A stretch of 64,000 nucleotides of DNA from Nocardioides scoriae (GTDB lineage: Bacteria > Actinomycetota > Actinomycetes > Propionibacteriales > Nocardioidaceae), in contig NZ_LT629757.1 of the NCBI RefSeq assembly GCF_900104965.1, positions 2,976,001 to 3,040,000 of the forward strand. Reading direction: 5' to 3'. This document shows positions 1 to 64,000 of this stretch, one piece after another. How positions within the stretch are numbered: position 1 is the stretch's first letter; each line of letters starts with the position of its first letter. The position numbers were made by a program, and so were the translations under genes. Below the pieces are notes generated by a model. The model did not search any database and had not been told where the DNA came from. It saw nothing but the letters and a program-made list of their open reading frames with translations.

Positions 1-351
1 GAGGACCCAGGGTCGCTGCTCGGCGCAGTGATGCAGGCCATCGTGGAGCGCCCCGCGTTGGGGATGCTGCACCTGATGCTCGCGACCGCAGCCCTCAGGC
101 CCGGCCACCCGGTTGCCACCTACTTCGAGGAGCGGTACGCGCGCATCCACCAGGTGTTCGCAGATCACGTGCGTGCGCTGCAGTCCGCCGGTCACGTAGA
201 CACGGACCGCGACCCGGAGTACATCGCCACGGCGATCATTGCCGCCGCTGACGGCATCCGCTTCCAGTGGCTCTCGAACCGTTCCATCGACATGCCCGGT
301 CACGTGCTGCGAACCTGGGACATGCTTCTAGGACGCTCGTCCCAGAACTGA
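1..351 (+). CDS. TetR/AcrR-family regulator, C-terminal part (cut by window start)
   Basis: The reading frame is already open at base 1 and ends at 351, so only the last ~116 residues are seen. They form the ligand-binding and dimerisation half of a TetR-type repressor; the DNA-binding HTH lies outside the window. The segment aligns without gaps to the C-terminus of the TetR gene at 6630-7235, about three quarters identical by eye, including the shared motif GIRFQWLS-RSIDMPGHVLRTW. The two are clearly paralogues and flank a group of lipid and ester genes. The ligand is unknown. An internal GTG/ATG at 28-33 is unlikely to be the start because similarity to the paralogue continues upstream of it. 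Confidence 0.85.
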   Translation, partial: EDPGSLLGAVMQAIVERPALGMLHLMLATAALRPGHPVATYFEERYARIHQVFADHVRALQSAGHVDTDRDPEYIATAIIAAADGIRFQWLSNRSIDMPGHVLRTWDMLLGRSSQN

Positions 352-535
352 ATCAACGCCAGCACCACCACTCGCCGGCACTGCGGAAAGGTGGCGCACC
401 CTGGAGCACCCCATCTCGGCAGGCTCGGGTCAGAGGTTGGGACCGCACGGGATGGTCGACGTCACGCGTCGAAAGGGCCGAACCCAATTGGCCGGTTGAG
501 CGGCTCAACGGCCTCATTCCCGGGACTTGCCCACC

Positions 536-547
536 TACGATCGAGCA
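536..547 (+). promoter_or_regulatory. Putative -10 element for a leaderless TetR mRNA
   Basis: TACGAT at 536-541 fits an actinobacterial -10 (TAnnnT). It ends six bases before the GTG at 548, so transcription would begin at the start codon. No clear Shine-Dalgarno precedes this GTG. This spacing is the reason for preferring 548 over the upstream TTG at 527. Prediction from sequence only. Confidence 0.45.
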
Positions 548-1165
548 GTGCCAAACACACAACCCGCCTCCCGCCCACGGGGGCCGTACGCGAAGTCTCG
601 CGCCGTCCAGGCGGACATCCTCGACCAGGCTGTCAGCGTCTTCACGAAGCGCGGGTTCCACGGAACGTCGATGCGGGACATCGCCGCAGCAGCAGGGCTG
701 ACACCGCCGGGCTTGACCCACCATTTCGGTGACAAAGCTGAGTTGCTGATGGCCGTACTGGCCAGACGGGATGCCGCGAGCGCCGAGCGCCTGAACACCG
801 CCGATGACCAAACGACGGCTGAGAAGCTGCGAGACGTCGCAAAGAACAACCGAGACGACCCCGATTCCGCCCGCCTGTTCACGACCCTGGCAGCCGAGGC
901 GGCTGATGCTGGTCACCCCGCGCACCAGTGGTTCCAGGACCGGTACAGGCACGCCAGGGCGCTCGTCGTAACGGCGGTCCGCACCGGTCAAGAGCGGGAC
1001 GAGCTGCGCCAGGACGTTGCTCCTGAGGCTGTGGCGGACCTGATCATTGCCGTCCTGGACGGTCTCCAACTTCAATCTCAACTGGACTCAGGGGTAGACA
1101 CCGACCCCGCCCTGGAGGCCCTCCTGACGTTGCTGCACCCCGGACTGGACAGACCCGCGGACTGA
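548..1165 (+). CDS. TetR/AcrR-family transcriptional regulator
   Basis: A 205-residue protein of normal TetR length. Residues ~15-60 form the HTH: the sequence around ILDQAVSVFTKRGFHGTSM is followed by the recognition-helix region IAAAAGLTPPGLTHHFGDK, a standard TetR signature. The rest is a variable helical ligand domain. It would act as a homodimeric cytosolic repressor; effector and targets are unknown. It lies downstream of another TetR gene (1-351) and upstream of a secreted SGNH hydrolase. GTG 548 is chosen because a -10-like TACGAT ends six bases upstream; TTG 527 is an alternative that would add seven residues. Confidence 0.85.
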   Translation: MPNTQPASRPRGPYAKSRAVQADILDQAVSVFTKRGFHGTSMRDIAAAAGLTPPGLTHHFGDKAELLMAVLARRDAASAERLNTADDQTTAEKLRDVAKNNRDDPDSARLFTTLAAEAADAGHPAHQWFQDRYRHARALVVTAVRTGQERDELRQDVAPEAVADLIIAVLDGLQLQSQLDSGVDTDPALEALLTLLHPGLDRPAD

Positions 1166-1801
1166 ACGTCCAGCCCGACAACCGGAAGCCGGCGGAGGTG
1201 CATGTGGCACCGCGGGCCACCCCTGTCTCGGCACGAGCAGCCGTCCGACGGCGACACAACCAAGAACCGACCCGCCTTGGCTCCTGGCGGCGCGGTCGCG
1301 CGGCTAGGTCTGGGGATCGGGTCCGAGGCTGGGTCCGGCGAACGGTTGCATGTGGCCCTAGGACAGCGCGCAGCACGCTCGGCGTCGAGAGGCTCCTGGG
1401 GCCAGCAGCACTGTACGAACGGGCTGCTGGCGCGGTCGATCGGGGTCTTGGTCGGGTTGCGGTTGAACTGCGCCGCGGCTAGGAGGTAGTGGTCTAGGCA
1501 CCGGCCACGAATGCTTTACCGATGAACGGTTTTCATGCCACAGTGGCGCCCATCACACGCCCCCACCGGCCCACTCGGCCCGACTGGTCCCACCCAAACT
1601 TGCTCGCACCCACCTCAGCCGCGGCTACCTGCCGGCGGCGTGCACTCGACACGAGGTGGCGGGGCGCATGTGCCGCATCCCCTCGCCAGCTCTGCAGCGC
1701 AGCCGAGCCCGAGTGCGTGACCCGCGCCCCGGCCGACCTGGGTGCGTCCCCTCGTTCCTGGTCGGGCAGTCCGGCCAGGCCTCGCCGTTTGGAGTCAATC
1801 A
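1166..1801. other. Intergenic region without a supported gene
   Basis: Reading frames are open on both strands but show arginine/proline-rich compositions typical of off-frame high-GC DNA, and none has a recognisable domain. The end of the region holds the leader of the SGNH hydrolase gene. I see no convincing RNA gene or repeat. Confidence 0.5.
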
Positions 1802-2713
1802 GTGAACAGTTCACGCAGCCTGAAGAGAATCGCGACCATCAGTGCCTCGGGATGCGTCGCGGCGGTGGCAGCGATCCTGTCCTCGCCCGCAGCCGCGATC
1901 GCCGCAGCCCCGACACCGGTTCCCGTAGGCGCCGAGTACGTCGCCCTGGGTAGCTCGTTTGCCTCCGGGCCGGGAGTCCCGACCACCCTCGACCCGTTCT
2001 GTGCCCGGTCCAGAGGTAACTACGCTCACGTCCTGGCCAGCGGGCTGCAGCTCCAGCTGACCGACGTGACGTGCGGAGGTGCCACCAGTGACAACATCGT
2101 CAGCACCTCACAGAAGCTCCCCATCGGAGGCCAACGCGCTCCGCAGATCAACGCCGTCACGGCCAATGCCGACCTCGTGACGATCACCATCGGCGGCAAC
2201 GACGTCAACTACATCGGCGACCTGTACCGAAACTCGTGCCAGGCGCCCAACAACGCCCCTATCCCGGCGATCTTCGCGTCGGCGTGCACCCCGGCTAACC
2301 CGGCCGCCACGCAAGGGGCGCTCTCCGTCGTGCAGTCGAAGATCGTGGCAACGGTGCAGGCCGTTCAGGCCAAGGCGCCCGAGGCTCGCATCGTCTTGGT
2401 CGACTACACGACGGTGCTGCCGCAGAACGCGAAGCCGTGCACTGCCCTGCCGTTGACGACCGAACAGATCAAGTACTCGCTGGACGTGGCCCGTCAGCTT
2501 CAGCTGGCCACGAAGCACGCGGCTCAGCAGTCGGGCGCGGAGCTTGTGGAGCTCTCGAAGGCCAGCCGGGGCCACGACGTGTGCTCGGACGACCCGTGGG
2601 TCACCGGCTGGGAGTTCGGCCCGGACTTCCTGTTCGGCGGGAAGGTCCCCTACCACCCGAACGCAGCCGGCATGCAGGCCGCTTCGGACCTGATCGCCGC
2701 ACACCTGAGCTGA
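1802..2713 (+). CDS. Secreted SGNH/GDSL-type esterase or lipase
   Basis: A 303-residue exported hydrolase. The N-terminus has basic residues, a hydrophobic stretch and an Ala-rich cleavage region ending near AAAIAAAPTPV. SGNH blocks are visible: block I as YVALGSSFASGPG (the usual GDS is GSS, with the nucleophile Ser expected here), block II around CGGATSDN, block III as TIGGNDVN, and block V as YHPNAAGM with the catalytic His. Cysteines are probably paired, as in secreted actinobacterial SGNH lipases. The GTG at 1802 is preferred over an upstream in-frame start at 1742 because it directly precedes the signal peptide and has GGAG about 8 bases upstream. The likely reaction is hydrolysis of extracellular lipid or acetyl esters; the substrate is not determinable. 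Confidence 0.88.
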   Translation: MNSSRSLKRIATISASGCVAAVAAILSSPAAAIAAAPTPVPVGAEYVALGSSFASGPGVPTTLDPFCARSRGNYAHVLASGLQLQLTDVTCGGATSDNIVSTSQKLPIGGQRAPQINAVTANADLVTITIGGNDVNYIGDLYRNSCQAPNNAPIPAIFASACTPANPAATQGALSVVQSKIVATVQAVQAKAPEARIVLVDYTTVLPQNAKPCTALPLTTEQIKYSLDVARQLQLATKHAAQQSGAELVELSKASRGHDVCSDDPWVTGWEFGPDFLFGGKVPYHPNAAGMQAASDLIAAHLS

Positions 2714-2719
2714 GGCGCA

Positions 2720-2751
2720 CCGTGGGCGGGAGAACGCTGTCCCGCCCACGG
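2720..2751 (+). terminator. Stem-loop after the SGNH hydrolase gene
   Basis: A perfect 12-bp inverted repeat (arms 2720-2731 and 2740-2751, 8-base loop) begins seven bases after the stop codon. It lacks a T-tract, as is common for high-GC actinobacterial terminators. Confidence 0.75.
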
Positions 2752-3007
2752 CGAAGCGCGACCGAACGCGTGCCCGCTGTAGGTGTGCAGCGCCAACCAG
2801 CGCAACCTGTTCGGCCGGTGGCCAGCTGGAGGTCGACGTCTTCAGCGGCCGTCGAACCGGGCCGTCAGCCAGCACCGAGCCGCACTGAAGACTCGTCGTA
2901 GTTGTCACGCCCAGAGTCGTCGTGGGCAGCGGCCTGAGTGCTGGATAGGTGAAGGCCTTCGGTCGCGAAGGCCGCTGTCTGGACCGCTGACCAGCCAGGA
3001 GGCTTTC

Positions 3008-4020
3008 GTGCCCCACGCAAACGCTGCCCTGACCGAGCTCGCTCGTCTGCGGCTGGCCAGGATGATCGTCGAGGACGGCTGCAGCGCCGCTCACGCGGCC
3101 GACATGTTCCTGGTCAGCCCCGCGACCGCACGCAAATGGGCTCAGCGGTACCGCGACGGCGGTGCCGAGGGCATGACCGATCGCAGCAGCCGCCCACACC
3201 GCTTGCCCGACCCGAACCGACCCCCGGACACTGCGTCGGATCGTGGGGCTGCGGAAGCGACGACGCCTCGGACCTCTACGTCAGTAGTGACCTCGGAACG
3301 CCGGCCTCGACGGTCCGCGCAGTACTGACCCGGTGCCGGATCAAGCGACTCAGCCTTGACGACCGGGTCCCCGGCGAACCGCTGCGCCGCTATGAGCGCC
3401 CGACCCGGTCTCGGTGCCCCACGTCGCCGTCTAGGTGGGCCCCTTCACCACGTTGTTGTTGACATGCCTACGGCAGCCGGACGCGTGCAGCATCGAGCAA
3501 GATGCCCGCGTACTCGACTGCGACGTCGGTCTCTGCCGTCGAGGGCTCGTGCGCGCGGTAGTACCTATCGTTCCGGTTTCGCCGCACTACATCGACGTGG
3601 GCGGCTGCCTCGCTGGGTGGCGGCGTGTTGAAGTTAGCTGCAAGAAAGTGCGACTGCTTCGTGCCGCCCCTCGCCACGGGTCGTGCGGTACCCGTAGGCC
3701 GAGAGCATGGCCTCGCCAACGTCGTGCATTGCCGCGTACGCCAGGTCGTGCCTGACTAGGACAGTCTTGACGACCTGCACGTCGCTCATGGCGGCCTCGG
3801 CGTTGGAGAGGAACGAACGCGCTCGCGTCTCATCCTCACCGCCGACGGACCGGCAGCTGCTGCCGCAGCCGCGCCTCGCGCGCCGCATGCACCGACTCGC
3901 CATCAAGCCCCGGTAGACCGTGCCCTGCCAGCCACCGGCCAACGCCGGGATCGAACGCGTCCACCGCACCCTGCGTGACGGCTGGGGCTACCGCCGCTGC
4001 TACCCCTCAGCCCCCGGATC
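3008..4020 (+). pseudogene. Degraded IS481-family transposase
   Basis: From GTG 3008 the frame encodes an IS481-type N-terminal HTH (LARMIVEDGCSAAHAADMF, then ATARKWAQRYRDGG and DRSSRPH). The frame then shifts near 3220. The continuation reads RRIVGLRKRRRLGP, then STVRAVLTRCRIKRLS and GEPLRRYE, the usual region before the DDE core, ending near 3415. The catalytic core is missing. A C-terminal piece, IERVHRTLRDGWGYRRCYP, reappears at about 3938-4015, matching the 'IERFHRTL.D.WAY' end of IS481 transposases. The gap between the pieces is occupied by a HEPN-like remnant on the other strand. The element is certainly inactive. Confidence 0.8.
3468..3903 (-). pseudogene. Frameshifted HEPN-domain protein (SAV_6107-like)
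   Basis: Two minus-strand frames join near 3650 to give a helical HEPN protein. The first half reads ARSFLSNAEAAMSD, then VLVRHDLAYAAMHDVGEAML and AYGYRTTRGEGRHEA. The second half reads FLAANFNTP, then HVDVVRRNRNDRYY and AVEYAGILLDAARVRL. The RNRNDRYY segment sits where HEPN RNases carry their R-N-x(4)-H/Y motif. A single-base indel at a short T run separates the halves, so the gene is probably dead. Such proteins are often partners of MNT-type nucleotidyltransferases; no partner is visible. It lies between the two surviving parts of an IS481 transposase. Confidence 0.6.
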
Positions 4021-4031
4021 GTGTGACGGGT

Positions 4032-5420
4032 CTACACCGTCAACTTCGCCACGGCGTCTTCGAGATCCTCGAGCGCTTTCGACGTGTGCACCGCCAGCCG
4101 TTGCAGGTGCGGCACGGCGTCGCGACAGCCCACGAAGCCAACGTTCATCGCGCCGTCGTAGCTGAGGCAGGTGATGTTGAGCGCCATGCCGTGGGCCGGG
4201 ATCGAGACGGGAAAGTAGTTCTCCAAGCGAGCACCCCGCAAGTAGAGGGTTTGCTTAGGCCCGGGAACGTTCGACACGCACAGGTTGAACGTGGCTGGGG
4301 TGATGCCGCTGGCACCCACCATGGCTCCGGCCGTCTGAAGAGCCGACGGCGCTAGGAGATACCCGCTGTAGGCGAGCATCGCGGCTTGTGTCATGTCGTT
4401 CATCTGAGCCTTGGCCTGCGTGGTCGAAGCGATGATCGCCTTCAAGCGTTCTCCGGGGTCGGCGATGTGCGTGCCCATCGGCGCGAGCGTGGCACCTACC
4501 CGCACCCCTCCGCCCTCATCTCCCTTGGGCCGAATGTTGACCGGCAAGAATCCGACGAGGGACCTCTTCGGCAGCTCGCCCATCTCCTCGAGGTAGGTAC
4601 GTAACCCGCCCCCGAACACCGCCATGGCTACGTCGTTGAGCGAACCGCCGCTCGCCGACGCCACCGCCTTGAGTCGGTCCAGCTCAAACTGTGCCGTCGC
4701 AAACCGACGGTTGCGGCCGGTACGCCCGTTGAACATCGACTTCGGGGCGCGGAGACCGGGGACCAGGGCCGAGTGCTCGGCGCGTCGGCTCAGCTGGAGT
4801 CGGAGCACGGCTTTGGTCACCGCTGCCGTCGAACGCACGGTGCCCCCGGCCAAGGCCGTCGCATCCCACGCGGTGCTCACCAGTCCCCCCACAAGCGAAC
4901 TGCGATCGTCGCTCGTACGCCCGCGAGAACGCGGCTTCAGGGAGAAGAACATCGGATGGGTGCGGTCGTCAGGCGTCGTCGCCAAAGCGCGCTGCAGCAG
5001 CTTCACGCCGGTGTAGCCGTCGACGAGCGAGTGGTGAATCTTGATGTAGACAGCGAACCGCCCGCCACTCAGACCTTCGATGATGTGCAGTTCCCACGGC
5101 GGGCGAGAGAAGTCGATGGGGTTGCTGTGCAGCCTCGACACGAGAACCCCGAGTTCTCGCTCATCGCCCGGAGTCGCGAGCGCCGACCGCCGCACGTGGT
5201 AGTCGATGTCGAACTTGTCGTCGGTCACCCAGTAGTGAAGCGGGTTCAGCAGCAACCGTGGGGTGGCGAGCTTGCGGTTCCAGGGCGCTTCTACCGGCGA
5301 CTCCTGCATCTCACGATGAAGCTCGCGAACGAATTCAGGACCCGCCCCGTCGGGCAACGTGAAGTACTTGAGGCCCGCCACGTGCATCTTCGTGTCCGCT
5401 GACTCCAGGTACAGGAACAT
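4032..5420 (-). CDS. Wax ester synthase/diacylglycerol acyltransferase (WS/DGAT family)
   Basis: A 462-residue protein, full length for the bacterial WS/DGAT (Tgs) family. The catalytic HHxxxDG motif is intact as HHSLVDG at residues 129-135 and is preceded by the typical SRPPWELHIIEGL segment. The C-terminal half has the conserved NVPGP motif (LCVSNVPGPKQTLYLRGA). It would esterify diacylglycerol or fatty alcohols with acyl-CoA at the inner membrane to make storage lipid. ATG 5420 gives the standard N-terminus MFLYLESADTKMHVAGL. It is divergent from the alpha/beta hydrolase gene at 5670, which fits a locus for making and mobilising neutral lipid. The TetR regulator at 6630 is the likely local control. 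Confidence 0.9.
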   Translation of the reverse strand: MFLYLESADTKMHVAGLKYFTLPDGAGPEFVRELHREMQESPVEAPWNRKLATPRLLLNPLHYWVTDDKFDIDYHVRRSALATPGDERELGVLVSRLHSNPIDFSRPPWELHIIEGLSGGRFAVYIKIHHSLVDGYTGVKLLQRALATTPDDRTHPMFFSLKPRSRGRTSDDRSSLVGGLVSTAWDATALAGGTVRSTAAVTKAVLRLQLSRRAEHSALVPGLRAPKSMFNGRTGRNRRFATAQFELDRLKAVASASGGSLNDVAMAVFGGGLRTYLEEMGELPKRSLVGFLPVNIRPKGDEGGGVRVGATLAPMGTHIADPGERLKAIIASTTQAKAQMNDMTQAAMLAYSGYLLAPSALQTAGAMVGASGITPATFNLCVSNVPGPKQTLYLRGARLENYFPVSIPAHGMALNITCLSYDGAMNVGFVGCRDAVPHLQRLAVHTSKALEDLEDAVAKLTV

Positions 5421-5669
5421 TGCGTCAGTGGGGGAACGCGCCTACGCGACATGTGGGATCGCTCTCTTCCGAGTCAGGACGCACCGTCCGGCAGCTGACC
5501 CACCGCGCCCCCAGGGCGACGTCGTGACTACAATACCGAACACTGCACGCTTTTGATAGCCTCCGAATCGCCCCCAAGCGTGCTGACACGACCGCGGTAG
5601 GGGCCGGACTCCGAAGTCCGTCGTCATCGGCACCCCGTTCGGCTGCGCCACAGCTCTCAGGAGGATTTT

Positions 5670-6518
5670 GTGCCCATCACTCACCCCATGGACCTACCGT
5701 CGATCCGCTTTGGAAGAGTCCGTGTGCCACGCCCGCTGGCCGACGCTGACCTACCAGACGCTGATGCGGCGAGCATCCCGAACCTGTGTCTGGCGTCTCG
5801 GGAGTTCCTGACCGGGCTGGAATTGGTGCGCACCATCACCTCGCGCAGTGAGCTCGAAGTCATGCCTGATGGGGACGGCCACCCTGTGGTCGTCCTGCCG
5901 GGGTTCCTGGCGGGCCCGCTGTCCACGGTGGTGTTGCGTTCCTTCCTCCGCTCCCACGGTTACCGCACCTACGACTGGGGCCACGGTCGAAACCTTGGGG
6001 TCCGGGAGGAGATGCGGCTCTCACTCGAGCGTCGGCTGGAAGCGATCTGCGATCAGCACGGCCGGCGGACGAGCCTGGTTGGCTGGAGTGCCGGCGGCAT
6101 CTTCGCTCGTGAGCTCGCGCGAGGAAGGCCGGATCTTGTTCGCTCGGTGATCACCATGGGAACGCCCATTCGAGGCAACATGCGCGCTACCGCCGCGTGG
6201 CCGAGTTACTCGCTGCTGAACCGCGGTCGGCACACACCGGACATGAGCCCGGAGTCGGTACGTCTGCGGTCGAGTCCTCTCGTGGTCCCCACAACGTGCA
6301 TCTACAGCAAGTGGGACGGCATCGTGGCCTGGCAGCTGTGCACGAGTACACCCGCCCCGCGGACCGAGAACATCCAAGTGCACTGTCGTCACCTGGGCTT
6401 CGGTCATGACGTGGAAACTCTTCGAGTGATCGCCGACCGCCTAGCGCAGCCGGAGGGCCAGTGGGAGCCGTACCCCACCTCGCTCACACCCCGGCAGGCC
6501 GATCGACCTGTGGCCTGA
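5670..6518 (+). CDS. Alpha/beta hydrolase (lipase/esterase-like)
   Basis: A 282-residue hydrolase without a signal peptide. The oxyanion region reads VVVLPGFLAGPLST and the nucleophile elbow is GWSAGG, with Ser followed by Ala-Gly-Gly. An Asp (IYSKWDGIVAW) and a His (GHDVETLRVIADRL) near the C-terminus fit the catalytic triad. The order and motifs resemble hydrolases encoded beside WS/DGAT genes in actinobacteria. GTG 5670 is supported by AGGAGG ending seven bases upstream. The likely role is acyl-ester hydrolysis linked to neutral lipid turnover; the substrate is unknown. Confidence 0.85.
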   Translation: MPITHPMDLPSIRFGRVRVPRPLADADLPDADAASIPNLCLASREFLTGLELVRTITSRSELEVMPDGDGHPVVVLPGFLAGPLSTVVLRSFLRSHGYRTYDWGHGRNLGVREEMRLSLERRLEAICDQHGRRTSLVGWSAGGIFARELARGRPDLVRSVITMGTPIRGNMRATAAWPSYSLLNRGRHTPDMSPESVRLRSSPLVVPTTCIYSKWDGIVAWQLCTSTPAPRTENIQVHCRHLGFGHDVETLRVIADRLAQPEGQWEPYPTSLTPRQADRPVA

Positions 6519-6616
6519 CTGCGAGCGCCGAAGGCAACAAGGCGGGCCGTGGACGTCTCACTGGGGTAGGGGTCCGGCGTCATTCTCGCGCCGCCTCCGA
6601 CCTCGAGGCCGGGCGA

Positions 6617-6629
6617 TAGCATCGTCAAC
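6617..6629 (+). promoter_or_regulatory. Putative -10 for a leaderless TetR transcript
   Basis: TAGCAT at 6617-6622 is followed after seven bases by the GTG at 6630. There is no Shine-Dalgarno in between, so a leaderless mRNA is the simplest reading. Confidence 0.4.
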
Positions 6630-7235
6630 GTGACTGCTGTCGTACGCCGCTACTCCAAGGGGGTGGCGAAGCGCGCCTCGATCCTCGACGCCGCCTTGGA
6701 CGTGCTCGAGCGAGAAGGCGAGACGGGCGCCTCGCTGCGCACAATCGCGAAAGAGGCCGACATCAGCCTGGCCGGCCTCATCCACTACTTCCCCACGCGA
6801 GACGTCCTTTTCACAGAACTGCAGCATGAGCTCGACGAGCGTGCAGCGCAGACGTACTTCTCTGGCTTCCCCTCCGAGGACCCGGGGTCTCTGCTAGCTG
6901 CGGCCATGCGTGCCAACATGGAACGGCCCGTACTCGGGATGCTTCACCTGATGCTCTCGACAGCCGCCACTCGCCCTGATCACCCCGCCAGCGCGTACTT
7001 CAAGCAGCGGTACACACGCATGCACGATGTCTTCGCAGAGCACGTGCGAAAGCTGCAAGCCACCGGAGCGGTCGGCGAGGACCACGACCCCGACTACATC
7101 GCCACCGCGGTCATCGCCGCCGCCGACGGCATCCGCTTCCAGTGGCTCTCGGACCGTTCGATCGACATGCCTGGCCACGTGCTTCGGACATGGGACACGC
7201 TGCTGGGACGTGCGTCGCAGACCGTTTCCGACTAG
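6630..7235 (+). CDS. TetR/AcrR-family transcriptional regulator
   Basis: 201 residues. The N-terminal HTH is typical (RASILDAALDVLEREGETGASLRT cut around the turn, then EADISLAGLIHYFPTRDVL). The C-terminal half is a paralogue of the regulator at 1-351, sharing GMLHLML and the DGIRFQWLS-RSIDMPGH motif. The gene follows the WS/DGAT and alpha/beta hydrolase genes, so local control of those genes is likely but unproven. It probably senses an acyl-CoA or lipid-like ligand, as several TetR proteins beside lipid genes do; that is inference. The GTG start is supported by the leaderless -10 spacing. Confidence 0.88.
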   Translation: MTAVVRRYSKGVAKRASILDAALDVLEREGETGASLRTIAKEADISLAGLIHYFPTRDVLFTELQHELDERAAQTYFSGFPSEDPGSLLAAAMRANMERPVLGMLHLMLSTAATRPDHPASAYFKQRYTRMHDVFAEHVRKLQATGAVGEDHDPDYIATAVIAAADGIRFQWLSDRSIDMPGHVLRTWDTLLGRASQTVSD

Positions 7236-7313
7236 CGGGTCTCGAGCGCAACCGGCCGTTGAGGGTGCGTGTAGGCCTGGTGTCACAGCCTGTGGGTCAA
7301 CAGCTGGCGTGCC

Positions 7314-7935
7314 CTACCGCCGCTCGGCATGGAGCCTGGCTCGGAGACTCGCGCCTTCTCGCGGGGTGCCGCGGAAACCCGTGACGTGCTGCCGCACGTT
7401 GCGAATCTCCCATAGGTTCGACAACGCGTCCCAGTGCTTATCGCGCTCGTGTTCGCTCCCACCGAGACGGTTGACCCAGGTGCGCTTCAGCACAGTGACC
7501 GACTCTTCCGGCTCGTTCAGGAGGGGAGCAACCTCTACCCACCCAGTCGGCTCCACCTTCGGGCCGTCGGCGAGAACGACAGTGGTGTGAACGGGGTCTG
7601 CACCACGCGGCGCGCGACGCCACCGCCTACTGTCGACGTTGAACTGCACCGTCGGCTGCGGGTTGCCGTGCCAACCGTCCAGACCTTTGCCTTCTCGGTC
7701 GAACAGAAGCGCGATGGCGCAGAGGCGGTTCGCTCCGTCCAGAACAAGCTCACCTGACTGGGCCGCTGGGCTCCCCCAGAACCAGAGCAAGCCTGCGGTG
7801 TGCCCCGAAAGCAGGGTTTCGTACCGAGCCAGAGTTCGTTCCTCGTCCCAGACCTGCTCGGGTGCCTCCGCCGCGATCAGGTAGCGGCCCAGACGGAGAT
7901 GGAGAGCGAGTTCGTGAAGTTTGATGGTGTCCGTG
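7314..7935 (-). pseudogene. Remnant of a DUF262/ParB-like (GmrSD-type) protein
   Basis: A minus-strand frame of about 200 residues contains GELVLDGANRLCAIALLFDREGK split around a DGxxRL core, resembling the DGQQRLT box of DUF262 (GmrS-type NTPase) proteins, with hydrophobic stretches around it. Upstream it continues in frame (DTIKLHELALHLRLGRYLIA) to a stop codon near 7950 without a good start codon. The protein is much shorter than DUF262 proteins. I read it as the internal part of a decayed type IV restriction-like gene. The family assignment rests on one motif and could be wrong. Confidence 0.4.
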
Positions 7936-8431
7936 CCGACACCGTCCGGCTACCGCCACAACCCGCAACACACCCCCACTCAGATCGGATCCCGCAGCGA
8001 AAGGCCGGCGTGATCCCCCGCTCGCCATGTTGAGGCAGCTAGACGAGTTGCGGCCTCCGACCACAGAAGCTCTGGAACCGGTTCTGGGTCCCGCCGGAGG
8101 CTTCTCGGGCCCCTGCGCGCACGCTGCCCGGCCCGCGGCCCCTGGGCGCACGAGAAGGCCCTCGCGCGGGTGCGTGGCGGCCTCGGAGGGGCTCGGAGGG
8201 GCGATGTCCGGGGGTCCTGGGCGGACGTAGAGCGGGATCCCGGGGCTGTCCCGGGTGCGCGGCGAGGGTGGCGGGCCCCTAGGGGGCGCGGGCGCCGGGG
8301 GGTTCGGCGGCGCGGCGGTGCTGGGCGCCAGCAGCTGGTAGAGCGTGTGGCTGCGGGACCTGCCGCGATCCCACGTACGTCTTAGTCAGCCCACCCCACC
8401 ACCCACCGGAAGGCTGACCACCCATCAACGC

Positions 8432-8490
8432 CTGGAGCCCTGAGGAGCCCTGAGGAGCCCTGAGGAGCTCGGTCTCCTCGAGCAGCGGTA
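8432..8490. repeat. 10-bp tandem repeat with adjacent hairpin
   Basis: The unit TGAGGAGCCC is repeated almost perfectly three to four times from 8432 to about 8470. It is followed by GAGGAG...CTCCTC, which can form a short hairpin over the last copy. The block lies about 70 bases upstream of the XRE regulator's -10, so it could be its operator. The region from 7936 to 8431 shows no other supported feature. Confidence 0.6.
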
Positions 8491-8545
8491 TCCGGGCATG
8501 CCGAGTCGGCACCAGCACGGTGGTGAGAACGGTTACCGGATCGGA

Positions 8546-8557
8546 TAACATCACACT
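8546..8557 (+). promoter_or_regulatory. Putative -10 for a leaderless XRE transcript
   Basis: TAACAT at 8546-8551 lies exactly six bases before the GTG at 8558, and no ribosome-binding site is visible. This predicts a leaderless mRNA for the HTH gene. Confidence 0.5.
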
Positions 8558-9202
8558 GTGGCACCGACCGCACCGCTCGACCGTCCTTACCCGGCCCAGA
8601 ACCAGGACACAGACACGCGCACGCTCATCGACGGGCTGAACCAGGCACTCAGGGACAGCGGGCTGACCCAAAGCGACTTCGCGACCGCACTCGGCACGTC
8701 CGCCTCCCGGCTCTCGACCTACAGGAACGGGAAGACCACTCCCGCCGCGACGTTCTACCTGCGCGCCCGACGTATCGGGCACTGCCTACGGGAGGCGTAC
8801 AGCCTGGGCTGGATGTCTTCAATTCGGACGGCCGACGCCATCGCAGAGGCCCTTGACGACGACGACAACACCTGGGCCTTGAAGATGGTGTTGCAGGGAC
8901 GCGATCACCTGCATGCTCTGCTCTCTGAGCGTGACGACCTCGCCGGCGCATGGGAGGCGGCGCCACCGTCGACAGGCGCCACACAGTGGGACGTCTTGTT
9001 GGCCACGCTGGCAGGTCATGAGTTCGAGGCGGCGGGTCTGCGAGCCCCTGCGTGGACGCAGTGCGCGCCCCTGGCCAGTCCATGGGTCATCGAGAGCGCC
9101 CGAACGGATGCCGAGACCGTCAGGGAGCAGACGCCCGCTTGGCTGTCCCAGCTCGGCGTCTTCATCCGAGCGCACGATCTGGCCACCCAGGGAGCCGGGT
9201 GA
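8558..9202 (+). CDS. XRE-family HTH protein with conserved C-terminal helical domain
   Basis: 214 residues. Residues ~27-65 form a Cro/CI-type HTH (LIDGLNQALRDSGLTQSDFA, then TSASRLSTYRNGKTTP). The remaining ~140 residues are a helical domain ending DAETVREQTPAWLSQLGVFI. That domain is shared with the protein at 20884-21369, which lacks the HTH. It is followed after four bases by a non-specific endonuclease reading frame, now frameshifted, so it may once have been the regulator or antitoxin of that nuclease. The 10-bp repeats and -10 upstream suggest autoregulation. The XRE call is firm; the role is inferred. Confidence 0.8.
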   Translation: MAPTAPLDRPYPAQNQDTDTRTLIDGLNQALRDSGLTQSDFATALGTSASRLSTYRNGKTTPAATFYLRARRIGHCLREAYSLGWMSSIRTADAIAEALDDDDNTWALKMVLQGRDHLHALLSERDDLAGAWEAAPPSTGATQWDVLLATLAGHEFEAAGLRAPAWTQCAPLASPWVIESARTDAETVREQTPAWLSQLGVFIRAHDLATQGAG

Positions 9203-9206
9203 CGGC

Positions 9207-9902
9207 GTGAGCAGCGTGGGTAGCTCGGCGCGGGTGTCCTACAAGACTCCAAGCGTGGGCTACGAGATCGCGTTCCTCGGCCGCGACCTGGAGATCGCGT
9301 TACCCACCGTCGTGCCCTCCCTCGAGGCCAACCTCGTCCACCTCGACGGCTCGCCAAGCATCCCGTACACCCGGTTCTCGTTGTCGATGAGCCGGTCCCG
9401 GCGCCTGGCCCGGTGGGTTGCCTGGAACATCGACGGCGCCAATTTCGAGTTCGCCGACTCCATCAGCCGCGACGGCGTCGACTGCCGCCCCGACCCCCGA
9501 CTCCCCCTCGACGTGCAGACACTCGAGGACGTCGTCTACGCCACCAACTCGCTCGACCGCGGCCACCTCGCCCGCCGCGCCGACCTGTTGGGGGCTCGCT
9601 CGCCGAGGCCCGCCAGGCCAACGAGGACTCGTTCTACTTCAACAACATCGCCCTCAGCGCGACACCTCCAACCAGACCAGGGCAGCCGGAGTGTGGGGTG
9701 AGCTCGAGGACGCGCTGCTGGACTCCGCGAAGGCGGACCGGCAGCGCGTCAGCGTGTTCGCCGGCCCCGTCCTGGCCCCGACGACCTCCCCTACCGCGGT
9801 GTCCTGGTGCCGTACACGTTCTGGAAGCTCATTGCGTACGCGACCGATGCACAGGGCACGCGGGTGCGGCTCAGCCCGACGTCCCAACCGGTCAGCGATT
9901 AG
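9207..9902 (+). pseudogene. DNA/RNA non-specific endonuclease with three frameshifts
   Basis: From GTG 9207 the frame gives YEIAFLGRDLEIALP and IPYTRFSLSMSRSRRLARWV, then the catalytic signature of Endonuclease_NS, NSLDRGHLARRADLL. Single missing bases near 9588, 9651 and 9777 break it. Reading across them restores EARQANEDSFYFNNIAPQ, then GVWGELEDALLDSA, VFAGPVLAPDDLPYRGVLVP and YTFWKLIAYATD, ending at TAG 9900-9902. The DRGH His and the Asn of FNNIAPQ are the family's active-site residues, so the ancestor was a complete metal-dependent nuclease. The intact reconstruction implies recent decay. It directly follows the XRE gene with four bases between them. Confidence 0.75.
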
Positions 9903-9995
9903 CGCGAGGTCACCGGTGTGGGCCTGAACCAGAACCGGGGCCCCAGCCTCAACCCGCCCCCGGCCTAGCGCCACGACAGCGTCGCTCGAACGTGA

Positions 9996-10238
9996 TCAGT
10001 CGACCGGCTCGAAACGAACCATCCGCATGTTGCCGCCATCCCCGAGCGATTCCCCCGGCCTGGGGACGAGCGTGAAGACATCATCGACCTCTTCGTCGTC
10101 GTCGGCCTCGCCTGCAGCTTGCAACTTGGCTAGCGCCGCCGCGATCTCCGCCTCCAGCAGGTCAGCTAGCTGTTCACTCCTGAACATTGCCGGCCGCGAA
10201 CGCGAACCCGGGAACATCTCTGCAACAGCCGTATCCAT
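9996..10238 (-). CDS. Small acidic hypothetical protein
   Basis: An 80-residue frame starting at ATG 10238. The middle part is a likely helix (EQLADLLEAEIAAALAKLQAAG) followed by an acidic patch (EADDDEEVDD). No family is recognised. It faces the broken nuclease gene. The amino-acid composition looks protein-like, but there is no strong ribosome-binding site and no homologue in the window, so it may be a fragment. Confidence 0.35.
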   Translation of the reverse strand: MDTAVAEMFPGSRSRPAMFRSEQLADLLEAEIAAALAKLQAAGEADDDEEVDDVFTLVPRPGESLGDGGNMRMVRFEPVD

Positions 10239-10780
10239 GTCGACGACCGTCCGTAGACGCCCAGACTCCGCAACATTCCCTGCCGAGTACGAGCGAGCGC
10301 CGGCCCCACCACGAACGCACCCGACTGCGAGGCCACCTGAGCCTCAACACCCTCTCGCCCAGCTCCCGGCCCTGGGCCAAGTGGTCCGCATCATCGACCG
10401 CGACTTCGGCAACGGCCAGAAGCAAGGTTGATGTCACTCCCAGGTCTGCCGTCATCGCTTGCGAACGGTCCGAACACCGACGCGTGCACCGGCGCACGAT
10501 CAATGGGATCGAACCAGCGTGGGAGCGGCTCCAGCACTTGCCCGCATCGACGCCACGATGAGGAGCGCTCCAGATGACGCACTCGCAGGGGCGCGTGCCG
10601 CCTAGCCAGCGTCGCGCAGCACTCGGGGGACGAAGGTTGCCTGCGCCGGCCCGTACTGCTCTGAACCATGTTCACGTCGCGGTCGATCAGCTGGACATGG
10701 GGCTCTGCCTGTAGGGCTGCCCGCAGATCGCGCGAGCATCTCGGTCCAAGTCGTAACGAGGAGGCATGCCTTCCGGCGAG
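10239..10780. other. Intergenic region without a supported gene
   Basis: Overlapping frames on both strands have low-complexity, Arg-rich translations with no motif. I see no RNA gene, repeat or clear terminator. The region downstream of the lipase gene stop (minus strand, 10781) shows no obvious hairpin. Confidence 0.45.
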
Positions 10781-12022
10781 TTAGCGCAACCGCCGCTGGA
10801 CAGGGGCCAGGCCTCGTGCGCGCAGGGTGATGGTGTCGTGCCGCGTCAGGCGCGGTAGGCGTAACGAGGCACGCCCTTCAGGTCCAACTGGTGCGCGGCG
10901 GTCAGCCACGTAGAACGTGGCGAAAGGCAACGGCCAATGCTCGCGCCCAGCTTCGCCGACAGCGCGGAGGGCGAGCCGGTACGCGCCGTTGCTGGCACGA
11001 GAGCTGCGCACGCGAATAGTGGCGTGTGGCCTGGGCGCTGGCCCCTTTGCGAAGGCGGCGAGAGGGGGTTCGGAGGTGATCTGTTTCGCGCCAGCGATCG
11101 CGACGGCGGAGTAGGCAGCGCCTCGTCTCTGCTGACGGTCGGCTTCTTGTTCGTCAATGCCGGCGCTGTACTTCTGTGCGCACAGCACCCGGGAAATCCG
11201 AGCCGGACGGGCCGGACCGACATGAGTTAGGGCGTCACGCACCAGGGCGACGGCGATGGCGTCGTACTGCATCTGGGTGTGGCTGACATCGCGACCGGGG
11301 CAGATTGACTGCACGGCGATGTTGGTGTCGTCCGAGTCGCCTCGAATCACTGGCGATGGGGCGTTGACGGTGGTGTCGGTCGTTGAGTAAAAGACGGAGT
11401 AGTCGACTCGACCAGGTGTTTCGTCGCCGGCGTTGAGTGCGGACAGAAATTGCGAGCCGGGTCTCTGCTGCCAAATACCGGCGGGACACGCGGCGACGCA
11501 CAAGGCGTCAGCTAGGGGCGCGCCGTGGTTGCTGGGCGCCAGGCCGATGACGTCACCTACAAGTGAGCGCGTGTCGGGCCACCACTTGAGCACCCACCGC
11601 AGGAGCATGCCGCCCTGGCTGTGGCCCACGAGGTTCACCGGTCGGTGGTAGCGGTCGACCATGGCCCGGATCGAGGCGACGACGAAGTGGGAGGCGATGT
11701 TGATGTCGCCTACGGCGTTGGCGGGCAGCCGGACGGTACAGACGGTGTAGCCATCTCGGCTGAGCAGGGGGCGCAGGCCCTCGGACCACGAGATGTCAGG
11801 GGTGGTGGACGTTCCGTGCACCAACAGCACGGGCGCCTTGCCCGCTTCGTGTTGTGGACAATCGAGCGCGTCATCAAGCTCGGTCGCTGTGGCGGCGAGG
11901 TGCGGACCTGGAGCCGGCCGGGTCTCGGCGGCCCGCGCGTCTGCTTGGGGGGTCGCGGCGAGGCTGGTTGCCGTCAGCAGTGTGACGAGGAGAGCTGCGA
12001 GGGTGCTGACCCGCCCGCTCAT
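10781..12022 (-). CDS. Secreted triacylglycerol lipase-like alpha/beta hydrolase
   Basis: 413 residues from ATG 12022. A signal peptide (VSTLAALLVTLLTATSLAAT) precedes a lipase core: PVLLVHGTST (oxyanion strand), the nucleophile elbow NLVGHSQGGMLLRWVLKWWP, an acidic residue in the RGDSDDTNIAVQ region and a His in RDVSHTQMQYD. It resembles secreted actinobacterial lipases of the 'LVHG...GHSQGG' type, with a C-terminal extension of ~150 residues of unknown function. Its ATG overlaps the stop of the upstream GH3 gene (ATGA at 12019-12022), so translation of the two is coupled. A longer start at 12109 lacks the signal-peptide position and is rejected. Products would act outside the cell. Confidence 0.88.
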   Translation of the reverse strand: MSGRVSTLAALLVTLLTATSLAATPQADARAAETRPAPGPHLAATATELDDALDCPQHEAGKAPVLLVHGTSTTPDISWSEGLRPLLSRDGYTVCTVRLPANAVGDINIASHFVVASIRAMVDRYHRPVNLVGHSQGGMLLRWVLKWWPDTRSLVGDVIGLAPSNHGAPLADALCVAACPAGIWQQRPGSQFLSALNAGDETPGRVDYSVFYSTTDTTVNAPSPVIRGDSDDTNIAVQSICPGRDVSHTQMQYDAIAVALVRDALTHVGPARPARISRVLCAQKYSAGIDEQEADRQQRRGAAYSAVAIAGAKQITSEPPLAAFAKGPAPRPHATIRVRSSRASNGAYRLALRAVGEAGREHWPLPFATFYVADRRAPVGPEGRASLRLPRLTRHDTITLRARGLAPVQRRLR

Positions 12023-14433
12023 GAGCTGGCCCGTTGGCTCGAGGCGGGCGGCGCCAGCGGCAAGTCGAAGAGACCTGTGACCGGCAGACGCAATCGCGCC
12101 CCAGGGCAAGCGGCGCCGCGCGCGATGACCGCGCTGCTCGTGAGCGTGCGCGAGGACATGCCAATGCTCAGGCGGTGGCAGCCGCGTGGGATCCGCCAGC
12201 CTCCTTCACCTCGCAGGGAGGAGTCCCAACTGGCGAAGCTGCGGTCGTTGAGGGGAAGTGAGACCCGAACAGACCGCCCAGCAGGGATGTGCACCGAGTG
12301 GCTCGCGGCGAGCTGGCGGACCGGTTGCCGCAAGGGGCGGGTAGAGGGCTTGGAGACGTAGAGCTGTGGGACGGCGATGCCGGGTCGGCGGCCGACGTTG
12401 CGGATGGTGACGTGTGCGGTGGCGACGGCGCCTCGCGGGCCGCCGCGGGTGACGGTGAGGTTGCCGTAGCGGAAGCGGGTGTAGGAGAGCCCGGCGCCGA
12501 ACGGGTAGGCGGGCCGCAGCTTGTTGGCGTCGAACCACCGGTACCCCACGAGCAGTCCCTCGCTGTAGAGAGCACTGTTGGCGACCCCGGGGTAACGACG
12601 TCGGTCTCCTGCTGTCGGTAGCTGATCGGCGGTGGCGGGGAAGGTAGCGGGGAGCCGGCCTCCGGGGTCGACGTCGCCCCACAGGACGCGGGCAAGGGCG
12701 CTGCCACCGGCCTGGCCCGGGTACCAGGCCTCGAGGACAGCCGCCACCTTGTTGCGCCATGGCGTCAGGACCGGGCCGCCGGTCTGTAGCGCGACGACGG
12801 TACGGGGCTGGGCCGCTGCGACCTGGCTGACGAGCCGGTCGTTGTCGGTGCCGTTGATGGGGCACGTGCGTTCCACACAGTTGGAGCCGCTGGTGATCAG
12901 GGTGGAGTTGCTGGTCAGAGCGTCGTTGCTGCAGTTCATCGAGACGCAGGTCTTGTCGGTGCCTTCGCTCTGTACGTCGCCGACGACGACGATGGCGACG
13001 TCGGCGGCTCGGGCCTGGCGGGCGGATTCCGCGGGGTCCGACCCATCGGTGAACGTCACGCGGACTGCCCGGCCGGCACGGTCGCGGATGCCGTCGAGCG
13101 CAGTGACCACGGCGCCTGGTCGGGGCTCAACGCCGCCAGACCCTCCCCCGGTGACGAACTCGTCGGCGTAGGTTCCGACAACGGCGATTCGCTTGGTGCT
13201 GCCCTTGAGGGGCAGGACGCCGTTGTTCTTGAGCAGCGTGATCGCGCGTTCCTCGATCTGGCGGGCGAGCACGTCGTGCTGGGCGAAGGGGATCTGCTGG
13301 TCGTCGTCGGTGAAGCCGCTGCGGTCGAAGAATCCGAAGGCGAACAGAGTCCCGATGATGGCGTGCACGCGCTTGTCCAGCGTGCTTTCGCTGACCTGGC
13401 CCAGCGTGAGCGCCGCCCGGATCTGAGTCGGCGAGTAGGAGCGGTCAAGTAAACCTTGCGCGGGAACGAAGTCGAGCCCGGCATTGAGGCCGGTCGCGGT
13501 CCCCTTGGAGGCGCCGTAGTCGGAGATGACCATGCCGCGGAAGCCCCACTGCTGGCGCAGGATCGTGTCGAGGAGGAACTTGTTCTCGCAGACGTGGACC
13601 TCGTTGACCTTGTTGTATGAACACATCAAGGTGCCGACCTTGCCCTGCTTGACCGCCGCCTCGAAGTGGGGGAGGTAGACCTCGCGCAGGGTCCGTTGGG
13701 TCATGTTGGCCGAGACGTTGGTGCGGCCTCCGTCGGCGGAGACGAACGGCGGCAGCCCGAGTTGGCCCTCCTGGTTGTTGCCGGCGTAGTGCTTGATGTC
13801 TGCAATGACCCCGGTGCTCTGGGCGCCCTGGACCCAGGCGACGCCGGTGCGTGCGTTCTGCAGCGTTTCCTCGCCGTAGGACTCGTACGTGCGCCCATTC
13901 TGCGGAGTGCGCAGGATGTTCACGGACGGGCCGAGCACGATGTCGTTGCCCTTCGCCTTGGCCTCGGTGGCCACGGCGCGGCCCGCCCGCCGGGCCAGGC
14001 CCAGGTCCCAAGTAGCGGAGAGGGCCATCGGCACGGGAAGCGCGGTCGCGACTCCTTGCCGCACGCCGACTGGGCCGTCACTGAGGTAGACCACAGGCAG
14101 CCCGAGACGTGGGACCGCGACCGTGGCACCGGTGTGACCACCCGGCACGATTCCGTTGTGTACGACCCCCTGGCCCCCAAGCAGGGAAACCTTCTCGTCG
14201 AGAGTCATCGCCGTCACAAAGCGGTCCGCACGCACGGATGCCGACAACCGCTGGTCGCACCACGAGTGCGCGTCGGGCGTTGGGCAAGGGGCGGGGGTGC
14301 CTGCCTCAGAGCGCACCCGAGACGCACGATCCATAGGAGCGGCTCCGCTGGTCGGCGCAGCGAGCGTCGAGGTCGAGACCGTGATCCCTATTGCCAGGAC
14401 GAGCGCTCGTTTGAGGGCGGTGATTGCCGTCAT
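12019..14433 (-). CDS. Secreted glycoside hydrolase family 3 (beta-glucosidase-like)
   Basis: 804 residues. It has a signal peptide (ALKRALVLAIGITVSTSTLA) and the GH3 N-terminal barrel. Landmarks are MTLDEKVSLLGG, LPVVYLSDGPVGVR, SYGEETLQNARTG, IKHYAGNNQE (conserved KH) and the nucleophile strand GMVISDYGAS, with the Asp before Tyr. The C-terminal sandwich (RQIEERAITLLKNNGVLPL, VVVGDVQSEGTDK) and the fibronectin-III-like end (GAGLSYTRFRY, VPQLYVS) are complete. It would release glucose or related sugars from beta-glycosides outside the cell. ATG 14433 is chosen over 14490 because GGAAGG lies about eight bases upstream and the signal peptide follows. It is the first gene of a coupled pair with the lipase. 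Confidence 0.9.
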   Translation of the reverse strand: MTAITALKRALVLAIGITVSTSTLAAPTSGAAPMDRASRVRSEAGTPAPCPTPDAHSWCDQRLSASVRADRFVTAMTLDEKVSLLGGQGVVHNGIVPGGHTGATVAVPRLGLPVVYLSDGPVGVRQGVATALPVPMALSATWDLGLARRAGRAVATEAKAKGNDIVLGPSVNILRTPQNGRTYESYGEETLQNARTGVAWVQGAQSTGVIADIKHYAGNNQEGQLGLPPFVSADGGRTNVSANMTQRTLREVYLPHFEAAVKQGKVGTLMCSYNKVNEVHVCENKFLLDTILRQQWGFRGMVISDYGASKGTATGLNAGLDFVPAQGLLDRSYSPTQIRAALTLGQVSESTLDKRVHAIIGTLFAFGFFDRSGFTDDDQQIPFAQHDVLARQIEERAITLLKNNGVLPLKGSTKRIAVVGTYADEFVTGGGSGGVEPRPGAVVTALDGIRDRAGRAVRVTFTDGSDPAESARQARAADVAIVVVGDVQSEGTDKTCVSMNCSNDALTSNSTLITSGSNCVERTCPINGTDNDRLVSQVAAAQPRTVVALQTGGPVLTPWRNKVAAVLEAWYPGQAGGSALARVLWGDVDPGGRLPATFPATADQLPTAGDRRRYPGVANSALYSEGLLVGYRWFDANKLRPAYPFGAGLSYTRFRYGNLTVTRGGPRGAVATAHVTIRNVGRRPGIAVPQLYVSKPSTRPLRQPVRQLAASHSVHIPAGRSVRVSLPLNDRSFASWDSSLRGEGGWRIPRGCHRLSIGMSSRTLTSSAVIARGAACPGARLRLPVTGLFDLPLAPPASSQRASS

Positions 14434-14557
14434 CTTCTGGACCTTCCGTGAGTGTGATTCCACCCTCACCAACGCTTGACTCACCGTCAAGTTACGAGGG
14501 TCACACAGAAGATTCAGTCGATGACCGCGGTCATGGCGCGGTGGGTTCGGCGCGTGG

Positions 14558-15151
14558 TCAGAGGGAGCGAAGGCCGGCTTCGACCAAGGCCGAGACCTGG
14601 TCGCGAGCAGAGTTGATGTCTAGGTTCAGCTCAAGTGCCGTTTCGCAGACTTGGCGAGCTGCCCCCACGCAGGCGGCCGCCAGGATCCTCGCGTCAGAGG
14701 CCGTCAGGTGCGGAGACCCTGAGGCAGTTCGGTGGAGGACGACTTCGGTGAGGAACCCAATGATGTCGTTGACCAGGTCATGCCCGATGTGTGTAGCAGG
14801 GCCGCCTCGAGTTGTACCTAGCAGCAGCGCTAGTCCCACTCGGCGGGTCGTGCCGAAGTCGAAGAACGCCCCCATGGCGACCTGAACCAGATCGTGCAGC
14901 GACAGGTCTACCGAGCTCTCGTAGGTCACACGCAGACGTTTGGAGAGTAGCTGCGCCTCTCGTTCCAGTACGCGCGAATAGACCTGCTCTTTGCCGCCGA
15001 TGCGGTCGTAAAGCGTCTGTTTGGTCGTACCGGCGGCCGCCCCCAGGTTGTCCATTTGGGCGCCGTGGTAGCCGAACTCTCCGAAGACAACCAGGGCAGC
15101 ATCCAAGAGGTCGTCGTCGGAAAACCGACGACGCCCAGGAGCGGTAGACAC
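14558..15151 (-). CDS. TetR/AcrR-family transcriptional regulator
   Basis: 197 residues. The HTH is clear: DDLLDAALVVFGEFGYHGAQ, then LGAAAGTTKQTLYDRIGGKE. The C-terminal ligand domain is not assigned to a subfamily. GTG 15151 has GAGGA just upstream, and a -10-like TAAGAT lies about 18 bases before the start. It is encoded upstream of the GH3-lipase pair on the same strand with a 124-base gap, making it the likely local regulator. The effector is unknown. Confidence 0.87.
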   Translation of the reverse strand: MSTAPGRRRFSDDDLLDAALVVFGEFGYHGAQMDNLGAAAGTTKQTLYDRIGGKEQVYSRVLEREAQLLSKRLRVTYESSVDLSLHDLVQVAMGAFFDFGTTRRVGLALLLGTTRGGPATHIGHDLVNDIIGFLTEVVLHRTASGSPHLTASDARILAAACVGAARQVCETALELNLDINSARDQVSALVEAGLRSL

Positions 15152-15287
15152 CTTGTCCTCAATGGCTTCATCTTACCGAGCCGCCCGCCGCAGCGTTGGC
15201 CCTGCGCGCGTTGCCATCGGCGGGGAGGCGGCGTCTCGCTGAGCCCCTGGAGACCGCGTCAGCAGAAGTAGTCGTGGGCGGAACACT

Positions 15288-15416
15288 TGCTTCGACCGGT
15301 TCGGGTGGACGCTCACCCGCTACCACCAGGTCCTCGACGCGCTACTGGACCGGCCCGAAGCGGCGACGCACGCACCCCAGCTGGTCGCTCGCTTGAACCG
15401 GCTGAGGGAGACCCGA
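15288..15416 (+). pseudogene. C-terminal remnant of a DUF3263 protein
   Basis: The plus-strand frame reads FDRFGWTLTRYHQVLDALLD, then DRPEAATHAPQLVARLNRLR. This matches the end of actinobacterial DUF3263 proteins ('RFG-S-TRYYQVLNALIDRPEAL...LVRRLRRLR'). The first half of the domain is absent upstream, and downstream the frame runs on into unrelated sequence to 15716. I see no start codon in a sensible place, so it is a relic. Nothing else is supported between 15152 and 15705. Confidence 0.6.
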
Positions 15417-15705
15417 GCCGAGCGCGCACCACCGACGCCGAGACGTAGGTGCAGTGGTCTGCACGCGGTGTGGGCGCAGCTCTGGTGGCTGACGCGCGCC
15501 GGGGCCGTCGGTCCCTCACGACCTAGCACCTGGCTAGCAGCCGCACCGACTCCGGAGCCGGGGACGCGGCCGCATGGGCGACGGGAGTCCGGGTGCGACG
15601 TGGGCAGGCGGGTTCTCGCCACGGTGGGGATGCCCACGAGAAATGGGGTTCGTGATCTCTGGCTCGTAGGTAGCCTCACGTCGTTCTTCCTGGGGGGAAT
15701 GACCT

Positions 15706-16251
15706 GTGCCTGTTGACGACTCCACCGCCCGCGAGGCGGTCCTGGCCGATCCGGTCCTCGGCGCTGTGCGCCGACGTCACCCTGATGTCGATGTCGTGCT
15801 CCTGCCACCAGAGGACGAGACCGCAGCACCGGAGCCGATGGGCGCCGACGAGCTCGCCGCACTGGTCGCACGTGACGAGCGAGAGCTCGAGCTCACGCTC
15901 GAGGACGTCGCCCTGCCGGTCGAGCAGTTACCGCGGTGGTCCGCGGGCACGGTCCCGGGCACTCTTGTGCGGCGTTGCGTGCGCGCTCGGTCCGGGCTGA
16001 CGCCGACGGACGCCGAGGCCCTGGTGGCGTCGCTGACCGTCGCGCTCGAGGAGCACGGGTGGCGGGTCGATGAGACCGCGGCGGGTCACTCCCGGTGTCG
16101 TGCCACCTCGGCCAGCGACACGGTGAGCGTGGAGGTGCTGCACGTGGTCGCGACGGGCCGGGTCGCGGTCATCGCCGACGCCGGCCCCTACCCGGTCACC
16201 GACGACCTCGCCCAGACGTTGCGACGCCAGCAGCGGGAGGTGGCGTCGTGA
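15706..16251 (+). CDS. Hypothetical protein, first gene of the WXG/DUF1023 operon
   Basis: 181 residues, no signal peptide or membrane segment, acidic N-terminal half. No domain recognised. The C-terminal part (residues ~90-175) looks like an alpha/beta fold with alternating strands (VSVEVLHVVATGRVAVIADAG). It starts at GTG 15706 and its TGA overlaps the GTG of the WXG-like gene, so it is the first member of a tightly coupled four-gene unit. By position it could be a cytosolic partner or chaperone of the WXG-like protein, but no sequence evidence supports that. Confidence 0.75.
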   Translation: MPVDDSTAREAVLADPVLGAVRRRHPDVDVVLLPPEDETAAPEPMGADELAALVARDERELELTLEDVALPVEQLPRWSAGTVPGTLVRRCVRARSGLTPTDAEALVASLTVALEEHGWRVDETAAGHSRCRATSASDTVSVEVLHVVATGRVAVIADAGPYPVTDDLAQTLRRQQREVAS

Positions 16252-16541
16252 GCGGCTACGAGCTCGTACCCGCCGACCTGCTGGACCGGGCCGGCGACTG
16301 GCAGGACGCAGAGGCCGCGATGGCCACAGCCCGCTCCGCCATCGCCGGACTCGACGGCTCATCGTTCAGCGACACCGTCGCGTCCGCGGTCCAGGGGTGG
16401 CTGGACGCCTGGACCGAGCACGCGACGGTGCTGCGCGACGCGGTCGACCGGGCCGGGCACACCCTGGAGCAGAACGCGCTGACCTACCGCAGCAGCGACC
16501 AGGACGTCGCAGGCGGCTTCTCGGCGGGCGGGTCGTGGTGA
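16248..16541 (+). CDS. WXG100-like small helical protein
   Basis: 97 residues from GTG 16248 (GTGA overlap with the upstream gene). The length and two-helix layout fit the WXG100/ESX superfamily. The first helix region is LLDRAGDWQDAEAAMATARS; the second is AVQGWLDAWTEHATVLRDAV, with a Trp near the turn. The end is TLEQNALTYRSSDQDVAGGF, where ESX proteins carry Y-x-x-x-D/E-like signals. Such proteins usually leave the cell as dimers through type VII secretion. No ESX core gene (EccC) lies in this window, so export would depend on a locus elsewhere. A strict central WxG is not obvious, hence 'like'. Confidence 0.65.
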   Translation: MSGYELVPADLLDRAGDWQDAEAAMATARSAIAGLDGSSFSDTVASAVQGWLDAWTEHATVLRDAVDRAGHTLEQNALTYRSSDQDVAGGFSAGGSW

Positions 16542-18298
16542 CGACCTACGTCGTGGACGTGCCGGACTCACGTCCGGCCCGCATCGAGCACCCGCAAGGC
16601 ACCCCAGCGGGCGTCGAGGACTTCGCCGAAACCCTGTTCCGGGTCCGGGCGCGCTACGACGACCTCGCCGAGAACGAGCCGGCGATGCGGCTGGACTGGA
16701 TGGGGCAGGCCGGCGAGCGCTACTACGACACCCTGCAGCAGCTCACCGGACAGGCGAGCACCATGGCCGCCGGCATCCGGGTCGTCGCCCGGGCAGCCAC
16801 CGCGTACGGCGAGACGCTGACCGAGCTGAAGCAGCGCGGCCGCGACCTCGCCGAGCGCAAACGGTCGCTCGACGACCAGGCCGACTCGCTACGGCAGCAG
16901 GTGCGGCAGGTCGTCGACCCCGACGACGCCTGGTACTTCGGGATGTTGCGCGCGTGCCAGGGGCTCGCGATGTCCTACGGGCAGCTCGAGACCGACCACG
17001 ACACCCTGCAGGCCGACGTCGCCGCGAACGACGAGGCGTTCATCGCCGTCCTGTCCGGGAACCGCACCCTGGCCGACGTCATCGAGGGCGGCGCCGACGA
17101 CACGGCGGTCGAGAACGCGCTGGCCCGCCCCGGTGCACCCGGCTCCGGTGCTGATGCGGCCGCGACCCGACGCTGGTGGGACGCCCTCAGCGCGGCCGAG
17201 CAAGCGGCCGTCCTCGCGGCGCGCCCCGACCTGCTCGGCGGCGCCGACGGGCTGCCGGCGGGCGTGCGCGATGCCGCGAACCGGGTCCTGCTCGCCGAGG
17301 ACCTCGCGACCCTGGAGGCGAAGGAGGCCAGCGGCGAGCTCGACGGCGACGAACGCGACCGGCTGCGCAACGTGCGCGCGGTCCGCGACGCGCTCGAGGA
17401 CGCCGACGGCTTCCACGACCCGGTGACCGGCGAGCTCACCGGCGGGCAGCTGTGGATGTACGACCCCGACAAGTGGGACACCGAGAACGGGGCCGTGGCC
17501 ATCGCGGTCGGGGACCTCGACACCGCCGACCGGCTCGCGGTGCGCGTGCCCGGCATCACGAACGAGATCGTCGACGCGCCCGCACTGACCGCCGAGGCGT
17601 ACAACCTCTACGAAGGCGCGCGCAACCTCGGTGACGGAGACTCGGTCGCCTCGATGATGTGGCTCGGGTACGACACCCCCGACGCGTTCTGGGACCCTGA
17701 CACCGTGAGCAACGACCGCGCGCGTGAAGGTGGTGCCGCCCTCGCCGACTCCGTGTCGGGCCTGAAGGCCGGCGCCGAGCACGACCAGGCCGTCACCGTC
17801 ATCGGTCACAGCTACGGGTCGACGACCGTCGCCCACGCAGCCTCCGACCACACCATGGACGTGGAGGACGTCGTCCTGGTCGGCAGCCCGGGCGGGGGCG
17901 ACGGCAACAGTGCCGCCGACCTCCGTGTCGGCACCGACCACGTGTGGGCCGGACGCGCGAGCCGCGACATCGTCCCGACGACCGCCGACCACGGGTGGGT
18001 CGGCGCACCGAACCTGGGTCGCGACCCGGCCGAGGACAAGTTCGGCGCGCAGCGCTTCCAGGCCGAGAGCGTGGAGCGGACCGACGGGCATCGCGGCATC
18101 GCCGACCACGGCCGCTACTTCGCCCGCAACTCTGAGTCGCTGTGGAACATCTCCCACATCGTCAACGGCGACTACGAGCCCGTACGTGACTCCCTCGCCG
18201 AACCGGTCCACGACCCGTTCTTCGGAGGCCCGGAAGATCCTGAGGTCGACCGCGACCCGACCGTGAAGCCGACGACCAGGCAGCCGGGGCAGTGGTGA
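16538..18298 (+). CDS. DUF1023 alpha/beta hydrolase with N-terminal WXG-like helical domain
   Basis: 586 residues from GTG 16538 (GTGA overlap). Residues ~25-160 form a long helical region with MRLDWMGQAGERYYDTLQQL, resembling the WXG/PPE-type module. A linker rich in acidic helices leads to the hydrolase, from about residue 300 to 540: LAVRVPGITNEI, MMWLGYDTPDAFW, then the nucleophile elbow TVIGHSYGSTTV, VVLVGSPGGGD, and an Asp in ASRDIVPTTADH. The catalytic His is probably in the GHRGIADHGRYF region. DUF1023 proteins are actinobacterial and often secreted via ESX-like partners. The substrate is unknown; acyl ester hydrolysis is the family expectation. The tail is Pro-rich and polar. Confidence 0.8.
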   Translation: MTTYVVDVPDSRPARIEHPQGTPAGVEDFAETLFRVRARYDDLAENEPAMRLDWMGQAGERYYDTLQQLTGQASTMAAGIRVVARAATAYGETLTELKQRGRDLAERKRSLDDQADSLRQQVRQVVDPDDAWYFGMLRACQGLAMSYGQLETDHDTLQADVAANDEAFIAVLSGNRTLADVIEGGADDTAVENALARPGAPGSGADAAATRRWWDALSAAEQAAVLAARPDLLGGADGLPAGVRDAANRVLLAEDLATLEAKEASGELDGDERDRLRNVRAVRDALEDADGFHDPVTGELTGGQLWMYDPDKWDTENGAVAIAVGDLDTADRLAVRVPGITNEIVDAPALTAEAYNLYEGARNLGDGDSVASMMWLGYDTPDAFWDPDTVSNDRAREGGAALADSVSGLKAGAEHDQAVTVIGHSYGSTTVAHAASDHTMDVEDVVLVGSPGGGDGNSAADLRVGTDHVWAGRASRDIVPTTADHGWVGAPNLGRDPAEDKFGAQRFQAESVERTDGHRGIADHGRYFARNSESLWNISHIVNGDYEPVRDSLAEPVHDPFFGGPEDPEVDRDPTVKPTTRQPGQW

Positions 18299-18840
18299 GG
18301 CGCGCAGCCAGGCATGCGGTGCTGGTGCTCCTCGCAACGGCCGTGCTTACCGCCTGCGGCGGCGGCAACAGCAGTAGCAGCGGCAACGGCGGCGGGGACA
18401 CCGGAAGCGGCCTCGGTGACCCAGACGAGGGAGCCGCCCGCCTGCAGGCGCAACGACCCCAGGTCGACCGGGCCGGCGCATCACTCGGGAAGGCGCTGGC
18501 CGAAAAGCTGGGCGGGACGACCGAGACCGGGCCCATGCAGTACGACCTCTGCTCCTCGGCGCCTGTCGAGGGCCTGAGCTACTACGCGCAGTGGCGCATC
18601 CGCGACCCGGAGCCGGCTCCCACGCTCGACGCCGCCACCGCGGCCGCCAAGGCAGCTGGGTGGAAGATCGGTGACACCTCACCCGCCGAGGGCCAGCTCC
18701 CCGAGAGCGTCGCCATGACCTCCAACGGCCTGAACGCCCAGCTCAGCGTCGATGACGGAGTGGTCGGCTGGAGCGTCGCGACCAGGTGCATCCGGGTCAC
18801 ACCTGAAGAAGCCAACAAGAGCGTCGGTCCCGCGTCCTGA
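18295..18840 (+). CDS. Lipoprotein, last gene of the WXG/DUF1023 operon
   Basis: 181 residues from GTG 18295 (GTGA overlap). The N-terminus has a lipoprotein signal with lipobox LTAC; Cys is followed by a Gly/Ser-rich linker (GGGNSSSSGNGGG). The mature domain is about 130 residues with two likely disulfide Cys (DLCSSAP and ATRCIRV) and no recognised family. It would sit on the outer face of the membrane. Its last ~38 residues are repeated in a relic at 25745-25863. A membrane-anchored partner encoded after an exported effector-like protein would suit an immunity role, but that is speculation. Confidence 0.82.
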   Translation: MRRAARHAVLVLLATAVLTACGGGNSSSSGNGGGDTGSGLGDPDEGAARLQAQRPQVDRAGASLGKALAEKLGGTTETGPMQYDLCSSAPVEGLSYYAQWRIRDPEPAPTLDAATAAAKAAGWKIGDTSPAEGQLPESVAMTSNGLNAQLSVDDGVVGWSVATRCIRVTPEEANKSVGPAS

Positions 18841-18842
18841 CC

Positions 18843-18865
18843 GCGCCTGCTCAGCCAGCAGGCGC
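18843..18865 (+). terminator. Stem-loop ending the WXG/DUF1023 operon
   Basis: A perfect 9-bp inverted repeat (18843-18851 and 18857-18865, 5-base loop) starts three bases after the lipoprotein stop. GC-rich, without a T-tract. Confidence 0.7.
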
Positions 18866-19183
18866 GCCTCGCAACGCCATTCAGCGGCCTGGTCGACGAC
18901 GACGGTCGACCGATCTCGAAGCGCCAACACCAACCCGCCACCCGCGCCGCACACGACAGCTCCGGTTCTCGCCGAGGTGACGGCCGCCCAGGCGGCCGAG
19001 GTCGTCGCGGCGCCACCGGCGCGGTCCGCATTCACTGACTGGGTCGTGACGACGCGGCGAATCCCTGCCCGGATCTCCAAGACGAGCTCCACGCCGCGAG
19101 GACACCCCTCGTCCGTGCTCGGGCACGGCAGCGCGCCTGTCGCGGCGTGGGGTGGGCACGAGGCCCGTCTGGCCGAGCTGGGC
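18866..19183. other. Intergenic region without a supported gene
   Basis: Long open frames cross this stretch but have no motif and no ribosome-binding site. It separates the operon terminator from the minus-strand gene at 19184. Confidence 0.45.
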
Positions 19184-19738
19184 TTAGGTCCAGTCGTTCC
19201 GTCGCCCGTGGGCGCTCGACCAGCCGCTGGCCGCGTCGGCGAGGACCTGCCGGTACTGCTCGGCATCAAAGGTCACGGTCGGCAGATCCAGCTGATCGGG
19301 GAGAAGGTCGGCGTCGGCGTCGGGGTCGTCGACGGGGTCTGGCCAGGTGGAGTCTTCGTTGAACGGACCGTCGTACTCGCCGGCGTGGAAGGCGTAGAAC
19401 CGGCGCCACACGACGGTGTCGCCGCGTCGTTCGATGAGCGCGGTGAGGGTGCCGCAGCCGAAGACGCCGCAGTTGCAGCCGTACAGGCCGATGCGTTGTG
19501 GCGGGTCGGTGGGGAGCAGCGCGCCGTTGTCGAGGAGGTCGCCTGGGTGGTTCCCGGTCGAGAAGCTGCTGGAGCCCAGCGGGTCCTGTCCGTTGAGGAG
19601 CAGTCGAACTTCTGGCCCGGCCTCCGGGCCGCGGTCGACCCGAACCCCGAGGCGGGTCACCGTACCCTCGGGCGCAGCCCGCTCCAGCGGCTGGCGCAGG
19701 CGGCCGTTGGAGCGGTCGCGGCGGCTGGACGGACGCAT
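19184..19738 (-). CDS. Conserved-type hypothetical protein with a CxC...C motif
   Basis: 184 residues from ATG 19738. The core reads LYGCNCGVFGCGTLTALIER followed by a strand-rich segment with WRRF, and the C-terminus is acidic then helical (FDAEQYRQVLADAASG). The three Cys in GCNCGVFGCG could bind metal or form a structural turn. I recognise the general look of actinobacterial uncharacterised proteins with this loop, but no named family. A -10-like TAGTGT lies about seven bases before ATG, which suggests a leaderless transcript. Divergent from the gene at 19985. Confidence 0.65.
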   Translation of the reverse strand: MRPSSRRDRSNGRLRQPLERAAPEGTVTRLGVRVDRGPEAGPEVRLLLNGQDPLGSSSFSTGNHPGDLLDNGALLPTDPPQRIGLYGCNCGVFGCGTLTALIERRGDTVVWRRFYAFHAGEYDGPFNEDSTWPDPVDDPDADADLLPDQLDLPTVTFDAEQYRQVLADAASGWSSAHGRRNDWT

Positions 19739-19984
19739 GGTGACGACACTACGTACCGACAGGACGAGCGCCCTCGGTCTGTGCCGCCCGGCTCAGCCGG
19801 TGACGTCGAACGCAGCCTTGTACTGCTTCGCGACCGACGGTGGCAGGGTGCCGGCCAGCCGTCTGGCCTGCCCATCGTGCTGCACGGGCCCACCGGCGCG
19901 CAGGCACTTCGGTCCCTCGCCGAACTGTCACGCATCGACGGGACAGATGCAGAGGACTGCACCTGTTGGTAACCCGATGGGGAC

Positions 19985-20488
19985 ATGTCGGTGGTGACAG
20001 GCAGCATCAGCGTCGTGAGCGAGCGCGATGACGGCATGTGCGAGGGCCCGGAGGGACTTGAGGTGGACCCCGCAACGGGCTACCTGCCGAGCCCGGTACC
20101 GAGCGACCGGCGGCTGTGGCCCGGCGAGCGGCCGTTCACCGCGTTCGGTCACCTCGGTGTCGACATGCTCGACCTGCGGGTGTTCGACCAGGACGTCTGG
20201 TGGGTGTCGCGTGTCGGGGAGCCGCACCGCCTTGGAGCGATGTCTGAGGAGTACGTCGAGAACGTCATCGCGTTCCTGGTCGAGTGCGCCGAGACGTACT
20301 TCGTGGAGACGCAGCGGCGGTGGTTCATCCAGACGATGGGCGACCAGCTCCTGTTCGGAGAACCGGGCGCCGACGTGCTCGCCGTCGCTGCGGGCGCTCC
20401 GGTGTGGTCGGACCTGGACGCGATCACGTGGCTGGAGTCGACGCCGCTGATGAGGGCGCTGCGCAGCCGGCTCGCCGGGCGGGGATGA
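19985..20488 (+). CDS. Hypothetical protein
   Basis: 167 residues from ATG 19985; a later GTG at 20015 is possible. The middle has hydrophobic and aromatic strands (FGHLGVDMLDLRVFDQDVWW) and helices with EYVENVIAFLVECAETYFVE. No signal peptide and no recognised domain. A GGGGAC precedes the ATG but is very close to it. The protein is probably cytosolic. It is convergent with the repeat protein at 20497-20784, with only eight bases between the stops. Confidence 0.6.
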   Translation: MSVVTGSISVVSERDDGMCEGPEGLEVDPATGYLPSPVPSDRRLWPGERPFTAFGHLGVDMLDLRVFDQDVWWVSRVGEPHRLGAMSEEYVENVIAFLVECAETYFVETQRRWFIQTMGDQLLFGEPGADVLAVAAGAPVWSDLDAITWLESTPLMRALRSRLAGRG

Positions 20489-20496
20489 GCAGGCAG

Positions 20497-20784
20497 CTAC
20501 TGACGGGACCGGTTGACCCGCGAGGAGAAGACATCCGCGCGCACGCCTGTGAGCGAGACGTGGACCTTGGAGCTGTCGCGCACGGCCGCACGCAGAACCT
20601 TGTCCCGGTCCTCGCGGCTGATGACGACCCTCTTGGGGGCCGCCACAACCACGGGCGCGGCCACGGTCGACGTGCTGGCGCGATGGGTCATGGACACACG
20701 CACCTTGGAGTCGTCCAGCAGGGCCTCGCGGAGCACCCTGTCTCGGTCTCCACGGCTGATGACGACCTTCCTGGGCGCGCTCAT
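20497..20784 (-). CDS. Small protein made of two internal repeats (VVISR motif)
   Basis: 95 residues from ATG 20784. Two ~30-residue repeats cover most of it: PRKVVISRGDRDRVLREALL, DDSKVRVSMT and PKRVVISREDRDKVLRAAVR, DSSKVHVSLT. They are joined by an Ala/Val-rich linker (STVAAPVVVAAP). Each repeat reads as a strand, a helix and a strand. The two copies are about two thirds identical, which supports coding capacity. No family is recognised. The opposite-strand frame here (20513-20827) has Ser/Thr/Arg-rich translation and is a shadow. A two-domain nucleic-acid or peptide-binding protein is conceivable but unsupported. Confidence 0.65.
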   Translation of the reverse strand: MSAPRKVVISRGDRDRVLREALLDDSKVRVSMTHRASTSTVAAPVVVAAPKRVVISREDRDKVLRAAVRDSSKVHVSLTGVRADVFSSRVNRSRQ

Positions 20785-20883
20785 GGACCCATTGTGCGCC
20801 CCCGGCGCAGCGTGCTGGAAGGTCTGAGGAGCGCCGGCCAGAACCCGCGGCGACGTGTCGGCGTCAGCGGGCAGGATGAGGCC

Positions 20884-21369
20884 GTGCGCGACCCCCACCC
20901 CCACCCCGACGCCGGGCCCGGGACCGGCGAGGGCACCGACTGCCCGAGCGGCTGTCGGGCCCGTGGCTTGCGTGGGCCTGTGCCGTCTGCTCAGGAGGCC
21001 GCCGACGCGGTGCGGGTGGCGATGGCGCGCGGGGACGGGGACCGCACGTTCGCGGTCGTGCTGGAGGTCCGGGACCGGCTGCGTGACGCTCTGGCGCTCC
21101 GAGAAGAACCCGCACTCGTGGCCGACGCGTGGGTGAGGCGCCCAACCGGCCTGGAGGGCCCTTGGTTCGTGCTGCTGGCCGTACTCGTCCACCACGAGTT
21201 CGAGCGCGTGAACTTGCCGCCGCCAGCATGGACGGCTGCGCAGCAACTGCCGACTGCGTGGGTATTGGACACCCCCCGCCTCACCGACGCCGAGATCCGC
21301 GACCAGACCCCGACGTGGCTCGCGGCCCGCAACATCTACATCGCGGTCAAGGACCTCGGCACGCTGTGA
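20884..21369 (+). CDS. Protein homologous to the C-terminal domain of the XRE protein at 8558
   Basis: 161 residues from GTG 20884 (GGATGAGG a few bases upstream). After a Pro/Gly-rich start, residues ~40-160 align with the post-HTH part of the protein at 8558-9202. Shared blocks are ADAVRVAMARGDGDRTFAVV / ADAIAEALDDDDNTWALKMV, VLLAVLVHHEFE / VLLATLAGHEFE, PPAWTAAQ / APAWTQCA and IRDQTPTWLAARNIYIAVKD / VREQTPAWLSQLGVFIRAHD. There is no HTH here. Its neighbour at 21373 is a separate HTH protein encoded tail to tail. The domain has no name known to me. Confidence 0.7.
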   Translation: MRDPHPHPDAGPGTGEGTDCPSGCRARGLRGPVPSAQEAADAVRVAMARGDGDRTFAVVLEVRDRLRDALALREEPALVADAWVRRPTGLEGPWFVLLAVLVHHEFERVNLPPPAWTAAQQLPTAWVLDTPRLTDAEIRDQTPTWLAARNIYIAVKDLGTL

Positions 21370-21372
21370 GGG

Positions 21373-21615
21373 CTACAGCTCAGTCGCGGATGGTTCCTCG
21401 CCCTCGGCGAGCGGATGCGCCCGCACCCACTCGGCAGTCTCGGCCCAGGTGCGTTCCAGGTACGCCTCCAGGTGCGTGCGTTCGACGCGCCACTGACCGC
21501 GGCCCCCGATCTTCCCGGCCGGCAGGTCGCCGCGGCGCACCAGCGCGTACACCTGGGCCCGGCTGATCGCGAGCTCCTCGGCGACGGCGTCGAGGGTGAG
21601 CATCCGGGCAGGCAT
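21373..21615 (-). CDS. Excisionase-like (MerR-type) HTH protein
   Basis: 80 residues from ATG 21615; the in-frame ATG at 21603 is an alternative. The fold is the short winged HTH of the excisionase/BldC type (HTH_17): MLTLDAVAEELAISRAQVYA, LVRRGDLPAGKIGGRGQWRV, then HLEAYLERTWAE. Such proteins either help recombinases excise mobile elements or act as small regulators. No recombinase gene is adjacent (nearest are at 29.8 and 37.2 kb), so directionality factor versus regulator stays open. A longer start at 21810 adds a disordered Arg/Pro-rich stretch and is rejected. Confidence 0.82.
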   Translation of the reverse strand: MPARMLTLDAVAEELAISRAQVYALVRRGDLPAGKIGGRGQWRVERTHLEAYLERTWAETAEWVRAHPLAEGEEPSATEL

Positions 21616-21986
21616 GCGCCGCACGGTACCGGGGCAGCCGCCGGGAGCTGACGGCTCCACGACCCGACCCGACCCGCCGCGACCTCGACCGCATTCGCGA
21701 CGGCCGCAACCACGGCCGGGCCGTGGGTGTCCCAGCAGCAGCGGTGCCATGGCGACTGGACAGCCAGTGGGGTGCGGAAGGTAGGTGCCCCAGTCAGGTC
21801 TGCGCTTCACCCGTTTGGTTTCCGACCAGCATGCGAGCCGGAGCTCCTCCTGCGTCTAGCCCACGCAGCTGTCAGGTGAGCCCAGCGACGCCAAGCGGCC
21901 CCGCGTCGGCCCCGTCACGCCTACGCTCCTTCTCGCCCCCGAACCTGGGAGCAGCGAACCTCCACCTCACTCTCGGGAGCAGCACC

Positions 21987-22289
21987 GTGTCCAACGTGAA
22001 GTCCTTCGGCGCCGCCGTCGCCACCGCCGTCCTCACCACCACCCTCGGCGCCGCAGGCGCCATCGGCATGGCCGCGCCCGCGCAGGCCCACACCACCGGC
22101 ATCCACGACAACTGCACAAAGCTCAACGCGAAGTGGAAGCACGGCGTGGGCCGCGCCAACGCCGTCGACAAGACCAGCGGGGAGAAGGTGCGGAACTTCT
22201 ACCACAACACCAAGGTGTACAAGACCGCCGTCGCGCACAACTCCACCCTGGACCGCGACAAGGACGGCATCGCCTGCGAGAAGCGCTGA
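21987..22289 (+). CDS. Secreted Excalibur-domain protein
   Basis: 100 residues from GTG 21987 (GGGAG about seven bases upstream). The signal peptide is followed by AAPAQAHTTGIHDNC. The mature part has the Excalibur calcium-binding layout: NCTKLNAKWKHGVGRANAVD, NFYHNTKVYKTA and the DxDxDGxxCE loop as DRDKDGIACEK. Two Cys likely form a disulfide. Excalibur domains accompany extracellular nucleases, and the gene is translationally coupled (TGATG) to a secreted HNH nuclease gene, which points to a shared extracellular function. It could be a calcium-dependent cofactor or a surface-binding partner. Confidence 0.85.
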   Translation: MSNVKSFGAAVATAVLTTTLGAAGAIGMAAPAQAHTTGIHDNCTKLNAKWKHGVGRANAVDKTSGEKVRNFYHNTKVYKTAVAHNSTLDRDKDGIACEKR

Positions 22290-23002
22290 TGAGCACCCCC
22301 GGCACGCGGACACGACCGGTGAGGCGCGACGCCCCCGGGCGTTCGATGCGGACCCTCGCGCTCTCAGCCACGTTCGCCGTCGCCGCCAGCGCCGGCGTGG
22401 TCGCGACCGGTCCGGCCGCGCACGCGGACACGCAGTCGGTCCGGCTGCGTGCCGCGGTCCGGGGCCTGCCGGTCGCAACCGAGGTCCGGACCGGGTACGA
22501 GCGGAGCAAGTTCCGCGACTGGTACGACGCCGACGACGACTGCCAAGACACCCGCGACGAGGTCCTGACCGCCGAGGCGCTGGTCAAGGTCACCGCCTGC
22601 GACGTGAAGTCGGGTGAGTGGCGTTCCTACTACGACGGCGTCACCACCAAGGACTCCTCGACGTTCGACATCGACCACATGGTGCCGTTGGCCGAAGCAT
22701 GGGACTCCGGCGCCCGCCGGTGGACGACCGAGACGCGTGCCCGGTACGCGAACGACCTGGGCGACGGGCGCGCCCTCGTCGCGGTGAGCGCGTCGTCGAA
22801 CCGCAGCAAGGGCGACCAGGACCCAGCCGAGTGGATGCCGGCGCTCGCGAAGTGCCGCTACGTCCGCGAGTACGTCGCGGTGAAGATGCGGTGGCGGCTG
22901 AGCGTGAACAAGGCCGAGAAGACGACGCTGACCAAGCGCGCGTCGACCTGCAAGAACGTGGTCATCAAGGTCCGGCGAGCAGCCGTGGAGCTGCAGAAGT
23001 GA
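22289..23002 (+). CDS. Secreted HNH nuclease (DUF1524/GmrSD C-terminal type)
   Basis: 237 residues from ATG 22289. The signal peptide (TLALSATFAVAASAGVVATG, AAHADT) precedes a domain starting at about residue 55: YERSKFRDWYDADDDCQDTR, VKVTACDVKSGEWRSYYDG and the ββα-metal motif FDIDHMVPLAEAWDSGA with the conserved D-H. The distal Asn is in SSNRSKGDQDPAEWMP. Two Cys pairs are likely. This is the actinobacterial exported HNH family related to DUF1524. It would cut DNA outside the cell for feeding or antagonism. It is the central gene of a three-gene operon. Confidence 0.9.
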   Translation: MSTPGTRTRPVRRDAPGRSMRTLALSATFAVAASAGVVATGPAAHADTQSVRLRAAVRGLPVATEVRTGYERSKFRDWYDADDDCQDTRDEVLTAEALVKVTACDVKSGEWRSYYDGVTTKDSSTFDIDHMVPLAEAWDSGARRWTTETRARYANDLGDGRALVAVSASSNRSKGDQDPAEWMPALAKCRYVREYVAVKMRWRLSVNKAEKTTLTKRASTCKNVVIKVRRAAVELQK

Positions 23003-23334
23003 GGCGCAAGATGGTGCGGTCGAGCACGCGAACGGCGCTGGTGGCCCTCGCCACCGCCGCCACGTTCACCGGGGTGGTCGCGGGGCCGGCCTCAGCGCAC
23101 GACGGCGGGTCGTCCAGTTGCGTCACCCGCCACGAGTGGCGTCACGTGAAGGTCGGGATGAGCAAGGCCACCGTGCACGCCATCTTCGACACCCGCGGCA
23201 AGTTCGCCGACGGCCACGCCGGCGGGTACACCCGCGAGTACCGGCCCTGCGCGTGGGGCGGAGGCACCGACGTACGCCTGTTCGTCGGGTACAGCGGCGA
23301 CACGCACCGCGCAGTCGAGAAGCGGCTCGTGTAG
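22999..23334 (+). CDS. Small secreted protein with SmpA/BLIP-like fold
   Basis: 111 residues from GTG 22999 (GTGA overlap with the HNH gene; ATG 23011 is an alternative). A signal peptide (TALVALATAATFTGVVAGPA) leads to a ~75-residue domain: CVTRHEWRHVKVGMSKATVH, AIFDTRGK, then YTREYRPCAW and VRLFVGYSG. The 'E-x-x-x-V-x-x-GMS-x-x-x-V-x-x-IFD' pattern resembles the SmpA/OmlA and beta-lactamase-inhibitor (BLIP) half-repeat. BLIP-like domains bind proteins, so it may bind or inhibit a partner such as the co-encoded nuclease. That is inference; the fold call is from pattern only. Confidence 0.7.
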   Translation: MRRKMVRSSTRTALVALATAATFTGVVAGPASAHDGGSSSCVTRHEWRHVKVGMSKATVHAIFDTRGKFADGHAGGYTREYRPCAWGGGTDVRLFVGYSGDTHRAVEKRLV

Positions 23335-23777
23335 CCCTCTGCACACCCAGCCCGGCGTAGATCTCTCCCGCCTTGTACTGAGCCCGTTGCCAGCTGCGCC
23401 GTCCAGCCGTGGTGCTGAAGCCCACCCAGAGGGAGGATGCGGCCATGACGACTCCGAAGAAGGTCCTGGCCTTATGCGAGGACCGCGGACCTCGCAGCCC
23501 GGGGCGTCGACCCCAACCTCGTGGGCGCGATGTACGCCGTACCCGGAGGGACCGGGTACCTCGTTGCCGATGACGGCCTCGCCGCTTACCTGGCGCTGGC
23601 GCGTGCGACCGGGCCGCGGACGGGGTCTCGCGGAAGGAGATGGCCGATGCGGACATCTCCTCCGGCGCGCCACATGGTGACTCTCGCGCGTGGCACAACT
23701 TGTCCGCGCGGAGATCTGCCCTACGTGTCTGATTCGTGCGCGTAAGAACCAGGACGCAGCTTGAGACTCGTGATCGA
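23335..23777. other. Intergenic region with possible gene debris
   Basis: A plus-strand stretch at 23520-23610 reads GAMYAVPGGTGYLVADDGLA and is protein-like, but it has no start, no domain I recognise and is soon off frame. It may be a relic. No other feature is supported. Confidence 0.35.
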
Positions 23778-25586
23778 TCAGTACAAGTAGGCCTGCGCGC
23801 GGGTGTTGCGCTCGCTGTACCGCCCCGTTCCGCCGTTGTTGTACTCCCCGATGCGAGCTGAGCCATCGGGGTTGACGGCCAAGACGTACGCCACGTGCCC
23901 GTAGCGGTTGGTCGACGTGGCACCCCACCAGGCGACGGCACCGACGCGCGGAGTCGAGCCGACCTCGCGCCCCCTTTCTTGCCAGCCTGCCTTCCACCTA
24001 GTGGCGTCGGCGCTGCCCCCAGATGCGACCTGCCCCCAGACCAGGCCCTTCTTCCAGGCCACGTAGTCGGTGCAGTTGCGGTAGGCCAGCCGCCGGACCG
24101 GGTGGTAGTCGGAGCCGTTCTTGCACCACGCGTACAACCCCTGGCATGCGACCGCGTCGGCGTCCGGGTACCCACCCGTCGTTGACGACGTACCGGGCCC
24201 GGACACCCCTTGCCCGCGCGAGGACCACAGCGCCGTGCTGCCGCTGTAGATCACGAGGTTGCCGTCATCCTGCATGACAAGCCGTGCGCCGGCTCCCTGC
24301 GTCGCCGAGGACCACTTCGCGACAGCCCCAGGGGCGTAGACAACCAGGTTGCCGTCGCCCTGCATCCTGACGATCGAGCCGCTGACCCCCGTGCCTGAGG
24401 CCCACTGCGCACCACCGGGTCCGTAGACGACGAAGTTTCCGTCGCCCTGCATCAGTGCGGTGAAGCGCCCGTCGTGCGACCACAGCGCCTGCCCGGGGGT
24501 CAGCTGAGTCTCCGCTGGCAGCGTGTCCTCAGCCCACCCGCCACGGCCGTCACGCGAAGACCAGACGGGCACCCCACCCCGGCTGTACATAACGAGGTTG
24601 CCGTCGTCCTGCATCACAAGCCGGACCCCGCGTGCAGGAGCGGTGTGGCTGGACCAAGTGGCTACAGAACCCGCGTACACGACCAGGTTCCCGTCGCTCT
24701 GCAGGGCGAGGCTAGATCCGGCGCTTCCCGTTGAGGTCGACCACTGCGCCCCGGCCGGGCCGTAGACAACGAAGTTGCCATCACCCTGCATCACAGCCCG
24801 GTGGAGGCCGTTCCTGGACCACAGCGCCATGTTCGGCGCCAGACTGGCTCCGGCGGCTATCTCGTCGGCATTGCTCGGCGCCCGTCCACCCGCCGAGGAC
24901 CACAGCGGAAGCCCGCCGCGGCTGGCGAGGACGAGGTTGCCGTCGTCTTGCATGGTGAGGGTTGAGCTGGTGGCGGGCGCCGTCGAACTCGACCACACGG
25001 CGCTGGATCCGCTGTAGACGACCAAGTTGCCGTCGGCTTGCATGACCGCTCGTCGGTCCGGGCCGTTGGTTCCAGCCGACCACGACGCCTTCTGCTGCTC
25101 GAGGTCGTACGTTACGAGGTTTCCGTCACCCTGCATGATCGTGGCGAAGCGCCCTGACTGTGATCGCAGACCCTGCCCGGCCGGGAGCGTTGCTCCACCA
25201 CCGATGGTGGACTGCCACGTGGCACGTCGTACCGCGGAGGTCCAGGCGGCGTATGTCCGCCCGCCCGTTCGGTATCGGGGTGCGACGACGCGAAACTCCC
25301 CGATCCTTGGCGCGGTGTCTGAGAGTGAGTAGGTGCCGTTCCGGAGCGTGGTGCCGGTGCGGGTGGTTGTCCACGCACCGGCGACCTCTAGTTGGAGCCT
25401 CACGGGGCGCGCTACGGACCCGAGGTCGCCGCGGAGGACCGCTCGTTGTCCGTGAAAGAGTGAGGGGTCCACCATGCTTGCCGTGGCTACGGCACTCGCA
25501 GGCGAAAGCCAGGCGCCGGGCGCGATGGTAACCACCAGACCGATGCATGAAAGCGCGGCGGCCGCCGCGTGACGGAAGGCGCTCAT
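23778..25586 (-). CDS. Secreted B-lectin repeat protein with C-terminal CHAP amidase domain
   Basis: 602 residues from ATG 25586 (AGGGGAA about five bases upstream). After a signal peptide and a ~100-residue beta-rich domain come nine QxDxNxVxY-type lectin motifs (for example QGDGNLVTY, QADGNLVVY, QSDGNLVVY, QDDGNLVMY, QDDGNLVIY), enough for three bulb-type mannose lectin domains, residues ~130-455. The C-terminus is a CHAP domain: YRNCTDYVAWKKG with catalytic Cys505, GAVAWWG, and RYGHVAYVLAV with His564. CHAP domains cut peptidoglycan peptides or amides. The layout is that of a secreted wall hydrolase guided to glycans, as in lectin-like bacteriocins or autolysins. No immunity gene is adjacent. 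Confidence 0.9.
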   Translation of the reverse strand: MSAFRHAAAAALSCIGLVVTIAPGAWLSPASAVATASMVDPSLFHGQRAVLRGDLGSVARPVRLQLEVAGAWTTTRTGTTLRNGTYSLSDTAPRIGEFRVVAPRYRTGGRTYAAWTSAVRRATWQSTIGGGATLPAGQGLRSQSGRFATIMQGDGNLVTYDLEQQKASWSAGTNGPDRRAVMQADGNLVVYSGSSAVWSSSTAPATSSTLTMQDDGNLVLASRGGLPLWSSAGGRAPSNADEIAAGASLAPNMALWSRNGLHRAVMQGDGNFVVYGPAGAQWSTSTGSAGSSLALQSDGNLVVYAGSVATWSSHTAPARGVRLVMQDDGNLVMYSRGGVPVWSSRDGRGGWAEDTLPAETQLTPGQALWSHDGRFTALMQGDGNFVVYGPGGAQWASGTGVSGSIVRMQGDGNLVVYAPGAVAKWSSATQGAGARLVMQDDGNLVIYSGSTALWSSRGQGVSGPGTSSTTGGYPDADAVACQGLYAWCKNGSDYHPVRRLAYRNCTDYVAWKKGLVWGQVASGGSADATRWKAGWQERGREVGSTPRVGAVAWWGATSTNRYGHVAYVLAVNPDGSARIGEYNNGGTGRYSERNTRAQAYLY

Positions 25587-25744
25587 CGGTTCCCCTTAGT
25601 GCTATGTCCGGGTCTGTCAGTTCTGAACCGCTCACATCTGCGGGAAGGCTATGCGCGGGCTGGTCTCGACGCGGGCCGTCTCGCCCTCTCGCCCGGATCC
25701 GGGATCAAAGGTCTAGAACACCAACCCGCTGGGTGACTGCGAGC

Positions 25745-25863
25745 ATCCGATGGCTTGGACGCCCAGCTCGGCGTCGATGACGCTGTGGTCGGCGGGAGCA
25801 TCGCGACCAGGTGCATCCGGGTCACACCAGAAGAATCCAACAAGAGCGCCGGGCGCGTCCTAG
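25745..25863 (+). pseudogene. Relic of the operon lipoprotein's C-terminus
   Basis: The DNA at 25745-25863 is about 80-85% identical by eye to 18722-18840, the end of the lipoprotein gene. It encodes LDAQLGVDDAVVGGSIATRC, then IRVTPEESNKSAG, against LNAQLSVDDGVVGWSVATRC and IRVTPEEANKSVG. The first three quarters of the gene, including the signal peptide, are missing, and the stop is shifted. It is therefore a duplicated and truncated copy. Confidence 0.8.
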
Positions 25864-26154
25864 CCGCTCCGGTCGGCCTCGTGCCTCATGCGCCGCCGCG
25901 TCCGGGCCCACTGGTGTACGCCCCGCTCCGTCATGGCTCATCGACGGGCACCAATGGCAGGGCGACTAGCTACCTCGCCTGCTGTCCTGCGGGACACTCG
26001 CTCGGCGGGTCGGGCGGGCGGAGATGTGCGTTGATCCGAGCATCGGCCGAGCCGATCCGCGGGAAAGCGCACTGGACTGCGGAAACCAATGTCGGAGCGG
26101 CCGGGGCGCGGCGGCTGTCGGCGGGCGCTACCGCAGGACGGGCGACCCGGCTGC

Positions 26155-26531
26155 GCGGCAGCGGTCGTCGAGAGCGAGCGAAGCGCCATCGAACGCTTCC
26201 TCGGCGTCAAGGTCCGCCAGTACCGGTTCGACGCCGCGTCGCACGCATGCGCAACCGCGTCATCCACCGCGGCTACCGGCCGGCCGAAGATGAGGCCGAA
26301 GCTGCTATCGCCGCGACCGAACGCCTCGAAACCCCGGTGATGGACAGGCTGTCAGCCAAGTCCGACACCTACCCGCGCGCAGCACTCATGCTCGTGGGCA
26401 AGGAGGGTCTCGAGCGCCGCGACATGTTCGGCGCAGCGAAGGCCGCCTACAGACACGAGTCTCTTGCCGCTTTGCTGCATGCCTACAACAGCTGGCTCGA
26501 CAGCAGCCCTACGAACGACCTCGACGACTAA
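26155..26531 (+). pseudogene. Frameshifted HEPN-like protein remnant
   Basis: Two plus-strand frames join near 26244. The first gives AAAVVESERSAIERFLGVKV and QYRFDAASHA; the second continues RMRNRVIHRGYRPAEDEAEA, AIAATERLE and an ~65-residue tail ending at TAA 26531. RNRVIHR fits the R-N-x(3-4)-H motif of HEPN-type proteins and lies before a long helix as expected. The N-terminus is missing. The remnant is probably part of a lost RNase toxin or defence gene. The assignment is moderate because the motif is short. Confidence 0.45.
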
Positions 26532-26704
26532 GCCGGCCTCCTCGATCACACGCACCCGTTCTCCGTAGCATTACGGGGGATAGAGGGCAGACCTGCCTCG
26601 GAGTTGAACTCACCACGTGCGATGGCGACAGCCAAGCACCGGCACCGGCAACCGTTGTGAGGGACTCGCCGCCCCCCGCTGCCGTCGCATCGTCAGCCAA
26701 GCCC

Positions 26705-27892
26705 TCACGGGGACTGACTGTCCAGCTGCGGCCCGGTGCCACGGGGCTTCGGTGGCGTCTTCGGCCAGTCACGGGAACCCCGAAGAGGGATGCGCCCGTC
26801 ATCAAGCAGGAAGAGCTCGGCCTCTGGAGCTGGCACGACGTTCCGGTCCCTCCACGAGGCCAGCGCGGGGTGGTGCGCCATGTCAAACAGCAGGCGACCT
26901 AGACGCTTGGCAGAAGCCGCAAGCTGAACTGCCAAAATTTGATCCCCTGCAGTTCCGACGTCGACTGGTCGGGGCCGTCCCCCCAAGTTCGCATAGGGGC
27001 CGTGGCTATCGTCAAGCCAGAGCGCGCGAGCTTCCGCTGCGCTGGCGAGCGCCTCGGCGATCTGGTGTTGACCTGCAGACGTGCTCGCAGTGACGTAGCT
27101 GGCAGCTTCCAGATGGTAGAGAGCATCACTTCGCAACGTGTTGATCCGACCGCCCACCCAAATCGCCCGGTCCAGAATCGCGATTACCCCAACGACGTCA
27201 CGCAGCTCAGCCGAGACCAGCCAGGTAGCCCGTGCCCAAGCGTGGGAACTGATGTACACGTGTCGTGGGTCGGCGTCACCCTGCATCTGGGCGGTGCTTA
27301 CCTCAAGCAGCGTCTGCCGGGCCTCGGCCACCGCGCCCCCGAACCCCAGAGTCTGGTGAACCACATCTCGCAGCCGCTCGGTCTTCCACTTCGCGTAGAC
27401 GTCCCGGCCACACGCCTCGTAGGCGTCGAGAGCGGAAATCTGCTCGCCGAGCTCGAGCCAGGTGTCGCGCACGGTGATCAGGTCGGGCCCTGAGTCGTCG
27501 TTGTCGCCAGCGCGTGCGTGCAGCGCCGCCGGGACCACGTCTCGATACTCCCGGGGCATGGCGTCGCTCGGAGTGGCGTGGCGCGGCGGCAGCCTGATCA
27601 TCTCGGACCGCTGGGCAAGCTGCTCCGGGCGTTGCACCCCACTGACTCGCCAGGCCAGTCTGCACAGGTCGCGAGCGAAAGGGTGGGCGTCATTGAAGTG
27701 ATAGCCGTCATCACCGACTCGCAACAAGTCACTCTCGATCAGGGGAGCGGCCGCGCGCGAGGCAGCGAACTTGCTGATGCCAGCCGTCCTCGCGAGTTCG
27801 GTCAGCGAAGCGGGGTGCAGGGTCGCGATTGCGGCCGTGACGAGCTGGCTCGGGGCGCCGTTGGCCGGGATGACATCACCGTAAGCAAACAT
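26705..27892 (-). CDS. Winged-helix protein with large helical C-terminal region
   Basis: 395 residues from ATG 27892; the upstream start at 27940 adds an unlikely N-terminus. Residues ~10-75 form a winged helix: LVTAAIATLHPASLTELART, AGISKFAASRAAAPLIESDL and LRVGDDGYHFND. The rest is Ala-rich and helical, with patterns like repeated helical hairpins (DTWLELGEQISALDAYEACG, HVYISSHAWARATWLVSAEL, LRSDALYHLEAASYVT). This looks like a transcription factor with a TPR-like sensory part. No known family named. The C-terminal ~60 residues are Pro/Arg-rich and may be disordered. Its regulatory targets are unknown. Confidence 0.7.
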   Translation of the reverse strand: MFAYGDVIPANGAPSQLVTAAIATLHPASLTELARTAGISKFAASRAAAPLIESDLLRVGDDGYHFNDAHPFARDLCRLAWRVSGVQRPEQLAQRSEMIRLPPRHATPSDAMPREYRDVVPAALHARAGDNDDSGPDLITVRDTWLELGEQISALDAYEACGRDVYAKWKTERLRDVVHQTLGFGGAVAEARQTLLEVSTAQMQGDADPRHVYISSHAWARATWLVSAELRDVVGVIAILDRAIWVGGRINTLRSDALYHLEAASYVTASTSAGQHQIAEALASAAEARALWLDDSHGPYANLGGRPRPVDVGTAGDQILAVQLAASAKRLGRLLFDMAHHPALASWRDRNVVPAPEAELFLLDDGRIPLRGSRDWPKTPPKPRGTGPQLDSQSP

Positions 27893-28128
27893 GCAACTCA
27901 GTGTAGCGGCACCCGCAACACCCACCCTCCGATCGCGCAACAGGGCCGTGCAGTTCGTGCCTACGGCCAGTACCGACCGACCCCAGCGTGGGCCGCCTGA
28001 CTCTGCACACAGCTGCAGCGCCCACCTCGAACCGACTCGGCCGGCGACGGGTCCCGGTCGAGCGGCACGCTTGAATCTGAATCAAGCCGGGCGGGCTAGT
28101 GCTAGTGCTGGTGCACACGTCAGATGGA

Positions 28129-28180
28129 GACCTGGCCTACGTCAGCAACTGTTGGGGACCTGGCCTGCGTCAGCAACTGT
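28129..28180. repeat. Two 24-bp direct repeats
   Basis: Copies at 28129-28152 and 28157-28180 differ by one base (GACCTGGCCTRCGTCAGCAA plus four bases), start to start 28 bp. A short triplet-like repeat (GCTAGT GCTAGT GCTGGT) lies just upstream at 28095-28112. Possible protein-binding sites, a slipped duplication, or an old recombination junction. Confidence 0.7.
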
Positions 28181-28405
28181 GACCGGAGCGACAGGCAAGA
28201 AGGTTACGGTCCGTGACGGCGCTAGTCGCTCTCCCCATTCTGTTGCAACCGAGCCAGAGACTTGCTGCTCGGGGCTGTCGGCGTCCGTAGGATCGAAGTT
28301 GCCGCTTTCCACGTCGCAGATCAGCTCCTCGAGCAAGTCAGCCAGCTCGAGACACCGGTACCTGACCGACGCTGGGTCCGTGGATTCACGCGAGATTTGG
28401 TCCAT
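28142..28405 (-). CDS. Hypothetical small protein
   Basis: 87 residues from ATG 28405, which has GGGACGG about eight bases upstream. A helical acidic segment (RCLELADLLEELICDVESGN) is followed by a polar C-terminus. No family is recognised. It lies downstream of the HipA remnant on the same strand, so it could be part of the same lost locus. The last codons fall in the direct repeats, which suggests the 3' end was altered by duplication. Confidence 0.35.
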   Translation of the reverse strand: MDQISRESTDPASVRYRCLELADLLEELICDVESGNFDPTDADSPEQQVSGSVATEWGERLAPSRTVTFLPVAPVTVADAGQVPNSC

Positions 28406-28500
28406 GTTGCAGACCGTCCCTAGGGCGGCCGATGCGGCAAGCAGCGCCTGTTTACGAACCTCGTCCCTAGTGGCGCTGATCGCGGTGACGACGGGGCGAT

Positions 28501-28766
28501 GACGGTGTCGGCGTTGAGGGCGAAGAGACGGAAACGGCGGCCGTGCGGCCCCAGACCTAGAGCTGGCTGGCGCGTCCCCCGCTGCGGGTCCGCGCGATTG
28601 CCTAGTTCGCAACTAAGGAGTTGCGGGGTGCCGTAGGCCAGGGCGACCTTGAGGTTTCTCCGTCCCAGGGGGCGGCGTAGTTGCGCAGGTGGTGCTCGGT
28701 GTCGCCGATGCACATGTCCACAATCAGACGCGGGAACAGCTTGCGGAAGGCCGGTCCGGCGTCGTG
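28501..28766 (-). pseudogene. HipA-type kinase C-terminal remnant
   Basis: Minus-strand frames joined near 28653 read HDAGPAFRKLFPRLIVDMCI, GDTEHHLRNYAAPWDG, then LKVALAYGTPQLLSCELGNR and LGLGPHGRRFRL. This follows the HipA C-terminal core, 'LFRRIVFNIL-GNTDDHLRNH...L-LSPAYD..P', where the D-x-x-x-HLRN segment is part of the kinase active site. The N-terminal half is gone and one frameshift splits the rest. HipA kinases are toxins of HipBA modules that phosphorylate aminoacyl-tRNA synthetases; no HipB remains nearby. The similarity is clear in pattern, but the fragment is short. Confidence 0.6.
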
Positions 28767-28886
28767 CCCCAGCCGCAGAGCCCGGTGCCGGCCTGCACGT
28801 ACTGGGCCCGCAGGAGCTTCTCGATGCGTGGAAGACCTACCGCTGAAGAGCCACGACAGACGGTTCCCGTGCCACCTCACAACCAA

Positions 28887-29555
28887 TCAGGATCCGCGGC
28901 GCGGGTCTTCCGAGCGAGTCTGCAGTGATGCCCCTTGGTACGTGGGCTCGGCCGCGCCCTGAACACGGACAGGCCCAACCAGCAGCATTCCTCGGAGCGT
29001 GCCGAGCAGCAGTGACACATCCCAAGACCTCACTCCCGCGCCGAACTCCCCAGCGCGAACCCGGATCGGTCCGTCGTCGGCTTCCGGCGTTGCCTGACAA
29101 CACGTGGTGTCTGCCCCATCCCTAGAGACCACGGCAAGCAACTGCTCCCCGACTGACCGCAAGGCGAACCCGGACACGACAACGGACCGACTTCCCTCCT
29201 CCTGCACGTCGGTCAAGCTCACCAGTTCTTCGCGCGCCTGGACCGCGCCCACCTCGTCACCATCGGCCACCAAGGCCAAGACCAGGGCCTCCAGAGCGCG
29301 ACGCTCCACATCGACGGCCGACAACCCAGCTGCATGATCGGACGGCCCCAACCGCAGCAGAGGTGCACCCGTCCGCAGGCTGGCGGCAAGTGCGCGGATG
29401 CCCGCCTGCATCACCATCGGTGTGTCTGACGAGTACCCGCCCCCACCGCACGTTCGCGGGTCGCAGCGGCACGCCGCGTCGAGACCCGTCTCGACGGCGA
29501 GGGCGTCCTCGAACGAGAGCGGTTCTGCGCAGGCGCACAACGATTCGCCGCTCAT
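28887..29555 (-). CDS. Hypothetical protein with Cys-rich N-terminus
   Basis: 222 residues from ATG 29555. The first 40 residues contain four paired Cys (LCACAEPL, ACRCDPRTCGGGG) that could bind zinc. The remainder is an alpha/beta-looking region, with helices such as DVERRALEALVLALVADGDE and strands such as SRSVVVSGFALRSVGEQLLA. No known family is recognised. The C-terminal tail past ~residue 190 is low complexity. The gene is divergent from the serine recombinase operon, and the intervening 298 bases carry an AT-rich palindrome. Confidence 0.5.
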   Translation of the reverse strand: MSGESLCACAEPLSFEDALAVETGLDAACRCDPRTCGGGGYSSDTPMVMQAGIRALAASLRTGAPLLRLGPSDHAAGLSAVDVERRALEALVLALVADGDEVGAVQAREELVSLTDVQEEGSRSVVVSGFALRSVGEQLLAVVSRDGADTTCCQATPEADDGPIRVRAGEFGAGVRSWDVSLLLGTLRGMLLVGPVRVQGAAEPTYQGASLQTRSEDPRRGS

Positions 29556-29688
29556 CGCGCGTACCTGCTTGCAAGAAGTTGCGGGCTCCGCACGGTCGCC
29601 GTCGAGCAGCAGGATTTCAACGAAACGATTTTCTGCTTCTCGAGGTGTCGGTCACACCGTCACGGGAGCCACAACCCTTGCTCATCTA

Positions 29689-29718
29689 GTGTTTATAAAC
29701 AACACTCCCCTGAGTGCA
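29689..29718. promoter_or_regulatory. AT-rich palindrome upstream of the recombinase operon
   Basis: GTTTATAAAC at 29691-29700 is a perfect 10-bp palindrome. It is embedded in GTGTTTATAAACAACAC, whose ends GTGTT/AACAC are also inverted. It runs into CACTCCCCTGAGTG, a second small inverted repeat. The block stands out in GC-rich DNA. It lies in the gap between two divergent genes and may be an operator, promoter or recombinase-binding site. Confidence 0.5.
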
Positions 29719-29853
29719 AGGCGCCGCGGACCCCGCCCCCGATGTGACCGACCCCGTGGTCTCCGAAGTGACCGCTAAGGCCTGGATGGCCTTGGCACGA
29801 GGCGCCTCGGAGGCGGCCGAGCCTCACCGTGAGGTCGGCGGGAAGGAAACATC

Positions 29854-31320
29854 ATGACCAAGTCACCGGACCCCACCTGCATGCTGGACCGGCCCCCAAG
29901 GGTGCTCGGGCTCTACGTCATCCGCGAGTCGGACCAGTGGGACCTTGAGCTGTTCAACGCAATGCGCGAACAGACCTACCTCAGCCACCGGGCGATCGCG
30001 GCTGTTGACGCCATCAGGCAGGTGGGCCTTGAGCCGCTGCGCGGCGACTCATTCCCTGTGACGCTCACGGACGACGTGGGGGTTACAACGACGACTGAGG
30101 TCCACGTGGAGGTCCTGCGCAACGGCTCCACGAAAGCGCGACTGTTCTTCTTCGGCGGCTACTGGCACCTGTGGTCGCAGGCGTCGGCTGCGTCGGTCGG
30201 GAACGATGGTGTGAACGCCTTCACTTCGATCCTAATTGAGGTGATCCAGCGGCTCCGCCCGTTCAACCTGTACGCAGCAAACTTCAGCCGACTGATCCGT
30301 TCGCAGCCTCAGGGCAGTCGCCTGGCTGCGGCGATCGAGGGCAACGTCGACCACCTGCACGCGGGAACGCTGCGGTTGACCTTCGTCGGACCAGAGGGCC
30401 AGGTCGGGTTCATGATGTTCAGCATGTTCAGCCTCGTGGCGAGCATGGAGCGCGACTGGATCGTGCAGCGGCTGATGGCGGGGCGCATCTCCAAGTGGCG
30501 CCGCCGCGAGTGGGCTTTCGGGAAGGGCACGGTGCCATTCGGATACGAGCTTCACCCGACGACGGCGGAGCTGGTGGTGGATGAGAGCAAGCGCGCTCAG
30601 GTCCGCGAGATGATGATGATCCTGTCGAAGGACGCTCCGCCGTCTCAATTAGCCCGCGAGCTGGATCGTGCCGGCATCACGTCGATGCGGAAGCATCGGC
30701 GGCTGAAGGAGGTCGTGCCGGTCGGCGGGATGAGCAGCACGAGCGCCCTCATCGACTCGATGTTCGCGTGGGCCCCGCTGTGGTGTCACGGCGAATACCT
30801 GTTCCGGGTGTCGAACGTGTTCCCGGGGATGGAGGAGCTGGCCGGCGTCCCCATCGTGCGGGACCCGGCCCGGCCCGACGACCTGGGTGAGATGCAGATG
30901 CTCTACAAGGTTGGTGTCCCAGACGGTGGATGGGCGGAGCCGGAAGTTGTGCAGGCGTTCGCTGAAGCTGCCGCGCGGCACACGCGTCACCTGCTCGAGA
31001 AGCGGAACCGCAACGACGTGCGGCCGCTCGCTGAAGACGTGATCGCTGGGTCGGCCAGCCCCGTGGCGCACAACGCCACTCTGAACGCCCAGCACAGTCG
31101 TGCCTTGGATGTGCAGTCGCAGGCCCGGCGCGCCGCTGCCCGTTCGCGCCGATCGGTAGCCGCCTTGGCAGGACGGCGGTGGCGAGATGGCAACTGGGAG
31201 TACGAGCTGTTCGTCGCTGGCACAAACCTCTACACGGTCGTCCGCTGGCCCGCTCGGGCAGGCAAACGTTCCGATTCACGTCTCGCCTTGCTCGAACAGT
31301 CGAAGGAGGAGAACCGGTGA
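29854..31320 (+). CDS. Diverged large serine recombinase (resolvase core plus recombinase domain)
   Basis: 488 residues from ATG 29854 (GAAGGAAA eight bases upstream). The N-terminal strand VLGLYVIRESDQ keeps the R-x-S pair of resolvases (RES for RVS). After an unusual ~60-residue insertion, NFSRLIRSQPQGSRL supplies the second catalytic box (RLxR). Then FSLVASMERDWIVQRLMAGR is the standard long E helix, and KWRRREWAFGKGTVPFGYEL starts the recombinase domain, followed by SQLARELDRAGITSM. The C-terminal ~200 residues lack an obvious zinc ribbon and coiled coil of normal large serine integrases. The next gene overlaps by four bases and carries Cys clusters and a coiled coil, so the functional enzyme may be split. 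Confidence 0.75.
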   Translation: MTKSPDPTCMLDRPPRVLGLYVIRESDQWDLELFNAMREQTYLSHRAIAAVDAIRQVGLEPLRGDSFPVTLTDDVGVTTTTEVHVEVLRNGSTKARLFFFGGYWHLWSQASAASVGNDGVNAFTSILIEVIQRLRPFNLYAANFSRLIRSQPQGSRLAAAIEGNVDHLHAGTLRLTFVGPEGQVGFMMFSMFSLVASMERDWIVQRLMAGRISKWRRREWAFGKGTVPFGYELHPTTAELVVDESKRAQVREMMMILSKDAPPSQLARELDRAGITSMRKHRRLKEVVPVGGMSSTSALIDSMFAWAPLWCHGEYLFRVSNVFPGMEELAGVPIVRDPARPDDLGEMQMLYKVGVPDGGWAEPEVVQAFAEAAARHTRHLLEKRNRNDVRPLAEDVIAGSASPVAHNATLNAQHSRALDVQSQARRAAARSRRSVAALAGRRWRDGNWEYELFVAGTNLYTVVRWPARAGKRSDSRLALLEQSKEENR

Positions 31321-32912
31321 GGCTAGGAAGTACCTTCTCGTCGGCACGGACGGTCGACTCGATGGAAGCGCAAGTCGTCGGCTACGTGAAGAAGGATGAG
31401 ATGTTTCCCGGGTTGGTGGACGCGTTCATCGCTGCGTGTCGAACGGGCCTGCCCGTGCACCGTCGCCCCGGGCACTCAACGTTCTCGGGTGCGCATACCG
31501 GCACCACCGTCGATGTCCTGGCTCAACGTCGGCGACTCCAAGAGGGCGTGATCCTCGAGGCCCGCAAGAAGATCAAGAACGCCATCCGCCGCGAGATCGA
31601 GGTGGAAGATGACGACGAGACCGCAGAGCTCTATCGCGGTGCGGCCGCAGAAGCGCGCGAGGAGCTGCGCTCAGCCCGCGCCGCACTCGCCCAGATCGAG
31701 GCAGACGCCAAGGTCCCAACCACAACGGGACCATTCGATGCGTTGACGCACGTCATCGTCCCCGCGATGGCCCGGCTCAAGATGAGTGGCGGCGTCCTTT
31801 CGCAGGAGGAGGTTCAAGCACTCGAGGCAATAATCCCGTCATTCTCGATGGAGCTGCGGAGCGGCAAGTGGTGGGCGATCGCGACCGTTCGGATCAACAC
31901 CGTCGAGGGGGTCGCGGACCTAGGTCCTTTCGAGTGGGCGATCTCGGGTCGCGCCCGCGGGACGGCGCGAGTGGCCGCCCAGCTCGACACCGTGCCGGAT
32001 GTTGGCGCCGCGTCGCGTCGGCGGTTGTTCGGTGACTTAGTCCGAAGCGGCAGGGTGACTGAGGACGCAGCCACGATCCTGCGCAATGCTCCGTTTGTTC
32101 AACTGCCCTACTTGGTCCTGCACTCGGTGCGGGGCGAGGAACTGCCGCAATGGATGGGCGAGGAGTGGCGGGAACCGCGGTTTGTGTCGTGGATCGTAAG
32201 CATCTACACCGACCCAAAGTTCAGGTGGATGAACAACGGCATGTACGCGACGGTGTCGTACTCACGTCAATTCGCGGCGACCTTCGCTGCGAAGCAGGAG
32301 GAGTTCACCGTCTCGGACCTCGCCGAGTGCGCACCGATTCCGCGCGCGAGCGCGTACCACCAGATGACGAGGCCGTCGTCGACGAAATACAGCAAGATAC
32401 GACCGTTCGAGCCGACACTTGAGCTCGTTGGAGTTTTGCCCACAGGCATTCACCGTCACGTGATGCGTGGATGCAAGTGCGTGTGCGGTCAGGTCGCGTC
32501 GATCGTGACGCACGTGCCCGAAGTTCCGCGCGACTTGCTGTGCGACTGCGGTCGCATGCTCGACACGGAACGGTTTGGGTTGGATGCCGCTGTGCGGTTT
32601 CCGGAGGAGTACAAACTTCTTCGCTTGCCGTTTGACGAGTGTGTGGACGAGCTGACCGATCGGGTGGCAGCTCAGCGTGACGTGCCTGGCGCCGTGGGGC
32701 GGCGGTTGATGCTGCTGAGCGACCTACTGGAAGACGGAGCGACAGACCTCCGTATTGCCACGGCCCTGGGAGGGAAGGGGACCAGCCAGAGCACGCTCCT
32801 GGGCAAGTTGGAGCAGTTTGGTTGGCTGCGACGGAGCGACACCCGGCCGGCTATCTGGACCTACACGGATGAGGGAAGAGCACAGGCCGCCCGTTTTGCG
32901 GCTGACGGCTGA
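31317..32912 (+). CDS. Partner of the serine recombinase with coiled coil, Cys clusters and winged helix
   Basis: 531 residues from GTG 31317 (GTGA overlap). Residues ~75-130 look like a coiled coil (QRRRLQEGVILEARKKIKNA, AAAEAREELRSARAALAQIE). The middle (~130-370) is alpha/beta and unassigned. Residues ~380-415 carry CKCVCGQ and LLCDCGRML, a likely zinc ribbon. The end is a winged helix (LMLLSDLLEDGATDLRIATA, STLLGKLEQFGWLRR). No whole-protein family is recognised. Translational coupling to the recombinase and the split of typical integrase accessory parts between the two suggest they work together in recombination. Confidence 0.75.
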   Translation: MRLGSTFSSARTVDSMEAQVVGYVKKDEMFPGLVDAFIAACRTGLPVHRRPGHSTFSGAHTGTTVDVLAQRRRLQEGVILEARKKIKNAIRREIEVEDDDETAELYRGAAAEAREELRSARAALAQIEADAKVPTTTGPFDALTHVIVPAMARLKMSGGVLSQEEVQALEAIIPSFSMELRSGKWWAIATVRINTVEGVADLGPFEWAISGRARGTARVAAQLDTVPDVGAASRRRLFGDLVRSGRVTEDAATILRNAPFVQLPYLVLHSVRGEELPQWMGEEWREPRFVSWIVSIYTDPKFRWMNNGMYATVSYSRQFAATFAAKQEEFTVSDLAECAPIPRASAYHQMTRPSSTKYSKIRPFEPTLELVGVLPTGIHRHVMRGCKCVCGQVASIVTHVPEVPRDLLCDCGRMLDTERFGLDAAVRFPEEYKLLRLPFDECVDELTDRVAAQRDVPGAVGRRLMLLSDLLEDGATDLRIATALGGKGTSQSTLLGKLEQFGWLRRSDTRPAIWTYTDEGRAQAARFAADG

Positions 32913-33177
32913 TCGGCCCGGCACTACGGAGATGGTGACGGTCGTCGATCTAGGGATCACTGAGCACGCGATGTGCCCGACTTCGCCTGGGCCCGTTCGC
33001 CACCGCACTACCTGTTGCCCTGGCTACTTCACGCAGCCGCCGGAGCCGTTGACGATGCCGCGGGTGCCGTCTGTCGACGGGGTCGCGCCCATGACGAACG
33101 GGTCCTTCGACAGCTTGACGTCGTTGGGGTTCTTCATCTCCGCCGCCCACCCGCGTGCCTCCCTCGCTTGCCGGACT

Positions 33178-33546
33178 TCACTGGCCAGTCGCTCCTTCGC
33201 TCCTCCCACTCGGTCTCGCCAAGCGGCCAGTAGTCACTGAGGCCGGGGTCACGTTGTGAACTCTCGCGGGAGACAACGAGCCTCCAAGAGTGGAGGCGAG
33301 CGGGGTAATGGTGTTGACGTACTCGGCGACCTTGTCCTCGCGGGTGTTGCTCCGGGTCCAGACCCGCAGCCCGGTGCCCTGGACCTCGTAGTGCCCGCTG
33401 AGGCGGGTATCGGAGTAGGCGGGGTTGAAGTCGCCCGGTACCGAGATGGTGCTTGAGGCGGCCTGCGCGGGTCCGGCCAGGGCGAGGGCGGCGGTCGCGG
33501 CGGCGCCGAGGGCGGTACCGATGCGGGTCAGGGGTCGTGCGCTCAT
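33178..33546 (-). CDS. Small secreted protein, possibly frameshifted
   Basis: 122 residues from ATG 33546, with AGGAG six bases upstream. The signal peptide is clear (TRIGTALGAAATAALALAGP, AQAASST). The mature part has strand-rich sequence (SGHYEVQGTGLRVWTR, KVAEYVNTITPLASTLGG). After about residue 100 the translation turns Arg/Ser-rich. A different minus-strand frame continues protein-like to 33024 (GGAKERLASEVRQAREARGW, DPFVMGATPSTDGTRG), so a frameshift near 33210-33240 may have truncated a longer protein. No family recognised. Between 32913 and 33023 nothing is supported. Confidence 0.55.
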   Translation of the reverse strand: MSARPLTRIGTALGAAATAALALAGPAQAASSTISVPGDFNPAYSDTRLSGHYEVQGTGLRVWTRSNTREDKVAEYVNTITPLASTLGGSLSPARVHNVTPASVTTGRLARPSGRSEGATGQ

Positions 33547-33910
33547 GCGGGCTCCTGTGGTGAGGTCCCGACGCCCCGACGAGGGCGTTGGGGGATGACG
33601 GCAACCCCCCGGGAAGTAGTCGCAGCACGCGAACGCACGTCGGGGGTCGCCCAGGGCGCGGCGCCGACCGCTAGACCGGGTTTCCGTCCCTCGGGCATTC
33701 CTGTCTCAGGGTGGGGCCGGGGGGTTACCCGCGTGCTACGGGGCCGCCGCCCATGCACTGCAGGAGTTGTTCGCGGCCGGCCTGGTCACGTGGGGGTGTG
33801 CGACGACTCATGAGCGCACGTCGCGGGACAAGCCGTCCTGCCCGCCGTCGCGGCAGGCGTGGGCAAGGTCAACTGGGTGTCAGTCGAACACATGTTCTAA
33901 CCTGCGACAG
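33547..33910. other. Intergenic region without a supported gene
   Basis: GC-rich, with frames on both strands but no motif. The first ~50 bases are the leader of the minus-strand secreted protein gene. No RNA gene or strong hairpin seen. Confidence 0.4.
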
Positions 33911-34129
33911 GTGTCACGCCAGCCCTCGTTCCACGTCTTGGTGGACACGACAGGGAAGTGGTCGCTTCCTGCGCCGGGGATGCTGCTGGCGTGGCGTCAC
34001 AAGGGTCGGCGCGGTTGGGAGGCGTGGGTCGTCCGCGTCGAGTCGTACCCCACGGGGACGGGATCCGAGGTGCTCGTGTCGCAGTCATGGGTGCCGACGG
34101 CATTGGTGCGCCCGGCCGAGGAGTCCTAG
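33911..34129 (+). CDS. Short protein of the 'PG-LL-W' actinobacterial type
   Basis: 72 residues if started at GTG 33911; longer in-frame starts exist. The sequence SLPAPGMLLAWRHKGRRGWE, AWVVRVESYP and VLVSQSWVPTALVRP resembles small actinobacterial proteins of pattern 'PGLLLEWRR--GGW-A-VVYV...V-WVPA--LRP', often found in mobile DNA next to integrases. I recall the pattern but not a family name. It is a single strand-rich domain, probably cytosolic. No function is known. Confidence 0.45.
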   Translation: MSRQPSFHVLVDTTGKWSLPAPGMLLAWRHKGRRGWEAWVVRVESYPTGTGSEVLVSQSWVPTALVRPAEES

Positions 34130-34290
34130 GAGGCGCGGCCTCGGTCGGCGGCGTGAGGTGGACTGCCACGACGGCTGGGCGACAGAGGTGGGGTGGGCCG
34201 GGGGGTCATCAGCTCCGAACACGCGTCCCAGACAGGGGCGCAGGTCTGGGTGCAGCATGCACACTTTCCTTCTGCGGACGGAGGCGACGA

Positions 34291-34620
34291 GTGGACAATG
34301 ACAGGGTCATCTGGGTCAGCGGCGGCGGCCAGGCGGGGTACTACGGCTGTTCGCACCAGGGGTGCGGTCGCAAGGCCCGCAACGTCGACAACTGGGGCCG
34401 CTCACCTGACCTTCTCTTCGACGACCACATGTGCTGCGGGCGGTCCTTGCACGACGGAAACCATGAGTACCGCGAACGCGAGCGTGAACAAGCGGACCGG
34501 TTCGCGAGGGGACGAGCGTCGACGAACAGGGCCCGGGCTCGCGGCCGCAGCGAACCTGAGGGTCTCGTTCATGTGCTGGTTAGCTCGGTTGTTCGGCGAC
34601 TCCTGGGCATAAGGCGTTGA
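34291..34620 (+). CDS. Hypothetical protein with Cys/His cluster
   Basis: 109 residues from GTG 34291, supported by GGAGG seven bases upstream. Residues ~10-55 hold YYGCSHQGCGRKARNVDNWG and LLFDDHMCCGRSLHDGNHEY: C-x4-C and CC-x-x-x-H clusters suited to zinc binding. A charged helix follows (EREREQADRFARGRA). The C-terminal end is Arg/Val-rich and may be read-through of a damaged 3' end. Function is unknown; a DNA-binding accessory protein is possible. It lies 51 bases upstream of the abortive-infection gene. Confidence 0.5.
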   Translation: MDNDRVIWVSGGGQAGYYGCSHQGCGRKARNVDNWGRSPDLLFDDHMCCGRSLHDGNHEYREREREQADRFARGRASTNRARARGRSEPEGLVHVLVSSVVRRLLGIRR

Positions 34621-34671
34621 GACCTCGACCGCTGATCCCGGCCGGCTGGACGGCACCGTGAGAGTTGAACC

Positions 34672-35499
34672 ATGGCTACGGTGAAGCTCACTCACCCACT
34701 CGCCTCTAGCCTCGCGCAGTGTTTCTACGGTTACGGCCGCCCGACCGGTGCCGCCATTGATCGCTACTTCAAGCGTCTGCAGGCCCCGTGGGATGTCGCG
34801 GAAGGTGCGTCGAACAAGGAGGAGCGCGTCGAGGCCCTGCTGGCCTGGGTCGGCAACAACTGCCCGGACCGGATCAGTGAAACTGTGAACTGGATGGTCT
34901 ACGACCTCCACCGCGGTGGACACCTTGATCCAGGTCAGGACGAGGTCTACGTCGGCAACTCGATGGCAAGGAACCTCACCGCCCAGCTCGCCAAGCAGGG
35001 CCTGCAGGTTGGCGACGACGGGGAACTGCGCGAGATAACGCCGTTGGCCGCCGGCTCGCTGCCGGCAAGCAGAAGCCACGTACGCGCCGAGATCTCGCGT
35101 CTGCAGCGCAGTCACGAAGACCCCGCAGCGCTACTGGGTCACACTAAGGACCTCCTTGAGACTGTTGCCAAGACCGTCATCCACGAGACGGGCGGCGCCG
35201 TCGATGACCGACTCGACTACCCGCAACTGCTCCGGAAGGCACGAGAAGTCCTCCCCCTCATGCCTACTGACCTCGAACCGGCGTCACGAGCGGGCAAGGC
35301 GATGGAACGCTTCATCAACGGACTCTGGACCATGGCCAACTCAGTCAATGAACTCCGGAACGCCGCTGGAACCGGTCACGGGCGGCTGACTACGGGGCCC
35401 TTTGGGACCGCGCATCCTCGAGCCGTTGCCGACGCTGCCGTCGCCCTGGCGCGACTCTGGCTCGAGCTCCTCGATCAGCAGGCGGAGGGCGAACCGTGA
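34672..35499 (+). CDS. Abortive-infection family protein (Abi_C, HEPN-type C-terminus)
   Basis: 275 residues from ATG 34672. The C-terminal ~90 residues carry the Abi_C signature FINGLWTMANSVNELRNAAG directly followed by TGHGR, where 'N-x-x-RN-x-x-GTGHGR' is the HEPN-like RNase motif of AbiJ/Abi_C proteins. An RN pair and a downstream His are present. The N-terminal part is helical (YRYFKRLQ-like, EERVEALLAWVGNNCPD, QLAKQGLQVGDDGEL). Members stop phage growth by cleaving RNA on infection. No clear partner gene is adjacent, and AbiJ acts alone, so it may be an active standalone defence gene. The frame is intact. Confidence 0.8.
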   Translation: MATVKLTHPLASSLAQCFYGYGRPTGAAIDRYFKRLQAPWDVAEGASNKEERVEALLAWVGNNCPDRISETVNWMVYDLHRGGHLDPGQDEVYVGNSMARNLTAQLAKQGLQVGDDGELREITPLAAGSLPASRSHVRAEISRLQRSHEDPAALLGHTKDLLETVAKTVIHETGGAVDDRLDYPQLLRKAREVLPLMPTDLEPASRAGKAMERFINGLWTMANSVNELRNAAGTGHGRLTTGPFGTAHPRAVADAAVALARLWLELLDQQAEGEP

Positions 35500-36051
35500 C
35501 CGAAGGGCTCAGGTTGAGCGGAGCCATGGGGCAGCTGGTGTGCTGGAACTGTTAGGTGGCGGTAGGTCGGGACTTGACTCGGGCCAAGGCTGCCCCCGGG
35601 CCCAGGTTGGGTTGGGGCTCCGGATGCGCGCGTGCCCGTGTCATCCGGCCGTCGCAACCTGGTGCCGCAGCGGAACGGGAAGCGGGCGATTGGGGGGTGC
35701 GGTGCCCGCCCCGGGTTGGCGCGTTCTCCTGCGCGGTCGGCGGGTTCTCGCCGACCTCCTACACGGCCGCATGGTGCCCGACGGTCGGGTACCGAGTTCT
35801 CGGCAAATACCGGGCCCGGCGCCGCGAGCGCAGCTTCCGCGAAGTGCGCCTAGGTGCTGCCCCTCCACGGGTCGTGACGTGTCTGGCGGGCGGCGGTCCA
35901 TCCAGGGCTGTCGCCCGTTCGCGACGGTCGCAGTCCCCATCCGGGGCTCTCGACACCAGGGGCCGCGCTGACGGCAGGGTTGCTCCTTGCAGCTCGCACC
36001 TTCTGGTCATCGCCAGCATTGGGGTAGGTCCAGTGGTTGGCGTCCTTCGGC
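35500..36051. other. Intergenic region without a supported gene
   Basis: Overlapping frames on both strands have Arg/Pro/Gly-rich translations without motifs. No RNA gene recognised. The end carries the leader of the three-gene AbrB/recombinase operon. Confidence 0.4.
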
Positions 36052-36435
36052 ATGACGACCTTCCGTACCCTGCGTCCGCGCGACGACTGGGCCGATCTGG
36101 GGTCGAGGGTCGACCAGTGGCTGGACAGACGGCTGGGCATCGGCGGGCGAACAGAGGACGAAGCCCGCGCCAAGTTCGACCTCGTCGGCCGCGACGTGCC
36201 CGTTGCCGATCTGATCGACCAAGTGCAGCGCGAGCGCGAGAGGCTGTTGCGTGACGGGACCACCCGGCCGGAGCTGTGGGTCTCAACCATCGGTCAGCTC
36301 ACCCTGCTGGAAGCCCTCGAGGGGCTTAGCCCTCTTGCGTTCGACGCCTGGCGAGCGCTGACTGAAGGCGGCGCCGACATGCTGGACACGGCACGTGCCG
36401 TCCGCGACGCGACCACATCGTCAGAGTTCAGCTGA
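36052..36435 (+). CDS. Hypothetical protein, first gene of the AbrB-recombinase operon
   Basis: 127 residues from ATG 36052; TTG 36037 is an alternative. It is helical and charged (DDWADLGSRVDQWLDRRLGI, ADLIDQVQRERERLLRDGTT, SPLAFDAWRALTEGGADML). No domain recognised. The next gene starts nine bases after its stop, so the three genes probably form one unit. A small accessory protein for the recombinase is possible by position only. Confidence 0.55.
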   Translation: MTTFRTLRPRDDWADLGSRVDQWLDRRLGIGGRTEDEARAKFDLVGRDVPVADLIDQVQRERERLLRDGTTRPELWVSTIGQLTLLEALEGLSPLAFDAWRALTEGGADMLDTARAVRDATTSSEFS

Positions 36436-36444
36436 GTTGATTGC

Positions 36445-37176
36445 GTGAGTCCGGCCGACCTGGAGGTTCGTGCGCAAGGGCCTGAATTGCAGGTTTGCCC
36501 AAGCTGTGGCAGTCCGACACACGCGAAGCAGCATCCCGTCACACCTCTCGTGACGCTGAGGCTGGGGGCGCAGCTCCGCGTCCGGCGAGGAGCCGTCGGT
36601 TCGGTTGGTGATTGGTTGTCGGATCTAGGGCGTTCCGGACCGGTCCTGGACATGAGTACAAACCACGCGTTGGCGGAGCGGTTCGCGGAACTGTCCGGAC
36701 GCCCTGTTCCCGACCTCGTTCTGCCCACGAAGGTCTTTTCTGCCTCTACCGGCATGCGCCAGCCGACAGTCCCACCGCTGGTCGACCTCTTCGCTCAAGC
36801 AGCTGAAGGACGCACGTCCGACCTGGTGGGAACTCAGCCTGTGCTCGACGCCACCTCGCGCATCAGCCTCGGAAAGGCCGCAGCTGCGATGGGGTGGGAC
36901 GCAGGCGCCGCGCTGTCCGTGCGCATAGAGGGGTCTCGGGTGCTGCTGAGCCGCAGCGACGAACCGGGCGACGCATCGGGTGGCGGCCGGCCTGCAACCA
37001 GCATCTGTGCCCGCCTGGACTCGCAGCGACGCCTAACGCTGACGCCCGGGGCGAAGTTCGCGCTCGGTGTCGCGCCTGGGGCGCAGGTTCAAGTCATCGC
37101 CGACCCTCTGCGTGGCAATGTCATGTTTGTCTCGCTAGCCCGTGCGCTGAAGCTGCTTATGGAGGGCCCGGAGTGA
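36445..37176 (+). CDS. Tandem AbrB-like domain protein with N-terminal zinc-finger-like motif
   Basis: 243 residues from GTG 36445. The N-terminus has VCPSCGSPTHAKQH, a C-x2-C...H-x-x-x-H cluster. Two swapped-hairpin-type segments follow in the C-terminal half: LDATSRISLGKAAAAMGWDA with SVRIEGSRVLLSRS (residues ~135-170), and LDSQRRLTLTPGAKFALGVA with VQVIADPLRGNVMFVS (~190-235). Both start 'LD--R-I/L-L---' like AbrB/SpoVT hairpins. The protein probably binds DNA. It overlaps the recombinase gene by four bases (GTGA), so it may act as a recombination regulator or accessory factor. No exact family is named. Confidence 0.65.
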   Translation: MSPADLEVRAQGPELQVCPSCGSPTHAKQHPVTPLVTLRLGAQLRVRRGAVGSVGDWLSDLGRSGPVLDMSTNHALAERFAELSGRPVPDLVLPTKVFSASTGMRQPTVPPLVDLFAQAAEGRTSDLVGTQPVLDATSRISLGKAAAAMGWDAGAALSVRIEGSRVLLSRSDEPGDASGGGRPATSICARLDSQRRLTLTPGAKFALGVAPGAQVQVIADPLRGNVMFVSLARALKLLMEGPE

Positions 37177-38396
37177 GCAGCGACAAGGCGTCCGCGCTCG
37201 CCGGGATGCTGCGCGTGGGCGAGTTCACGATGGATGACCTGCGTCAGGCCGCCGAGCGGGCCGGCCTGGAGGACGCACCTGGCAACCAAGGTGATGGGCT
37301 CACCGTCGCGCAGTTCTACGACACCGTCAGGCGAGCAGCGCTACATGCGAACGCAGACGAAGAACGCGGCGGTGGCACATTCCGTACCTACGAGCCGTAC
37401 TTCCGCCTGTTCGTCGAGGGCTACCCCTACGCCAACCGCAGGCAGACCCGAAGTAGCGGCCAACCGACCGGCCAGACCTCGACCCCGGCACAGGTGCCGG
37501 TGGAGGAGAAGTTGTTCGCCGGCTGCGGCCACATGCAACTCGCTGACGTGCGTTTCAGCGACGTAGACGAGGCGGCGAAGTGGGCGTTCCGGCGAGCCCG
37601 GCTGGACCACGAATGGAAGAACTGGCGACGAGAGGACCAGGGGCGTCGGCCCCGCGAGCACGGCCAGAGCGGTGCGCGGACCTCGTTCCACAACGCCGTG
37701 CGGTTCTTCTTCGCCCAGGCCGTGAAGAACAACCTGTTGCCCGCGTCCGCGGACCCCACCGACCATCTGACGCGCCCTGCCCGCAGCGACGGCTCACGCC
37801 GCGCGTTCACCGAACCCGAGCTCGTCGAACTGCACCGCGTCGCGGCGACCAGCGGCAACGACCCGGAGCTCGCCAGGCTGCTCGTAGACACCGTGCTCGT
37901 GACCGGCGCCCGCCGCGAGGGCCTCCTCAACCTCAACCTGGGGCGGCTAAACCCGGCTCGGTGCACGGTGTTCCTGCACGAGAAGGGCGACAAGGGCTGC
38001 GAGCAGCCCATCACCGGCGAGCTACTGCAACGGTTGACCGACTTCGCGCACTCACGCGGAGCCAGCCGCTTCAGCGACCCCGTGTTCTGCCAGAAGCCGA
38101 AGGCCGGTCAGACGCAGCCAGTGCGCGTCACCAGTCGGTGCATCGACAGCGTGAACAGTCGGCTGCAGAAGCACGTTCCGTGGGCAGACGACCTCGGTGT
38201 CACCCTCCACTGGTTCCGTCACCACGCGGTCACCCAGGTACAGCGCATCGCCGGCGACGCCGTCGCAGCCCGGTTCGCGCGCCACTCGGCGAGCGGCGTG
38301 ACGTTGAAGTACTCGAAGGCCTCCGGCGAGGAGGTGTGTCAGGCGATGTCCATCATGACCGGATGGGTCCACCCACTCGCCTGCGGCGGTTGGTGA
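37173..38396 (+). CDS. Tyrosine recombinase (phage-integrase family)
   Basis: 407 residues from GTG 37173 (GTGA overlap). The N-terminal part (~1-220) is a core-binding region with WKNWRREDQGR and SFHNAVRFFFAQAVKNNLLP. The catalytic domain has every expected residue: Arg in VTGARREGLLNLNLGRL, Lys in LHEKGDKGCEQP, HxxR as HWFRHHAVT, His in FARHSASG and the nucleophile Tyr in VTLKYSKAS. It should be active. It lies 6.4 kb inside the tRNA-Leu gene end, and tRNA 3' ends are classic targets, so it may be the island's integrase or belong to a nested element. The long frame upstream of 37173 is read-through of another frame and is not used. Confidence 0.9.
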   Translation: MSSDKASALAGMLRVGEFTMDDLRQAAERAGLEDAPGNQGDGLTVAQFYDTVRRAALHANADEERGGGTFRTYEPYFRLFVEGYPYANRRQTRSSGQPTGQTSTPAQVPVEEKLFAGCGHMQLADVRFSDVDEAAKWAFRRARLDHEWKNWRREDQGRRPREHGQSGARTSFHNAVRFFFAQAVKNNLLPASADPTDHLTRPARSDGSRRAFTEPELVELHRVAATSGNDPELARLLVDTVLVTGARREGLLNLNLGRLNPARCTVFLHEKGDKGCEQPITGELLQRLTDFAHSRGASRFSDPVFCQKPKAGQTQPVRVTSRCIDSVNSRLQKHVPWADDLGVTLHWFRHHAVTQVQRIAGDAVAARFARHSASGVTLKYSKASGEEVCQAMSIMTGWVHPLACGGW

Positions 38397-38838
38397 GCGG
38401 CAGCGGCTACGCCCCTCGCCTGCAGCCCGGCCGGCGCACGAGAACGAACGGGCTGCCCACCGGGGCCTGGATCAACACCGCCGTGTTTGCCGACGGCGAT
38501 GTCTACCAACGCACTCCGCCTCTCGGCAGCGGCCTATCCGGCAGCGAATGAGGGTGGATGGTGGGTTATCTAGCCCTTCTGTCACTGCGTTGCCCTGCGG
38601 CGTGGGCACGCTGACGTTGCGCGCACCCGGCGGGTCCGCCGACGTCCGTGGATTCTGCCGAAGGCCGCCGCCAGTCGTACCGGTCCGCCGCCGCGCCCGC
38701 TGCCCGTCTTGCGGGGCCCACCTGACGGCCGACTCTCCGGTTCGGTCCCCGAGGTCTGTTGCAGGGGGACGGGGCCATCCTGGGCCAGGCCATTGGGGAA
38801 CCTGCCTGAGCAGCTGAACCCGGCAACCTGCCACGTCA
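38397..38838. other. Intergenic region with possible zinc-finger fragment
   Basis: A plus-strand stretch near 38690-38740 reads RARCPSCGAHLTADSP, which looks like part of a zinc ribbon but has no start or rest of gene. Otherwise no feature is supported. Confidence 0.35.
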
Positions 38839-39405
38839 CTACTCGAGCTCGTAGGAGGCCTTGCCGATGGGGTCAGTCAGGCCATCTGTCGCAACCAGGT
38901 CCACCGGAGTCTTCAGGTCGTCAAGCTCATAAGCGATCGCGCTCTCAACGGTTCCGCCCTTCTTGATGGTCTCCATCTGGCTTTCCAGGAACCGGTCATC
39001 CGGAAGCGAGCCCACCTCCAGCTGGTTCTCCGCATCCGGGTTGTTGTCCTGATAGGCGATGAAGTTCGCGATGAAACTCAACGGGTCAGTTTTCTGACCA
39101 GAGACGTTCGTGGTCTTGTAGTAGAACGCGATCACCGGCTTGGTGCCGTACTCGTTGCCCCTCTGCCCCGCCTTGATCACCTTGTGGCGCGTGACCTGGA
39201 TCTTCAAGTCCGGGGTCGTGAGCACACCATCCTTGAAGGTCGGGGCGTCCTTGCCGGCTGAATCGTCGGCGCCGTCGCCTTCCTGCGGCGAGAACGTCTG
39301 CGAGGAACTGTCGTTCTCCGCGTCGTTGCTGGCAGTGCCACACGCGGTCAGCGCGAATGTGAGCACGCTCGAGGCGCAGACAAGCGAGATCAGTGATTTC
39401 TGCAT
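38839..39405 (-). CDS. DUF5067-type lipoprotein
   Basis: 188 residues from ATG 39405 (GGAAAG upstream). The lipobox is ALTACGT after a short signal peptide. A Ser/Asp-rich linker (~25-55) leads to a domain with IQVTRHKVIKAGQRGNEYGT, KPVIAFYYKTTNVSGQKTDP, and the C-terminal AYELDDLKTPVDLVATD. This is the immunoglobulin-like DUF5067 pattern of surface lipoproteins (DUF4352-related). It is exported and membrane-anchored; the function is unknown. It sits alone on the minus strand with nothing operon-like next to it. The lower-GC codon use compared with neighbours hints at transfer from a lower-GC donor. Confidence 0.82.
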   Translation of the reverse strand: MQKSLISLVCASSVLTFALTACGTASNDAENDSSSQTFSPQEGDGADDSAGKDAPTFKDGVLTTPDLKIQVTRHKVIKAGQRGNEYGTKPVIAFYYKTTNVSGQKTDPLSFIANFIAYQDNNPDAENQLEVGSLPDDRFLESQMETIKKGGTVESAIAYELDDLKTPVDLVATDGLTDPIGKASYELE

Positions 39406-40101
39406 GGGCTTTCCATTCTCTTGTTGCGCACGTTGGCGCTCACCCGGGAACGGGTCACACTAGCCAGGCGCGAACGTTGCAGGCTCGCAACCGCGCGGCG
39501 TCCCACGGGACGGCGGCCAGCGGAACTGCTCGGGTCCGATGCGCCGCTGCGCCACAAGATGACGCCTGGTGCCGTGACGCTACCGAGAGGACCGAGCAAC
39601 GGATTGGTGCGTTGACGTCGGTGGGGCGTCCGCGCGGCCCCAGGGCGAACGGTTGCAGCGGCCCGTCGGATCAAGACCGTGGCGACATGAACGTTCTTGC
39701 GACCGGAGCAACTGAGGGCCCTGCTTGCCGAGCGGTTCGTACGGCCTCCGGTGCTTGGTCAAGGAGTCCCAGTGGGCGGGATCCGACCCGACGGGCGGTT
39801 CCGGTGGGAGCGCGTGACGAGGCGATGATGATGGAGCGAGATCCCGTGATGGTGTCTCAGTCGAGAACTGCGTTTGGTCGACTCTCTCAGAACGTTTTCG
39901 GTCATTGTCTGACCCGACGGCTGAGCAGTTGGCCTCCATCTGTGAGGAACTGGCGCAGCGTGAGGTGGCTATCCCGAAAGACGGCGTCTTGTCTGGACCA
40001 GACCACCTACGGCCCTGACGCCCACCGGTCCCCTCCTGGAGCGCACTTTGTGCTCCAGTTGTCCCCATTCGCCACCACAGATCGCAACGGGGGACAGGCA
40101 C
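39406..40101. other. Intergenic region with possible gene debris
   Basis: A plus-strand frame at about 39895-40020 reads RFRSLSDPTAEQLASICEEL, then AQREVAIPKDGVLSGPDHLR and a stop. It is protein-like but has no clear start or domain, so I do not call a gene. The last ~100 bases form the leader of the large secreted protein. Confidence 0.35.
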
Positions 40102-42336
40102 GTGGCATCGCATTCTCGGGTAGTACGAACGTTGCTCACCGCACGACCAGCGCTGCCTGCGTGGCCATCACGCGGTCAAGGCTTGGCCCGCACCGTGTGT
40201 GCAGTCCTCGCCGCGCTGGCCGTCATGGCGGCCGGGCTCAGCACGGGGTTCCCGGCAGCCGCAGCCGCAGACACAAGTGCCGGCACTGTGGCCGGCGTTG
40301 TGACCCGAGCTGCGGGCGGGGCGCTAGCCGGCGCCAACGTCGAGGTGTTCGGAGCTGCTGACGGAACCCTCCAGGCCCTGGGCAGCACTGGAAGCGACGG
40401 CAGCTACACGCTTTCGGGGCTCGCCGACGGCACCTACCTAGTCCGGTTCACCGCACCACGGCACGTGCCGAAGTGGTTCGGCGGCGGTGAGGACAAGTCG
40501 ACCGCGGTCCCCGTGCACATCGACGGCGCCGCCATCGTGACTGTCTCGGAGACCCTGACCCCCGGCGGCTTCATCCGAGGAACCGTCGCATTCGACAGCT
40601 CGAGCTCTACCCGCAGGGTCTCTGTCTTCCGTTACCTCGACGGCAGTTGGACCGAGGACACGGGCTCGGCGGCGTACGCCTCCTCCAGCACGGGTGCGTT
40701 CAACGTCCAGGTCCCCACCGCGCAACCGGTGAAGCTTCGCGTCGCCTGGGGCGACAGCCTTACGGAGGGCTACTGGTACGGCGATGCCTTCACGTCGACC
40801 GACGCCGACACCGTGCAGGTCGACGCCGGCAGCATCGTGTCCGACGTCAACATCACGGTCCCCAAGATCGGCTACGTCGCAGGCAAGGTGACCAACAGCC
40901 ACGGGACGGCCCTGCCCTCCCAGCAGGTCCTTGCCCACGTCCGCTCCCACGACCACTGGGTGCCCCTGAGCCGCTACACCACCTCAAGCTCCACCAATGG
41001 CTACAAGGTCATGGTGCCGGCCGGGTACGACGTCAGCGTCCGAGCAGGAGTTGGCGCGGCCCCGGCACGCGGCGGCTTCGAGCCCACCTGGCTCGATGGC
41101 ACCCCCGCTGCACCAAACGTCGGCACCGCGACCGCGCCCGTGCCGCTGACGGCCGGGCCCACGAACACGCTCACCGTCAGCAGCGGCGAGACCCGGCTGA
41201 ACCAGAACGTCGCCCTGCCCGGCGGCGTTGGGATCGTCGGGTTCGTGCGCGACTCCGTCGGACGGGCCGTGCCGGGAGCGACCGTCACCGCCTGGAACAA
41301 CACCGTTCAGTGGTCCCAAGCCACCACCGATGAGACCGGGTGGTACCGCCTCAGTGGACTGGACCGGAACTCGACCAACATGACGGTGCGCGTTGAAGGC
41401 ACCCACCTCACCACCGAGTGGTGGAAGGACGCCGCGAACCAGGCCGAAGCAACCCGCCTCGTCCCGTTCACCCAGTCCTACGACGGCCGCGACATCGGCG
41501 GCATCTCTCCGATCGTCGGCTTCGACGAAGCCCACCAGCTAAAGAGCACAAGCCCGGTTGCCTTCGCCGGCATCCCACGGGTGGGGCAGTACGTGAGCGT
41601 CGTCGCAGCGTCCTGGAACAGCGTTCCTGACTCTCGCGACTACCGCTGGTTCTGCGGCACCGAGCTCATCGGGTTCGGCGAGGCGATGGCCCTCGACGAG
41701 CGCCTCGACGGTTGCGACCTGACAGTGCGTGAGGAGGCCTCCAAGAGCGGCTGGGAGTCGGCGGCAGTTACCTCCGCGGCCGTCCGCGTTGACCGATTCC
41801 GCAGCACGGTGAAGCCGGCCATCACGGGCAGTGCGGTCGCAGGCTCCGTTCTCACCTCCACCGCCGGCACGTGGAACGCGACCCCGCAATCGATCTCATA
41901 CCAGTGGTTGCGCAACGGCACCCCCATCGCCTCGGCCACCGGCGCCGCGTACCGTCTGACCACCGCCGACGTCGGCCGCCGCATCAGCACCCGCGTGACC
42001 GCGAACGACGAAGAGTCGTGGACAGAGGCCACCGCGCTGACCGCCGCCACCGCCACTATCCGAGCCGCCTCGTCCTTGAGTACGACCCTGAAGCCGCTGA
42101 CCCGACAGATTCGGGTGACGTTCAAGCTGCAGACGCCCGGTGCCGCACGCCCGGGCGGCACCGTGAGCGTCTACAGAGGTACCAAGGTTCTGGGTCATGT
42201 CACCGTCGCCGCCACCCCGCTGGCCCGGACCGTGACCTACCGAGTCCCGCGCGGGCAAGCGAACTTCAAGGTCACTTACAGCGGCAGCAACTCGGCGACG
42301 CCGGTCGCCAAGACCGCTGCGGCACGAGTCCGGTAG
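40102..42336 (+). CDS. Large secreted protein with CNA/carboxypeptidase-like and Ig-like domains
   Basis: 744 residues from GTG 40102 (GGGGGA about eight bases upstream). A long signal region (LARTVCAVLAALAVMAAGLS) precedes repeated prealbumin-like (SpaA/CNA, carboxypeptidase regulatory) units: GVVTRAAGGALAGANVEVFG with DGSYTLSGLADGTYLVRF, and GFVRDSVGRAVPGATVTAWN with ETGWYRLSGLD. Later are two bacterial Ig-like units, for example ITGSAVAGSVLTSTAGTWNA with YQWLRNGTPIASATGAAYRL. The end is a chitobiase/Ig-like unit (RPGGTVSVYRGTKVLGHVTV). No LPxTG anchor or catalytic motif is seen. It is probably an extracellular binding or adhesion protein. Confidence 0.85.
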   Translation: MASHSRVVRTLLTARPALPAWPSRGQGLARTVCAVLAALAVMAAGLSTGFPAAAAADTSAGTVAGVVTRAAGGALAGANVEVFGAADGTLQALGSTGSDGSYTLSGLADGTYLVRFTAPRHVPKWFGGGEDKSTAVPVHIDGAAIVTVSETLTPGGFIRGTVAFDSSSSTRRVSVFRYLDGSWTEDTGSAAYASSSTGAFNVQVPTAQPVKLRVAWGDSLTEGYWYGDAFTSTDADTVQVDAGSIVSDVNITVPKIGYVAGKVTNSHGTALPSQQVLAHVRSHDHWVPLSRYTTSSSTNGYKVMVPAGYDVSVRAGVGAAPARGGFEPTWLDGTPAAPNVGTATAPVPLTAGPTNTLTVSSGETRLNQNVALPGGVGIVGFVRDSVGRAVPGATVTAWNNTVQWSQATTDETGWYRLSGLDRNSTNMTVRVEGTHLTTEWWKDAANQAEATRLVPFTQSYDGRDIGGISPIVGFDEAHQLKSTSPVAFAGIPRVGQYVSVVAASWNSVPDSRDYRWFCGTELIGFGEAMALDERLDGCDLTVREEASKSGWESAAVTSAAVRVDRFRSTVKPAITGSAVAGSVLTSTAGTWNATPQSISYQWLRNGTPIASATGAAYRLTTADVGRRISTRVTANDEESWTEATALTAATATIRAASSLSTTLKPLTRQIRVTFKLQTPGAARPGGTVSVYRGTKVLGHVTVAATPLARTVTYRVPRGQANFKVTYSGSNSATPVAKTAAARVR

Positions 42337-42840
42337 CCGCCCGTCCCACTCCCCCTACACGGGTTGCAGGCGGGGCAGACGACCTCCGCAGCTCCAGCAG
42401 CCGTACCCGAGCCCCACCTGACATGCGCCCGCTGTTCCGCGCTCATCTACGTGCGGCGGGAAGTCCTCGTGTTCATCGTCGAGGATGCCATCGACGACAG
42501 CGGCGTCCTGACTCCGGAGACGCTGGCTCGCGACGCAGCCGTAGGCGCACTGGTCGGTGCCATCGTTGACGTGACCTAGCGTCGGCAGGCTTAGTGGCGG
42601 CCGACCTTGCCAGACTGCCGTGCCGGGGCCGCAGTCCGTCTCCCCTGAACCAGCGGCACACGTGAGGTCGGCAGTGACCCAGCGGCGCGCGGTGCACCGA
42701 GACGCGGTGAAGTTGCGGGGCCGCGGCTACGGAGTGTCGGGTGCGGCTGGCCGCTCCGCCGCCGAGCCGGGTTGCATGGCGCGCTGGTCGTGTCCTCGGA
42801 GGTGAGGTGTGCGCCCCATGATGCCCAGGCCGGTCGTGAA
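42337..42840. other. Intergenic region without a supported gene
   Basis: A 71-codon frame at 42364-42579 contains HLTCARCSALIYVRREVLVF but lacks a ribosome-binding site and a family. Other frames are low-complexity. Nothing is firm. Confidence 0.35.
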
Positions 42841-43764
42841 CTAACCCACGGTTGCGTCTCTCACCTCGACAACGAAGCGGTCACCCTCAGATCGAGCGGT
42901 GAGCTCGAACAGCATCTCGAACGGCACGCTCACCCACTGAACCTGGTCGTTCCATTCGGGATCACGTGAGACGAGGCCGACCAGCTCATCTGCGATCGTG
43001 TCGACGTCCGCGTGAGAGACGAACCCCTCCACCGAAACGCTGACTTGGGTCCGCACCAGGAGCGTCCCATCGGGGCCGATGGAGACGTCGAGGTCGTAGT
43101 CGGAGTCGACCGATTCGATGCTCGGGTCTTCGATCCTTGACTGCACGGCCTCCCCCGCCTGCCCGGGTGGTTCATACCCGAGCAGCGCAACGATCGCGGC
43201 CTCGACACTCCCGCGCAGGGCGGCAAGGCGAGCGTCGGTCAGGTCCACCGCGGTGCGTACGCCGACCTTGTGGAGCGGCTGAGCGGGGCTGGTGGCGTTC
43301 GCCTCTCGAGCGAGCGCCACTAGGTCGAGGGTTGCGTACCGCTGTTGCGACTTAATCGGGTATGTCGCGTAGACATAGTCGATGAACTGCCCGAAGTAGA
43401 GCCGTCTCGTCTGGTCCATGACTCGGTCGAGTACTGCCCGCTCGTCTGCAGCCAGTGACGCGAGCAGTGGCTCCGGTTGTGTGGTCGTGATCCTGGTCTT
43501 CGGAGATCCGAACGCGTTGGTTTCCGAGACCACCTTGAAGTGGGGGTCTCGTTGAGCTGTCTCGACGATGTCGGGGACCCAGGGTCCGTAGTGGTTGAAG
43601 ATCCAACGCACGGGGGTGAGCTGGCGGTCGAGCACGCGGGCAGCCTCCCAGTCGGCCAGGTAGACCAGCTTGGTGAGGCGTGCGTTCGACAACTCTTCTG
43701 GGTGTGGGTAATTGACGCACAGATAGGCCATGGCCGCACTCAGTGCATCTGCAGTTGCGTTCAT
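42841..43764 (-). CDS. Panacea-domain (SocA-like) antitoxin-type protein
   Basis: 307 residues from ATG 43764. The first ~150 residues match the Panacea/DUF4065 pattern: AMAYLCVNYPHPEELSNARL, TKLVYLADWEAARVLDRQLT, WIFNHYGPWVPDI, and the later YPIKSQQRYATLDLVALA. Panacea proteins neutralise toxins in SocAB and PanAT modules, acting as adaptors or chaperone-like antitoxins. The C-terminal ~130 residues (from DSDYDLDVSIGPDGTLLVRT) are beta-rich and not assigned. Its ATG overlaps the stop of the upstream membrane-GAF gene (ATGA), which suggests a two-gene unit with that protein as candidate partner. Confidence 0.8.
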   Translation of the reverse strand: MNATADALSAAMAYLCVNYPHPEELSNARLTKLVYLADWEAARVLDRQLTPVRWIFNHYGPWVPDIVETAQRDPHFKVVSETNAFGSPKTRITTTQPEPLLASLAADERAVLDRVMDQTRRLYFGQFIDYVYATYPIKSQQRYATLDLVALAREANATSPAQPLHKVGVRTAVDLTDARLAALRGSVEAAIVALLGYEPPGQAGEAVQSRIEDPSIESVDSDYDLDVSIGPDGTLLVRTQVSVSVEGFVSHADVDTIADELVGLVSRDPEWNDQVQWVSVPFEMLFELTARSEGDRFVVEVRDATVG

Positions 43765-44615
43765 GGGCCCTCCTCCTGCTCAGCCTCGGGCGCTTGGGCG
43801 AGTACTTCAAGGATGTCTCGGACGGTGCGTCGCTCGTCATCGCGATGCAATAGATCAGCCAAGGCGTCGAGTCGGGTGGTGCCGGCCTCCACGCTCTCCA
43901 ACACGATGACACCGAGCACGTCGACGTCGGAGGAATCCAGGAGCGGGATGACCCGATACTCAGTGCTGCGCATGCTGAGGTCGGAAGCCTGGCCGATGTT
44001 GATGCGCCCCTCCTTCTTCTGCCACTTGTCGTAGCTGGGCTCAACATCCGCGTCGTAGGACTGGCTGACGACCTTGCGGCTGGCGACAGCTCGACCCATC
44101 AGTCCGAAGTCGGCGGCGTAGTAGCGCGTGTTCACCTCTTTGCGCGTTCGATCATGGCAGTGCCGACCGACAACGCGTAGACGCTCGCCGCACAGCAACC
44201 ACGTGACGCGTTCGTCCTCGGTGAGCTCGCACTGGTCGTACTGGCGCTGAATAAATCGTTCCACAAGTCGCTGAAACGACTCACGAGACTGCAATTGGCC
44301 GGCGCGCAGGACCTCTATCTCTGCGCGCTTGCCGAAGACGTCGGCTCGAGCGGCGTCCCGTTCGAGGCGGAGCGTCTTCACGCGAGCGTCTCGCCGGCTG
44401 CCGGCCCAAGCTGTGAATGCGATGATGCCGACACCCAGGACGGGTAACGCGACGTTGCCCCATGCCCACCCGTACGGCAAGGCAGTGAAGCCGACGACCG
44501 CACCACCGCCGGCCGTGCCGACGGGCCACACCCATGGCTTGTCGACTGCGGCGACCCGACCCTTCACCCAACCGGCCGCTCGTGTAAGCCGCGGAGGTCG
44601 ATCGCGACCAGTCAC
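43761..44615 (-). CDS. Membrane protein with coiled coil and GAF-like domain
   Basis: 284 residues from GTG 44615; a start at 44783 would add an unlikely N-terminus. Two membrane spans lie at residues ~27-48 and ~50-72 (WPVGTAGGGAVVGFTALPYG, VALPVLGVGIIAFTAWAG). A short coiled coil follows (RVKTLRLERDAARADVFGKR). The cytosolic part resembles a GAF domain: FGLMGRAVASRKVVSQSYDA, RSTEYRVIPLLDSSDVDVLG, VIVLESVEAGTTR. GAF domains sense small ligands. It is upstream of and overlapping a Panacea antitoxin-like gene, so it may be a membrane effector kept in check by it. The GAF call is from pattern, without a search. Confidence 0.65.
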   Translation of the reverse strand: MTGRDRPPRLTRAAGWVKGRVAAVDKPWVWPVGTAGGGAVVGFTALPYGWAWGNVALPVLGVGIIAFTAWAGSRRDARVKTLRLERDAARADVFGKRAEIEVLRAGQLQSRESFQRLVERFIQRQYDQCELTEDERVTWLLCGERLRVVGRHCHDRTRKEVNTRYYAADFGLMGRAVASRKVVSQSYDADVEPSYDKWQKKEGRINIGQASDLSMRSTEYRVIPLLDSSDVDVLGVIVLESVEAGTTRLDALADLLHRDDERRTVRDILEVLAQAPEAEQEEGP

Positions 44616-44835
44616 GGTGGTCGTCTCGTGCCCGCCAAGGTCGGCTGGGTCGGACGCTGCGCCCACTCGGGTCGCCGACGCACGCGGTTCCGGTGCGGCC
44701 ACACGCACCCCCGAGAAGTCAGTCCTCCGTGCCGACGGGCACCTACTTGCACGAAACGGCATGGCCCCCACAGTGGGAGTCATGCCGCCTCATACCTACC
44801 TGATGTAGCCACTGGGGAGAACCCCAGTTTCAAGT

Positions 44836-44918
44836 GCGCGAGGGGGGAGTTGAACCCCCACGCCCTTTCGGGCACACGGACCTGAACCGTGCGCGTCTGC
44901 CTATTCCGCCACTCGCGC
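44836..44918 (-). tRNA. tRNA-Leu (anticodon CAG)
   Basis: Minus-strand cloverleaf with a perfect 7-bp acceptor stem (GCGCGAG/CTCGCGC), a D-arm with GGCGGAATAGGCAGAC, and the anticodon arm CACGG-TTCAGGT-CCGTG giving CAG. The class II variable arm is CCCGAAAGGGCG, and the T-arm is GGGGGTTCAACTCCCCC. CCA is not encoded. It is divergent from fhaA, as in mycobacteria (leuT next to fhaA). Its 3' end faces the accessory region, which is the usual side for integration. Confidence 0.95.
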
Positions 44919-45097
44919 GTGTTGAGCAAGAGGAGGTTATCCCACCCCGGTCCGGCGCCCCAAACCGGGCACCCCGCGCCCGGGCCCCAGGACCGCCCGC
45001 GGGCGCACCTGCCGCCCGCTACCATCGCCACTCAGCCTCGCCGGACCGGCACGCCCGGACGACCGCGCACGACACCGCACCCCGAGAGGAGACCGCC

Positions 45098-45817
45098 GTG
45101 GGCCGCTTCGCCCAGTTCGAGAACCGCCTCGAGCAGATGGTCTCCGGGGTCTTCGCCCGCACCTTCCGCAGCGCCGTGCAGCCGGTCGAGATCGCCTCGG
45201 CGCTCGCCCGCGAGGTCGACAACTCCGCCCAGATCCTCAGCCGCGACCGCCGCCTGGTGCCCAACGACTTCCACGTCGAGCTCTCCCAGCCGGACCACGA
45301 GCGGCTCACCGGGCTCGGCCCCCAGCTGACCACCGAGCTGACCGAGATGCTGCGCGACCACGCCTCCGAGCAGTCCTACGTCTTCACCGGCCCCGTCACG
45401 ATCGCGCTGGAGTCCAGCGACGACCTCACCACCGGCCGCTTCCGCGTCCGCAGCGCGGCCGTCGCGCGGACCCGGGTCAGCGGCGGCGATCCCACCGACA
45501 CGGCCGTCCGCCGCGCCACCGCCGCCCTGCTCCACCACGGCGAGGTGCTCCCGCTGGCCCCGCCCGGCATCCTCATCGGCCGCGGCAACGACGCCGACCT
45601 GCGCATCGACGACCCCGGCGTCTCGCGCCGCCACGCCGAGATCCGGGTCGAGCACCCCCAGGTGCCCGGCGACGAGCCCCGGGTCACGCTCATCGACCTC
45701 GGCTCCACCAACGGTGTGTCGGTCGACGGCAAGCGCGTCGAGCAGGCCAGGCTCGTCGACGGTGCCACCATCAAGATCGGCACCACCACCCTGACCCTGC
45801 GTCTGCGACAAGGATGA
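45098..45817 (+). CDS. fhaA: FhaA-like protein (DUF3662 plus FHA domain)
   Basis: 239 residues from GTG 45098 (GAGAGGAG upstream). Residues 1-~115 are the DUF3662 domain (RFAQFENRLEQMVSGVFART, ALAREVDNSAQILSRDRRLV). Residues ~145-235 form an FHA domain with GRGNDADLRIDDPGVSRRHA and IDLGSTNGVSVDGKRV, which binds phosphothreonine. Mycobacterial FhaA has a long linker of several hundred residues; this one is short. It reads Ser/Thr kinase signals and is tied to lipid II flippase control in mycobacteria. First gene of the fhaA-pknB operon. Confidence 0.93.
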   Translation: MGRFAQFENRLEQMVSGVFARTFRSAVQPVEIASALAREVDNSAQILSRDRRLVPNDFHVELSQPDHERLTGLGPQLTTELTEMLRDHASEQSYVFTGPVTIALESSDDLTTGRFRVRSAAVARTRVSGGDPTDTAVRRATAALLHHGEVLPLAPPGILIGRGNDADLRIDDPGVSRRHAEIRVEHPQVPGDEPRVTLIDLGSTNGVSVDGKRVEQARLVDGATIKIGTTTLTLRLRQG

Positions 45818-45824
45818 GCGCCGC

Positions 45825-46313
45825 GTGTCCGAGCTGACCCTCGTCCTGATCAGGTTCGCCTACCTCGCGATCCTGTGGATCCTGGTGCTCTCGTGCATCT
45901 CGGTGATCCGCTCCGACATGTTCGGCGCCCGCGCCGCCAAGGAGTCGGTGCGCGGCGGCGGGTCCCGCCCCCGCCAGGAGCGCCGGTCCAAGCCGGCCAA
46001 GCCCGCCAAGCCGCGCCGTGGCGAGCCCACCCAGGTGGTCATCCTCGACGGCAGCAACCAGGGCGACGTGATCCCGCTGTCCCAGGCGCCGCTGCTCATC
46101 GGCCGCGGCACCGACGCCGCGATCCGCCTCGACGACGACTACGTCTCGACCCGCCACGCACGCATCGCCAGCTCCGGCGACCAGTGGTACGTCGAGGACC
46201 TCGGCTCGACCAACGGCACCTACCTCGGCAGCAGCCGCATCACCCAGCCGACCGCGATCCAGCTCGGCACCCAGGTGCGCATCGGCAAGACGACCCTGGA
46301 GCTGCGCAAGTGA
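45825..46313 (+). CDS. fhaB: FhaB-like FHA-domain protein with N-terminal membrane helix
   Basis: 162 residues from GTG 45825, seven bases after fhaA. The N-terminus is one membrane helix (TLVLIRFAYLAILWILVLSC), then a basic linker, and an FHA domain from ~residue 65: VVILDGSNQGDVIPLSQAPL, GRGTDAAIRLDDDYVSTRHA and EDLGSTNGTYLGSSRI. The domain binds phosphothreonine, and FhaB (FipA-like in mycobacteria) links kinases to the divisome and wall growth. The order with fhaA and pstP fixes the assignment. Confidence 0.92.
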   Translation: MSELTLVLIRFAYLAILWILVLSCISVIRSDMFGARAAKESVRGGGSRPRQERRSKPAKPAKPRRGEPTQVVILDGSNQGDVIPLSQAPLLIGRGTDAAIRLDDDYVSTRHARIASSGDQWYVEDLGSTNGTYLGSSRITQPTAIQLGTQVRIGKTTLELRK

Positions 46314-46332
46314 GCGGCGAGACGAGCGGCGC

Positions 46333-47817
46333 ATGAGACTGCGCTACGCAGCGCTGTCCGACGTCGGCCGGGTCCGGCGCGACAACCAGGACTCCGGGTA
46401 CGCCGGACCCCACCTGCTCGTCATCGCCGACGGGGTGGGCGGGTCCGCGCGCGGCGACGTCGCCAGCGCCGAGACCGTCGAGGTGCTGCGCCGCCTCGAC
46501 GAGCCGCCCGGCAACGACGTCCTCGGCGCCCTCGCCGGCGCCATCCACCTCAGCCACGACCGGATCGCCCAGCTCGTGGCCGAGGACTCCGAGCTCGAGG
46601 GCACCAGCACGACGGTGACCGCCCTGGTCTTCGACGGCCAGCGCATCGGCGTGGGCCACGTGGGCGACAGCCGCGGCTACCTGCTGCGCGACGGCACCCT
46701 GTCGCAGCTGACGACCGACCACACCTTCGTGCAGAGCCTGGTCGACGAGGGCCGGATCACCGAGGACGAGGCGCGCGTCCACCCCCACCGCAACCTGATC
46801 CTGCGCGCCGTCGACGGCGTCCACGAGCCGGAGCCCGACGTCTTCACCCTCGAGGTGGCGCTGGGCGACCGCATCCTGCTGTGCTCCGACGGCGCCTCCG
46901 GCTCGCTCACCGACGCCCAGCTCGCCCGGATCCTGGCCGAGGGCAGCCCCGACCACGCCGCCGTCACGCTGGTGACCTCGGCCCTGGAGGCCGGCAGCAG
47001 CGACAACGTCACCGTCGTGGTGGCCGACCTCGTCGGCGACGACGAGGTCGACGACGAGGAGACGAGCGCGGCCGCGCTCACCGGACCGATGCTCGTGGGG
47101 GCCGCCGCCGAGGGCGCCCGCGCCCGGTCGCCCCGCGGGTCGGCCGCCGGCGGACGCGTCCGCGACACCGGTGAGCTCGCCCCGGTCGGGGACGGCCACG
47201 ACGGGTCGGCCTCCGCGGGCGGCGGGCGCGGCGCCGGGGACGGCGCCGACCTCGACCCCGAGGAGGCCCGCTACGCCCCGCAGCCGCCGCGCCGCTTCGG
47301 GCTGCTGCGCCGCAGCCTGGTGCTGCTCGTGCTCCTGGTGGCGGTCGCGGTGATCGCGGTCGCGGCGTACCGCTGGAGCCAGGACCAGTACTACGTCGGC
47401 GACGACGGCGAGACGGTCGCGGTCTTCCGCGGCATCGAGGCCGACATCCCCGGCCTGACGACCCACCGGGTCGAGGAGCCGAGCTCGCTGCGGCTCGACG
47501 ACCTGCCCGACGCCTACGCCCGCGAGGTCACCAACGGCATCAGCGCCAGCAGCCTGGCCGACGCCCGCACCATCGTGGCCCGCCTCGAGCGCCGCGCCCT
47601 GTGCCCGGACCCGACCTCCTCGGCCTCGCCCAGCGCGTCGCCCAGTGGGACGGCCAGTGGGACGGCCAGCCCGTCCGCCAGCCCGTCGCGCACCCCCGGC
47701 AGCACCTCGACCCGGACCCCCGGCTCCACCGGCAGCCGCACCGCCAGCCCGTCGGCCAGCCCGTCGTCCAGCGCGAGCACCGGCACCACGGGCGCCCCCT
47801 GCACGGAGGCCCCGTGA
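46333..47817 (+). CDS. pstP: PP2C-type Ser/Thr phosphatase PstP
   Basis: 494 residues from ATG 46333. PP2C motifs are in order: RRDNQDSGYAG, LLVIADGVGGSARGD (metal Asp), TALVFDGQRIGVGHVGDSRG, LTTDHTFVQSLVDEGRITED, LCSDGASGSL and SSDNVTVVVADL. A linker leads to one membrane helix (RSLVLLVLLVAVAVIAVAA) at ~residue 335 and an extracellular part ending in a Ser/Pro/Thr-rich tail. PstP removes phosphates from PknA, PknB and their targets. Its stop overlaps rodA by four bases (GTGA). Confidence 0.95.
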   Translation: MRLRYAALSDVGRVRRDNQDSGYAGPHLLVIADGVGGSARGDVASAETVEVLRRLDEPPGNDVLGALAGAIHLSHDRIAQLVAEDSELEGTSTTVTALVFDGQRIGVGHVGDSRGYLLRDGTLSQLTTDHTFVQSLVDEGRITEDEARVHPHRNLILRAVDGVHEPEPDVFTLEVALGDRILLCSDGASGSLTDAQLARILAEGSPDHAAVTLVTSALEAGSSDNVTVVVADLVGDDEVDDEETSAAALTGPMLVGAAAEGARARSPRGSAAGGRVRDTGELAPVGDGHDGSASAGGGRGAGDGADLDPEEARYAPQPPRRFGLLRRSLVLLVLLVAVAVIAVAAYRWSQDQYYVGDDGETVAVFRGIEADIPGLTTHRVEEPSSLRLDDLPDAYAREVTNGISASSLADARTIVARLERRALCPDPTSSASPSASPSGTASGTASPSASPSRTPGSTSTRTPGSTGSRTASPSASPSSSASTGTTGAPCTEAP

Positions 47818-49217
47818 GCAGCCCGCTCCCCGGCCCCCGGACCCAGGGCGGCTTCGTCCACCGGCGGCGGCGCGGGGCCGAGCTGGTGCTGCTGCTGCTC
47901 AGCCTCGTGGTCGGCGTCGGGGCGTACGCCGCGGTCGGCCTCGGCGTCGACGGCGAGGTCCCGGTCGACCTGCTGACCCACGGGCTGTGGCTCACGGCGC
48001 TGCTGCTCGGCTGCCACGTCGTGCTGCGCCGGTTCGCGGCGTACGCCGACCCGGTGCTGCTGCCCATCGTCGGGGCGCTCAACGGGCTCGGCCTGGCGAT
48101 GATCCACCGCATCGACCTCGGCCGACAGGTCCGCAACCCCGAGGCGCAGGCCTTCGCCGGCACCCAGCTGATCTGGATGACGCTCGGTGTGCTGCTGTTC
48201 GCCACCGTGCTGGTCGTGCTGCGCGACCACCGCCGGCTGCAGGCCTTCACCTACACCTCGGGCCTGGGCGCGATCGTGCTGCTGCTCCTGCCGCTCGTGC
48301 CGGGCCTGGGCCGCACCATCAACGGCTCCCGGATCTGGATCGGCATCGGCCCGCTCAGCTTCCAGCCGGGCGAGGTCGCCAAGCTGCTGCTCGTGGTCGC
48401 CTTCGCCGGCTACCTCGTGCTGCACCGCGACGCCCTGGCGCTGGCCGGTCGCCGGCTGCTGTTCGTCGACCTGCCGCGCGGCCGCGACCTGGGCCCGGTG
48501 CTGGCGATGTGGCTGCTCTCCCTGGGCATCCTGGTCTTCCAGCGCGACCTCGGGTCCTCGCTGCTGTTCTTCGGCCTGTTCCTGGTGATGCTCTACGTCG
48601 CGACCGAGCGGCCGGGCTGGCTGGTCGTGGGCGGTGCGATGTTCGTCGTCGGCGCCTACCTCGGCTACCTCGCGCTGGGCCACGTGCAGACCCGCGTCGA
48701 GGCCTGGCTGCACCCCTTCGACCCCGACGTCAACGCCTACCAGCTGGTCCAGGGCCTCTACGGCATGGGCTGGGGCGGCTTGGTCGGCCGCGGGCTGGGC
48801 CAGGGCCAGCCGCAGATCACGCCGCTGGGCTTCTCCGACTTCATCATCGCCTCGATGGGCGAGGAGCTCGGGCTGACCGGCGTGATGGCGATCATCCTGC
48901 TCTACGGCATCCTCGTCGAGCGCGCGCTGCGCACCGCGCTGATCTGCCGCGACAACTTCGGCAAGCTGATGGCGACCGGCCTGGCCGTGGTCTTCTCGCT
49001 CCAGGTGTTCGTCGTCATCGGCGGCGTCACCAAGCTGATCCCGCTGACCGGCCTCACCACGCCGTTCCTGTCCCAGGGCGGCTCCAGCCTGGTCGCCAAC
49101 TGGGCGATCGTGGCGCTGCTGCTCCGGATCTCCGACCAGGCCCGCCGCCCCCCGCCCGAGCTGCTCGTCTCCGACGACAGCGACAGCGACGCGACCCAGG
49201 TGGTGAACCTGCGATGA
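47814..49217 (+). CDS. rodA: FtsW/RodA-family peptidoglycan polymerase
   Basis: 467 residues from GTG 47814 (GTGA overlap). A SEDS protein with about ten or more membrane helices. Signature parts are PLVPGLGRTINGSRIWIGIG directly followed by PLSFQPGEVAKL, QLVQGLYGMGWGGLVGRGLG, IIASMGEELGLTG and PFLSQGGSSLVANW. It polymerises lipid II glycan chains together with its transpeptidase partner encoded next (pbpA). Order with pbpA and kinases indicates the RodA-type elongation enzyme of actinobacteria rather than divisome FtsW, which is usually in the dcw cluster. The C-terminal tail is cytosolic and short. Confidence 0.93.
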   Translation: MSSPLPGPRTQGGFVHRRRRGAELVLLLLSLVVGVGAYAAVGLGVDGEVPVDLLTHGLWLTALLLGCHVVLRRFAAYADPVLLPIVGALNGLGLAMIHRIDLGRQVRNPEAQAFAGTQLIWMTLGVLLFATVLVVLRDHRRLQAFTYTSGLGAIVLLLLPLVPGLGRTINGSRIWIGIGPLSFQPGEVAKLLLVVAFAGYLVLHRDALALAGRRLLFVDLPRGRDLGPVLAMWLLSLGILVFQRDLGSSLLFFGLFLVMLYVATERPGWLVVGGAMFVVGAYLGYLALGHVQTRVEAWLHPFDPDVNAYQLVQGLYGMGWGGLVGRGLGQGQPQITPLGFSDFIIASMGEELGLTGVMAIILLYGILVERALRTALICRDNFGKLMATGLAVVFSLQVFVVIGGVTKLIPLTGLTTPFLSQGGSSLVANWAIVALLLRISDQARRPPPELLVSDDSDSDATQVVNLR

Positions 49218-50703
49218 ACCGCCCCATCCGCAACTGCGCGGTCGGCTGCCTGCTGCTCTTCCTGGCGCTGCTCGCCAACGCCACCTACGTGCAGTACTGG
49301 CAGGCCGACGACCTCACCTCGCTGTCCCAGCACCCCGACAACATCCGGGTCCGCGACGCGGAGTTCTCCCGCGAGCGCGGCTCGATCCTGGTCCGGGGCC
49401 GGGCGGTCGCGCAGAGCAACCCCTCCGACGACAGCTACCAGTTCCAGCGGGAGTACCCCCAGGCCGCGCGCTACGCCCACCTGACCGGCTACTTCACGCG
49501 CGACTTCGGCCTCGGCGGCGTCGAGGCGACCCAGAACTCCATCCTCTCGGGCAGCGACTCGAAGCTCTTCGTCAACCGGGTCGTCGACCTCGCCGACAAC
49601 GAGACCCCCAAGGGCGGCAGCGTCACCCTGACGATCGACCCGCAGGCGCAGCAGGCGGCGTACGACGGGCTCCGGGCGCTCGGCGACTCCGTCCAGGGCG
49701 CGGTCGTGGCCATCGAGCCGCGGACCGGCAAGATCCTCGCGATGGTCTCCAACCCGACCTTCAACCCCAACCGCCTGGCCAGCCACGACTTCCAGGCAGC
49801 CGGGCGCTACAAGGACCAGCTGCTCTCCTCGGGGGGCGCCTCGCCGCTGAACAACAAGGCGATCGAGGAGGTGCTGCCCCCGGGCTCCACCTTCAAGCTC
49901 GTCACCGCGGCCGCGGCGCTGGAGTCCGGCGACTACGACCCCGACACCCAGGTGCCCGGCGGGGCCCGCCTCGACCTGCCGCAGACCAGCACCGACCTCG
50001 TCAACGAGAGCGGCGGCTCCTGCGGTGGCGACACCATCACCCTGACCCGGGCCCTCGAGGTGTCCTGCAACGTCTCCTTCGGCGCGGTGGGGCTCGACCT
50101 CGGCGCCGACGCGCTGCGCACCCAGGCCGAGAAGTTCGGCTTCGGCACCCGCACCTTCGAGGACCTCGACGACGCGCTCACCCGCCAGGCGGTCAGCCGG
50201 TTCCCCGAGGACCCCGACAAGCCGCAGACGGCGCTCTCGGCCATCGGCCAGTTCGACGTCGCCGCGACCCCGCTGCAGATGGCGATGGTCACCGCCGGCA
50301 TCGCCAACGACGGCACCGTGATGAAGCCCTACCTGGTCGACGAGACGCTCTCGCCCAAGCTGGAGACGCTGGAGAAGACCGAGCCCGAGTCGATGCCCGA
50401 CCAGCCGGCGATGAGCTCCTCGGCCGCCCGCGACCTGCGCCAGATGATGGTCTCGGTCGTCGACCAGGGCACCGGCACCACCGCCCAGATCCCCGGCGTC
50501 CAGGTCGGCGGCAAGACCGGCACGGCCCAGAGCTCGCCCGAGCGGCCGCCGTACGCCTGGTTCGTGTCGTTCGCCCCCGCCGAGACCCCCTCGGTGGCCG
50601 TGGCGGTGCTGGTGCAGGACGCCGGCGTCGAGCGCGACCAGATCTCCGGGAGCGGGCTGGCCGCCCCCATCGCCAAGTCGGTCATGGAGGCGGTGATCGG
50701 GCG

Positions 50704-50707
<4 letters not shown>
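49214..50707 (+). CDS. pbpA: Class B penicillin-binding protein PbpA
   Basis: 497 residues from ATG 49214 (ATGA overlap). One N-terminal membrane helix (AVGCLLLFLALLANATYVQY), a short dimerisation domain (VRDAEFSRERGSILVRGRAV), and a transpeptidase domain with SxxK as S225-T-F-K228 (LPPGSTFKLVT), SxN as S284-C-N286 and KTG at 434 (GGKTGTAQ). It cross-links peptidoglycan in the periplasm-like space with the SEDS polymerase upstream. In mycobacteria PbpA is controlled by PknB phosphorylation. All catalytic motifs are intact. Confidence 0.95.
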
Positions 50708-52038
<1,331 letters not shown>

Positions 52039-52042
52039 AGCG

Positions 52043-53797
52043 ATGACGCAACCGCACCGCATCGGCGGCCGCTACGAGATCGGGGAGCTCCTCGGCCGCG
52101 GCGGCATGGCCGAGGTCCGCAAGGGCACCGACATCCGGCTCGGGCGCACCGTGGCGGTCAAGCGGCTGCGCACCGACCTGGCCAGCGACTCCACCTTCCA
52201 GGCGCGGTTCCGCCGCGAGGCGCAGTCGGCCGCCTCGCTCAACGACCCCTCGATCGTGTCGGTCTACGACACCGGCGAGGAGATGGCCACCGACGGCAGC
52301 AACGTCGCCCAGCCCTACATCGTCATGGAGTACGTCGCCGGCCGCACCCTGCGCGACGTCATCCGCGACGGCCGCAAGATCCTGCCCGAGCGGGCCCTCG
52401 AGATCACCTCGGGCGTGCTGCGGGCGCTGGACTACAGCCACCGGGCCGGGATCATCCACCGCGACATCAAGCCCGGCAACGTGATGCTGACGCCCGCCGG
52501 CAACGTCAAGGTCATGGACTTCGGCATCGCCCGGGCGGTCTCCGACGCGTCCAGCACGATGACCCAGACCGCCGCCGTGGTCGGCACGGCGCAGTACCTC
52601 TCCCCCGAGCAGGCCCGGGGCGAGACGGTGGACTCGCGCTCCGACGTCTACTCGACCGGCTGCCTGCTCTACGAGCTCCTCACCGGCCGTCCCCCCTTCG
52701 TCGGCGACAGCCCGGTGTCGGTGGCCTACCAGCACGTCCGCGAGCCGGCCCAGCCGCCGTCGAGCCTCGACGAGGACCTCACCCCCGAGATCGACGCCAT
52801 CGTGATGAAGGCGCTGGCCAAGGACGTCGACGAGCGCTACGCCAGCGCGGCGGCGATGAAGCAGGACATCGACAACTACCTCGCCGGCCGCCCGGTCCAG
52901 GCGCCCGCCGTGGTGCCGGCCCCCGCGACCACGTTCCTGCCGCCCAGCGACCCCACCCGCGTCACCCCGGTGGCCCAGCACGCCGCCGAGGACGACGACC
53001 CGCCCCGCAAGCGCCGTGGCCTGCTGGTCCTCCTCGCGCTGCTCGTGCTCGCCCTGGTCGCGGCCGCCCTGGTCTTCCTGCCCCGGCTGCTCGACACCGG
53101 GGCCCAGCAGGTGCAGGTGCCGAGCGTGACCGGCATGACCCGGGCGCAGGCCGAGCGGACCATCCAGGCCCAGGGCCTGGAGGTCGGCGAGGTCACCGAG
53201 TCGGAGAACGACCAGGTGGCGCGCAACCGGGTCATCTCCCAGAGCCCGCAGGCCGGCGACCCCGCCGACGCCGGGTCCGCCGTCGACTACGAGGTCTCCC
53301 TCGGCCCGCCCGACCTGACGCTGCCCGACGTGGTCGGCGACGACAAGGACTCCGCGGCCGCCACCCTGCGCCAGGAGGGGGTCCGCGTCGTGCTCAGCGA
53401 GCGCAACGCCGACGACCCCACCGACCAGGTGGTCGAGATGCAGCCGCCGGCCGGCACCGACGTCGCGCCGGGCTCGCGGGTGACGCTGTTCTGGTCCGAC
53501 GGGCCCGAGCAGGTGCCCGACGTGGTGGGCCGCACCGAGGCCGAGGCGCGTCGGCTCATCGAGGCCGCCGGCTTCCGGGTCAGTCGCGTCACCGACTCCA
53601 ACCCGACCGACCAGGAGCCGGGCACCGTGCTGCAGCAGAGCCCCGAGGCCGGCCAGACCAACGACGCCGGCAGCACCGTGACGATCGTGGTCTCGACGTA
53701 CGAGCCCCCGAGCGAGGAGCCCTCGCCCACCGAGGAGCCCAGCGCGTCGCCCACCGAGGAGCCCAGCGCCAGCCCGAGCGCGAGCCCCTCGCCCTAG
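52043..53797 (+). CDS. pknB: Ser/Thr protein kinase PknB with PASTA domains
   Basis: 584 residues from ATG 52043. Kinase domain ~8-275: GRGGMAEVRKGTD, VAVKRLRTDLAS, HRDIKPGNVML, VMDFGIARAVSD and GTAQYLSPEQARGET. A basic stop precedes one membrane helix (LLVLLALLVLALVAAALVFL) at ~330-350. Outside are three PASTA units starting VPSVTGMTRAQAERTIQAQG, LPDVVGDDKDSAAATLRQEG and VPDVVGRTEAEARRLIEAAG, then a Ser/Pro/Glu-rich tail. Mycobacterial PknB has four units; this one has three. PASTA binds muropeptides or lipid II, coupling wall status to kinase activity. Last gene of the operon, with a terminator at 53812. Confidence 0.95.
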   Translation: MTQPHRIGGRYEIGELLGRGGMAEVRKGTDIRLGRTVAVKRLRTDLASDSTFQARFRREAQSAASLNDPSIVSVYDTGEEMATDGSNVAQPYIVMEYVAGRTLRDVIRDGRKILPERALEITSGVLRALDYSHRAGIIHRDIKPGNVMLTPAGNVKVMDFGIARAVSDASSTMTQTAAVVGTAQYLSPEQARGETVDSRSDVYSTGCLLYELLTGRPPFVGDSPVSVAYQHVREPAQPPSSLDEDLTPEIDAIVMKALAKDVDERYASAAAMKQDIDNYLAGRPVQAPAVVPAPATTFLPPSDPTRVTPVAQHAAEDDDPPRKRRGLLVLLALLVLALVAAALVFLPRLLDTGAQQVQVPSVTGMTRAQAERTIQAQGLEVGEVTESENDQVARNRVISQSPQAGDPADAGSAVDYEVSLGPPDLTLPDVVGDDKDSAAATLRQEGVRVVLSERNADDPTDQVVEMQPPAGTDVAPGSRVTLFWSDGPEQVPDVVGRTEAEARRLIEAAGFRVSRVTDSNPTDQEPGTVLQQSPEAGQTNDAGSTVTIVVSTYEPPSEEPSPTEEPSASPTEEPSASPSASPSP

Positions 53798-53811
53798 CGG
53801 ACCAGCCGGCG

Positions 53812-53837
53812 GGACGCCCTAGGAGCGGGGGGCGTCC
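53812..53837. terminator. Bidirectional stem-loop between pknB and the DUF881 gene
   Basis: An 8-bp perfect inverted repeat GGACGCCC/GGGCGTCC (53812-53819 and 53830-53837, 10-base loop) lies between two convergent genes and overlaps the 3' end of the DUF881 gene. Confidence 0.6.
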
Positions 53838-54613
53838 TGCTCCGGAGCGACGGCGCGGGCGTAGCGCAGCTCGGTGCCGCCGTCGTACGCCGGGAGCGTG
53901 GCCGACGCCTCGGTCCTCACGTCGTAGCCGAGGTCGTAGGCCTCGGTGTAGGTCCGGTAGCCGTCGATGTAGTCGCTGCGGTCGAGCGCCTCGAGCAGGT
54001 CGGAGGTGTCGCCGACGGCGGTGATGACGTACGGCGGGGCGTAGGGCACGCCGTGCAGCACGACGGTGTTGCCGACGCACTTGATGCCGGTCGTGCTGAT
54101 GACCCGCTGGTCCTGCAGCGTCATCGCCTCGGCTCCCCCGCCCCACAGGGCGTTGACGACGGCCTGGATGTCCTGCTGGTGGACGAGCAGCTCCTCGGTG
54201 TCGACCTCGCCCTTCTCGACCGCGCGGGCGATGACGTCCTTGGGCGCGTCCTCGAGCGTGACGGTGACGGCGGGCCCGCGGACCGCGGCGAACCCGGCGG
54301 GCTCGCGCAGCTGGGCCACCTGGCGCTGCAGCCTGCGGACCTGCGCGTCGCCGACGTCGCGTCCGAGGGAGTCGACCTCGGCGGTGAGGTCGGCGACCCG
54401 CGCCCGCAGGTCGTCGGTGCGGTCGCTCTCCTGCCGCACGACGGTGTCGAGGTCGCTGACGCTGGAGGCCCGCAGGTCGAGGCCGTCGGCGTCCAGCGAG
54501 CTGGTCACGAACAGGGTGCCGGCCACCACGAACACCCCGACCGCGGCGATCCGCCAGGCGGGCGGCAGCCCGAGCGGTGCGCGGCCTCGAGGACGCGAGG
54601 GGGCATCGGGCAC
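53819..54613 (-). CDS. DUF881-family protein
   Basis: 264 residues from ATG 54613. N-terminal membrane helix (RIAAVGVFVVAGTLFVTSSL) and an extracellular coiled coil (SDLDTVVRQESDRTDDLRAR, DAQVRRLQRQVAQLREPAGF), then the DUF881 domain: GPAVTVTLEDAPKDVI, HQQDIQAVVNALWGGGAEAM, IKCVGNTVVLHGVPYAPPYV. Its place beside pknB and crgA is conserved in actinobacteria (Rv0012 in M. tuberculosis). Function unknown, probably envelope-related. Confidence 0.92.
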   Translation of the reverse strand: MPDAPSRPRGRAPLGLPPAWRIAAVGVFVVAGTLFVTSSLDADGLDLRASSVSDLDTVVRQESDRTDDLRARVADLTAEVDSLGRDVGDAQVRRLQRQVAQLREPAGFAAVRGPAVTVTLEDAPKDVIARAVEKGEVDTEELLVHQQDIQAVVNALWGGGAEAMTLQDQRVISTTGIKCVGNTVVLHGVPYAPPYVITAVGDTSDLLEALDRSDYIDGYRTYTEAYDLGYDVRTEASATLPAYDGGTELRYARAVAPEQDAPRS

Positions 54614-54690
54614 AGGTCGGCTCTCCGGGACGGGGACGTCGTGACTACGCTAGCCGACCAGGTCGTACGCCGCTGACGAGGAGCTCACCC

Positions 54691-55164
54691 GTGTCCAAGC
54701 CCACCGCCCGCCAGACGAAGCTCACGGTCAGTGGCTACCAGACCTCTGTCGTGCGGACCGCGCTCGCGGTGCTGCTGGTCGTCGCGGGCATCGTCTGGAT
54801 GGCCGTCTACGTCAACGTCGCCAAGGACGCGGCCGACTTCGTGTCGTTCCCCGGCGCCAAGAAGCCCTCCGACCCGCTGCCGTGGATGTCGGACCTGGGC
54901 CGCTGGAACTTCGCCATCGGCTTCGGTGCGATCTTCCTCGGCCTGGTCGTCGCGGCCCACCGCCTGACCCCCCTCGGCCGCGGCCGCGGCGTCGTGGTCG
55001 GCATGCTCGGCTGCTTCCTCGTTGGCCTGGTCTGGATCGTCGTCTTCTACTTCATCGGCCAGGGCGGCCCGGTCCCTGTGATGAAGGACCTCGACCAGTA
55101 CAACCTGCTCGTCGGCATCGGCTTCATGGCCGTGGGGTTCACCTACGCCACCAAGTGGGAGTAG
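54691..55164 (+). CDS. crgA: CrgA-like division regulator with internal duplication
   Basis: 157 residues from GTG 54691 (GAGGAG upstream), against 80-95 for usual CrgA. The C-terminal half (LVGLVWIVVFYFIGQGGPVP, DLDQYNLLVGIGFMAVGFTY, ATKWE) matches classic CrgA, with its two helices and WE/WK end. The N-terminal half repeats the plan: VRTALAVLLVVAGIVWMAVY, an extracellular loop, and DLGRWNFAIGFGAIFLGLVV. So four membrane helices and two CrgA-like units are seen. CrgA inhibits or coordinates FtsZ ring use and PBPs at the septum. Position after pknB supports the name. Confidence 0.85.
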   Translation: MSKPTARQTKLTVSGYQTSVVRTALAVLLVVAGIVWMAVYVNVAKDAADFVSFPGAKKPSDPLPWMSDLGRWNFAIGFGAIFLGLVVAAHRLTPLGRGRGVVVGMLGCFLVGLVWIVVFYFIGQGGPVPVMKDLDQYNLLVGIGFMAVGFTYATKWE

Positions 55165-55193
55165 TTCCCCCGCCCCGACTTACACCGCTGTAG

Positions 55194-55225
55194 TTCTCCA
55201 CAGGGTTGTCCCCAGGTGTGGACAA
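55194..55225. promoter_or_regulatory. Cluster of three DnaA-box-like 9-mers
   Basis: TTCTCCACA (55194-55202), TTGTCCCCA (55206-55214) and TGTGGACAA (55217-55225, the exact reverse complement of TTGTCCACA) lie within 32 bases, between convergent crgA and rhomboid genes. The last is the actinobacterial consensus; the others differ by one base each. Confidence 0.55.
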
Positions 55226-55254
55226 CTTTCTGGGGTGGCGGGGGCTCCCGATCG

Positions 55255-55288
55255 GGGCAGTTTCCCCGGTCGACCGGGGAAACTGCCC
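55255..55288. repeat. 34-bp perfect palindrome with extra half-site
   Basis: A perfect 34-bp palindrome centred on GTCGAC (arms GGGCAGTTTCCCCGG...). The half-site GGGCAGTTTC recurs at 55317-55326. It lies between convergent genes and could act as a terminator or be a dispersed REP-like element. Confidence 0.75.
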
Positions 55289-55412
55289 GCGGAAAGGGGC
55301 ACAACGGTCATCGCCGGGCAGTTTCACCCGTCCGGTCCGCCCGATTTCGTACGTCGGGTCAGCGCGACGGGCGGGCGCCCCGCAGGACGCCCGCCCGGAC
55401 GAGCAGCTGCGC

Positions 55413-56297
55413 TCAGCCCCCGAGGGCGAGCGAGCGGGCCACGATCAGCACCAGCGCGGCCGCCAGGACCAGGCCGGTGACGCTCCACTGGACCAGCGAG
55501 CGGTGCGAGCGCGGGGCGTAGACCATCGCCGCCCCGATCACGGCGCCCCCGACGAGGCCGCCGAGGTGGCCCTGCCAGGAGATGCCGGGCAGCGTGAACG
55601 TGATGACCAGGTTGAGGCCGATCCACACGAACACCTGCTGCGCCTGGCCCTGCACCTTGAGCGCGATCACCGCCAGCGCACCCATGAGCCCGAAGATCGC
55701 CCCGGAGGCGCCGAGGGTCTGGCCGTTGGGCGAGGAGAACAGCATCACCGCGGCCGACCCGGCGAGCGCCGAGACCAGGTAGAGCGCCAGGAAGCGGACC
55801 CGCCCCAGGACGTTCTCCAGGGTGGGGCCGAGGAAGTACAGCGCCAGCATGTTGAACCCGATGTGGAGCAGGCTCACGTGGGTGAACGCCGAGGTCAGCA
55901 GCTGCCAGTAGGCGCCGTCGGAGACGCCGCGGATCAGCGTCAGCGACCCGTCGGTGCCCATCCGGGTGGCCGAGCGCGGCAGCAGCGCCAGCACGTCGAG
56001 CAGCCGGCTGGACCCACCGCCGGTCGCGGCGATGGCCAGCCAGACCAGCGCGTTGATCCCGATCAGCACGAAGCTGGTCAGGCGCGGGTCGCCGGACCGC
56101 TGCCCGCCGTACGGCGTGACGAGCTGGCGCGTGGTCCGCGCCCCCTCGGCCACGCACTCGGGACACTGGAAGCCCACCGACGCCGAGCGCATGCAGTCCG
56201 GGCAGATCGGCCGGTCGCAGCGCTGGCAGCGGATGTAGGTCTCCCGGCCCTGGTGCCGGAAGCAGGTCGGCGGCGCCTCCGGGACGCCCGAGGTCAC
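55413..56297 (-). CDS. Rhomboid-family intramembrane serine protease with N-terminal zinc finger
   Basis: 294 residues from GTG 56297 (GTGA overlap with ppiA). Residues ~10-50 form a B-box-type zinc finger (CFRHQGRETYIRCQRCDRPI, CPDCMRSASVGFQCPEC). Six or seven membrane helices follow. Rhomboid motifs: FTHVSLLHIGFNMLALYFLG, the catalytic Ser in TLGASGAIFGLMGALAV and His in ISWQGHLGGLVGGAVIG. It cleaves membrane proteins in the lipid bilayer; the substrate is unknown. Neighbouring ppiA and crgA as in many actinobacteria. Confidence 0.93.
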   Translation of the reverse strand: MTSGVPEAPPTCFRHQGRETYIRCQRCDRPICPDCMRSASVGFQCPECVAEGARTTRQLVTPYGGQRSGDPRLTSFVLIGINALVWLAIAATGGGSSRLLDVLALLPRSATRMGTDGSLTLIRGVSDGAYWQLLTSAFTHVSLLHIGFNMLALYFLGPTLENVLGRVRFLALYLVSALAGSAAVMLFSSPNGQTLGASGAIFGLMGALAVIALKVQGQAQQVFVWIGLNLVITFTLPGISWQGHLGGLVGGAVIGAAMVYAPRSHRSLVQWSVTGLVLAAALVLIVARSLALGG

Positions 56298-56809
56298 GGC
56301 CGCTCGATCTCCACCGACTCGATGACCACGGCGTCGACGGGACGGTCGCCGGCACCCGTGCGGGTGGTGGCGATGGCGTCCACGACGTCGCGGCTGGCCT
56401 GGTCGGCCACCTCGCCGAAGATCGTGTGGCGACGGTTGAGGTGCGGCGTCGGGGTGACGGTGACGAAGAACTGCGAGCCGTTGGTGCCCGGGCCGGCGTT
56501 GGCCATCGCGAGCAGGTAGGGGCGGTCGAACTGCAGCTCGGGGTGGAACTCGTCCTTGAACTTGTAGCCCGGGCCACCGGTGCCGGTGCCCAGCGGGCAA
56601 CCGCCCTGGATCATGAAGCCGTCGATGACGCGGTGGAAGCCGAGGCCGTCGTAGAACGGGACACCCGAGCGGCCGGCGTCGTCCTTGTAGTCCTTGGTCC
56701 CCTCGGCGAGGCCGGTGAAGTTCTCCACGGTCGCGGGCGCGTGGTCAGGGAACAGGTTGATGACGATGTCGCCACGGTTGGTCTTGAGCGTGGCCTTGAG
56801 GTCGGACAT
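56294..56809 (-). CDS. ppiA: Cyclophilin-type peptidyl-prolyl cis-trans isomerase
   Basis: 171 residues from ATG 56809. Typical bacterial cyclophilin: LKTNRGDIVINLFPDHAPAT, VENFTGLAEGTKDY, FHRVIDGFMIQGGCPLGTGT with the catalytic Arg, LAMANAGPGTNGSQFFVTVT, and LNRRHTIFGEVADQ with the conserved His. No signal peptide, so cytosolic. Speeds up prolyl isomerisation in protein folding. Position next to rhomboid and the kinase cluster matches PpiA (Rv0009) of mycobacteria. Confidence 0.95.
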   Translation of the reverse strand: MSDLKATLKTNRGDIVINLFPDHAPATVENFTGLAEGTKDYKDDAGRSGVPFYDGLGFHRVIDGFMIQGGCPLGTGTGGPGYKFKDEFHPELQFDRPYLLAMANAGPGTNGSQFFVTVTPTPHLNRRHTIFGEVADQASRDVVDAIATTRTGAGDRPVDAVVIESVEIERP

Positions 56810-57025
56810 GGGTGCCTTTCACGGGTCGGACAGGGACCGTACGCCGGGCGTACGTCGCCACCGATCCTCCCACGTGGCCCCAGCCGGGGCCCCGCAGTGG
56901 CCCCGGCAGCGGCGCCGAGCAGGCGTGGACGAGCGGGCTCGGGGTACACCAGGCATGATCGACGCACCACCACGCCTGTGCACAGCAGGCGACGAGCAGT
57001 GACGAGAGAGGGAGCTGTCCGACCC

Positions 57026-57682
57026 ATGTTCACCACGAAGAGCCGCAAGGAGAAGTTCGTCGAGCAGGCACAGGACCTGGCTCACGACCTCACCGACGCC
57101 ATCGCCCCCCGAGTCGAGAAGGCCCGGGACGAGATCGCCCCGCTGCTCGCCGGTGCGGGTGCGGCCGGCGCCAGCCGCCTGGCCGACGCGCGCGACGCCC
57201 TCGCCCCCAAGGTCGCCGACGCCCGCGACGCCGGCATCAGCCGTCTCGCCGACGCTCGCGACACCGTGAGCCCCCGCGTGGAGGACCTGCGCGACCGGGT
57301 CGTCTCCAACGTCCACCAGGTCGTCAGCGACGCCCGCGAGCAGGCGGCCTCCGCTGCCGGCGAGGCCGACCGCCGTCGCGAGCTCGCCGCCGCCGCCCTG
57401 CGCGGCGAGGACGTCAAGAAGAGCAGCAAGGGCCGCAAGCTGCTGCTCGTCGTGGTGCTCGCCGGCGCCGGTGCCCTCGTGGCGAAGAAGCTGGCCGGCG
57501 GTGGCACCGAGAACAACTGGCAGTCGTCCTACACCCCGACCCCGGCCCCGACGTCCGCGCCGACGCCCTCCTCGGCGCCCGCGTCGACCCCGGCTGCCGG
57601 CACCGCCACGCACCCGGTCACCACGCCCACCGACCCGGCCGAGACCGTGGACGTGTCGGACCGCGAGGACCCCAAGGTCTGA
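57026..57682 (+). CDS. Helical-repeat membrane protein in the CwsA position
   Basis: 218 residues from ATG 57026 (GGGAG upstream). The first ~110 residues contain a repeated amphipathic pattern (SRLADARDALAPKVADARDA, GISRLADARDTVSPRVEDLR), like apolipoprotein-type or long coiled helices. One membrane helix follows at ~residue 142-160 (KLLLVVVLAGAGALVAKKLA), then an extracellular Pro/Thr/Ser-rich tail. No family named. It sits beside ppiA where mycobacteria encode CwsA, which also combines a coiled coil with one membrane helix, so a related role is possible. Sequence similarity to CwsA is not evident to me. Confidence 0.75.
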   Translation: MFTTKSRKEKFVEQAQDLAHDLTDAIAPRVEKARDEIAPLLAGAGAAGASRLADARDALAPKVADARDAGISRLADARDTVSPRVEDLRDRVVSNVHQVVSDAREQAASAAGEADRRRELAAAALRGEDVKKSSKGRKLLLVVVLAGAGALVAKKLAGGGTENNWQSSYTPTPAPTSAPTPSSAPASTPAAGTATHPVTTPTDPAETVDVSDREDPKV

Positions 57683-57724
57683 GCGTCCCCCGACGACCAG
57701 CCCCGGCCGGTCCGCTCCCCGCTG

Positions 57725-58153
57725 CTAGCGGTGGGACGGGCCGGCCGTCGCCGTCTGCGCCCCGGCGTCGCCACGGTCGAGCTGGGCCCGCACCCGCGCG
57801 GTCGCGCGGCGCTCGGCCCAGAAGCTGAGGATCGGCACGGTGCCGCACAGGAGCGTGACCAGGGTGAAGCCGATGGGCCAGCGTGCCTGCCGCGAGAGCA
57901 GGAAGGCCATCACCAGGAAGATCATGTAGAGCCAGCCGTGCGCCACGCCCAGCACCGAGGTGATGAACTCACCCACCGCGTGGGGGGTGCTGCCCACGGT
58001 GAACCACACGGGCGTGCTGGGGAACACGCCCCACATGCCGGTGCCGTCGAAGTTGGCCAGCGGCACCCCGACGAGGATCAGCACGATCAGCAGCACGCCG
58101 ACGATCGTGGCCATCACCTGGTAGCGCGCCAGCGCCTTCGAGAGGTCCTTCAC
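57725..58153 (-). CDS. DUF3817 membrane protein
   Basis: 142 residues from GTG 58153 (GTGA overlap with the SURF1 gene). Three membrane spans: VMATIVGVLLIVLILVGVPL, GVAHGWLYMIFLVMAFLLSR and PIGFTLVTLLCGTVPILSFW. The conserved HGWLYMIF and the final helix before AERR identify DUF3817, common in actinobacteria. Function unknown. The tail is polar. Confidence 0.9.
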   Translation of the reverse strand: MKDLSKALARYQVMATIVGVLLIVLILVGVPLANFDGTGMWGVFPSTPVWFTVGSTPHAVGEFITSVLGVAHGWLYMIFLVMAFLLSRQARWPIGFTLVTLLCGTVPILSFWAERRATARVRAQLDRGDAGAQTATAGPSHR

Positions 58154-58893
58154 GCCGCCGACGCTACCTGCTGCTCGGTCGTGCGCCGCTCGAGGCTGTC
58201 ACGGCACCAGCGCTGCCAGACGTAGACCACGAAGACGCCGAAGATCCACCACTGGAAGGCGTAGAGCAGGTTGCGCAGCGAGGTCAGCGAGGAGACCTCC
58301 GGGATCTGCTCGGGGCGCACGCCGTCCAGGCCGGTCGTGCCCGACGAGGCGTCGCGGGCGACCACGAACGCGCTGTAGAGGTCCGCGTCGACGAACTGCG
58401 TGACGCTGGCGATGCGCATCTCGGGGATGACGTCGTCACCCGGGTCGGGATCGGGCTGGTTGGAGCCCTCGGAGGGCTGCAGCCAGCCGGTCAGCTCGAC
58501 GGACCCCGACACCGGAGCCGCCTCGGGGCGCGGCGACCAGCCGCGGACCACCGGCACGACGCTGCCCCCGCCGCCGTCGACCGCCACGGGGGTCATCACC
58601 CAGTAGCCGTCCCGGCCGTCGTGGGGCCGGTCGGAGACGAACAGGGTGCTGCCGGGGACCCAGCGACCGCTCAGGCTGACCGGCTGGCCGACGTACTGCC
58701 CGGGGAAGGGGTCGTCGCCGCCCAGGGCGGAGGTGAGCGCGATCGCGGGCCGCTGGGTCAGGTCGCGCGCCTCGGCGGCGCGGGCGGACTCCCAGGCCGA
58801 GAGCTGCCACAGGCCCAGCAGGATCGTCGCCGCCAGCGCCACCAGCATCAGCAGGTGGGCACCCCAGTAGCGGGGGTGCAGCAGGGCGGACAC
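58150..58893 (-). CDS. SURF1-family protein
   Basis: 247 residues from GTG 58893. Two membrane helices frame an external domain: N-terminal WGAHLLMLVALAATILLGLW with GLWQL, and C-terminal FQWWIFGVFVVYVWQRWCRD. The SURF1 marks are PGQYVGQPVSLSGRWVPGST, GYWVMTPV and VVPVVRGWSPRPE. SURF1 proteins help assemble cytochrome c oxidase by aiding heme a insertion. Coupled with DUF3817 by overlap. Confidence 0.93.
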   Translation of the reverse strand: MSALLHPRYWGAHLLMLVALAATILLGLWQLSAWESARAAEARDLTQRPAIALTSALGGDDPFPGQYVGQPVSLSGRWVPGSTLFVSDRPHDGRDGYWVMTPVAVDGGGGSVVPVVRGWSPRPEAAPVSGSVELTGWLQPSEGSNQPDPDPGDDVIPEMRIASVTQFVDADLYSAFVVARDASSGTTGLDGVRPEQIPEVSSLTSLRNLLYAFQWWIFGVFVVYVWQRWCRDSLERRTTEQQVASAA

Positions 58894-58987
58894 GGTCCCA
58901 GGCTACGGACCCGCTGCGCGCCCACCCGACTCGCCCGACCCGACCGGTCGGGCTGGGTCGGGTGGTGTTGGCCGGTCCGGCTAGGGT

Positions 58988-59110
58988 GGGCGTCGCCGAG
59001 AGGGAGTAGTCCCCAACGGCCGTGTCGACACACTGGGCCCCGGGCCCCGGCACGGCAGGCCACCGGAAGGTGGCGGACGAGACTTTCGACCAGTTCGCAC
59101 CTGTCGACCA
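58988..59110 (+). ncRNA. yybP-ykoY-type manganese riboswitch
   Basis: The leader holds the two conserved internal-loop strands of the class: GAGAGGGAGTAGTCCCC (about 58999-59014) and GACGAGACTTTCGACC (about 59077-59092), set in helices including CCACCGGAAGGTGG. The gene downstream is a GDT1/TMEM165-type manganese exporter, a classic partner. Mn2+ binding would turn expression on. The extent is approximate; a covariance search (RF00080) would define it. Confidence 0.75.
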
Positions 59111-59186
59111 CACGTGCGCACCTGGTCGGGGGTGCGTCCGCACAGCGTCGCTCTTCTCGCCCTGGTGCGCGAGAAGGAGCCCCTCC

Positions 59187-59765
59187 ATGTACGCCTTCCT
59201 GCTGTCCACCGCGGTCATCTTCGTGGCCGAGCTCGGGGACAAGTCCCAGCTCATGGCGATGACGTTCGCCACCCGCTACCGCGCCCGCGACGTCCTCATC
59301 GGCATCGCCGCGGCCACGGCGATCGTCCACCTGGCCTCGGTGGGGATCGGCTACTGGATCGGCGACGCCTTCGCCGAGAGCCAGGACACCATCGCGATCA
59401 TCGCCGGCATCGCCTTCCTCGTCTTCGCGGCCTGGACCCTGCGCGGCGACGAGCTCAGCGAGGACGAGGCCAACAAGGCCACGACCGCCACGGGCGCGGC
59501 CATCCTCGCCGTCGGCGTGGCGTTCTTCCTCGCCGAGCTGGGCGACAAGACCATGCTCGCCACCATCACGCTGGCCACCCGCGAGGGCTGGTTCGGCACC
59601 TGGATCGGCAGCACCGTCGGGATGGTCGCCGCCGACGCGCTCGCCATCGGCGTCGGCGCGGTCCTGGGCAAGCACCTGCCGGAGAAGTTCGTCAAGTGGG
59701 CCGCGGCCGTCGCCTTCCTCGTCTTCGGCCTCGTGCTCATCGCGCAGGGACTCGGCTGGTTCTAG
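59187..59765 (+). CDS. GDT1/TMEM165 (UPF0016) family manganese exporter
   Basis: 192 residues from ATG 59187 (GAAGGAG upstream). Six membrane helices in two similar halves, each with the signature E-x-GD-K-S/T: VAELGDKSQLMAMTFATRYR in helix 1 and LAELGDKTMLATITLATREG in helix 4. This family exports Mn2+ (and Ca2+ in eukaryotes) in exchange for protons. Preceded by a yybP-ykoY-type leader. Its end overlaps the convergent glycosyltransferase gene by 29 bases. Confidence 0.93.
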   Translation: MYAFLLSTAVIFVAELGDKSQLMAMTFATRYRARDVLIGIAAATAIVHLASVGIGYWIGDAFAESQDTIAIIAGIAFLVFAAWTLRGDELSEDEANKATTATGAAILAVGVAFFLAELGDKTMLATITLATREGWFGTWIGSTVGMVAADALAIGVGAVLGKHLPEKFVKWAAAVAFLVFGLVLIAQGLGWF

Positions 59766-60918
59766 CCGACCCGTGCACGTCCCGGCTCCCGGCCTCCCGG
59801 GAGCCGGGGCCGCGGAAGACCAGCCACCGGTAGGTCCAGTAGCGGAACGCCGTGCCGAGGGCGAGGCCCACGACGTTGGCCGAGACGTTGTCGGCCACCC
59901 GGCTGGTCAGGCCGAGCACGTCGTGGCTGACCCACAGGCAGGCCACGGAGAACCCGAGCCCGATCGCGTTGAGCACCACGAAGGTCGCCACCTGGCCGAG
60001 CGTGGCCCGGGTCTGTCCCCGCCACGTCACCAGGGCGTTGCCCAGGTAGGTCACCACCATCGCCGCGGCCACGGCGATCGCCTTGACCGCCGTCGGGCCC
60101 CAGGTGTCGAACGGCGCCAGGCCCCACAGCAGGTTGAAGACGGCGACGTCCACGACGTACCCCGCCCCTCCGACGGCCAGGAAGGTCGCGACCTCCCGGT
60201 GCCGCGCGCCCGGGGCGGTCACCTCGCGCCAGCGCCAGACCAGCACCCGCGCGAGCGCCTCCACCACGACGGCACCCGACATCTTCGAGGTGCCGGCCGT
60301 GCGGTCGGTGAAGGTGATGGGGACCTCGCGCACCCGCAGGCCGCGCCGCTCGGCCCTCCAGGTGTTCTCCACCTGGAAGCAGTAGCCGTTGGACCTCGAC
60401 CCCAGCACCCCGATCGCCTGCAGCGCGGCCGCCCGGAAGGCCTTGAAGCCGGCCGTGGTGTCGTGGGTGTGCAGGCCGAGCACGATCCGGACGTAGAGGT
60501 TGCCCGCCCACGACAGCAGCCGGCGGTGCCACGACCAGTCGCGCACGCCGCCGCGCGGCACGTAGCGAGAGCCCACCGCGACGTCGGCCTCGAGCAGCAT
60601 CTCGAGCAGCGCCGGGACCCGCTCCACGGGGTGGGAGCCGTCGGCGTCCATCTGGACGACGTGGTCGTAGCCGTGGTCCAGCGCCCAGGCGAAGCCCGCG
60701 CGGTAGGCCCCGCCCAGGCCGTCCTTGACCCGGCGCTCGAGCAGGAACACCTGCCGGGCGAAGCGCGCGTCGTCGCGCACCACGCCGGCGGTGCCGTCGG
60801 GACTGGAGTCGTCGACGACCAGCACGTCGGCGTCGGGCACCACCTCGGCGAGGCGGTGCAGGAGCGTCCCGATCGTGTCGCGCTCGTCGTACGTCGGGAC
60901 CACCACGAGGGTGCTCAT
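59737..60918 (-). CDS. Polyprenol-phosphate glycosyltransferase (GT2) fused to a GtrA domain
   Basis: 393 residues from ATG 60918. Residues 1-~240 are GT2/DPM1-like: VVVPTYDERDTIGTLLHRLA, VLVVDDSSPDGTAG, VVQMDADGSHPVERVPALLE (DxD) and THDTTAGFKAFRAAAL. Residues ~260-380 are four GtrA helices (EVATFLAVGGAGYVVDVAVF, GTAFRYWTYRWLVFRG). It would move a sugar such as mannose from a nucleotide donor to polyprenol phosphate and carry it over the membrane. The C-terminal tail is Arg/Ser-rich. Coupled with the GT-C gene by an ATGA overlap. Confidence 0.93.
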   Translation of the reverse strand: MSTLVVVPTYDERDTIGTLLHRLAEVVPDADVLVVDDSSPDGTAGVVRDDARFARQVFLLERRVKDGLGGAYRAGFAWALDHGYDHVVQMDADGSHPVERVPALLEMLLEADVAVGSRYVPRGGVRDWSWHRRLLSWAGNLYVRIVLGLHTHDTTAGFKAFRAAALQAIGVLGSRSNGYCFQVENTWRAERRGLRVREVPITFTDRTAGTSKMSGAVVVEALARVLVWRWREVTAPGARHREVATFLAVGGAGYVVDVAVFNLLWGLAPFDTWGPTAVKAIAVAAAMVVTYLGNALVTWRGQTRATLGQVATFVVLNAIGLGFSVACLWVSHDVLGLTSRVADNVSANVVGLALGTAFRYWTYRWLVFRGPGSREAGSRDVHGSARTSRVPAR

Positions 60919-62567
60919 CGGGCCTCCTGGGCGGGTGGGGGGTCGAACCGGGCCGCGAGCCGCGGGTCCGGGCGCACGACGCCGTCGTGCAGGAAGACGG
61001 TGTGGCCGGCCCGGGTGGTGAGCACCGGGTGGTAGTCGTCGCGCAGCGCCTCCCGCAGCGGGCCGGGGTCGACGCCGGGGAGCGAGCGGCGGCTCCAGGC
61101 CACCACCCACGTCGGCCCGTCCGGGCCGCGCAGGGTGCGCACCAGCCGGTGCAGCTGCGGGTCGAGGGTGCGCGTGGGCAGCGCCCACAGGTAGGGGTAC
61201 GGCGAGACCAGGCCGGTCGCGCGGGTCACGTCGGCGTGCCCCCACAGGGTCACCACGGTGTCACCGGGGCGGGCGGCCGCTCCCACGGCCCGCCCGAGCG
61301 GCACGCCGCTGTCGGTGGTCGGCATCGAGGCGCCCGAGGCGACGCTCGCCGTCACCACCAGAGCGGAGACCGCGACCCAGGCCACGGCCACGCCGGCCAG
61401 CGCCCGGTGGCGGACGGCGACCAGGCCGGTGGCCACGCTCAGCGGGACGACCAGCTGCACCAGGTAGTGCAGCCAGTAGCTGCCGCCCAGCGCGATCGAC
61501 GCGACGTCGTACGCCCCGACCAGGGCCAGGCCCACCAGCACCGTGCCGACCGACGCCGGCTGCGACGACGGGACGACGCGACCGGGGCCGCGGCGCCCGC
61601 GACGGTGGACGTGGCGGGCGCCGCCCCAGGCCGCGAGCAGGGCCAGCGCCACCATGCCGGTCGCCGTCGCCGCCTGGAGGAGCAGCTCCGAGCGGGCCAG
61701 GGCGTGCAGGCTCGCGTTGCCGGCCAGGACGGCGCCGGCCTCGACCCGGAAGGGGTACATCGCGAACCACACGCCGCCCAGGCTGGTGCCGTGGGCCACG
61801 GTCCACCCGGCCAGCAGCAGGCCCGTCGCGAGGGCACCGGCCGCCATCGCGGCGAGCGTGCGGGTCACGAACGCCGGTCCCCGGTGCCGCACCGTCAGCA
61901 CCAGGACCACGAGCGCCAGGACGCCGACGTCGGCCATGTTCTGCTTGACCATCACGGCGCAGACGGCCGCGGCGCCCGCGACCAGGCCGGCCACCAGCCG
62001 GTGGGTGCGGCCGCCCCCGCGCACCGACTCCACGACGGCGGCGACGCCGACCGCGACGAAGGGCGCGGCCACCAGCTCGCCGTTGGTGGGCAGGCTGCCG
62101 GCCAGCGGGTTGCCGAGCAGCAGCGCCGCGACGACCGCCGACCAGACCCCGGCCGCGGGTCGGCCGGTGACGACGCGGGAGGTGCGCGCCACCGCCAGCA
62201 CCACGACCACCGCGGCGAGCACGCCGACCAGGCGGAGCGGGACCGCCCCGCCCAGGCGGTCGGCCAGGCCGAAGACCGTCACCAGCAGCGGGGGCCGGTC
62301 GACCCAGTAGCGGCCGTAGAGCGAGGAGTCCGCGGCGGGTCCGTGCCCCAGCCACTGGCCGCCGACGGTCATGAAGCCCGACTCGTCGGGCGTCAGCGGG
62401 CGGTCGAGGAAGGGCAGGCGGAGCAGCACCACCGCGAGCGCGGCGGAGGCGACCCCGGCCCGTGCCGGCCACGTCCGGGCGGTGTCCCGATCAGGGGTGG
62501 ACCGGTCCGTGCCTCCCGTCGTGCCGGCGCGGGTGGGGACCGCGGGATCACGGACCAGGGTCGCCAT
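60915..62567 (-). CDS. GT39/GT-C type membrane glycosyltransferase
   Basis: 550 residues from ATG 62567. After a polar N-terminus come about ten membrane helices. The first loop has the catalytic acidic motif LDRPLTPDESGFMTVGGQWL and YWVDRPPLLVTVFGLAD, as in ArnT/Pmt-like GT39 and RgtA enzymes. The C-terminal ~130 residues are extracytosolic (GDTVVTLWGHADVTRATGLV). Uses polyprenyl-phosphate sugars, probably those made by the GT2-GtrA protein encoded next with a four-base overlap. The acceptor is unknown, maybe wall glycan or protein. Confidence 0.88.
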   Translation of the reverse strand: MATLVRDPAVPTRAGTTGGTDRSTPDRDTARTWPARAGVASAALAVVLLRLPFLDRPLTPDESGFMTVGGQWLGHGPAADSSLYGRYWVDRPPLLVTVFGLADRLGGAVPLRLVGVLAAVVVVLAVARTSRVVTGRPAAGVWSAVVAALLLGNPLAGSLPTNGELVAAPFVAVGVAAVVESVRGGGRTHRLVAGLVAGAAAVCAVMVKQNMADVGVLALVVLVLTVRHRGPAFVTRTLAAMAAGALATGLLLAGWTVAHGTSLGGVWFAMYPFRVEAGAVLAGNASLHALARSELLLQAATATGMVALALLAAWGGARHVHRRGRRGPGRVVPSSQPASVGTVLVGLALVGAYDVASIALGGSYWLHYLVQLVVPLSVATGLVAVRHRALAGVAVAWVAVSALVVTASVASGASMPTTDSGVPLGRAVGAAARPGDTVVTLWGHADVTRATGLVSPYPYLWALPTRTLDPQLHRLVRTLRGPDGPTWVVAWSRRSLPGVDPGPLREALRDDYHPVLTTRAGHTVFLHDGVVRPDPRLAARFDPPPAQEAR

Positions 62568-62659
62568 GACCTCGACTGTGCCCGCGAGAACCTGCCGGGC
62601 ACCTGACCGACGATGGCCATCGGGCGACATCTGGACCACGGGCACGAGAAGATCGGGTC

Positions 62660-63322
62660 ATGGCCACCATCGGGATCTGCGAGGACGACGCCGCCGTGCG
62701 CCGCGTGCTCGCCGAGGCGCTGCGCCTCGCCGACCACGACGTCGTCGCGGTGCGCAACGGTCACGAGGCGCTCGCGCGCTTCGGGGCGTCCGGGAGCGTC
62801 GACGCCATGGTGATCGACATCGGCCTGCCCGACGCCGACGGCCGCGACGTCTGCCAGGCGCTGCGGGCCGGGGGCCAGCACGCCCCCGTGCTGTTCCTCA
62901 CCGCCCTCGACGCCGTCCACGACCGGATCTCGGGCTTCCACGCGGGCGGTGACGACTACGTCGGCAAGCCGTTCAGCGTCACCGAGATCCTGGTGCGCAT
63001 CGACGCCCTGCTCAAGCGCACCCGCCCGGCCCCGCAGGAGATCACCGGCCTGGTGCTCGACCCGGAGCGGTTCTCGGTGCGCTCCCCGACCGGCGAGGCG
63101 TCGCTGACCCCGACGGAGTTCCGACTGCTGGCGGCCCTGGCCGCGAGCCCGGGTGCCGTCGTGCGCCGTCGCGCCGTGGTCGCCGCCGCCTGGCCCGACG
63201 GCGCCATGGTCAGCGAGAACACCATCGACTCCTACATCCGGCGGATCCGCGTCAAGCTCGAGGCGGTCGCTTCGCCGGCGGAGCTGGTGACCGTGCGCGG
63301 GGTGGGGTACTCCCTGCGGTGA
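62660..63322 (+). CDS. OmpR-family response regulator
   Basis: 220 residues from ATG 62660. Receiver domain ~1-115: IGICEDDAAVRRVLAEALRL (acidic pocket), AMVIDIGLPDADGRDVC (phosphorylated Asp), VLFLTALDA and YVGKPFSVTEILVRI (Lys). Winged-helix DNA-binding domain ~130-218: LTPTEFRLLAALAASPGAVV, IDSYIRRIRVKLEAVA, TVRGVGYSLR. It is coupled by a GTGA overlap to a histidine kinase. Targets unknown. Divergent from the GT39 gene with 92 bases between starts. Confidence 0.93.
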   Translation: MATIGICEDDAAVRRVLAEALRLADHDVVAVRNGHEALARFGASGSVDAMVIDIGLPDADGRDVCQALRAGGQHAPVLFLTALDAVHDRISGFHAGGDDYVGKPFSVTEILVRIDALLKRTRPAPQEITGLVLDPERFSVRSPTGEASLTPTEFRLLAALAASPGAVVRRRAVVAAAWPDGAMVSENTIDSYIRRIRVKLEAVASPAELVTVRGVGYSLR

Positions 63323-64000
63323 ACGCCACCTTCCGGCCCTCCCAGTGGGGCCTGCGGCGGCGCCTGGTGTGGTCCAGCGCGCTGCTGAGCATGGTCGCGC
63401 TCGCGCTCATGGGGGGCGTGGTCCTGGTGATCGCGCTGCGGCTCAACCAGGGCCGGATCCAGGCCACCCTCGAGAACCGGCTGGCCACCACCCAGTCCCG
63501 GCTCACCCTGGCCGACGACGGCCGGCTGCGGCTGACGCGCGGCGACAGCGACGACGTCACCACAGGGGTGTGGGTCTACGACGCCGACGGCGCCCTGCTC
63601 TCCGGCCCGCCGAGCGGCGACGCGGTGGTGCGGGTCGTCGAGGGCCTCTCGCGGGTGGCGGTCGAGACGACGTACCAGCGCGGGGAACGGCACTACCTCG
63701 CCGAGCCCGTCGACCTGGCCGGCGGGAGCGAGCGCGACGGCGTGGTGGTGGCCTCGGTGAGCGAGCAGGCCTACGAGCAGGCCAACGCCGTGCTCGCGGG
63801 CGGGCTCGCGGCGCTGGTGGTCGTGGTCGGCGCCGGCACCGCGGCGGTCACCGCCTGGACCGTGGGCCGCACCCTGCGACCCGTGCAGCAGATGACCGAC
63901 CTCGCGCGGGAGTGGAGCGAGCACGACCTCGAGGCACGCTTCGACCTCGCCCCCGGCTCCGACGAGCTGACCCGGCTGGGCGACACCCTCGACGAGCTGC
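63319..64000 (+). CDS. Sensor histidine kinase, N-terminal part (cut by window end)
   Basis: From GTG 63319 (GTGA overlap) the frame is open to the window end, 227 codons. Helix 1 is LVWSSALLSMVALALMGGVV with VLVIALRL, an extracellular sensor of ~110 residues follows (DDVTTGVWVYDADGALLSGP), and helix 2 is AVLAGGLAALVVVVGAGTAA. Then comes a HAMP domain (GRTLRPVQQMTDLAREWSEH, SDELTRLGDTLDEL). The His-phosphoacceptor and ATPase parts lie beyond base 64000. It pairs with the OmpR-type regulator just upstream; the signal is unknown. Confidence 0.92.
   Translation, partial: MNATFRPSQWGLRRRLVWSSALLSMVALALMGGVVLVIALRLNQGRIQATLENRLATTQSRLTLADDGRLRLTRGDSDDVTTGVWVYDADGALLSGPPSGDAVVRVVEGLSRVAVETTYQRGERHYLAEPVDLAGGSERDGVVVASVSEQAYEQANAVLAGGLAALVVVVGAGTAAVTAWTVGRTLRPVQQMTDLAREWSEHDLEARFDLAPGSDELTRLGDTLDEL

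Follow-up and report, generated by a model that had tools for sequence, protein, structure and literature searches.

In a 64,000-nucleotide stretch of the Nocardioides scoriae genome (hereafter the window), we identified two overlapping genes that are probably coupled in translation. We read their products, P1 and P2, with a probability of about 60%, as a single protein of the large-serine-recombinase type that is divided in two. Each half is homologous to the corresponding half of a single-chain protein from another actinobacterial class, the two genes occur together with the same overlap at three loci, and the zinc-binding cysteines of the usual ribbon have been lost. From these data and from predicted structures, we infer how the halves may assemble, where the cut between them may lie, and that both may be needed and the pair may catalyse recombination. 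The features of the pair are listed in Table 1.

Table 1. Features of the P1/P2 gene pair, in window coordinates.
Feature	Position	Strand	Basis or remark
P1 gene	29854..31320	+	488 aa; catalytic domain, E helix, recombinase-domain-like part, C-terminal ribbon without cysteines
Nucleophile motif YVIRES (P1 residues 21-26; R24, S26)	29914..29931	+	RES in 5/5 family members
Inserted catalytic-domain stretch (P1 residues 66-108, predicted strands)	30049..30177	+	model pLDDT, motif spacing
Arginine motif SRLIR (P1 residues 145-149)	30286..30300	+	SRLxR in 5/5 family members
Recombinase-domain-like part (P1 residues 224-379)	30523..30990	+	weak structural rows; start lies inside the hhalign match
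Ribbon remnant without zinc cysteines (P1 residues 436-466; CxxC replaced by WRDG)	31159..31251	+	sequence, predicted strands
Shine-Dalgarno-like AAGGAGG	31303..31309	+	inside P1, ahead of the P2 GTG
P2 gene	31317..32912	+	531 aa, GTG start; known in three genera; matches second half of single-chain relatives
Helix, candidate counterpart of zinc-domain alpha-J	31401..31445	+	pLDDT <50; correspondence by element order only
Coiled coil, two predicted helices (P2 residues 67-130)	31515..31706	+	pLDDT 71-80 over 71-130
Helices and strands, candidate counterparts of alpha-M, beta-13 and beta-14	31740..31943	+	low-confidence model and element order; sequence comparison negative to mixed
Cysteine pairs CKCVCG (P2 residues 386-391) and LLCDCG (407-412), probable zinc ribbon	32472..32552	+	sequence
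Winged helix, MarR-like (P2 residues 455-531)	32679..32909	+	structural comparison

P1 looks like a diverged serine recombinase. The R-x-S box, RLxR box and long E helix that a sequence-only reading had recognised are all present, as VIRES, SRLIR and ERDWIVQR, and R146 and R149 correspond by alignment to resolvase R68 and R71. P1 matched the PHROG 95 integrase family (E 2e-10), and its residues 143-278 matched 11 ordinary large serine recombinases (hhalign, E 9e-14), covering only the start of the recombinase domain. The Pfam Resolvase model gave 15.2 bits against a cut-off of 23.3 (23.2 and 19.2 bits for the P1 homologs of another Nocardioides and of Aeromicrobium), and the Pfam Recombinase model gave no match to P1 up to E 1. 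Structural comparisons were made with a low-confidence model (mean pLDDT 50.5), for which Foldseek returned no match with E up to 0.001. In a second look, serine integrases occupied the first four rows (Z 5.9-6.2, rmsd 16-18, 220-237 residues), and the recombinase-domain-like part gave weak rows with 9iu8 (Z 4.9, rmsd 4.6, 107 residues) and 4kis (Z 4.8, rmsd 3.5, 95 residues). The resolvase-type identity, named earlier as one of two points at which the idea could fail, is supported by the PHROG, hhalign and weak structural matches. Small serine recombinases of the resolvase/invertase type have about 180-200 residues and a short helix-turn-helix end; P1 is not of that size, with 488 residues, about 270 of them past the E helix.

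The distance from the start of xxRxS to the start of RLxR is 112-127 residues in all five family members, against 72-77 in the ordinary recombinases with both motifs readable (8 of 11 rows), which bears out the unusual catalytic insertion noticed before and puts it at about 35-55 residues. The insertion is among the best-modelled parts of P1 (mean pLDDT 73-82 per ten-residue block). At the other end of P1, the CxxC of the ribbon is replaced by WxDG or WxDD in 5/5 members; CxxC stands at the expected place in 7 of 11 ordinary rows, the other four being misframed, truncated or showing only a misplaced CxxC. As to the claim that P1 lacks a zinc ribbon, the cysteines are gone, but strands are predicted where the ribbon would be, at the end of the protein. 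The coiled coil, described as missing from P1, is indeed predicted on the P2 chain in the window.

The other features attributed to P2 by the sequence-only reading, namely the two cysteine clusters and the winged helix, were also found. C388, C390, C409 and C411 are invariant in the three P2 sequences, and a counterpart aligns in the single-chain relative. The best PDB row for the winged helix was MarR (Z 11.7, rmsd 2.7, 76 residues aligned, model 452-531). No family library matched P2, and Foldseek returned no match with E up to 0.001 for its model (mean pLDDT 47.8). That the first part of P2 is the end of ordinary large serine recombinases could not be proven by sequence: hhalign against the 11 ordinary proteins gave 0.1% probability, and the match was equalled by 16, 14, 19 and 3 of 60 shuffles in four runs. 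With a sixth sequence added, 0, 0 and 1 of 60 shuffles were as good in three modes, a mixed outcome. The lack of a significant sequence match between P2 and ordinary recombinases, the weak P1 and P2 models and the empty Foldseek searches count against the split-enzyme reading.

A single-chain form connects the two proteins. In a genome of another actinobacterial class (G129), two gene copies run through both halves in one reading frame. In profile comparisons, P1 scored 268 with the first half of this chain and 17.5 with the second, while P2 scored 16.4 and 83.3, respectively. Against the whole frame, P2 scored 85.9 and P1 212.5, whereas the best of 40 block-shuffles of each reached 23.1 and 22.1. 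On these alignments, P2 has its homologue in the second half of a protein of recombinase type, and the earlier statement that P2 matches no known family stands for the libraries only. One of the single-chain proteins, P0004, exceeds the Pfam Resolvase cut-off (27.8 vs 23.3 bits), and the other, P0003, reaches 13.3 bits. Like the pair, the single-chain relatives have both halves in the same order, have lost the zinc cysteines and carry the same asparagine (see below), and the part aligned to the P2 coiled coil sits on the same chain as the rest. They differ from the pair in being a single frame and in a catalytic motif spacing of 112 instead of 122-127 residues, and share 26-31% identity with P1.

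In the window the two genes share exactly bases 31317-31320, as had been noted from the sequence alone. The same overlapping pair was found in Nocardioides sp. IC4_145 and Aeromicrobium sp. 9AM, so that the four-base overlap recurs at all three loci. Identity among the loci is 48-50% for P1 and 33-36% for P2. In both genes, codon position 2 is the least changed and position 3 the most (6/6 pairwise comparisons); this pattern and the three genera indicate that the pair is not a chance reading. Two genes could also be mimicked by a recombinase gene that was broken recently, or by a frameshift in the sequencing: P2 follows the P1 stop directly in the -1 frame, which stays open for 625 codons; 531 of these are used, and the other 94 lie upstream of the GTG. 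Three genera share the overlap although their proteins are only about 50% and 35% identical, which makes this very unlikely, and the codon pattern is of the kind left by selection. The strong ribosome-binding-site match ahead of P2 in the window also speaks against it; a match of at least 6 at this distance precedes 15 of the 2214 NTG codons of the window's plus strand. The corresponding matches in the two relatives score 4 and 0. Inspection of the junction by eye revealed no programmed frameshift or split intein, and the overlap probably couples translation of P1 and P2.

Close relatives of the pair seem rare, with two other loci found by genome searches in which the best few candidates were scored per genome (3 or 4 in several). 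On the co-occurrence of the two genes raised by the earlier reading, 3/3 close loci carry both, and P1 alone was not found among them. Besides its own genome, the P2 profile matched short parts only in 3 of 396 genomes of the phylum, among the matches listed (positions 416-498, 443-525 and 292-370). G129 was not among these, so the profile misses the single-chain form, and an equally diverged stand-alone P2 could escape it. Phylum-search matches to the C-terminal part of P1 in two genomes (G182 and G142) looked, on inspection by eye, like chance hits to biased frames. No match to P1, P2 or P0004 was found on plasmids, and pattern scans of viral contigs confirmed no relative for P1, P2, their profiles, P0003 or P0004. 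Among phages, two weak matches were restricted to P1 residues 185-301, and P0004 had none.

The lower conservation of P2 compared with P1 would suit a reading in which P1, though diverged, is a recombinase that needs no partner, and P2 is a regulator, such as a directionality factor or operon repressor, that is fused to it in the other lineage. So would the two probable DNA-binding modules of P2 and its lack of a significant match to ordinary recombinases. In G129, P0005, a free-standing relative of the first part of P2, adjoins a single-chain recombinase, which fits a separate regulator as well; P0005 itself does not match ordinary large serine recombinases (6 and 14 of 60 shuffles as good). 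This reading would nevertheless leave P1 with neither a coiled coil nor the second half of the zinc domain, P1 was not found apart from P2 among the close relatives located, and the predicted element order suits a divided domain. We consider it rather unlikely.

Whether the pair still recombines DNA bears on a further explanation. At the position 25 residues before the first arginine of RLxR, 5/5 family members have asparagine, and all nine readable ordinary rows (of 11) have arginine. The usual arginine is the equivalent of resolvase R45; the aligned column holds N, D, E, A and R in the family, the R being in the G129A fragment, so that one of five has a nearby arginine. In addition, the D of DRLxR is S in all five members. 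Given these substitutions, catalysis may be lost or altered, and the recombinase scaffold could have been reused as a DNA-binding regulator or in defence. Neighbouring genes of defence type, namely Abi_C and SocA-like genes in the window and DUF4062 at one related locus (L034), would fit such reuse, as would a type I-E CRISPR-like operon and a methyltransferase-like gene in G129, which were named from sequence without a library search. Against it, R24, S26, R146, R149 and ERxxIxxR are retained across large divergence, PADLOC gave no match to P1 or P2 up to E 1, and defence genes are commonplace on mobile islands. Such a loss of recombination appears unlikely.

Under the split-enzyme reading, the likeliest job of the pair would be to insert or excise a mobile island at specific sites. 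The att-like repeats that the sequence-only reading had suggested around the homologs did not turn up in six flanking stretches, in each of which the best imperfect palindrome was no better than the best of 40 shuffles. Pairs of flanking stretches from different loci have two 12-base words in common, which may be chance sharing, and no such word is common to the flanks of all three. The tRNA-Leu stretch at 44761-44918 has no 13-base repeat elsewhere in the window. No empty site was seen: with 12 candidates scored in each of 23 congeneric genomes, window positions 26000-44830 had nothing but short matches there. Comparison of the flanks with 48 other Aeromicrobium genomes (6 candidates each) and, as a weak test, 146 other Nocardioides genomes (2 candidates each) showed no breakpoint beside the pair. 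Tyrosine integrases are present in two of the three regions carrying the pair, which may therefore not be the mover of those regions.

The proposed division of labor draws on the LI integrase, whose zinc domain runs in the order ribbon, helix, coiled coil, helix, hairpin, as described in the extract of PMC3783163; the predicted elements across the P1/P2 border follow this order. The nucleophilic serine would come from P1, together with the E helix and the recombinase domain as the DNA-binding core. P2 would add the coiled coil, which in large serine recombinases contributes to the choice of the sites that pair, and would bind DNA through a probable zinc ribbon and a winged helix. The break between the chains would lie at the passage of the zinc domain from the last ribbon strand to the first helix, and the protomer would be a P1-P2 heterodimer rebuilding this domain without zinc. 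Four heterodimers would then bring two DNA sites together for cutting, rotation and rejoining. The coiled coil of serine integrases is implicated in direction (PMC3783163, in part), and the supply of P2 could control timing or direction.

The pair shares with known large serine recombinases (LI integrase, Bxb1, phiC31, TnpX) the catalytic serine, two arginines, E helix and start of the recombinase domain. It differs from them in its two polypeptides, in the ribbon without zinc cysteines, the asparagine for the usual arginine, the catalytic insertion, and the extra C-terminal cysteine pairs and winged helix. The staphylococcal cassettes likewise have two adjacent recombinase genes, ccrA and ccrB, but CcrA and CcrB are each a full recombinase, whereas P2 has no catalytic domain. 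XisF of cyanobacteria is a complete large serine recombinase. Like the proposed pair, it depends on additional proteins, excision requiring XisH and XisI, which, unlike P2, are not described as its missing half in the extract of PMC4874684. Engineered split phiC31, TP901 and Bxb1 also consist of two polypeptides but are artificial (PMC6868429, PMC6813296, both in part). According to the extract of PMC6868429, phiC31 divided between beta-9 and alpha-I needed trans-splicing to be active, non-covalent complementation by its halves failed, and DNA binding was all that split TnpX recovered; the phiC31 result counts against the split-enzyme reading. Chemically induced dimerisation was used in the second study (PMC6813296, in part). 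The 'split integrase' of PMC4158269, as far as the extract goes, is an archaeal proviral integrase gene cut by integration and a different thing.

These engineered splits needed extra help, and a natural one would be of interest for that reason. We put forward only tentatively, at somewhat less than even odds, that the pair is a natural obligate two-subunit large serine recombinase, with a separate pairing module, a zinc-less zinc domain built from two chains, and P2 supply setting the reaction on, off or its direction. Serine integrases serve widely as tools for genome writing. From a natural split one would learn at which point such an enzyme tolerates a cut without losing its ability to assemble, and the pairing and direction module would then sit on a protein that one can add or withhold. 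The zinc-less ribbon and the asparagine found where arginine is usual would, in turn, help to tell which elements of the standard mechanism an enzyme can do without.

Judged by its sequence, P1 (488 aa) is a serine recombinase. It matched an integrase family (2e-10) and a DNA invertase family (1e-7) in PHROG, and a profile of three P1 proteins aligned over residues 143-278 with 11 ordinary large serine recombinases (98% probability, E 9e-14). Its Pfam Resolvase score lies under the cut-off, and one of its single-chain relatives, described below, scores above it. The catalytic boxes and E helix claimed in the sequence-only reading are indeed retained: R24, S26, R146, R149 and the ERxxIxxR motif are kept in the P1 family. 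R146 and R149 align with R68 and R71 of resolvase; according to PMC4499144, R8 and R68 contact phosphate, and R71 is proposed to do so. The AlphaFold model of P1 was weak (mean pLDDT 50.5) and gave no Foldseek match with E up to 0.001. A second structural comparison, of low weight, placed serine integrases in rows 1-4 (Z 5.9-6.2, rmsd 16-18 over 220-237 residues), followed in later rows by Bxb1, LI integrase, TnpX and phiC31 at Z 4.9 to 3.8, mixed with unrelated folds.

The five family members (P1 proteins and single-chain relatives) deviate from ordinary members at several points. The proposed insertion in the catalytic domain is borne out by the distance between the starts of the R-x-S and arginine motifs: 112-127 residues in all five, versus 72-77 in those ordinary rows that could be read (8 of 11). 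The D of the DRLxR motif is replaced by S, and the ribbon CxxC by WxDG or WxDD, in 5/5. As the single-chain relatives also lack this CxxC, the zinc was probably lost before the split into P1 and P2. Counting 25 residues back from the R of RLxR, at the counterpart of resolvase R45, all five carry N, versus R in the nine readable ordinary rows (11 in all); in the aligned column, one of the five, the fragment G129A, has R. This asparagine is the main argument against catalysis. A basic residue at position 94, within the insertion, is kept in 5/5 in the alignment and, speculatively, could stand in for the missing arginine.

On sequence comparison, P2 (531 aa) is best read as the other half of the protein begun by P1. 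A search with P1 in G129, an actinobacterial genome of another class, revealed two gene copies that run stop-free into a coiled-coil-like part and further: P0004 (764 aa, truncated where its contig stops) and P0003 (908 aa, its start on a second contig with 67 identical bases shared at its end). In profile comparisons, P1 matched the first part of these relatives (99.8%, E 2e-27) and P2 residues 20-446, including its cysteine pairs, matched the second part (96.7%, E 3e-10). With the single-chain proteins divided into halves, the scores of P1 were 268 (first half) and 17.5 (second half), and those of P2 were 16.4 and 83.3, respectively; block-shuffled controls (40 each, against the whole proteins) reached at most 22.1 for P1 and 23.1 for P2. 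The C-terminal end of P2 is a MarR-like winged helix. The P2 module may occur independently of P1 as well: in a stand-alone 413-aa protein of G129, residues 1-205 matched the first part of P2 and also the C-terminal halves of the single-chain proteins (88.7% in global mode, 0/60 shuffles as good), although, when this protein was compared directly with the full P2 profile, the cysteine region alone aligned, at 10%. One single-chain gene lies beside an operon reading as type I-E CRISPR-cas, and near the start of the other is a gene resembling DNA cytosine methyltransferases, with a possible restriction gene after it; all of these are named by sequence.

Coordinates of the features (window positions unless a region is named; L021-L023, G129; L027 and L060, Nocardioides sp. 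IC4_145)
Feature	Position	Strand	Remark
P1	29854-31320	+	
P2	31317-32912	+	GTG start
Abi_C protein	34672-35499		same variable region as P1/P2
Tyrosine integrase	37173-38396		same variable region; 24.9 bits, just under Pfam's 27.1
SocA/Panacea-like protein	42841-43731		same variable region
28-bp perfect direct repeat	18776-18803 / 25801-25828		within longer imperfect repeat
Gene with recurring 3' end	18319-18840		
92-bp perfect repeats	L027 5789-5880 / L060 575-666		
Stand-alone 413-aa protein	L022 4606-5844	-	CxCG/CxxC pair; downstream of one single-chain recombinase
CRISPR-cas-like operon	L021 82-9476		
Methyltransferase-like and possible restriction genes	L023 4955-7106		

The LI integrase zinc domain is described in PMC3783163 as zinc-bound strands, helix, coiled coil, helix and final hairpin. 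The structure model predicts strands at the P1 end (low confidence) and, at the P2 start, a helix, two long coiled-coil helices, then more helices and strands (low confidence outside the coiled coil). With this element order matching that of LI integrase, the cut would fall in the zinc domain after the final strand of the ribbon and before the helix that follows it. Equivalence was not established at sequence level. The N-terminal 215 residues of P2 and relatives were compared with the corresponding end of nine ordinary members; of 60 shuffles, 0, 0 and 1 (three modes) were as good when six rows were used, 16 and 14 when the sixth row was removed, and 19 and 3 with the three P2 rows alone.

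The two genes overlap by four bases, as first proposed, in a host genome of 4.06 Mb on a single contig. The P2 frame is open for 94 codons 5' of its start (625 versus 531 codons); despite this, separate translation from its own GTG appears the simplest reading, given the clear AAGGAGG upstream. The match is weaker or absent in both relatives, Nocardioides sp. IC4_145 and Aeromicrobium sp. 9AM, which belong to the same family as the host. P2 had three matches, its own included, among 391 genomes of the order, and P1 adjoined the other two. A P1-profile pattern scan of a one-genome-per-species contig collection found the same two loci, both with P2; an initial scan that used the single P1 sequence as query had found no locus. 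The co-occurrence of the two genes thus extends, with the same overlap, to 3/3 close loci found. Among 396 phylum genomes, 18 matched the P1-family profile; outside the own genome and G129, every match fell within model positions 159-360, a region common to ordinary recombinases. G129 alone matched among 66 genomes of its class.

Window positions 26000-44830 have only short matches elsewhere in 23 congeneric genomes, and tRNA-Leu and the downstream DNA are present in 22 of these (the remaining one has a 77-base tRNA match only). In Nocardioides sp. IC4_145, the pair is bracketed by two perfect 92-bp repeats spaced about 89 kb from each other. Each repeat is the end of a gene that resembles acyl-CoA dehydrogenase (named from sequence), and a tyrosine integrase adjoins one copy; the bounded DNA may be a large island carrying many metabolic genes. 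Near the Aeromicrobium sp. 9AM pair are transposase-like genes (named from sequence) and a DUF4062 gene. The pair is therefore located in variable DNA, but may not be what moves it. Elsewhere in the window, the 3' end of a gene recurs 7 kb downstream; a small helix-turn-helix gene (excisionase-like, by eye) lies in between, an arrangement that an integrating element could have left.

The open-access literature gave no example, among the matches listed, of a natural split, two-gene or two-subunit serine recombinase. PMC6868429 reports that its phiC31 halves without splicing do not complement and that split TnpX recovered DNA binding only, and PMC6813296 describes chemically induced splits. The proposed mechanism builds on the homology, order, split and co-occurrence observed for P1 and P2: each protomer of a large-serine-recombinase-type tetramer would be a P1-P2 heterodimer, in which P1 would do the cutting and rotation and P2 would govern site pairing and contribute extra DNA contacts.
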